Translations under genes and position numbers: made by a program
The notes under the pieces: generated by a model
Databases searched by the model: none
What the model was told of the DNA's origin: nothing
The model's input: the letters and a program-made list of their open reading frames with translations, nothing else
From: Erpobdella octoculata
Taxonomy: Eukaryota > Annelida > Clitellata > Hirudinida > Erpobdellidae
DNA: 64,000 nt
Reading direction: 5' to 3'
NCBI GenBank assembly: GCA_963978895.1
Contig: OZ022243.1
Coordinates: forward strand, 11,616,896 to 11,680,895
Shown: piece by piece, positions 1-64,000 of the stretch
Layout of the letters: each line of letters opens with the position of its first letter
Position numbering within the stretch: position 1 is the first letter of the stretch

Positions 1-188
1 GATCTCAAAGAGGATAAAAAAAGATAGTTTTTTCAATTTTTTTATTGCTTTTTAAGCTAAATGTGCCTATGCACGAACACAAAGGTTATTGCGTAACAAA
101 ATTCAAATGTAGTTAATGTAACAAAGTTTGAAAATGATTTCAAGCAATTTTCAGCAAATAATTTTTATGTTTTATTGGCATAAAGAAG

Positions 189-641
189 TTAGGAGGGAGA
201 GTAAGAAAAAAAGGGAGCAGAAGGAAGAGTGAGCAGGATGGGGAAAGCGAGTAGGAACGGGAGAGCGAGTGTGAGCGGGAAAACAAGTAGTAAAAATATG
301 TAAATGTAGAACATTAGGGCACTACTTCGTATTGTTAATACCACAGCAGCGCCGGGAACTGCTCGTGTATTTGGGATCACACAGTGTTACCTGAAATCAG
401 AATGTGCCGAACCCTATTTACACCCCAGTCGTGAAACTGGTACTCATTTATCGACCAGTGAAGGATGAAAGGCTGAGTTGGCCTGAGCAGTGATGGTAGC
501 ATAACTGCTTTCACCACTGCGCCACGGTAGTGGGAATGGAGAGCGAGTGGGAGCCGGAATGGGGAAACGACGGGAGAGCGATCTTGAAAGAAAGAGTGAG
601 AATGTGCAACAATAGAAAAACTTCTAAAAATCCTGCTAGTG
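189..641 (+). mobile_element. Degenerate Helitron-like repeat with GGGA-rich core
   Basis: The stretch is rich in GGGARC/GAGCGAG units, like the arrays at 13.8-14.5k and 26.0-26.5k. It closes with an ATAGAAAAACTTCTAAAAA-type block followed by CTGCTAGT near 630-641, close to the terminus of the clear Helitron-like end at 14550-14618. A SINE-like insert (395-533) splits it. No coding content. It lies in the intron before the last TET exon. The Helitron assignment is inferred from terminal similarity. Confidence 0.4.
395..533 (-). mobile_element. tRNA-derived SINE-like fragment
   Basis: On the minus strand the sequence opens with GTGGCGCAGTGGTGAAAGCA, a good match to a tRNA A box. It continues with a block containing TTTCATCCTTC, GGTCGATAAAT and GAGTACCAG, which resembles the conserved central domain of Ceph/Meta-type SINEs. 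A convincing B box at tRNA spacing is missing, so this is a decayed or truncated copy. The family name is from memory of those SINEs and was not tested by alignment. Confidence 0.45.
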
Positions 642-768
642 TTAGATATTTTAGTACAAATTAATATGTTTATGTAACCTCTCTATTTTAGATATTGTAG
701 TACAAATTATCATGTTTTTGTAATGTTATAGGGTTAACTATATTATGAACTCCTGTATTATCTTTCAG

Positions 769-2721
769 GTTCTCACATTGACAAAGCACAGAGGTTTTGG
801 AAAGCCTGAAGATGAACAGCTTCACGTTCTGCCAATGTGTGTTTTGGACTCTACAGACGAGTATGGTAGCCAGGATGGATTAATTAAAAAAATTCACTCG
901 GGTGCCATTGAATGCCTCTCCTCTTTTCCAGCCATTATGAGAATTAGACCAACTCCTTTTCTTTGTAAACGGAAATTGAGACTGGCTAAAGCCAACCTAA
1001 AAAAAAGGTTTGGATGGACAAGCCATGTAAAGAATTACAAAAAGAATGTTATTTCCTCTGCTAAAAGCTGTTTTAGCTTACCTTCTTTCTGTAAGCTAAA
1101 AAAAGAAATAATTACACATTCAATCTCTAATCCTATAGGTGATGCTGCCAATACCATTAAAAATAATTACATCACTGCTGTTAATTCAAATTCAACTAAA
1201 TCATGCACTAGTCTTCCAGACTTTTCCCATTTCACTTCAAGCCTCAAAAGTTTTAAAAACCTCCAAAGAGGAAATTCTTTTGGAATGTTACCGAGTTTTT
1301 CAAATTTTCAAAAGTTGGATTACTCGCACAGCATAAAACCTACTGCTTGTGAAAAAGTTGAGCTTCCTGTTAACAGCAATTTTACTCACTTCTTATTTAA
1401 TAGCTCTTGTAACAGTTTAAACAAGACCTCTTTTAAGAAAAATGATAATACTGATGAAATCGTGCATAGAAACATTGGACCTCCCAGGATGGGGGCTTCC
1501 CCATCAGTTTCAAACTTTGAAACTAGGAATAATTGTGTTTCAAAACATGGCACAACTCCATTTATTATTAAAAATAAAATGAATAAAGATTGTAGTGTTC
1601 TTGGAGTAACATCACCTTTTCGAAAAACAATTTCTGAAAAACATATTCAGTCAAACTTGTCAGAAAATAACATTTTTGGTGTAGCCTTGAACTCTTTGCA
1701 TTTGCCAAGCGAGACATCATTGCGTTTTTCTCAGAAACATGAGATATCAGAAGCAACAAGTTCTAATATAATAAATTCAAACACTCCTGCCTGCGACAAA
1801 AGTTTTTTCTTTCGATTACCATTTCAAGTTGATGGTGCAGACGAAGCCCATGAAGTCAAGCAGGAATTTGCCAGAACATTTGTTTTGCATCCTAACTCGA
1901 GCACATTTTCTTCATATCCTAATGCAAACAAATCAGGAAAAGTTCTTTATGATGTAGCAACTCCAGCTCAGGAAACTCCCCCAATGCCTTTTTCTTCCAA
2001 CTTTGTTTGCTGTCCAGAAAAGTCTCCTTTTAAAGCCATACTGCCAGAGACAAATCACATTTTGAATGTTGCTCATCCTTCGTTTTTGGAAGACCCGTCA
2101 AAGCAGCAAGTCCAAAGCAAATTGGAAGTTTATACGAACAATTCTGATGCCTTTCGAAATGAAACTGTAGGTGGAGTTGCAATAGCACTGACTCATGGGT
2201 CTCTGCTTTTTGAAGTGGCAAAACGTGAATTGCATGCCACCACTGCTCTCAAAAACCCTGACAGATCTCAGCCAACTAGAATGTCTTTAGTTTTTTACCA
2301 ACACAAAAGCTTGAATCGAGCCAAGCATGGACATGCAGAATATGAAAAGAAGTGTCTGGAAAGGAATGAAAAGAAATTGAAACAAGAACTTGAAAAGGCT
2401 GAACAATCTAAAAAAATCTTCAGTGAAGGAATTTCTAGTCAGAAGCAATTTTTCCAACCATCTCCGTTCATCCAAAATGATTCCCATTTTTACAATGTCC
2501 CCAATTTTCAATTTGAAAATGTTGAACAAAGCAATGAACTGAAAATCAAAGAACAACGGCCTCACAGTTCTTTTCATAGTCCATGTCTATCATCTTTCGA
2601 AGCTACTAAATTCACTTTGTCATCTGATTTAACCCAGCAAGTTATTCCAAACTATGATCCAAGTGTGCCGCTCAAATCAGAAAATTTAGCCCTGCATCAC
2701 CATTCACTAAATCAACAATAA
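769..2721 (+). CDS. TET: TET 5-methylcytosine dioxygenase, last coding exon
   Basis: This is the C-terminal coding exon (650 codons plus TAA) of a ten-eleven translocation dioxygenase. These nuclear Fe(II)/2-oxoglutarate enzymes oxidise 5-methylcytosine to 5-hydroxymethyl-, formyl- and carboxylcytosine. The exon opens in phase 0 after TTATCTTTCAG. It carries the conserved PEDEQLHVLP block and then SGAIECL. Near the end is the second half of the double-stranded beta-helix: KRELHATT (His at 2233-2235, third iron ligand) and, exactly 15 residues later, PTRMSLVFYQHK (Arg at 2278-2280, which binds 2-oxoglutarate). A Lys/Glu-rich helix follows. Between the blocks lie about 380 Ser/Asn/Phe-rich residues of low conservation, matching the disordered insert typical of TET enzymes. 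The HxD iron ligands are encoded upstream, outside the window. No frameshift is seen. A variant poly(A) signal ATTAAA lies at 2834. Confidence 0.92.
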   Translation, partial: VLTLTKHRGFGKPEDEQLHVLPMCVLDSTDEYGSQDGLIKKIHSGAIECLSSFPAIMRIRPTPFLCKRKLRLAKANLKKRFGWTSHVKNYKKNVISSAKSCFSLPSFCKLKKEIITHSISNPIGDAANTIKNNYITAVNSNSTKSCTSLPDFSHFTSSLKSFKNLQRGNSFGMLPSFSNFQKLDYSHSIKPTACEKVELPVNSNFTHFLFNSSCNSLNKTSFKKNDNTDEIVHRNIGPPRMGASPSVSNFETRNNCVSKHGTTPFIIKNKMNKDCSVLGVTSPFRKTISEKHIQSNLSENNIFGVALNSLHLPSETSLRFSQKHEISEATSSNIINSNTPACDKSFFFRLPFQVDGADEAHEVKQEFARTFVLHPNSSTFSSYPNANKSGKVLYDVATPAQETPPMPFSSNFVCCPEKSPFKAILPETNHILNVAHPSFLEDPSKQQVQSKLEVYTNNSDAFRNETVGGVAIALTHGSLLFEVAKRELHATTALKNPDRSQPTRMSLVFYQHKSLNRAKHGHAEYEKKCLERNEKKLKQELEKAEQSKKIFSEGISSQKQFFQPSPFIQNDSHFYNVPNFQFENVEQSNELKIKEQRPHSSFHSPCLSSFEATKFTLSSDLTQQVIPNYDPSVPLKSENLALHHHSLNQQ

Positions 2722-3229
2722 CAGTATGGAATAGTGTTAGTTGAGTTGAGTTTTGGCTTTACTTCTTATCACTCCTTTTCTTTCTTGGTTGCATTATTGC
2801 ACAATTTCCCTAAAAGTTTTATTGTGGTCATCTATTAAATTTTTTCCACGATTTCTACTCCTGACCATAAAATTTTGTATATAATATTTTTTAGTGTTAC
2901 AGTCTGTTTTGTTGTTTCAAAAAAACTGTTGTTTGGGAAATCAACTTTAGGTGCACATTTAGAGTTGAAAACAAAATGCTTTGTGAGGGATCTCAATTTT
3001 TTGTTTGCATGGAACCAAGAACGTGTGCTGTATTTTTCCAATGGATACAAATGATTGGATAGATATTTCATAAAATTGTTCATGCTTCATGTGTGCAACC
3101 ATTAACTTCATGGTGCAACCAATGTGTGCTGTGTTCAACTGCCACATCGAAGCAAATTGTTTCTTTTTTATTTATTGAATATTGTTGCATATTGATTATT
3201 TTTAAATTGACATCTCTAGTTAGGATTTA

Positions 3230-3280
<51 letters not shown>

Positions 3281-3990
3281 TAAGTTTTTGGCAGCAATTT
3301 GCAGGTGACAAGAGGTTTTCAATATCAAACTATATTGAGCAATAGGCATCTTTCTGTTACCTTTTAATGTCAGTTTTCAAAAAAACAAATTTAAGGTTGT
3401 GGCTGACCAATTACTTTTGTTCTTTAGGGTAATAAGTATTTTGTTTATTTCTAATTTTTTCCATTTCCAAAAAGTGTTAAATTCTGCTTAATATCTCAGG
3501 ACGTAATCATATGTATCTGACTTTGGATTATTTGTAACATTTCTAACAAGTTTTGACTTTAAAATGTGGACAGGCAGCCTATCTGTATATCAGGTATCTG
3601 ATGAATATCGGATTTTGTTGTCTTTTCCATGTTTGTTTGTTAACATGCTGCATGTTTTTTTTATTTACTGGAAAGTAGCTGGTTTAGATTTAAAAAGAAA
3701 GATTTTTTTAAGCCCATACAGTTTGTCATCTCATTTTTTGACAAGAAACCTGCATTGTTTTGTGAAGCGAAACTCGTTTTATAACTTGCTTTACTCATCT
3801 TCTAGAGGTGTTTGTACAATTGTACACGTTAAATTGAGCTGTCGCACAGCTGAGACACGCAGGCAAAAAGTTCCAACCATACTTCTAGCCAACAAAGTTT
3901 ACTATGCAGCATACCCTAAAAAATTGTGATTTTACAGGAATGTTTATAGCTTGCGTGTTTTCTTAATCATAATTGAATTATGCATCACAA
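2722..3990 (+). other. TET 3' flank / probable 3' UTR, no further gene
   Basis: AT-rich sequence after the TET stop codon. It holds ATTAAA at 2834 and an (AT)n tract at 3232-3278. I saw no canonical AATAAA in the first kilobase and no protein-like reading frame. Confidence 0.4.
3232..3278. repeat. (AT)n microsatellite
   Basis: About 47 bp of uninterrupted AT dinucleotide. Confidence 0.9.
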
Positions 3991-3993
3991 TCC

Positions 3994-4082
3994 CAGAGAT
4001 GGTGCGAGTATGAGTACTTATGGTACGAGTACCGAGTACCATGGTTTTGAGTACGAATACTGAGGTCTCGAGTTCGAGTATG
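3994..4082 (+). mobile_element. Truncated hAT terminus with GAGTAC repeats
   Basis: Starts with CAGAGATGGTGCGAGTA, nearly the same as the left end of the complete element at 50105-50953. It has the same subterminal GAGTAC/GTACGAG hexamers and the same TGAGGTCTCGAG stretch. The right end is absent here. A matching right end lies alone at 16745-16841. Confidence 0.6.
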
Positions 4083-4211
4083 GGAGCTATTTGATCTCTT
4101 TTGAGGTTTTTTGGCGAAACAGTCAAGCCATTCTAAAAAATCTACTTTTTTTTAATTAATTAGAGGAACATCTCTATGTATTCAATTCGGTTTGACATTT
4201 TATAATGTAAG

Positions 4212-4335
4212 AGGACTATTGTTAAATTGAACTTTGGTGCAAGCCCTAAAAAAGATCAAAGTGCCCCACATACGGGGCACTATGATTCCCCCATGGGGCA
4301 CATTGATCCTAGGTATAATTCAATACGATACCACG
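4212..4335. repeat. GGGGCA/TGCCCC palindromic motif cluster
   Basis: Contains GTGCCCCACA, ACGGGGCAC, CCCATGGGGCAC and a nearby TGATCCTAGG, an arrangement of inverted motifs like a DNA-transposon terminus. It may be the end of the element that supplied the minus-strand fragment at 4382-4609. Confidence 0.3.
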
Positions 4336-4381
4336 TCCAGTTCTCTCAAAAAACACATGAAAACAGGTATAAGAGCTTTTA

Positions 4382-4609
4382 TTAATAATAATAATCATTT
4401 AAGTTGTATAAATTCAACACAGGTTCTGAATAATTGATAAATAGACGACTGACTCGAACAGTCTCGCCATGCTGAATTGGGTCTGGAAGTCTGCAAACAA
4501 TGTCTTCTCTTGCAAATTGAAATAGTTCATCATTTGCACAAATAAAATTGAATGATGACATCTTTTCCCTTTTCATGCACTTTATTACAAATTCACCATC
4601 TTCTGACAT
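4382..4609 (-). pseudogene. Fragment of a transposon-associated protein (uncertain)
   Basis: A 75-residue minus-strand frame with protein-like composition: GEFVIKCMKRE, then DELFQFAREDIVCRLPDP. It resembles the short conserved tail found in proteins that accompany Tigger/jerky-type transposases, but I could not establish this. The gypsy element is inserted just downstream at 4626. Function is not assigned. Confidence 0.3.
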
Positions 4610-4625
4610 TATTTGACCAATATAG

Positions 4626-4870
4626 TGTAATGTTTTTAGATTACGATATAATCTACACAGAGCAACAGATAACTTTATTAACCGATATACGAACGAATAC
4701 GAATATAAGAATCAGAATCAGAACATCAATGCGAACGTGAATATGAATGTGAATATCAATGCCCTTACAGGCAAGCTACGCTTCCTTTTATAGCCTGTTC
4801 TCACTCTGCATCCATACAACAATGACCGGAGTCCATGCATGCATCATACATCACACACTACGACATTACA
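4626..4870 (-). repeat. 3' LTR of gypsy element
   Basis: In minus-strand orientation this is the downstream LTR. It carries AATAAAG (plus-strand CTTTATT at 4673-4679), the likely poly(A) signal, and a copy of the TATA motif at 4784-4793. It starts TG and ends CA, and matches the copy at 9348-9592. Confidence 0.95.
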
Positions 4871-4885
4871 TCCCTCCCCTTCTTG
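4871..4885 (-). other. Polypurine tract of gypsy element
   Basis: The minus strand reads AAGAAGGGGAGGGA directly against the 3' LTR, the expected site of plus-strand DNA priming. Confidence 0.8.
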
Positions 4886-4934
4886 GAGAACAAAACATCT
4901 GCACTAAAACGGAACAAAAATAAAACAGCAAAAG

Positions 4935-7900
4935 TTAGTTCAAAACAAAATCCGCAAATCGGGCAGGCAGTCTGTGTTCACGCTTGGAGTGTCTCGCACT
5001 GTTTTGAACTGGCTGTAGGCTGGGCTGGTCTTCTACAACAGCTTGCGGTATGATAGTGTCGCTAGGTGCGATATCCTCTTCCACCAGGTCTTCAGATAGC
5101 TCCTTAGTCTGTGCACAGTTCGATAATCGCTTATCCAGATGCTTGAAGAATGACGAGTTGCGGGTAACTGATTGTCTGTCAGTGTTGCGTTCCGCAGTGA
5201 TCATGGAATGATTTTTCGACGTGACTGTGTACGGCACTGGTATGTATGGTGTCAGCGATTTGTTGTGTGTGGCTGGCTGTTTCACAAGGACTGTGTCACC
5301 TTCACTGATTGTTGATGGTTTTACATATGCTTTTTGATCAGCGTACTCTTTCATTTTAGACTTCATAAGAGCGTCCCTCTCACGAAAACTTCTGTCGTCT
5401 TGTGTGTCGTCGACTGGAAATGATGGAAAGATTGTTTTCATAGGACGACCAAAAAGCATTGTTGCAGGTGGGCGACCAGTTGTGCTGTGGGGTGTGGCAC
5501 GATATTGGCGAAGAAAGATGTTTTGTTCCTGACGCCAATTCTTACGTTCTAGTTGTGCCGTTTTAATAATTTTCTTCACTGTTTTCATGAATCGTTCAAC
5601 TTCGCCATTAGCACGCGGCCATAGCGGAGTAATTTTGCGATGTTTGAAACCCATATGCTCGGCAAAACGGGCGAATTCAATGCCATTGAAAGGAGGTCCA
5701 TTATCCGTTTTCATAATGTCACACGAACCGAATTCAGATAAGATGCGGTCAAGCTTTGGTATCACGCTGTGTGCTGCGGTTGATTGGACTATTTCGATTA
5801 CCGGGAAACGTGAATAATCATCAACGACTACGAGTAAGTAATCGCCAGTCGTTAATTGAGCAAAATCAACGCTTAACTCACTCCAGGGTGTTGATGGTAA
5901 TTGGCTCATTTGCAGCGGTTCACGATGTGGGGTTGAGACGGCGATCTGGCAGGCAAAACATGTTTTAACGCGTTCTTCAACCAGGCGGTCAATTCCGGGA
6001 AACCAAACTTTTTCCCTAATAAGAGCTTTTGTCTTGACGATACCTTGATGTCCTTGATGTGCTAGGTTGACTGCACGTTCCCTCAGTGATTCTGGAATGA
6101 CTATGCGGCTATTGCGTAATAGTATGTTATCTCCACTAACGCAAAGTTCATCGCGCACTCTAGCGAATGTATCAAAATCACTGGTATTCATATTAGTTTT
6201 ACGCGACCAATTACCTGTACGGATTGCTTCGATGACAGCAAGCAATGTTTTGTCTTTGACGGTTGCTGACGCAATTTCAACACGTGTCATGGCTTTTGGC
6301 ACTGCATGACCAACAAGGTAGTTGACGTATTCCTCGGCAATTTGTTCTTCACGGCTCGATCTGCCACTTGAGAGAGCTGGATGTCGTGAAAGATAATCGG
6401 CTGGGTTGTCATGACCAGGTCTGTAGACGATGGTTGCTTCGTACGGTTGAAGACGTAGCGTCCAACGCTCGATGCGCGCTGGTGGCTTAGATCGTGGATT
6501 GTTATAGAGAGTGACTAACGGCTTGTGATCAGTGTAAATTGTCACTGGTTTGCCATGGATATATATATGAAAATGTTCACAAGACCACACAACTGCAAGA
6601 GCTTCTCGTTCTGTCTGTGAATACCGTTGTTCGACATCAGTTAATGATCTACTGGCATACGCAATTATGTGTTCCTCGTTGTTCTTTCCACGTTGTATCA
6701 AGATGGCGCCAAGCCCGACTGGACTGGCGTCAGTGTGTATTTCTGTTTGTTTTTCAGAATCAAAATACGACATTACTGGAGCGTTGCATAGCTTCTGCTT
6801 GAGCTGTGCGAGTGCCGATTCTTGTTCATCAGTCCACTGCCATGGTGTGTCTTGTCGCGTTAGTCTACGTAGTGGCTCAGAAATAGTTGCATAGTTTGAA
6901 ATGAAACGAGCACAATAGTTGGTCATACCGAGTAAACTGCGGACTTCAGATGCGTTGGATGGAGTGTTCATGTTGACGATTGATTGAATCTTTTTCGGAT
7001 CTGCCATGATGCCATGCTGAGTGAAGACGTTACCAAAGAATTCGAGAGTGCGTTTTGCGTAAACGCACTTTTGCTTATTAAGAGTTAGTCCTTTTTCTCT
7101 CAGGCGTTGAAAAACAGCACGCAGATTGTTGAACATCTCCTGCTCGGTTTTACCGTAAACGAGAATATCATCACTAATGTTGATTGCGCCAGTTAATCCA
7201 CTTAGTGTTTCACGAATCGCATTCTGAAAGATCTCGGCAGCGCATGAAATGCCGAAGTTGAGACGTTTGTATCGACGCAATCCAACATGGGTTGAAAATG
7301 TTGTAATGTAACGTGATTCAGGTGCAAGTTCGAGTTGATTGTATCCTTGGTTTAAATCTAGTTTAGAAAATACAGCTGCACCGTTCAGATCACTGATCAG
7401 TTCATTTATAGTTGGCGTAATATGTCTCTCACGTTTAATTGCTGTGTTAGCTAGACGCATATCGACGCAGACACGTTTTTGACCAGTTTCGCTCTTGGGT
7501 TTGGGCACGACAACGACTGGACTCACCCACGGAGTAGCTCCTTCGGTCCTTTCAATGATGTCAAGTTCTTCGTCGTGCTTGAGCTGATCCTCTAGCTGTT
7601 GACGAACATGGAATGGTACACGACGATGAGGCTGTGCGACTGGTTGTACGGTGTCGTCGATGTGCAGTTTGACTTGAAAGTCTTTCAGTTTACCAACACC
7701 ACCGAATAGATCAGCGTATTCTGTCACGAGCTTATGGACAATTTGATCGCTAGGTGTCGTACGTTCACTGATCGGTTTTACGACATGGAGAAGATGTAAC
7801 GCTTGAGATGCCTCCCAGCTTAGCAGAGACCCTTCATTGCCATTGATTACGTAGAAGAGCGTATCGTACGATCGGTCCTTGTACCGAACATTAGCACCAA

Positions 7901-8162
7901 ATGTTCCTAATACCTTGAGGGGATTTTGCGCACAGTAGGCAAACACTTGTTTATTGTTTACCTGTAATTGCGGCGTAGGTTTAATCCTGCTAAAATCGCG
8001 CTGGCTCATTACGCTTACACTTGCCCCTGAGTCTGCGATGACTTCAATGACGGTGTCGTTTATATTAACTTGAAAATGTGGTAAACTATTTCTGACACTT
8101 AGTCGGTTCGAATAAACATTCAGAGCATGAACATGCCGATCCTGTTCAGGCGAATGTTTACA
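4935..8162 (-). CDS. pol: Gypsy protease-RT-RNase H-integrase polyprotein
   Basis: The frame is open from the SINE junction at 8162 to the stop at 4935. An in-frame ATG at 8009 starts a 1024-residue stretch, but the true product is probably a gag-pol fusion. Upstream of that ATG lies the aspartic protease motif DSGAS. Counting from it, reverse transcriptase spans about 150-330 with LDLNQGYNQLEL and catalytic Asp280/281 in ISDDILVYG. RNase H spans about 420-500 with HTDAS, TEREAL and YTDHK. Integrase has an HHCC finger at 651-687 and a DD35E core with D715, D769 and E805. All catalytic residues I looked for are present. The frame can no longer join gag because the SINE intervenes. Confidence 0.93.
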   Translation of the reverse strand, partial: CKHSPEQDRHVHALNVYSNRLSVRNSLPHFQVNINDTVIEVIADSGASVSVMSQRDFSRIKPTPQLQVNNKQVFAYCAQNPLKVLGTFGANVRYKDRSYDTLFYVINGNEGSLLSWEASQALHLLHVVKPISERTTPSDQIVHKLVTEYADLFGGVGKLKDFQVKLHIDDTVQPVAQPHRRVPFHVRQQLEDQLKHDEELDIIERTEGATPWVSPVVVVPKPKSETGQKRVCVDMRLANTAIKRERHITPTINELISDLNGAAVFSKLDLNQGYNQLELAPESRYITTFSTHVGLRRYKRLNFGISCAAEIFQNAIRETLSGLTGAINISDDILVYGKTEQEMFNNLRAVFQRLREKGLTLNKQKCVYAKRTLEFFGNVFTQHGIMADPKKIQSIVNMNTPSNASEVRSLLGMTNYCARFISNYATISEPLRRLTRQDTPWQWTDEQESALAQLKQKLCNAPVMSYFDSEKQTEIHTDASPVGLGAILIQRGKNNEEHIIAYASRSLTDVEQRYSQTEREALAVVWSCEHFHIYIHGKPVTIYTDHKPLVTLYNNPRSKPPARIERWTLRLQPYEATIVYRPGHDNPADYLSRHPALSSGRSSREEQIAEEYVNYLVGHAVPKAMTRVEIASATVKDKTLLAVIEAIRTGNWSRKTNMNTSDFDTFARVRDELCVSGDNILLRNSRIVIPESLRERAVNLAHQGHQGIVKTKALIREKVWFPGIDRLVEERVKTCFACQIAVSTPHREPLQMSQLPSTPWSELSVDFAQLTTGDYLLVVVDDYSRFPVIEIVQSTAAHSVIPKLDRILSEFGSCDIMKTDNGPPFNGIEFARFAEHMGFKHRKITPLWPRANGEVERFMKTVKKIIKTAQLERKNWRQEQNIFLRQYRATPHSTTGRPPATMLFGRPMKTIFPSFPVDDTQDDRSFRERDALMKSKMKEYADQKAYVKPSTISEGDTVLVKQPATHNKSLTPYIPVPYTVTSKNHSMITAERNTDRQSVTRNSSFFKHLDKRLSNCAQTKELSEDLVEEDIAPSDTIIPQAVVEDQPSLQPVQNSARHSKREHRLPARFADFVLN

Positions 8163-8375
8163 GATGTCCGATGTAAATAAAATGTAAATGTTTTGCTAAT
8201 TTATTGAGCGCCTTTTCCGCTTTGTTCAAAGGCGCTGTTCTTTTACATGCCCCACGGAGAGAACGATTTTACCCGCTAAATTTTCCGTTGACATGGGCTA
8301 CTAGGCAGTGAGTGGGAGTCGAACCGTGAAGCTCTCACATTCAAGGCTAACCCTTTACCAACTCAGCTAACCGAT
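8163..8375 (-). mobile_element. 213-bp tRNA-derived SINE inside the gypsy element
   Basis: Flanked by a perfect 11-bp duplication, GAATGTTTACA (8152-8162 and 8376-8386). On the minus strand it starts with a tRNA-like head: A box TAGCTGAGTTGGTAAAGGG and B box GGTTCGACTCC. A unique body of about 120 bp follows, with an inverted pair GAGCGCC/GGCGCTC-type stem (CAGCGCCTTT...AAAGGCGCT). The end is an AT-rich tail with repeated ATTTACAT. The tRNA head does not close into a full cloverleaf, so it is a pol III SINE and not a tRNA gene. It adds a stop to gag shortly after the junction. Confidence 0.85.
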
Positions 8376-8386
8376 GAATGTTTACA

Positions 8387-9218
8387 AATGTTTACGTCGG
8401 CATCGACGTGACGAATGCGATGATGGTTGTTATATCGTGTGTTCGGCGGTCTACTTTGTGATCCACGATGCAATCTGTGTTGTGAGTCGTTGTTGCCGTG
8501 TCGTGATGTGCCGTCTTTTGAGCGACATTGTGACGCAAAATGATGCAATTTCTGGCATGAATTGCAAGATTTACCATGCGCCGGACACGATGCTTTTCCA
8601 TTTTGGTGTGGCCATGGACCACCACAATTCCGACACTTCACGTCGTCTGTTTTATTCTTTGAGTTGTTCGCATGGTTCAGTTTTTGTTTTAAATCGATTT
8701 TGTTCACCTGCTGCTCGTTCTCAATGTGCTTTGCATACATGTCTGACAGCTCCAAACTTCGACCGATGTCTAGCAGTTTTGCAAGAGTCATATCTGGTTC
8801 GCACAAAGCTTTGCGGCGTAACGTGTTTGACGAACAACTTTGAATAATTTGGGTTTTGATCTCGCGATCGACGTTTTCAAAAGCACATGTTGTTGAGAGC
8901 TGTTTGAGACGCGTGTAGTAAGCTGGTAGTGATTTGCCAGTGAGTTGCTTTGATTGACGAAACGTGTATATCTGAAACTCTGTGTTTTTCAAAGTGACTC
9001 TCTCCTTGGGCGGCTTCGGCGTCTGGCAGAGTATCAAAAATTTCGTTGATTTCCTCCCCGGCGTAGTGGAGCAGAAGAGCTTTTTGTCTTCTATCGTCGA
9101 CGATGTTGACGGCTACTAGCAGGTTGCGAAATCTAGAAATCCACTTCGTCCATCGAATTCCTGCAGACTCTTCCGAACTGACAGCGAATGATGGAAACGA
9201 TGGTAAAGCTTCAGCCAT
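8387..9218 (-). pseudogene. gag: Gypsy gag, frameshifted and cut by SINE
   Basis: The first frame, from the ATG at 9218, encodes a capsid-like N-terminus with RWTKWISRFRNLL. Near 9010 the reading continues one base out of phase (after DTLPDAEAA, resuming at KERVTLKNTEF) in a frame that runs to the SINE. That part carries a QSKQLTGKSLPAYYTRLKQL capsid segment and a Cys-rich nucleocapsid with a CCHC knuckle CNSCQKLHHFASQC. The single-base shift in capsid looks like a lesion and not programmed frameshifting, which normally sits at the gag-pol border. Confidence 0.85.
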
Positions 9219-9329
9219 AGTTGATTAGTTGATATTGCGAACTAAACTGTTTAAGCGATGAAAACGATAATAGATTCCTCGGAGTTTATCGACAGAAAAA
9301 ATTATCAAACTGTTCGCGAAAGTTCGTTT

Positions 9330-9347
9330 ACGAATCCTCGTCGCCAA
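9330..9347 (-). other. Primer-binding site of gypsy element
   Basis: The minus strand reads TGGCGACGAGGATTCG one base inside the 5' LTR. It would pair with a tRNA 3' end of the type ...TCGTCGCCA. I did not assign the tRNA. Confidence 0.7.
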
Positions 9348-9592
9348 TGTAATGTTTTTAGATTACGATATAATCTACACAGAGCAACAGATAACTTTAT
9401 TAACCGATATACGAACGAATACGAATATAAGAATCAGAATCAGAACATCAATGCGAACGTGAATATGAATGTGAATATCAATGCCCTTACAGGCAAGCTA
9501 CGCTTCCTTTTATAGCCTGTTCTCACTCTGCATCCATACAACAATGACCGGAGTCCATGCATGCATCATACATCACACACTACGACATTACA
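9348..9592 (-). repeat. 5' LTR of gypsy element
   Basis: The upstream LTR for the minus-strand element. It holds the promoter and is identical in length and apparent sequence to 4626-4870. Confidence 0.95.
9506..9515 (-). promoter_or_regulatory. TATA box in gypsy 5' LTR
   Basis: The minus strand reads CTATAAAAGG in the middle of the LTR, upstream of the AATAAAG signal, giving a usual U3-R-U5 order. Confidence 0.6.
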
Positions 9593-9636
9593 TATAGTGA
9601 ATAACTTTCTTTTTTGTTTTAAATCTAACTACAACA

Positions 9637-9713
9637 TATTTATTTATTTATTTATTTATTTCTCCAACAGAAGGACCCGTAGGCCACTAACACCGTTCGG
9701 ACAACATAAAGCG
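9637..9713 (-). mobile_element. LINE 3' tail fragment
   Basis: (ATTT)n followed by CTCCAACAGAAGGACCCGTA and ACCGTTCGGACA. This matches the 3' end of the LINE at 38268-39178. The match stops at AAAGCGTA, where pogo-like terminal sequence begins. Confidence 0.75.
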
Positions 9714-9990
9714 TAGGGGAGACTCGTACTGAATGGACCACTATTTCATGAAATGCGCTTAAAAATGCGCAATAAATTGGTTTTTAAAGATATCATAAAA
9801 ATTTCAAAACACAATTCAAGGTTGATATATGTAGAAGCCACTAGTTATAATTTAATAAATTCTACGTTTCAGGTTATTACAAAAAAAACGATTTTTGTAC
9901 ACCTACCTCTAAAACTTAGGTGGTCCATTCAGCACTTCGTAGTAGTAATGAATGGACCGCCCAGCGTGCTGAATGGACCACCTTTTAATT
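9714..9990. repeat. pogo-type terminus with GAATGGACC subterminal repeats
   Basis: Starts GGGGAGACTCGTACTGAATG directly after TA. The motif GAATGGACCACY/GGTGGTCCATTC recurs at about 9729, 9919, 9950 and 9970 in both orientations, as in transposase-binding subterminal repeats. A second, similar end (GGGGAGAACCGTACTGAATG) is at 13147, in the same orientation, so the two are not a TIR pair. Confidence 0.5.
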
Positions 9991-10180
9991 TGGCGTTCTG
10001 CTTAACAGATTACATCAAACCAATCATACTGAATAGATTGATATAACAAACTGCATCTATGTTCTTTTTCACAACTCAAATTAATCACATTAAACAAGTT
10101 TTATTAAATTTATTTAAACAAAAATGTCAACAAAGTGCACAAATGTCAACAAAGTGCAAAAATTTGAACGACTGTAAAAA

Positions 10181-12092
10181 TTATAAACAAAAATCACAAA
10201 TATAGTCCTTAGCTTTGGTTGCAGCTGTACATTCTTTATGTGCCCATAAAGCACACACACGAAATCTAAACCATTCCTCGCCACCGCATCCAAACTCTCC
10301 ACACACCAGACAAATTTCCTTTGCTGGTTTGTTTTTAACACAGTTAGCTCTGGCCGGCTTTGATTTTTTAGTTGACGGACTCTTTTGACTGACACTTTTA
10401 TTTGACATTTTTAGCTTCTTAACCTTACGTTCACACTGCTGCACTCTAAGAGCTTCTTTGACTGGAGTGCTGGTAAGAACTGAAGACGATAGTTTTTTTC
10501 GACAGCCCATGCGCTTTTCTTGACGAGCCGGAGCCATCGGTAATGGACGAATGCTCAGGGGCGTCACACTTATATTTGATGGACCTGCTTCTCTAGTATC
10601 AGTAGATATATCAACCTGCTCAAGGATGGTCTCAGGTGGACATAAAAGAACTTGATTTTGATCATGTTGAATTGCTGGTGTAACCTCTTCATTTTTTGTC
10701 GTTGGACATGGACGATCTGTTACTTGAGCCAAACAAAAATCTTCCTCCTGCCACTTGTCAGGCTGAAAGGGATAAACCCCTGATGCTGCAAAACCACTGA
10801 TGACATTTGCAGGCATTAATGATTTGTTCCATGCTTTCCCAGATATTTCGGCAATATCATATATAGTAACAGTTTTTCCGGGATGTGCGACAAGCCATGA
10901 ATCTATTTCCCGGTTATACAGACGTTTGAATGGCCCATACACACTGACGTCAAGTGGCTGAAGTTTGTGAGATGTGTGTGGCGGTATGGAAAGGACTACA
11001 ACACCATTTTGAGCTGCCATATCAATAAATTCAATTGACAGGTGCGATTCATGGTTATCCAGAATTAACAAAACTGGTGCTGTTTTACTTGGACGAACCA
11101 CGTTGAGAAAATGTTGGAACCACTTGACAAAAGTTGTTTCAACCATCCAACCGGTCGATTGAGCTGTACCAGCGCACCCTGGAGATTCATTTCGCAAAAA
11201 GACGTCTTTAAAATGTACACGTGGAAAAATGTAAAATGGTGGTATGGAAGATCCACAAGCATTTACTGCATTACACATGGTAACAAGTGTTCCTCTTTCA
11301 GCACTTGTCACCGAAGCCACTTGACGAACACCTCTGCCTGCTATGACATGTTCTGGAACTAGCACAGTTGTCACTCCTGTTTCATCACAGTTCCAGATGT
11401 CCTTTGCCTCAAACTTATATTTAAACATCACATCCCGAAGATTATTATAGAAATATTCTACATTGTTTCTGTTGAAAGCAGACATACGCCCAATTGCAGT
11501 TGTTTCTGGTTTTCTGACTGACAGCTCCTGGTGGCGTTTCATAAAAGCTCTCAGCCAATTGTGTCCTGCTTGATGATTATCCTCCCATGGATTTGGACGT
11601 CCTTTCCTGGAATGTGGGAAACGCTTTTTCAATTTTGCTGCATACTCATAAGCCAGCTTTCTAAGCTTGAGAGTGCTCAATCCATAGCCTATTTTTGATG
11701 AACTCAAACAATAATCCACCAAAAGCTGTTCTTCTTCGGCAGTGAAAATTTTCATCAAACTCTTATTGTAAGCAGAACTGCAAATTAAAATAATAAACAT
11801 TTTTTATTATACCACATAAAAAATTTTTAAGTATAAATAATAAACAGCGGGTCAAAAGAATTTTTTTTCATTGGATTACAGAAAGTAGACACACATACCA
11901 AAGATTCAGGTCAGAATTTCCAGGCATTAGCTGTGCCACTTTAAGACGACGTTTTAGAGTTGATCTTTTGACAGAGAACACGTCAGCAGCCTTGCGCTCA
12001 GACAGTGTTCCATCCAAAACATCTTGGACAGCTCGCTGCATGTTAACTGCATCCCAGCTACCTTTAATTGATTGCACTTGTTGGGAATTCAT
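10181..12092 (-). CDS. pogo/Tigger-like (CENP-B/jerky type) DDE transposase, two exons
   Basis: Exon 1 runs 12092-11899 and exon 2 runs 11777-10181, joined by a GT-AG intron (11898-11778); the codons meet in phase for 596 residues. Exon 1 encodes a psq/CENP-B-type helix-turn-helix (residues about 10-50, LSERKAADVFSVKRSTLKRR). Exon 2 encodes the rest of the DNA-binding region and a DDE core: WNCDETG, LILDNHESH and QPLDVSVYGPF, with 35 residues between the last two aspartates. The C-terminus has a basic linker and a Cys/His-rich PHD-like finger (CLVCGEFGCGG...HKEC...CDFC). No internal stop is seen. The element lies next to a LINE tail and uses a TA-type junction. It could be an active transposase or a recently silenced copy. 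Confidence 0.85.
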
Positions 12093-12204
12093 TCTGAAAG
12101 TTAACAAAAAACATTTTTACATACATCAGTATCAGAAACTTATCTACATTCCCTATAAATTCCCTAATTTCTGTTTTTAAGCACAAATATCAAAATTGTA
12201 TCTA

Positions 12205-12540
12205 GGGTTTCTGGTAACTGTTCTTTTAATAAACAGTAAAACACTGTTCAACAGTAACAATAAAACAGTTAATATTTGCTCAACAGCAACAATAAAACAG
12301 TTAACAGCTTTTCAACAGTAACAATACAACAGTTAACAGCTGTTCAACAGTAACAATAAAACAGTTAACAGCTGTTCAACAGCAACAATAAAACAGTTAA
12401 CAGCTGTTCAACAGTAACAATGAAACAGTTAATAGCTGTTCAACAGTAACAATGAAACAGTGGACAGCTTTTCTTTGTTCTCACAAATGACCTGTCAACT
12501 GTTGAACAGAAACAATAAAACAGTTAACAGCTGTTTATTA
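12205..12540. repeat. Minisatellite, about 32-bp unit
   Basis: About nine degenerate copies of a unit containing CAACAGTAACAATAAAACAG and GTTAACAGCTGTT. It lies just upstream of exon 1 of the pogo transposase and may be part of that element's terminal region. Confidence 0.8.
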
Positions 12541-13140
12541 TAGTTAAAATGACTTGTTTTCAGAAACCATAATCTAAACTTCCTGTTATGGAGGGAGTTT
12601 GACCCCATCACCTTTGACAATAACCCCTGAATTTCTGACCAGGGGGTGAGTAAAGTTTAAATAGAAGTTTAACTGAAAATTTGAATTGGGATTATCCTCT
12701 CTCGGTCATCAGGATTTTTTGGAAGTTATTTTGACCCTCTCCCTCAGCCGTCATTGCAATTATTTAGACGTCATTAGTTGACCTGATTTGACCTTAAAGA
12801 CGACAAATTTGAAATAGAACAGAATTCAAAGCAAAAATATATTTATTAATTTTCAACACAGATCAGTCATAGTCCAGAACGGGGCTTTCTTTTGCTGTAA
12901 CTGAGGTTTGACATTGCTATTCCCATTACTTTAACCGGCTTTGTACCTCGCTCTGTCTTTCACTGACAATGTCTAACCGTTGTGAAACAAAACCAAACCT
13001 ACGCTACGAAGAAAACGAATTGCATTTTTGCAACAACAATAATAAGAAATATCAAATTATAGGACTAAACTAAACCTCCAATGCCAGAAGAATGCGTACA
13101 TTTAGTATCTAAGGACAAGAGGCAGTTTGATCTACAGTTC
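12541..13140. other. Non-coding stretch between pogo element and repeats
   Basis: No gene seen. A 23-bp string at 12818-12840 (GAACAGAATTCAAAGCAAAA...) is identical to LINE sequence at 38336-38358 and may be the far side of the LINE copy interrupted at 9713. Confidence 0.4.
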
Positions 13141-13143
13141 AAC

Positions 13144-13195
13144 GTAGGGGAGAACCGTACTGAATGGCCATTGTACTGAACGGCACTGAGATTTT
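13144..13195 (+). repeat. Second pogo-type terminus
   Basis: TA followed by GGGGAGAACCGTACTGAATG and TGTACTGAACGGCA, related to the terminus at 9714. Confidence 0.45.
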
Positions 13196-13237
13196 CTCAT
13201 TTGTTAAATTATTTTTTACGCCCATTTCTTTTCTAAA

Positions 13238-13240
<3 letters not shown>

Positions 13241-13292
<52 letters not shown>
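13241..13292. repeat. (AT)n microsatellite
   Basis: About 52 bp of AT dinucleotide. Confidence 0.9.
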
Positions 13293-13296
<4 letters not shown>

Positions 13297-13477
13297 CTCT
13301 TTGTTCAGTGTTGTTTTTTTTTTCTCTCATGTATTTCGTTCGGCATTTATAGAGATTTTTGGTTTTTCGCAAAAAAAAGTGAAAACGAGTAGGTTCAGAA
13401 CTATTCTATTCTCATCAAATATTGAAGGTTATATTTTGTAAGATTTTTTTTCTATATATTAATATATCTATATATAT

Positions 13478-13632
13478 AAAAATGAATGTTTGTATATATG
13501 TATGTTAATGTCCTTTATGCATTGCTACACCATTCATCCGATCGTAATGAAATTTTCACACAACCTTGAGAGTCAAGGGGAGTCAAATAAAAATAAAAAA
13601 ATTTGAAATCCGTCACAAAATGAGCGGAGCGG
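13478..13632 (+). mobile_element. Helitron-associated conserved block, copy 1
   Basis: AAAAATGAATGTTTGTATAT, then TGCATTGCTACACCATTCAT, ATGAAATTTTCACACAACC, GAGAGTCAAGGGGAGTC and GAGCGGAGCGG. The same block recurs at 14628-15135, in part at 15218-15278, and inverted at 51339-51430. It probably marks the 5' side of the Helitron-like family whose 3' end is at 14590-14618. Confidence 0.55.
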
Positions 13633-13741
13633 AGCGGGTGAGCGAGCGGGAACTATATATATATGTATGTGCGTATGTATGTGTGTATGTATGTATGTGT
13701 ATGTACATGTATGTGTGTCTGTGTGTGTGTTTATGTATGTA

Positions 13742-14617
13742 CTAGCGGAGATACCCGGCGTTGCCCGGGTTTTTTAGAGGTTTTTCTAATGTTTGTCTCT
13801 TTCTCTCCCGTTTCCTTTCCCACCTGCTTTCCCACTCCCGTTCGCTTTCCCGTTTTCGGTCGTTTTCCCGCTCCCGGTCGCTTTCCCGCTCCCGGTCGCT
13901 TTCCCGCTCCCGGTCGCTTTCCCGCTCCCGGTCGCTTTACCACTCCCGGTCGCTTTCCCGCTCACGTTTGCTCTCCCATTCCCGCCCACGCTTGCTTTTC
14001 CGTTCCCGCTCGCTGTCCGTTGCGGGTCGCTTTCCCGTTTCTATAATAGACAAACTAACCCACAAACATTCATATATATATATATATAGTCTTAGCAAAT
14101 CTATTTTACGTTTTATAGGCTAACAGAAGTTATGAAAGAATGGAAAAGAAAAAATGAGCGTGAACGGGAGAGCAACCGTGACCGGGAATGGGAGAGCAAG
14201 CATGACCGGGAACGGGAGAGCAAGCGTGAGCGGGAACGGGAAAGCGACCGGGAACGGGAAAGCGACCGGGAACGGGAAAGCGACCGGGAACGGAAAAGCC
14301 ACCGGGAACGGGAAAGCGACCGGGAACGGGAAAGCGACCGGGAACGGGAAAGCGACCGGGAACGCGGAAACCGACCGGGAACGCGGAAAGCGACTGGAAT
14401 CGGGAGAGCAAGCTTGGAAGGAAACGCGAGCAAAAGAGAAAATCGATAACAAAACTTCTGAGCGGGAAAGCGAACGGGAGCTGGAAAACGACCGAGAGCG
14501 GAAAAGCGACCGGGAACGCGACGAAAACGGGAAAGTGGAGAAGGAAACGGGAGCGAGAGAGACAAACATTAGAAAAACCTCTAAAAAACCCCGGGCAACG
14601 CCGGGTAACCCCGCTAG
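13742..14617. mobile_element. Palindromic pair of Helitron-like 3' ends
   Basis: Both ends read, outward, hairpin CCCGGGCAACGCCGGGT followed by about 7 bases and CTAG|T (right end 14590-14617; left end, inverted, 13742-13768). The final 70 or so bases of the two arms are almost identical (GACAAACATTAGAAAAACCT, then CTAAAAAACCC). Inside each arm is a 12-22 bp tandem unit, CGGGAACGGGAAAGCGACC, in opposite orientation in the two arms. A hairpin plus CTRR is the known 3' signature of Helitrons. Reading frames in this stretch are repeat artefacts. Confidence 0.6.
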
Positions 14618-14627
14618 TATATATATA

Positions 14628-15133
14628 AAAATGAATGTTTGTATGTATGTATGTATGTATGTATGTATGTATGTATGTATGTATGTATGTATGTATGTAT
14701 GTATGTATGTATGTATGTATGTATGTATGTATGTATGTATGTATGTATGTATGTATGTATGTATGTATGTATGTATGTATGTATGTATGTATGTATGTAT
14801 GTATGTATGTATGTATGTATGTATGTATGTATGTATGTATGTATGTATGTATGTATGTATGTATGTATGTATGTATGTATGTATGTATGTATGTATGTAT
14901 GTATGTATGTATGTATGTATGTATGTATGTATGTATGTATGTATGTATGTATGTATGTATGTATGTATATGTATGTATGTATGTATGTATGTATATGTAT
15001 GTATATATGTATGTTATTTATGCATTGCTACACCATTCATCCGATCGTAATGAAATTTTCACACAACCTTGAGAGTCAAGGGGAATCAAAAATAGAGAAA
15101 AAAATTTGAAATCCGTGACAGAATGAGCGGAGC

Positions 15134-15135
<2 letters not shown>
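14628..15135 (+). repeat. (GTAT)n array within Helitron-associated block, copy 2
   Basis: AAAAATGAATGTTTGTATG runs into about 360 bp of GTAT tetranucleotide, then the conserved block TGCATTGCTACACCATTCAT to GAGCGGAGCGGG. The tetranucleotide occupies the place of the short GTAT run in copy 1, so it expanded inside the element. Confidence 0.8.

Positions 15136-15218
<83 letters not shown>
15136..15218. repeat. (AT)n microsatellite
   Basis: About 83 bp of AT dinucleotide, followed by a third partial copy of the Helitron-associated block (15218-15278). Confidence 0.9.
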
Positions 15219-15222
<4 letters not shown>

Positions 15223-15386
15223 GAATGTTTGTATGTATGTATGTATGTATGTATGTATGTCCTTTATGCATTGCTGACTTTTACACTCTGCGCAAACCTA
15301 TCTGTGTAGATCCAAGCATTTTCAAAGTTCTATTTGAAAGTATGAAATTTTTTACAGTGATGGTGAGTTTCTCTGGTTGCTGTATC

Positions 15387-16511
15387 CAGGGGCGTTATTT
15401 GCGGGGGACAGGGGGAAATTGCCCCCCTAAGGATTTAGCGAAAAAATTATTTCTAAAAAACAAATAGCTACAAAGTTTTTAAGAAGATTTTGCAGAAGTT
15501 TTTTAAAAAGTAGCTGCGAATACTCTCTCCCAGTCATCTGTCTTTTGGGAGAAAAGTGTTTAAAGTTTGGAATTTTTTAAGTAGCTATCAAACCTGGATG
15601 CATGATTTTAGAAAAAAAAGATCGGGCCAGACAAAAATCAGCATGGGTCGAGGCTATTGAGCTGAGCCATGTATTTTTGTGTTAATGAAAATTATTAAGA
15701 CCGGACTTGGAATTTTGTATCTATATAAAGGGTCAGGTTTAAGAAATTGATATGTTCAAGGATTTGAGAAATAAATAAGCACAATTGGTAAGATTGTTTA
15801 CATCAACATTAACACAACTTTAAACAAGTAAAGGAAAAAACGCGTTTTTCAACACAAACTTTGATTTCAAATACACTCGATTTAGAAATATGAAAGATGT
15901 TGAAATAAATTTTTTTAATTGAATCATGTATTGTCATCCAACATAAAACTATGCTGAAAGTTTCAGCTTCCTAGCTAGTCAAAAAGCTGGTTAAATTTTA
16001 CTTGCAAGATTTGCGTACAGAGAAAGACATACACACATACACACATACACAAAAACACAAACAAAGATTGTAACTTAATAAAAGTTTTTAAAAATAAATC
16101 AAGACAACCCAGCAACTGCAGTTGCGTAGCTAGAGTTTTTGGCACCCTGGGCAAGGTCTAAGGAATAAGCCCCTAGAAAATCATATCTGTAAATATTTCA
16201 ACCAAACAGTGCTGATGATTGGAGGGAGCAAATTGTAGTAGGTACTTTTCTAAAATTTTGGTGAAAATCTTAAACACTTTTGCTTCCAAAATTACAGGCA
16301 CGCGACGTGGGTCCTCCCATAAATCCGTCACTGGCTACATCTTACTTTTTTTCCAGACCCAGGAAAAAAGTGTATGAGGTTTTTAAAATTTTTTTGAAAA
16401 TATCTATGACTACCCTATCCTCGGCTATCCGCAATTTTTGTAAGAAAAATATAACATAAGAAAAATAAAAATTTTTGCCCCCCCTAAGGTTTTGCTGAAA
16501 TGACGCTCCTG
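15387..16511. mobile_element. Non-autonomous hAT element
   Basis: Terminal inverted repeats CAGGGGCGTTATTT and AAATGACGCTCCTG, flanked by the 8-bp duplication GCTGTATC (15379-15386 and 16512-16519). This is the usual hAT arrangement. It has G/C-run subterminal stretches (TTGCCCCCCTAAGG at both ends) and no transposase frame. Confidence 0.85.
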
Positions 16512-16744
16512 GCTGTATCGAACAATAACATCGATAAAGCAAAACCAAACACTATAAAATAGACATCAAACTAATCAGTCAAAAAAAATGTTAACTGTTT
16601 TGCCCGAATTTTCAGCTCATTTTGCCCGAAACTGGAGGGGACTGCAGCCCCTTCCCGCCCCCGGCTCGTGCGCTAATGAAAAACAGTGATATATTAGTCA
16701 ACATTGAAATTCAGATCACGTTAACGTTTCAGTTTACAGTCAAG

Positions 16745-16841
16745 ACATCAAGTACGAATACTCAGTGGAATAACGAATACCAAGGCCTCGAGTACGAGTA
16801 CTTCAAAAACGTACTCAAGTACCATAAGTACTACATTTCTG
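16745..16841 (+). mobile_element. Solo right end of the GAGTAC hAT family
   Basis: GTACGAATACTCAGTGGAATAACG up to AAGTACTACATTTCTG matches the right end of 50105-50953. The left end is missing. Confidence 0.6.
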
Positions 16842-18047
16842 CACTATACTCGTAGAAGATGCATGCGCACCATGGAAGCTATATAATTAGTTAATTTGTT
16901 CTTGTTTTTTTAATCAGAGATTGCCTTCTCTTAAAAGTCTAAAATGAATGAACACCCATGGCTAAAAAGCCCCATTTCCCCCAGAGTTCGTCCGATCGGC
17001 ACTTTGGCTAATGTCCGATATTATAAGGCAAGAAAATCCTTGTTTTAAGTGCTTTTATCAACTTCTAATTTCTGTTCCTATTTTTTCCAGTTTTTTTAGC
17101 GTTCCTGGTAAAAAGCTGAAATTCCTGCGGGCACCCATGTTCCTGCTGCAACTGCAGCTCTCATGGCTCTCAATGGATGACCTATAGTCCGATCAAATGT
17201 AATGTTATACCTTTAAATTTATTCATGATTTGAAATTTTTAGATAAAATGGAAGCTAATGCTGTGTTCTTTACGGCAAACTAAATAATTTATTCAAGGAA
17301 TACTTGGAAAGTTAGTAATTTTGAATCGAAAATGTACGAAGTTAAACGTGGGCGGTAATAGATATACCATACGTAAACAACATCGGTAATTCGTAAAATC
17401 CGTGGATTATATCAGGTTATTTGTAAATAAAATTACATTTACGTGATTCCTAACAAGTGGCCTGGGTCTAAACAAAAAAACTCGGTCTGGGACACCCTGC
17501 AAGTTCATAACCACGAATGTAAGCATAACCCTAGGGCCTGGCCAAGGCTCATGTTACTTTTTTTGCCTACTTTGTACATAATTATATTAGCATCACTGGC
17601 ATGTTAACTGAGTAATATCTTTCTCTTTCATTTTCGGTTTTATTTTTTTTTAAAGTTATTCTTTTATAACAATTTCAGGCAATGAGTGATTTCCTTGTGA
17701 TTATGAAAAATATTCTCTCATCATTACAACATTGATTTATTTAACAATAACATCAAGTATCTTATACAAGTTATTTGGAAGATGGCAGATGTTTAAGTTT
17801 AACATAACAGCAAAGAAAAATGACTATATACATGCAATATTGTCTGAAATGACTTATTTAAGTCATTAAATCCAGCGTCAAAATAGTTCTGTGTTGTATT
17901 GCCATGAAGAAAAAAAATGCAAAGTTCTACATCAGGGATGGATAGACGACATTAAATAACACAGTCTAACCAAGACGATACAGAAACTTGCAATTTGTTC
18001 AAAGGATAATGGCCACAGTAGTTTTAAAAAAATGTATTTTATTGATT
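16842..18047. other. Non-coding, AT-rich
   Basis: No gene, repeat array or terminal signature that I can support. Confidence 0.4.
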
Positions 18048-20607
18048 TTACTCAGCTGTGTCGTCAACTGCTGAAATTTGTTCTGGAGTTACAATGGGAG
18101 CATTTTCACACTGTCCACCACACTTGCAGTGAATACTGCAAGGCAATCGCTTTTTATAACATCCGCATGATGTGGAACATAACAATGCACCCTTGGAGCA
18201 ACTGCATCTGATCTCCTGGAGAAGTTCTGGTGGTGCCGGATTGATGTCTGTAATAATTGGATGGATTTCTGCACTTGTACATGTATAGCCATACTCTTCC
18301 TTTGGCAAACCTGATCTCAAAGATTTCCATGTATTTGTCTGAAGATGAACTCGCAAACTGTGGAAATATGCTGCCCTGGATGTCGGTGGAAGGCGTTCCA
18401 GTGGTACATACTTCGTTGACATCATAATCATGTACCTGAATGAAATTAAAATTAATTTGTATTTTTCACGTAATTTTATTTATTTTATTTACTATTAACT
18501 ATTTTTTTGTCGTCAAGACTTGGGTATCAAAATTTTGTTGTCTTATTAATAAATCATGTTTTACATTGAACAATTTATAGTTATGTTCTTGAAGTTAATG
18601 GAAAATTACATGGAACAACATGGTGTTTTTCAATTGTGCAAAACATCTTAACAATAACATTGTTTAACATACTTTGCATTTAAAGAAAATTTAAGTTATT
18701 TACCTCAGCTCATCTAAAGTATGAATGGATTCTTTCGAGCCATACAGAGACAGCATAAACTCCTCTCCAATGCATCTGATGTCATCTTTTGAGGTTTTGG
18801 AATTTCCAAATGCTCTAAGTTTTTCTTTTTTAACCTCAGATAATTTTTGCAATAATTTGAATGCTTTTAACTTTCCCTGACCAAAAAACAATGACGTCGT
18901 GTCACATCCTGACATTGCATGTACAAAAGGCAACAGTTCACACGCTGACTTTCCTATCACCTTCTGTGCCTCAACAATATTAATTGTGTTTGTTTTGGTT
19001 TGTATGAAAATAGGATGTTCCTCGGAAACATGATGGATCAATAAAACCAGAATATCTGTGTCTTCAGAAATTACTGTAACAATTTCTTTTGATCGCCTTG
19101 CAAGCTCTAGAGCCAAACGAACGATTACAACATCGGCATCACCTTCCTCTCCCGCATGTTGAACAGATATGTTTTTCTCAAGTAGACATTTTCCGAGCAT
19201 CAATATGTAGTTTTGCTTATTTTTTTTATTACTCAGAAAGTCAAACTTGTTTGAAGGAATTGAAAAATTTTCATGGATGATGACTTCTGCTGATTGTGGT
19301 GCATTCAAACGACGCCTTTTTTGTTCCTGATCTTTTGTTGTAATAACGTCATAACTATCAAAAATGACATGCGGATGTTGGTCTGGAAACTTTTTATAAT
19401 GAGAAAAAATGTAGTTAACAAAAAGATCACAAGAATCCTTGATGCTACCGAGTTTAGGCCATGGAAGCTGCTGAAGTACAGCACAGCCATCAATTACATT
19501 TATTCTTGAACATAAATCATTTTTGACACATATGTCTGGACTCAGAGTTACTATGTGCTTGCCAAGTTGTGACTTAGGAGTCCTCCTCATGCTTCCATCA
19601 TCTGTAAACATTGCTGGAGCAACTGACGACAGTTCATAACTGTACAAGGATGGGTCAGGCTGTTGTGAATGAGACGCGATCACAATTAATCTTTGACTGA
19701 GTTCTGCAGTAGAAACATGAATTTTTTCATTCTGTCCTAATACTATACTCTTCTTCATCACCGAAAAGGTTACCACTTGATCAGACTTTTCAAATTGGAC
19801 TTGACCAATAGATTTTCCTGTAATTTTTTCCTGAATTTTGTTACCATTGTATCTGCTTGATCAACATTCACGCAGTCATCTGCAATTAAACCAGTGGAAA
19901 TGTTAACCAGACATTTATTTACTTGTGTCACGAATGGATTGTGACTTCTGAAGAAAGCCAAAAATTTCTCAACATGAGTCACGTCGTTCTTGACACGTGC
20001 TGCGGCTATGTCTCTGTGTTGGGCAGACCATGTTCCAGAATATTGGCCGGTTAAATTTCTAATTTCATCGGAATATTGTGCTAGAATGTGCGTAGCTAGT
20101 AGCCACACTGTTTTAGCAGCTTCACGGTGAGTTAGCACTCACTTGAATTGAGAGGTCATCTCCACGTTGCCGGCATGCACATAAAATAGTATCTTGTACC
20201 ATACACTTCTTCTTACTGTCGATCAACTCTACCTTACAAACTTGTGGATAAAATGCTGGATTCCGATTGTATTTATCTATGTCTGCCCTTTTTGCACAGA
20301 TGATGCAGTGTGTTGGGTAGTCAAACGGATCTGAGATCTTTCTACGAGTGACACGCTTGGAAGGCGGAAGCAACTTGGCAGCATTCTCCTCGACGACTTT
20401 TTGGACGTTTAATTTGTTACTATAATCGCGTCGACACTTTTCGTGAATTAAAAAAAACGAGTTGGATGATGTCAGTCTTACGATGTCCTTATCAATGTCA
20501 TCTTCACGTTGTACTGATGCCTCTATAATCGTCTTCTGACCTTTCTCCAAAACATTCGACAACTTTCCACCTTTCTTGCAAATTATGCAGAAACTCATGC
20601 TAGACAT
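18048..20607 (-). pseudogene. PIN/FEN1-like plus CXC multi-domain family, copy 1 (broken)
   Basis: Function is not known. In reading order, 20607-20148 encodes two zinc-binding modules (CIICKKGGK with a downstream EKC; CIICAKRADIDK with a later CAC). 20138-19770 is a helical segment starting VLTHREAAKTVWLL. 19776-18705 holds a region with spaced acidic motifs (FDSYDVI, EEGDADVVIV, SEDTDILVLLIHH, SGCDTTSLFFGQGK), which resembles the 5'-nuclease PIN/FEN1 fold. After a GT-AG intron (18703-18436) the last exon (18435-18048) carries LPPTSRAAYFHSLRVH and a Cys-rich tail (CSCSKGALLCSTSCGCYKKR), like a CXC DNA-binding domain. A frameshift at about 19780 and a deletion with frameshift at about 20140 break the frame. 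Similar proteins are multi-copy in many invertebrate genomes, to my knowledge without an assigned function. Confidence 0.7.
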
Positions 20608-20962
20608 TTCTGGAACAAATAGAAAAAACTAGAGTGCTAACATTTAATTATAACATTATATTTATGTCATTAAATTCCAACAACTAATCTACTTATTTAG
20701 CTTACAATTTTAATAAAAAAGAGCTTGTCGCAACTTTATTATACGAGTTTGTAGGGATGCTGGAATCAAAATCTACAAGCAAACAGAATATTAAAGTTAA
20801 CTTTATAGAAATATTAAACACGAACCGTTGTCACCAGAGTCAGTAATGTCGTTAAAGAAGGAAATAGTGCACAGAAATATAAAAAACGTTGCATTGCCTA
20901 ATAACTAACAAATAATAAATGTAATAATAAATTAATTACTAATAATTACATGTTCCTACAAG
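20608..20962 (-). repeat. 5' flank shared by both copies of the PIN/CXC family
   Basis: This upstream block matches 56935-57110 plus 61622-61816 closely (CTAGACATTTCTGGAA side through TTAATTACATGTTCCTAC). The match ends abruptly at TGTTCCTAC in both copies, so the repeated unit has a defined outer boundary, unlike a random gene duplicate. Confidence 0.65.
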
Positions 20963-21813
20963 TTTCAGCTCAGCCGGTCAACTTATCGCTCACCTGTAGG
21001 CCAGTGTAGGCTATCAAACTCGCTCCGAAATCTTATTTAAATAAAGTTTTTACAAGCTGTTAACGACGGATTCAGATTAAAGACTATATTGTCTAACCTT
21101 TGAATATCTTTATTCGCTTCCAACGTTTTAATCCACCTTTCAAAATCAATTTTTATCCAACGTACCCAATAATAATAAACAGTTTCAAATTCGTTCAAAA
21201 TTTCATATGTTCCAAATATTTTACAAAAAAATTATTTCAACCACAATAATATACAAATTAACCCAAAGCTTTTCATATAAAGAAACATAATCATGAATAA
21301 ATTTTAAGCTATTGATGCGATTTTCAAACTTTTTACCGGACTACTAGTAGAGTGGTAACAGCAGGATGATAAACCATGGTCGAAGAATATTTTGAAAACT
21401 TTTTGATAATCTCAGTTAACGTTATTTATAAATTTTTAAATCGCTCGTGAAAGTTTCTGTCTTTTAGTTTTTTTGTTATTAAATATTTTTTAAAACTCAC
21501 CAAATATATCTGTATGAGTTTATATATAAATATCTGGATGTTTTATTATAACATTATTATACTGGCATTTCGACACTTGTTATATTCTTCAGTAAATTTT
21601 CGGGCTCACCGTGAGCTTCCCTTACTCAAAAATCCTAGCTACGTCAATGACAAGAGATCAATGAAAAATTTTAATTTTTAAGCAGGAGCGCTGCTCATGA
21701 ACAACAATGTCACATCCGATCAATTAGAAAATTTCCACCTACGAAAACAATCACAGAGCGTCAATAAGGAATATTATAGTATTTTTGTGACGCTCTTTTG
21801 ACTCTGTAGCCAT
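20963..21813. other. Non-coding, AT-rich
   Basis: No gene seen. A short stem (CAGAGCGTCA ... TGACGCTCTT) lies at about 21754-21798. Confidence 0.4.
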
Positions 21814-22515
21814 TAGCAGCAGTAGGTAAAAAGCTGACCGCAGAATTTCGGACTGGTAAAAGGCTTACCACCGCTAACTGTGATTGGTTCAATTCTGATA
21901 ATTAACAGACGTGGTTTGCAATTTACCAATCACTATTTTTGCTGCAAGCCATTCCTAGTTAACAGTGCTCACTATTGTACCTATATATCAATGGTGCTCA
22001 TATAAATGGCTATCGAGAATGCGTTGCAAAATTTTGTCATAAGCATTTTAAAGGTAGTAAATATTGTAGCAACTACGTTAATTTCCTTATACCAATAAGG
22101 TAGAATATTTTGCAATAATTCATTTGTATGTCATACATTTAAATTAATTGTTGCAAAATTTTTGATCTTGTTGGTATAAAAAACTAAATATTTCTTCATT
22201 ATTTTCCACTTTTTGAAGATTTTTTAAAGAGATTTTGTGACGCGAAATAGCTAAAGACAGGATGGTAAAATAGCCATTTGCGTGCACGGTCAAAAGATCC
22301 ACCAAATGATTTGCTGCAAAAAAAGTTATGGCTCAATTGCTTATCATGTTTTTCACGTGACCAGATTTGGTAAACTAATCTCAACTTAGTCAGCAGTACC
22401 AGCATTTTTACCAGTCTGCGAGAAGCAGACAGCTTTTTTTACCAGTCTGCGGTACGCAGTCAGCTTTTTTTTACCAGTCTGCGGTACGCAGTCAGCTTTT
22501 TACCCGCCGCTGCCA
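21814..22515. mobile_element. MITE with TIRs and CTGCGGTACGCAG repeats
   Basis: Left end TAGCAGCAGTAGGTAAAAAG and CTGACCGCAG, inverted at the right as CTGCGGTACGCAGTCAGC, TTTTTACCCGCCGCTGCCA. The right end carries three tandem units of about 31 bp (22409, 22440, 22472), each with TACCAGTCTGCG; two contain the perfect palindrome CTGCGGTACGCAG. No clear target duplication. The right end is about 110 bp upstream of the proposed SPTLC2 start codon. Confidence 0.6.
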
Positions 22516-22627
22516 TTAGCCTCACTTAAAAACTGTTTAATCACTTTACTTTGATCGGTCCAAACTTATCGGGAGTATACCTTGGCCGTTGTGAGGTTGG
22601 GTTCACAGTTTAGCAATCGGTGACGAG

Positions 22628-48876
<26,249 letters not shown>

Positions 48877-49129
48877 TTGAAATTTTTTGTTGAACTTGGA
48901 GGATTTGTACTCAAGGGATGATCTTGTTGCAATGTTTTCAGAATGTTTTTATTTTCAATTAAATTACTTTGTTTTTCATGTCATTCTGTATTTAAGCTCT
49001 CGAATGAATTAATTTTGAAGCTTTCTCTGTTCATGATTTTGCTCCATCGTAATAAGTGCTTCTCAATTTTATAATTGTATATGCTAATCATTATTTTCAT
49101 TTAATTGGTTATTGAGGCCACCCTAATTA

Positions 49130-49940
49130 CAAGTTCTATTTTTCATGAAGAATATGTTTACACAAATATTTATTGTGAAACTTTATAATTACCAGTTGAA
49201 TGTATTGTATTGTTCCACGAAATAATTGTTTACATGTTCAGCAATATTTTTTTAAATGTTTCCACGCTCTTGTGACGACATCTAGTCTGAAGGTTGTGGA
49301 TGTTTTTACTTGACTTCACTAGTTTCATTTTATGTTGAGATCTTATTTATGGCGAAAGTTTGTAACATTCAGTTGAATGTATCGTATTGTTTAATAAAAC
49401 AATTTTCCACTTGTGCAGAAGTAATTTTTTGTTCAAATGCTCCAACTATCTGGTGACGACTTATTGTCTGAAGGATCTGTATGTTTTTAATGTACGTCTC
49501 TATATCTCTGTGCTATCTTGTGACGACATTTAGTCTGAAGGTTTTGGATATTTTCAGTTTAATTCACCAGTTTCATGCTATTGTTGAGGTTTTTGGTATA
49601 ATAAACTGTGTACTTTGCTGTTAAGTGTATTGTATTCTTAAATAGAACAATTGTCTATATGTGCAGCAGTAATTATTTTAAATGCTCCAACTATCTGGTG
49701 ACGACTTATTGTCTGAAGGTTCTGTATGTTTTCAGTGTACATCTCTAGCTTCGGGCTATTGCTGAGGTGCATAGTGAAACTTTATCATTTTCATCTGATG
49801 TTTTCTATAGTTCTATAAAACAACTGTCTACTTGTGCGACAATATTTTTCGAAATGCTTCCACTATCTTATGACGACGTGTAGTCGGAAGATTGTAGATA
49901 TTTTTGATTTTCATAACCAGTTTCATGTTAGTTTTTGGTT
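49130..49940. repeat. Tandem repeat, about 178-bp unit, after SPTLC2
   Basis: Five marks of GACGACWTYTAGTCTGAAGG at about 49275, 49455, 49524, 49700 and 49871. Units include AGTTGAATGTATTGTATTGT, a TAATAAAACAATT or ATAAAACAACT motif and ACTTGTGCAGAAGTAAT. One unit is shortened to about 69 bp. Confidence 0.75.
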
Positions 49941-50070
49941 ATTTTAAACTGCTTGAAAATATCTTGTAAGGAACAAAGATTGTTTGCATATTTAATTGGT
50001 CTATGTCAACAAACTTTGCTGGAATGCAGAACTTAATTTTGTTGAACCTGCTAGTCAGTAGTGGATTTCA

Positions 50071-51338
50071 GGGGCGCAGCCAAAAAATTTTTGGGGGTGC
50101 CTGGCAGAGATGTTGCGAGTACTTATGGTCCGAGTACGAGTACAAGTACGAGTACCATGGTATCGAGTACGAGTACGAGTACGAGTATCAAGTTATCGAG
50201 TACGAGTACGAGTACTGAGGTCTCGAGTACAAGTACGAGTACGAGTACAAGAAATTTTTAGCGAGTACTTTTCGAGTACTTTTTAAAGTCAACAAAATAA
50301 TAGTTTATTCTACATCAAAAAACTATTACATTTCAGAAAAATTAGCGACGACAGATTAGAGTCCGACACCCTATGGGGTCTTAAAATTATTCCGCCGTGG
50401 CTGAACACAGTGAACACACGTTCTACTGGTGAACTTGATGCTGGAATACTTAAGGCACGAAGTGCTGGGTGATACAGTTTGTCAAGGTCACTGGAATGAT
50501 TCTGCCAAAACGTTAGTGCATCATCCACATCACCAGTGATTCTCATCTCAATATATCTGGTCAACTGTGCATCGACATCAAAGCAGGTGTCATCTAACGC
50601 CGATGAATACTTGTGAAACAACTTTGACTTTTGGCTGGTAGGGGTGAGCCAGATGAACGGTACGAGTACGAGTACCAAGTACTACATCTCTGTATACTAG
50701 ATTTCAGCAAGTATAAACAAAATATTAACCCAAACAACTGTTTAGTAAACAAGCAAACTTTTTTTAGAGAAGGTGTCGCATATGCGAGTACGAGTACGAG
50801 TACTTAGTGGAATAACGAGTACGAGTACGAGTACTGAGTGGAATAACGAGTACGAGTACGAGTACCAAGGTTCCGAGTACAAGTACGAGTACGAGTACTT
50901 GAAAATGGTACTCGAGTTGTACTCGAGTACGAGTACCAAGTACTACATCTCTGGTGCCTGGGGGGAGAAACTGATTAGTAAAGAGTTTTACTGAGAAATG
51001 TACGACCCGCAAAAGTCAAGGCTTAACGAAAGTTTCAGCAAAAAATAGTAATAAAAAACCATAAGACATTTAATTTTTAACAATAAATTATAATATGAAT
51101 TTCAGCCGACGTTTTTTCTGCAAAAAATTGTCGATGACGGTTTCTTCATTTATGTTTAGGTCGTGATTGATGGTCATTTGGGCAAGGCCATTCAGTCTTG
51201 TCTGGTCCATTGTGATGCAGAGATGAGATTTGTGACTGCGCATAGTTGAGAAGGATCTGCTGGCACGGAAGAAAGGGGCAACGTGATGAAGACTTTCAGC
51301 AGCGTATTTATTTGCGGGTGGATGACTTCCCATTGATT
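50071..51338 (-). mobile_element. ZMYM1-type hAT remnant hosting a nested hAT
   Basis: The left border reads CAGGGGCGCAGCCAAAAAAT. On the far side, 51333-51088 (minus strand) codes the hAT C-terminal dimerisation region (SRSFSTMRSHKSHLCITMDQ, RLNGLAQMTIN). The element is interrupted by the one at 50105-50953 and cut at its other end by Helitron-like sequence. Confidence 0.6.
50105..50953 (-). mobile_element. Complete small hAT element rich in GAGTAC
   Basis: Ends CAGAGATGTTGCGAGTACTT and AAGTACTACATCTCTG; 8-bp duplication GTGCCTGG (50097-50104 and 50954-50961). Both flanks are arrays of GAGTAC/GTACGA. The middle (50678-50310, minus strand) keeps the hAT dimerisation domain (HPALRALSIPASSSPVERVF, TVFSHGGIIL). 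A second internal copy of the right end at 50676-50692 suggests nesting or internal duplication. Confidence 0.9.
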
Positions 51339-51430
51339 CTCATTATGATCCGATAAATAGTGTAGCAATGCATAAAGGACATGCATACATACATATATAC
51401 ATACATACATACATACATACATACATGCTT
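51339..51430 (-). mobile_element. Helitron-associated block, inverted copy
   Basis: Inverse of the block at 13478-13632: (CATA)n then GGACATGCATAC, TAGTGTAGCAATGCATAAAG and TCATTATGATCCG. Confidence 0.55.
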
Positions 51431-51480
51431 TCATACATACATACTATTACATACATAATCTCATTTACATAATACTATTG

Positions 51481-52380
51481 ATAGCTCGTCAAAAATGACG
51501 GATTTTTTAAAATCCCCTAATATATATTACTAGAGATAGCCCGTCATAAATGACGGATTTTTTTAAATTTCATAAATTATTTTTCGATTGTACTGTCACC
51601 CATGGAACCCCGCATAGTGCAATGTTCCATGCGCCACCTCTTTTGATTTTTAGGACTGACAGTGTACAATTGCGTAATAACTTTTATTACACGCCTGTGC
51701 GCCATAATTTTAGCAACTGCTGACTACTGACCACCGCGGCCGCCGCGTTATGCGAAATTGTTAACATACATAGAGACATAGGTTTTGTCCTTCCCAAGGA
51801 CGGATGTTTTAAAATTAAGATGTACAAAAACAAAATGACTTTTGATAACCATACAAAGAAATTTTCTATATATTAGCAACTTTAATGAAATTTTTTATTG
51901 TGTTTAAATTTTCAATGTACTAACGTATTTCATATAAGTTCAAAGGATGTGAAAATTAAAGAGTGCAATAATTATTTATTAAAGAATTTTAGTATACACG
52001 ACATTTCTTGTGAATTGACGGCCATCGTTGAGAAGGTGTCCTTGCTTCTGAGATTTTTTTAAATCTCATTATATAATATTTTTCGATTGCATTGCCACTT
52101 CTTTTGATCTCTAAATAAAAGCTGTAGGTTTTATTTAGGAGTCCATGGTATATAGGTACAATTGCATAATAACATTTATTACACACTTGCGCGCAATAAA
52201 TTCTTACGTGCACATCGATATCGTCTATACGACTAATTATTACGTAAGCGTGACAGAATCAGTGAGTGAGTGACGTGGGCTACTATAATATAGATTTTAC
52301 GCATTGTACAATCGCATAATAACTTCTATTACATGCCTGCGCGCATTAATTTTATTAACTGATGATTGTTGACCACCGAA
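51481..52380 (-). mobile_element. Second Helitron-like family, modular
   Basis: At 51530-51556 the minus strand reads the hairpin CCGTCATTTATGACGG followed by GCTATCTCTAGT, a Helitron-type 3' end. A near copy lies at 51481-51510. Downstream, the module TACAATTGCGTAATAACTTT + TATTACACGCCTGTGCGC recurs at about 51667, 52155 and 52307, each about 20 bp before a GCGC-containing stretch. No Rep/helicase coding. Confidence 0.55.
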
Positions 52381-52639
52381 GCCGTTTAGATCATCATAGA
52401 CTTATAAATGTGACAAGAAACGAAAACCATCGTTAACGAAAATAAATTGAAGCCGTTAACGAAATGGTAATGGAAACGTAAATAATTCCATAAAACGACA
52501 ACGAAATTTAAAAAATTTAAAAAACGACAACTGAAACTGAAATAAACAAATCGGAAATAACAAATTAAATTTTTTTTTAACTAAAACTAGCTGCTCAAAT
52601 TTTTATTTATTTTCTTTGGTGACTATAATTATTTATTAT

Positions 52640-53784
52640 TATTATTATTAAATAATTAGGAAGAAGTTGTTCTTTCTACCGATTCCAGCTCAATTTGTAA
52701 GGTTGCCATGTTTCCCTCATACCCTGCAGCTGGTGGTCAGAGATCTAAATAAGTTTTAAACATATAATGCTCCAAAACAAGGACACTAGTGGGCAAAATA
52801 AAAAAGTCATCAGTGGCAAATCAATCACTAAACGAAAAATACCACTTTACTTTATTAATTGACTGTCCTACTAGGTGGTCGAATACATTTTTCATGATAG
52901 ACAGAATGATCACAGTGAAGGACACACTGAACGATATTATTAATCCTCAAAACCTCTATGGACTGATGAATAGCAAATGGAAAAAATTAGAAATAATTAA
53001 ATTCTTGCTGGAACCCTTCGCTCATCACACTAAGTTGTTGGAAAATGATAACATGTCACTTTCTTACATGCTTCCTGCAGTTTTGGACCTGGAGGAACAT
53101 TTAAAAAAGTGCCAGAGTATGACTGAGCTCCATAATGAAATTTTGTAACAACCAATTGTTAGTTTCAACGAAACATGTTCCACGTTTCTTTTAAATTCTC
53201 TTTCAAACCGTTTCAGATATATCCGCGATGTTACTGCTTCAAATTTTGTTGTTCTGCCAGCTGCAGCAACATTGCTAGATTTAAGATACAATTGGACATT
53301 TCTATTATCCCACAACGCAGCTTTGTTAGTAATAACCAAGGAATTTATTTTGAAAAAGACACAAAACTTCAATACAGAAATTTCAGTTGAACAACAGCAA
53401 GATCGAGGTAGCCAGGATGAAGACTTAGATACACGACCTGCAAAACACTTTAAACATTTAGCCACCTTAGTTATTCCCTCACAGGTTAAACTGGTAATGG
53501 CTAAATCTCAGACGGACATTGAGATGACAACATATCTCACAGTCCTGCAAAATGGAAAACATAACCCATTGCCTGATGAAGAGAACTGCATAGCTGAATA
53601 GGGAAAAAAGACAGGCCTTCCAGTTTTAAAAGATTTCGCCCAGAATATATTATCTCTGCCATGTTCAGAAACGTTTATAGAACGTTTGTTTTCAACATGT
53701 GAGATGCTCACATCTGGGAGACGCAACATGAGCAGCAACTTAAAGAAACTTGTATTTTTGAAACATAATTTAAAATTGGTTTAA
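52640..53784 (+). pseudogene. ZBED4-like hAT transposase, decayed
   Basis: Plus-strand pieces in order: LQLVVRDLNK (about 52733), then 52789-53148 with LLIDCPTRWSNTFFMIDRM (the CxxxRW motif), KFLLEPFAHHTKLLEND and MLPAVLDLEEHL. 53160-53601 carries YIRDVTASNFVVLPAAATLLD. 53602-53784 has the C-terminal dimerisation motif LPCSETFIERLFSTCEMLTS and LKKLVFLKHNLKLV. Stops at 53146 and 53599 and a frameshift upstream break it. Confidence 0.82.
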
Positions 53785-54414
53785 ATTTACCTTTTAATAA
53801 GTATTTCATGTTAGCAGTAAAAAAATTGCATCAAGTTTGTTTTCTTTTAATTCATTAAGCATTTTTGAAAACGGAAACGAAAACTGAAACTACATTAAAT
53901 GTTTCAAAACGAAATAGAAACTGGAACTAAAATAATGATAAAACTACAACAGAAACTGAAATAGAAATAAGCTTTTCGAAACGAAACGGAAAATTTGATA
54001 GAATGCATTGTTAATCAGTTTTGAGGTATTTTTAATTTTTTAAGTCTCTAGGTCATCGGGAAGTTAGTTTAAAATCGATTGCAAATTTGACGACAGACAG
54101 ACCGACAGAAAGACAAACAGAATATCATATGACGTTATTGATTTTTTTCTCGACGGAAACATATTCATCTGTAAAAAAATAATGATGATTAAGTCTTTTC
54201 ATTTTTAAATGCACTGTAGATCTATATGTAAAGATCAAAATTGTATAAACTACTATAAACATAAGTTATGAAAATGAATAACAGAAACTTTTATATATTT
54301 TTCCATACTAACCACTTTTTTCCGATAGAACATTGTGACAAGCAATAATACCCATCACATATGTGGTGTCATGTTCAGTGAATTACAGTTTGGTATAACT
54401 TCTGCCGCTCTTTA
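53785..54414. other. Non-coding flank of hAT remnant
   Basis: GAAACGAAA/GAAACTGAAA repeats at 53870-53990 mirror the composition of 52415-52560 and probably belong to the hAT ends. No gene. Confidence 0.4.
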
Positions 54415-55450
54415 GTGGTTAATCTCTTTTCTCTCTAATCGTTCTCATAATGTTCGTCTTGGTGAGCAAACCTCCAAAAAGTACGATGTTTCTTTCGGTG
54501 TTCCCCAAGGTTCAATCCTTGGACCCCTTCTTTTCATTCTCTACACTTCTTATATTGTCAACATCGCCTCTCGACACGAAGTTCTTATTCACCTCTATGC
54601 TGATGACACCCGCCAGCTATATATTCAACTTGCCACACAAGACATTTGCCTAGCTGAAACAAAGCTTGCAAACTGTTTCGTTGAAATTCAAAAATGGGGC
54701 TCAGCCATGCGCCTGAAGCTCAATATTTCTAAAACAGAACTCATCTGGTTTGATCAAAGGCCTCAGCCCATATCCATGAGTTCAGGCTCTATTAATATCG
54801 GTGACTGCACGATCTCGTCTTCGAATGTTGTTCGTGATCTCGGAGTGTATCTTGACTCTGGCTTGTCAATGACCCACCATATCTCTGCCATTACAAGGGC
54901 CTGCTACTTCCATCTACGCCGAATCCGTCAAGTGAAGCGCTGCCTTAACGAGCAGTGCATTCGTACCCTAGTCCAGGCTTTTGTCATCTCAAGAGTAGAC
55001 TACTGCAACTCAGTGCTGGCAGGTCTACCATCATCGTCCTTAAAACGCCTAACTTCTGTACTCCATGCGGCCACTTGGCTTGTCAAAGATCTCGGTCCCC
55101 GAGACCACATCACCCCAACTTTACGTCAACTTCATTGGCTACCTATCCCTGCTAGAATGAATTTTAAAATATGCCTCTTAATGTTTAACATATTCACTGG
55201 ATCTTCTCCCTCCTATCTGTCATCTCTCGTTTCGCGATGCTCGTCGCTCCCTGCAAGGCGGCGTCTTCGTTCTACTAGCAGGGACGACTTCGTCTCTGTC
55301 CGGTCTCGTCTCAAATTTGGAAACAGAGTTTTTGCCATCTCTGGCCCAACTTACTGGAACAGCTTGCCTGTACATATTCGTCAATCTAATGACGCTACTC
55401 AATTTAAAACTAGATTAAAAACTTATCTCTTTAGTAAGTTCTTTGACTAG
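54415..55450 (+). pseudogene. 5'-truncated L2/CR1-type LINE reverse transcriptase
   Basis: Starts inside the RT palm: FGVPQGSILGPLLFILYTS, the catalytic YADDT box, then after a one-base shift within the LYIQL stretch a 247-residue frame to 55450 (LNISKTELIWFDQRPQ, RDLGVYLDSGLSMTHHI, DYCNSVLAGLPSSSLKRL, RDHITPTLRQLHWLPI and WNSLPVHIRQS). These C-terminal blocks are typical of L2-like LINEs. The endonuclease and the first half of the RT are missing. Confidence 0.85.
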
Positions 55451-56330
55451 GAGATATTGTCGAACTGCGCGCTTTTGCGAAAGACTTGTTTTTTATAAGG
55501 TCGCGTTATAAATTTTACTTTGTATTGTATAGTGAGGGTGTCTTCATTGTAATTAAAGTTGTCCGCAACCCACTGAACGAATCCACCTCCTTCACTTATT
55601 TCAACTAGACCAGGAGTTAACATTAGGAATCTGTATTTGGACAATGACCTGGCATTTAAGGAATTGTGTAACGGGCTGCAGGACGAGGAAACACATAATA
55701 GCTTTAAAATGACACCTTGCTTGCTATCAACATTTGGCTAGTTTTTGAGATATACGCTTTATGCTTAGAAGCACTTTATTCACTCAGTGATGGGGTTGAG
55801 AGCATTCGTGTGGAAAAACACCGAGTTTGTGAGCGCCTGCTATATGTTTTGGTTTAGGTTTTCATTTTGAATTTTTGGTATGTTATAGAAACACATAATA
55901 GCTTTAAAATGACATCTTGCCTACTAACAACATTTGACTAGTTTTTGAGATATCTGCTTTATGCGAATTACATTTTTGGGACATAGAAAAATATTTGTTG
56001 AGTTTGTATAGTTCCGTAACACATTTTGGTTGAGTTTTCAGTTTTGAATTTGTAATATGTTTTAGTAGCCCATATTTACTATTTAATGGCATTTTGATTT
56101 TATTTAAAAATTAGTTTCTACCGGAGATATTAAGCCCAAGCCGAACGCTACATTACCGGTCATTTTGTTTACATTTGGAGAAGTTTAAAATAGGTTTTCT
56201 GAGAAACATTTCGGGGTTTTCATAATGAAAATTAATGAAACGTAGTTATTTTGAGTTGCTTAATAAATACCAATACTTTTTTTATTTTTTTTTTGAAATT
56301 TTTTTGAGCGCATGCTAGCTTGACACATGC
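55451..56330. other. Non-coding, with a duplicated 100-bp block
   Basis: GAAACACATAATAGCTTTAA, AATGACACCTTGC and TAGTTTTTGAGATATACGCT occur at about 55689 and again at 55885. No coding frame recognised. Confidence 0.5.
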
Positions 56331-56333
56331 ATT

Positions 56334-57110
56334 TTACTGCACATTTCCTATGTTACGAGCGCCTGCTAGCTTGACTCCAGTGGTTAACTCCTCTGGTACC
56401 AGCACACTTGGTGAGGTGAATGTTGAAACACACGTTTTGTGGTAAACTGCCTGGGCAAATTCGATTCTAGCTCTCACTTCAATTGAGAGGTTATCTCCAC
56501 GTTGCTGGCATGCACATAAAATAGTATTTTGTACCATACTCTTCTTCTTACTGTCGATCAACTCTACCTTACAAACTTGTGAATAAAATGCTGGATTCCG
56601 ATTGTATTTATCTATGTCTGCCCTTTTTGCACAGATGATGCAGTGTGTTGGGTAGTCAAACGGATCTGAGATCTGTATACGAGTGACACGTTTGGAAGGC
56701 GGAAGCAACTTGGCAGCATTCGACGACTTTCTGGATGTTTAATTTGTTGCTATAATCGCGTCGACACTTTTCGTGAATTAAAACTAACGAGTTGGATGAT
56801 GTCAGTCTTAGGATCAATGTCATCTTCACATTGTACTGATGACTCTATGATCGTCATCTGACCTTTCTCCAAAACATTCGACAACTTTCCACCTTTCTTG
56901 CAAATTATGCACAAACTCATGCTAGACATTTCTGGAAAAAATAGAAAAAACTATAGTGCTAACATTTAATTCTAATTCCAACATTATATTTATGTCATTA
57001 AATTCCAACAACTAATCTACTTATTTAGCTTACAATTTTAATAAAAAAAGAGCCTGTCGCAACTTTATTACGTGAGTTTGTAGGGATGCTAGAGTCAGAA
57101 TCTACAAACA
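56334..57110 (-). pseudogene. PIN/CXC family, copy 2 (5' part only)
   Basis: Near-identical over long stretches to 20950-20140: same CIICAKRADIDKYNRNP module, same 5' non-coding block. It has small deletions that break the frame (4 bases at about 56720, about 8 bases at about 56815). Unlike copy 1 it continues after LSIEV with RIEFAQAVYHKTCVSTF, a segment deleted in copy 1. It lacks everything downstream: the helical, PIN-like and CXC parts. The 5' block is interrupted by the LINE at 57112-61620. Confidence 0.75.
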
Positions 57111-57262
57111 TAATATTTATTTATTTATTTGTTTAACCAAAAAGAGAGTCACAAATGACCACTAGCACAAATTGGTGAACGAAAACATTAAAGTGATCAG
57201 TATTAGTTAGGAATGGCAAAATGATTTAACCACCATGCATAGATGAAATCTATATAATTCAA

Positions 57263-58519
57263 TTAAATTATCAGAAACTTCTTCAAATCAGCATCAGAAA
57301 CGCAGGACTTAAAATGACTATGAGTTGTGGAGTTAACAATATGTGGAGCTATGAAGTTCCAAGGTTTCACGACCCGGCTGGTGAAGAAATGGAGCCTGTG
57401 AGTGGTGGAGCATTTTTCTTGGCGTAGACGAAGGGTTTGACCACGAGTGTGAGACAGCAGGAAATTAGGGAATTCAGGGGTGATGCAGTGAGTGAAACTA
57501 TATAGTATTTTGTGACAAAGGCATAAATCGTGGATAAATCGTCGATGTTCCAGTGTCTTTAAACCAAGTTTTTGAAGTCTTATCATATAAGGTAGAGTTC
57601 GTAATCCTGGTATGGCCCTTGTGAAAAATCTTTGAACTCGCTCAATCTTTGTTATAAACTGCTTGTTATGTGGGCTCCAGACCGGAGAACAATATTCAAG
57701 AATCGGACGAACATATGTGCAATACGCTTTGGTCAATATTTGCTTGTCCCTTAAACGAAAGCATTTGAGGATTAGGCGTGTTCTAACAAAGGCATTGTGA
57801 ATGATTTGGTTGATATGGGTTTTGAATTTGAGTTCACTGTCGACGATGACACCTAGGTCGCGTACATTGTCTGTGGAGGATATGGGTCGTGAGCAGATTG
57901 AGTATTTGTTGGGCATAATGCTGCTCCTCATTGTTTTGATGGAAGATTGGAGGCATTTGGCTGGGGCCAACTGTAATTGCCATTTTTTGCTCCATAACAC
58001 TAACTCGTCAATAGCAGTTTGAAGGGAAGAGCTGTGAGAGGATAATGATGATGAATAAAGCTTGATATCGTCTGCAAATAGTTTGTATTTTACAGAGTTG
58101 TCTGTAAATGCGTCTACAACATCGTTTATGTAAACAAGGAAAAGCGTAGGCACAAGGACATTCCCTTGGGGTACATCACTTGTCACATCTCTACTGTGGG
58201 ATAATTGGCTATTCACCTTGACAGCCTGAACCCGGTTCGCCAAAAACTTCATTATCCACAAGAACAGGTTGCCTGAAATTCCGTAAGCTTGAAGTTTTGT
58301 CAGTAATTTAAGGTGGGGCACTGAATCAAAAGCTTTTTTGAAGTCGAAGTATATAATATCAGTACCCTGATGGTCTTGCTTTGAGATTGACCAGTCATTG
58401 GTACACTCAATCAGATTTGAACATGTAGACCTTGAATTCAGAAAACCGTGTTGACTGGGAGACATGAGGTTGTTTGTCTGAAGGTAATTGAGGATGTCTT
58501 TATTGATTACCTGCTCCAT
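57263..58519 (-). CDS. LINE reverse transcriptase, C-terminal frame
   Basis: A 418-residue frame: QHGFLNSRSTCSNLIECTND, YFDFKKAFDSVPHLKLL (motif A), DVPQGNVLVPTLFLVYINDV (motif B), KLFADDIKLYSS (motif C, both Asp present), RDLGVIVDSELKFKTHI and RVQRFFTRAIPGLRTLPY. The frame continues upstream past the ATG (ISLTSSCFRAMEQVI) to a stop at about 58585, where a Lys codon probably mutated to TAA. Confidence 0.88.
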   Translation of the reverse strand: MEQVINKDILNYLQTNNLMSPSQHGFLNSRSTCSNLIECTNDWSISKQDHQGTDIIYFDFKKAFDSVPHLKLLTKLQAYGISGNLFLWIMKFLANRVQAVKVNSQLSHSRDVTSDVPQGNVLVPTLFLVYINDVVDAFTDNSVKYKLFADDIKLYSSSLSSHSSSLQTAIDELVLWSKKWQLQLAPAKCLQSSIKTMRSSIMPNKYSICSRPISSTDNVRDLGVIVDSELKFKTHINQIIHNAFVRTRLILKCFRLRDKQILTKAYCTYVRPILEYCSPVWSPHNKQFITKIERVQRFFTRAIPGLRTLPYMIRLQKLGLKTLEHRRFIHDLCLCHKILYSFTHCITPEFPNFLLSHTRGQTLRLRQEKCSTTHRLHFFTSRVVKPWNFIAPHIVNSTTHSHFKSCVSDADLKKFLII

Positions 58520-58647
58520 TGCACGAAAACAAGAAGATGTTAGCGATATTGGTCTGTAATTCCCTGGATCGGATGTAGAACCTTTTTAGTGAAATGGAGC
58601 AATATAAGCTGATCTCCAATGAAGGGGTATTTCATGCGTATTGAAAG

Positions 58648-59377
58648 TAGAGAGAGACACGGTAATACCGACCGCGGTAAATACCTCGGTTACGGGAACA
58701 AATTTCAATAATTTCACCATTACCGCGCGGTAACGGGGAAAATGGGGGGAAATTTTGCGGTAATGGGGAAAATGTTGGCGGTAATTCCGCGGGAACGGTA
58801 ATGAAGTTTTAAACTAATTTTTAAAAATTCAAAAAAATTTTTTTTACTTTGTTTTATCGTCTTTGTACTTTGTTTTATCGTCTTTGTACTTTGTTTAGCT
58901 AATTCTACCGGACTATCTTTCTTTTTGTATTTCATTTCGGTTGAATGTCCTGGTCTTGAATCGGTTTAATTTCAATAGTACATTTTCGCTTGTAGTTTTA
59001 AATAACACGGAAATGGGAAAATGCGACATCTAAAAATTATTTTCAATTAAAAGTGAACGCTTGCGATTCGACAAATGTCAAAACACTCATGGATTGAAGA
59101 ACTAAAACTAATATTTTTTACTTTCTTATTTCATTTAAAACATAACTATCTTTTTGCAATTTTTTTTAATAATTTACTTCAAAATAGAAATTTAAAATGC
59201 GGGAACAATGAGGGTTTGGGAATGATAGCTGCGGAGATGGGTAAGGGATGGGGACAGATATTGAGGAGATGGGGTGGGGATGGGGACATGGGGCGAGAGG
59301 ACAGTCAGGGGACGGGAAGAGAGTTTTCTTTGCGGGGTGGGGATGAGGAAGAAATGTTGTCCCAGTGTCACTCTCTA
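58648..59377. mobile_element. Non-autonomous hAT element inside LINE
   Basis: Ends TAGAGAGAGACACGG and CAGTGTCACTCTCTA; 8-bp duplication ATTGAAAG (58640-58647 and 59378-59385). It contains GCGGTAATGGGGAAAATG-type repeats. Removing it brings the two LINE ORF2 frames next to each other. Confidence 0.9.
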
Positions 59378-59385
59378 ATTGAAAG

Positions 59386-60370
59386 AGAAGTTGTGAATAT
59401 GGCAGAGTGGTACAGAAAGTCCAGCAGCACAATTTTTGAGTAGGCTATTTGAAAAACCATCAGGTCCAGATGATGAAGAAGGTTTGAGATTTCTTAGTGT
59501 CTGATAAATACGATCAGGAGTAAAAATGATTTTTTCAAGTTTGTTGTTGGTTCGAGCAGGCAAAATACAATTTGAGCCATCATCGACCGTAAATACACTG
59601 CAAAAATAATTGTTGAAAATGTTAGCAATCTCAGTTGGATCAGAGGTGAATGTTCCATCCTGACTTTTAATCTCCTGTATTGGATTATGTGTCGATAACT
59701 TTCTGTTGACAAATCGATAGAAACGACCAGTATCCCCAGCTGAGACAAGTAAACTTTCCTGTGATTTATGGTAGTCTTTTATACTTCTCCTGAGGTCTCT
59801 TGAAAATTGCCTGTAGATATATTTGCTTTCGATCCTCCCATTTGAACGCCATTCATGGAAGGCCTGCAGCTTAAGTTTCTGAGCCTGAACGATGAATGTA
59901 GGGTATGATGACTTTTTTACTTTTGTGGTTTTGATAGGTCGGTCTTGTCCTGGAGCAACACTCTGGATAGCATTGGTAACAATGTTGAGAAAATGTTTCC
60001 AGCAGTCATCAACCGAGAAGCAGTATTTAAACACGTCATCCCATCTGATTTCACAAAAATAGCTATTTAGGTTTCTAAAGGAGGATTTGGTTAGGTGTTG
60101 ATAATTTTGGCCGTGGAGCATATTTTGATGTCTGGGAAGGTTGGGTTTGAACACTAGAGTGTTGTGGTCGCTTTGAGCGATTGGGGGCATCATTTGAATC
60201 TGTGATATAAAGCAAGCATCGTTCGAGAGAAGCAGATCAATTATATTTGATTGACGAGTTTGAGATTCAACATATTGATGTAGTCCAATTTCATCTATAA
60301 AACTAGTAAATAAATAATAAACCTTGATGAGAATAGTTTTTCCAGTTCGTTTCAAGAAGATTGAAGTCAC
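59386..60370 (-). pseudogene. LINE ORF2: endonuclease C-terminus and RT N-terminus
   Basis: Encodes the endonuclease end (NIIDLLLSNDACFISQ, PPIAQSDHNTLVF with the SDH catalytic motif). The linker (SAGDTGRFYRFVNRKLSTHN) and the RT start (RNLKPSSSSGPDGFSNSLL) follow. The frame meets the hAT insertion. It is one frame off the upstream piece. Confidence 0.85.
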
Positions 60371-60705
60371 CCATAATGCATACTAACTTTGTATCATTGC
60401 ATAAGTGGGTGAGACATTGGATGCTCTTGAGAGGGTAATCCCCGGATTCAGAATTAAATCCTCCTGGTCTGTAGTAAATTATAACTCTGCATATTGAGCT
60501 ATCAGTGTAAATGTCGACACAAACAATTTCTATATGGTTATATTCAGGTGGAATTGAGACCTGTCTAACTTTAACTTTTTTCTTAGCAATAAGAGCCACA
60601 CCACCACCACGAGATCCCCTGTCATAACAACAAGCTTGGTATTCTTTAGGAAGAAATAGGCCTCCCGGTTCGTTATTCAACCAAGTTTCGGTTAAAGCAA
60701 AAAAT
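60303..60705 (-). pseudogene. LINE endonuclease N-terminal piece
   Basis: FALTETWLNNEPGGLFLP, RGSRGGGVALIAKKKVKV and IMGDFNLLETNW: APE-type endonuclease motifs (ETWL, GGG, GDFN). The first strand with its catalytic Asn is missing, so ORF2 has lost its start. It ends in a frameshift at about 60330. Confidence 0.8.
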
Positions 60706-60785
60706 CTTTAAATTATAAGTTTCTAAAAACAAAACAAATTTTTTTTGTTTATTTACAATACTTCGTAATTGCCCAGATCCTCGGT

Positions 60786-61553
60786 TCATACCCGAAAGGG
60801 CTGAATGTTGGATTGGACCAGAACTGAAGAAGGCTTCCCTGTTTCCTGGGCCGTCTTAGATTTCTTTTCACATCTTCTCAGATAAGCAGCTTCGGCCTCT
60901 CTAGGAGTTAGATCATGATTTATAAACACTTTCCTGATAGAAGGATCGGTCGACAGTCGGAGGACCCGAGACGAGGAACTTAGATCAGACACTGCTTCAG
61001 AATTTGTTAGAGTGACACAGATTCTGGTATTTGCAGGTTCTTTTCCAAGTCGGTGAACGTTGACGACAGCAAGTTTGATGGTGAGGTTTTGCTCAATGAA
61101 ATCTTGAATGAGCCTATCATCGTTAATTGAAGAATGAGGTGGCAAACCGGAGATTATGACGCTTTTGGAACGTTTGGTTTTATCAAGTTTTTCTTTCTCA
61201 ATATCCCACATGACATTTTTGATAAATGATAAATCCATGCTTGGAGGGCGGGCTGGAATAGCCCGCTCGAGCACCTCAAGTCTGGTAATGATGACTTTCG
61301 TCATATCGTTGAAGGTTTCAGAAATGGTTTTGGTGATTTGAGAGACCAATATCTGCACCATATTTAACAATGTCTCCATCATTTTACTCATGTGATCGTT
61401 TAGTTGCTTCATTAGTATATTTGAGTTTTCGTTTGCTTGTTTCATGACCAAACTTAAAATGAGTTCGAGAGAGTCCGCTGTCAGTGACTTCGCCATGTTT
61501 AGTAAACAATTATAAACGGGATGTCTAAAACTAGAAAACAGATTAAACCTCAA
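60786..61553 (-). CDS. LINE ORF1 protein
   Basis: 255 residues. The N-terminal half is a probable coiled coil (about 25-95, LMKQLNDHMSKMMETLLNMV). Then comes an RRM-like core (SKSVIISGLPPHSSINDDR, VNVHRLGKEPANTRICVTLT) and a basic tail (DLTPREAEAAYLRRCEKKSK). ORF1 proteins of this kind bind the LINE RNA as trimers. No internal stop. The start may be the Met at residue 20, as it precedes the conserved part. Confidence 0.75.
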   Translation of the reverse strand: MRFNLFSSFRHPVYNCLLNMAKSLTADSLELILSLVMKQANENSNILMKQLNDHMSKMMETLLNMVQILVSQITKTISETFNDMTKVIITRLEVLERAIPARPPSMDLSFIKNVMWDIEKEKLDKTKRSKSVIISGLPPHSSINDDRLIQDFIEQNLTIKLAVVNVHRLGKEPANTRICVTLTNSEAVSDLSSSSRVLRLSTDPSIRKVFINHDLTPREAEAAYLRRCEKKSKTAQETGKPSSVLVQSNIQPFRV

Positions 61554-61620
61554 TTTATCGAAGCAAAGTATTTAGAACAAGATTAATTGCAGTTTTATCG
61601 TCAGAGAAAGAAAGATCTTA

Positions 61621-61816
61621 AATTAAAGTTAACTTTATAGTTTTTATAGAAATATTAAACACTAACCGTTGACACCAAGAGTCAGAGTCAGTAATATCGT
61701 TAAAGAAGGAAATGGTGCAGAGATAAAGAAAAACTTCACAGAGATATAAAAAGCGTTTCATTGACTAATAACTAACAAATAAGAAATGTAATAATAAATT
61801 AATTACATGTTCCTAC
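61621..61816 (-). repeat. Outer part of PIN/CXC copy 2 5' block
   Basis: TTAAAGTTAACTTTATAG, AATATTAAACACTAACCGTT and GTTAAAGAAGGAAATGGTGC match 20790-20960. The match ends at CATGTTCCTAC, as in copy 1. Confidence 0.7.
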
Positions 61817-62055
61817 GAATGTAGGACATTTCCCCCCTGTGGTAATGTAGTAGTATGAATTTGTGGTTTTGCAAGAGTGTTTTCTTGCATGCCATAAATA
61901 TGTGTGTGCGTGAACTGTGTACATTCCCCTCCGGAGTCCGGACATTCCCCCGCCATGAGTATATGATAATTCTCACCCCACGATGTAGGACAAGGCAGAG
62001 TTAAATTTCACAAGTTTTACTTAGAAACACAAACACCTTTTTAAATTATTAAACA
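61817..62055. other. Non-coding with CATTCCCC motifs
   Basis: GGACATTTCCCCCC, ACATTCCCCTCCGGAGTCCG and GACATTCCCCCGCC, probably an old element; not identified. Confidence 0.35.
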
Positions 62056-62570
62056 TTTATTGGTGCAGAGGCTCACGTAAGACCGAAGCCCACTTAAGTG
62101 CGTGGAGCCCAGATCAGTGCCGGGGCCCCTTGAGTGCGTAGGGCTCACTTCAGTGCTGTGCCCTTTTAAGTGCGTGGGAGTCGTGGGACCCACTTTAGTG
62201 CCAAGTGCCTCCTTAAGTACGTGGGGCCAACATTAGTGCCGGGGGCCTACTAAAAAGTCCGGGCCTATTAAAAATCAGGAGGGGCCCACTAACTTATGTG
62301 CCGGGGCTCACTTAAGCGCGGGAGACCACTTAAGGGTGGGGCCCACTTATGTGCGTTGGGCCCACTTTAGTGATGGGGCCCACTTTACTGCGTGGGGCCT
62401 ACCTTTAGTACCGGGGCCCCTTAAGTATGTGGGGCCCACTTTAGTGCCAGGGGCCCACTGAAAATTCCGGGAAGGGCCACTTAAAAATCCGGAGGGCACC
62501 CTGACTTAAGTGCGTGGGGCCCACTTTAGTGCCGGGGCCCACTGAAAACTCAGGGGGGCGACCCCTGCCC
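62056..62570. repeat. GC-rich degenerate minisatellite
   Basis: About 14 copies of a variable 28-40 bp unit built on CTTAAGTGCGTGGGGCCCAC and TTTAGTGCCGGGGCC. It is sharply GC-rich in an AT-rich window. Confidence 0.85.
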
Positions 62571-63312
62571 CCCCACTAATTGACGTCCATGGCCATGGAA
62601 GCATCTGCATCATCAGCGATCATGATATAAATCTTTTCTAAGAACTGCATCTTTGAATGATTGAGTGGTTTTTTATAGGTAATTTTAACTTATAATTATG
62701 TAATTTACTGCTTATTTTTTGTAAAAGTGCTATGTAAATTCATTTTGATTAAAAAATTTGAATTTATGAACAGGTAGTACACACTTTTTTGATTGAATTT
62801 GTTTACTTTTAAATTTGTTACGTTGTAATAATAAACTCGCGTGTGTAGGATCTACGAAATTCTACGATTTAACAGGTTATTCTACTATTAGTATGGTGCC
62901 GTACTGAATTGCCTACCCTGATTTTAGCCAATTTCGCCGGAATGCAAACCACCGATTTTAGCGAATTTCGCCTGAATTGCCGACTTGTCACCTCTACCTC
63001 TAGTCTACCTGTTTATTTTCAATTTTCAATGAAGCTAAAACTAAAAACTGCAGAATCTGCCTTAAAAGTTTTATTGGTGGGCATAATTATGTCAATAATA
63101 TCCCCGTATGCTAATGACATAAACAATTAATGAATAATAATTATTAATCAAAATTCTAGATAAAATCTTTATAAAAATGTTTACAATATAATAATGACGT
63201 GTGTGAAGTTAGCAATATCGCTGGCCGTGCAAATAAAAAAAATTGTGTTCATCAGGACTGTGCTATACAATGTTGGATGGGGTTTCAAAAATGGAATCTA
63301 ATGGTATAATTC
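62571..63312. other. Non-coding
   Basis: No gene. AATTTCGCCGGAATGC and GAATTTCGCCTGAATTGC form a short repeat at 62930-62980. Confidence 0.4.
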
Positions 63313-64000
63313 AGAGTTGTCCAACCTTCATGCTATTGTGGGCCGCATAAAAAATGTTTTAACCCGTTTTAGACCATCGTACGTTTTACGAACACACTTA
63401 TATTTGGCGTTGCATAAAATTCAGCTGTAATTTTTTTCCTGTTAAAAGTTTTGTTTTATGTTAAGAAAGCTTCAATACACTGTACAAAATTTTTTTAATA
63501 ATTTTTTTATTTGTATTATGTAGTTTGATCTGGGTTAGAATATGAGCATTATCAAGGTTTTCGACCAATATTACTTTAAAAATTTATTATGCTAATTTCA
63601 TGAGAGTTATCATAACAAAAGTTTGAAATATCGAAAGAGGATGTACTCAAAAGTAAACAGCAACGTTAATTAAATTTTATTGTGTTTACACTAACCCACA
63701 ATCTGAACATGTATGAGTCATGCTCGTTCTACGATCGTTGGGCGTATAGAGTACTTTATGCGAACGAGTCGAAACTAGTTTATTCAGCTTATAGTTGTGC
63801 AGTGGTTGACTTGGTGATAGTGTTTTTTGCTAATTTCATTCTTGGAATGAAATGTTTGTAAAGTTTAAAAATGAAAGGCGTCAAACAGAACGTTTTTTCA
63901 CGTTGAAAGAAGCTATGTAACTAATTCTTGATGATGATGATAGCATTGAGGTTGACATACTTGTCATTCTTCCGCCCGGCGCATCATAACACGTGACTGA
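63313..64000 (+). mobile_element. hAT (Charlie-like) 5' terminus, runs off the window
   Basis: CAGAGTTGTCCAACCTTCATG, then TGTGGGCCGCATAAAAAATG is a hAT-type terminus of the kind known from Charlie-like elements. No transposase frame is evident before the window ends. Confidence 0.45.

Follow-up and report, generated by a model that had tools for sequence, protein, structure and literature searches.

A transposon copy with a FEN1/EXO1-like nuclease domain in Erpobdella octoculata, very probably a deletion derivative of an Academ-like element

The stretch of DNA analysed here, referred to as the window (64,000 nucleotides of Erpobdella octoculata, contig OZ022243.1), contains at 17185–21343 a transposon copy which is very probably a non-autonomous derivative, arisen by deletion, of a cut-and-paste DNA transposon; the nearest named kind is Academ/AcademX. 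The parental protein would have combined zinc-binding modules, a winged-helix-like part, a DUF6589 DDE core, a FEN1/EXO1/XPG-like 5′-nuclease and a CXC-like tail, and the parent would insert with a 3-bp target duplication. In an ancestral copy the whole DDE core, approximately 700 residues, would have been deleted, with 3 bp at the joint common to both sides, while the crippled form retained both ends and was multiplied by a transposase presumably supplied in trans. A crippled transposon accounts for the puzzling architecture of the encoded protein and links DUF6589, a Pfam family so far uncharacterised, to a protein that unites transposase and flap nuclease. As a genome feature the element is otherwise ordinary, a deletion derivative that multiplied in a recent burst.

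Element limits, target duplications and copies

The first-pass annotation of this DNA had taken 18048–20962 as the unit and had read a mobile element from a sharp edge, at CATGTTCCTAC, where the matches of two copies stop (20962 and 61816). The pairwise match indeed ends there, but a common stopping point is inherent in every pairwise comparison, and this edge is therefore by itself no evidence of an element end; a transposon it is, by its ends and target duplications, and the true element, as delimited with 20 further copies, is 17185–21343 rather than 18048–20962. The edge at 20962/61816 was rejected as an element end since the fetched copies run on and the second copy, split by a LINE, breaks off there.

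A genome search (386 Mb, 94 contigs) with window 19000–20962 as query gave at least 48 matches, at least 19 of them over the full query including the window itself, among the best 40 of 113 candidates. The 20 further copies were picked from the top of the match list and from rows starting or stopping at the deletion joint. Thirteen of them match 17185–21343 in a single piece, within 11 bases on the left and 4 on the right, and in L014, L024, L025, L026 and L028 two pieces together cover both ends. A piece beginning within 17174–17186 is present on the left side in all 20, and on the right side the match extends to 21343–21347 in 18; it ends at 21210 in L015 and at 20918 in L027, the right end being absent from the stretch read.

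Clustering of the copies and alignment of their flanks, a check that the first-pass annotation had proposed, revealed common ends, TAGTCCG...CGGACTA, and a 3-bp target duplication in 18 of the 19 two-ended copies including the window (CTA), with a 4-bp duplication in none of the 19; mismatched left and right pairs, serving as a control, agree in 26 of 342 cases. The sole exception, L024, has a deviating left tip. The inverted repeat has exact tips of 7 bp, is imperfect further inward and reaches a local score of 102, compared with a maximum of 86 in 500 simple shuffles.

The window copy and those at L009, L010 and L011 are 99.8–100% identical with gaps left out and 99.5–99.95% with gaps (window and L009 are separated by 2 differences in 4159 bases), while these three loci show no match to the window beyond the element borders. 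Judged by this sequence identity, the four copies are products of a very recent burst. Likewise, L020–L023 are 100.0% identical at four places, gaps aside.

Table 1. Coordinates of the element, its coding parts and the second copy in the window
Feature	Position	Strand	Basis or remark
Whole transposon copy, deletion derivative, 4159 bp	17185..21343	-	Ends common to fetched copies
Left target-site duplication CTA	17182..17184	.	Bases outside element end
Right target-site duplication CTA	21344..21346	.	Bases outside element end
Left imperfect terminal inverted repeat, tip TAGTCCG	17185..17248	.	
Right imperfect terminal inverted repeat, tip CGGACTA	21271..21343	.	
N-terminal coding part with zinc-binding Cys/His modules	20133..20607	-	ORF; alignment to P0009, P0011, P0012
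Internal-deletion junction, ~700 residues, whole DDE/DUF6589 core gone	20133..20135	.	CTA on both sides
Open frame directly after transposase core	19770..20138	-	Frame shifts near 19846
FEN1/EXO1-like (PIN-fold) nuclease domain, predicted	18736..19575	-	Model mc8a3330dc72c residues 96-375; invariant Asp columns
GT-AG intron, 268 nt	18436..18703	-	Read from sequence; coding in frame beyond it in relatives
CXC-like cysteine-rich tail	18099..18209	-	Below Pfam cut-off; conserved Cys in alignment A2
Second copy, transposase-core piece	54118..54381	-	91.7-92.8% to L026/L027/L028
Second copy, further core piece, far side of reverse-transcriptase frame	55531..55616	-	
Second copy, N-terminal part and upstream DNA	56383..57117	-	
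Non-LTR retrotransposon splitting second copy	57118..61621	-	
Second copy, upstream DNA past inserted LINE	61622..61816	-	

The coding region, its shared deletion and fuller relatives

The window gene lies on the minus strand in the open pieces 20607–20133, 20138–19770, 19860–18704 and 18435–18048 and is dead, owing to the internal deletion and a one-base frameshift near 19,846. The zinc modules, the motifs SEDTDILVLLIHH and SGCDTTSLF and the cysteine-rich C-terminus that had been described are present in the sequence, and five cysteines of the N-terminal part are conserved in all 21 rows with letters of an alignment of 23 rows. The central region, previously read as 5′-nuclease-like, is FEN1/EXO1-like by both structure model and profile, with a predicted PIN-type fold and conserved metal-binding acids. 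The C-terminus had been called CXC-type; it is cysteine-rich and CXC-like, but the window exon scores 12.6 bits against Pfam TCR, below the gathering score of 23.5, and at E up to 1 no TCR match was found in seven members of alignment A2 or in P0011. No transposase architecture could be named by the first-pass annotation, and none is recognisable in the window copy because the approximately 700 residues encoding the transposase core have been lost; fuller relatives, on the other hand, carry a DUF6589 core.

In these fuller relatives, a zinc-binding N-terminus is followed by the DUF6589 core, in which D, D and E are conserved, and then by the FEN1/EXO1-like nuclease and the CXC-like tail; all 62 relatives with a length of at least 1300 aa carry core and nuclease on a single protein. 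The core model has modest fold similarity to Hermes transposase; apart from Hermes, the fold search returned mostly winged-helix rows (model residues 178–258). In Foldseek, RAG1 was the first row (E 0.06). No helicase was found among the Pfam matches of the relatives scanned, nor a helicase domain among the precomputed domains of the 90 proteins listed for the P0033 search, and of 162 pattern matches to relatives on viral contigs none was confirmed. The sampled DUF6589 relatives form two clades with long branches between them. In the second deep clade (P0033–P0122), whose source names include fish, corals, a snail and a sea spider, profiles detect the nuclease in 76 of 90 and the CXC-like tail in 0 of 90 proteins among the matches listed.

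The same deletion junction occurs in every copy checked at the joint (window, L012, L016, L020 and L025), and its CTA is found on both parental sides, as read in L026/L028 and L024; L032, fuller but decayed, holds about 2.96 kb more between the deletion sides. L026, L027 and L028 are other derivatives, in which the transposase core is for the most part kept (up to about residue 714 of P0013), without its candidate E and without the nuclease. Parts of core, nuclease and tail are present in L031 and L032, but broken, and among the genome candidates scored there was no intact member of the family to which the window copy belongs. As core-less derivatives have multiplied this recently, the protein was probably supplied in trans. 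The frame of the nuclease part is unbroken over 479 aa in the deletion derivatives L012, L018 and L019, so that a transposase-less protein could still be made.

The same genome harbours an intact related element. Among the best 32 of 914 candidates of a genome protein search, at least four unbroken frames with equal scores are 33% identical to P0013, and a fifth has one stop. The element of 5594 bp (L029, 771–6364; L030, 1345–6938; 99.98% identical to each other), with two further equal-score frames on C8, has the ends TAGACCG...CGGACTA and the duplications TTA/TTA and AAG/AAG, and a single 1,496-aa frame contains the core and the nuclease together with a tail that matches weakly (E 0.005). 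Blastn at E 1e-3 shows no similarity between this element and that of the window, so that it is a related family.

The second copy, neighbouring features and other origins of the copies

Two copies about 36 kb apart had been reported, and self-comparison of the window recovered both match segments, 20133–20792 versus 56468–57117 (91.6%) and 20790–20959 versus 61622–61816, including the upstream non-coding DNA said to be common to them. The pieces of the second copy at 54118–54381, 55531–55616 and from 56383 match the core-retaining derivatives. The inserted non-LTR retrotransposon has its reverse transcriptase at 57263–58585 and an endonuclease-like piece, below Pfam's cut-off, at 60303–60707. 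Outside the broken end of the second copy lies a GC-rich imperfect repeat (GGGGCCCACTTAAGTGC-like, 62063–62592), and similar DNA adjoins the element in L012.

Elsewhere in the window, an LTR retrotransposon at 4626–9593 with two 246-bp repeats of 100% identity (4626–4871, 9348–9593) and a pol with reverse transcriptase, RNase H and integrase (4935–8195) is a very young insertion. A 540-aa frame with DDE_1 and a Tc5-type HTH (10181–11803, minus strand) encodes a pogo/Tc5-like transposase, while a 665-aa frame (724–2721, plus strand) containing the final part of a Tet/JBP oxygenase domain (E 4e-11) may be a TET exon of the host. The reverse-transcriptase-like frames at 29612–30859 and 33620–35830 look Penelope-like by eye; the latter has RVT_1, and 29612–30592 has no Pfam match at 0.001.

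With several reverse-transcriptase frames within the window, the copies could be thought of as processed copies made by LINE machinery. However, the match of 13 fetched copies runs unbroken across the intron 18436–18703, and both ends are constant and inverted with a fixed 3-bp target duplication; a retrocopy, with intron and both ends retained, was rejected and has next to no probability. Equally negligible is the probability of a tesmin-like, PIN-domain family of host genes that spread through segmental duplication. In its favour the intron could be adduced, as well as the names of relatives, one being called Tesmin/TSO1-like CXC and others, in the sister clade, carrying host-gene names. The 3-bp duplications in 18 of 19 copies, the inverted end motif common to the copies and the near-identical copies without match to the window outside the element contradict such a family, which was rejected on target duplications and flanks.

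Proposed mechanism and comparison with known systems

For the transposon, we infer that the DUF6589 core performs DDE strand transfer and that derivatives are mobilised in trans. The preferred role of the nuclease would be to remove 5′ flaps or to cut the non-transferred strand at transposon ends, and the CXC-like tail may bind ends or chromatin. In phage Mu, 5′ flaps are resected after insertion, as stated in a passage of PMC3325207. A bolder reading, which we regard as tentative and rather doubtful, is that its own flap nuclease is the second-strand enzyme of the transposon and takes the place of the repair for which other elements depend on the host: joining of the 3′ ends to the target would fall to the DDE core, and cutting of the 5′ flaps of old flanking DNA to the FEN1/EXO1-like domain, placed by the CXC-like tail. 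This would amount to a TnsA-like division of labour, here within one protein, and would make DUF6589 the catalytic core in a large group of animal transposons. The intact related element is a possible test system for the function, so far unexplained, of a flap nuclease carried by a transposon.

Academ elements possess terminal inverted repeats, as does the window element with its exact tips, and the nuclease of AcademX is of the XPG type. Compared by published traits alone, the element is most likely one more family of this known kind, Academ, lineage AcademX. Academ is counted among the DDD/E superfamilies (in the relevant passage of PMC9587614), and a short passage of PMC10045372 gives target duplications of 3 or 4 bp for AcademX and of 9 or 10 bp for AcademH, a difference related to the encoded nuclease versus helicase. 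The 3-bp duplications of the window family and of the 5594-bp element (TTA and AAG) and the FEN1/EXO1-like domain, joined with the core in relatives, agree with AcademX as described there; AcademH, of the same named superfamily, differs by its helicase and longer duplications. The length of the intact relative is close to the Academ mean of 5565 bp given for a curated bivalve set (PMC10294476, passage on lengths). Because the likeness to Academ is by description, that of AcademX coming from the short passage in PMC10045372, the element might instead belong to an undescribed superfamily of transposons with DDE core and flap nuclease, separate from Academ. The two clades with long branches between them fit such a superfamily, as does the literature searched, where no mention of DUF6589 was found; that literature also yielded a single paper naming AcademX, no paper with Academ and XPG as whole words and, among the matches listed, no description of the present protein. 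Nevertheless, 3-bp duplications, an in-protein nuclease and an intact relative of this length are Academ traits in the published passages, and a separate superfamily is unlikely.

Against hAT, the group of Hermes, stands the target duplication, which is 8 bp in hAT and 3 bp in the window element, and to our knowledge Hermes has neither a nuclease nor a CXC domain. With the FEN1/EXO1/XPG nucleases, the domain described here shares the predicted fold and the acidic motifs FD, DAD, EDTD and GCD, at 10–19% identity among the matches listed; unlike in those enzymes, in the relatives it forms one protein with a transposase core.
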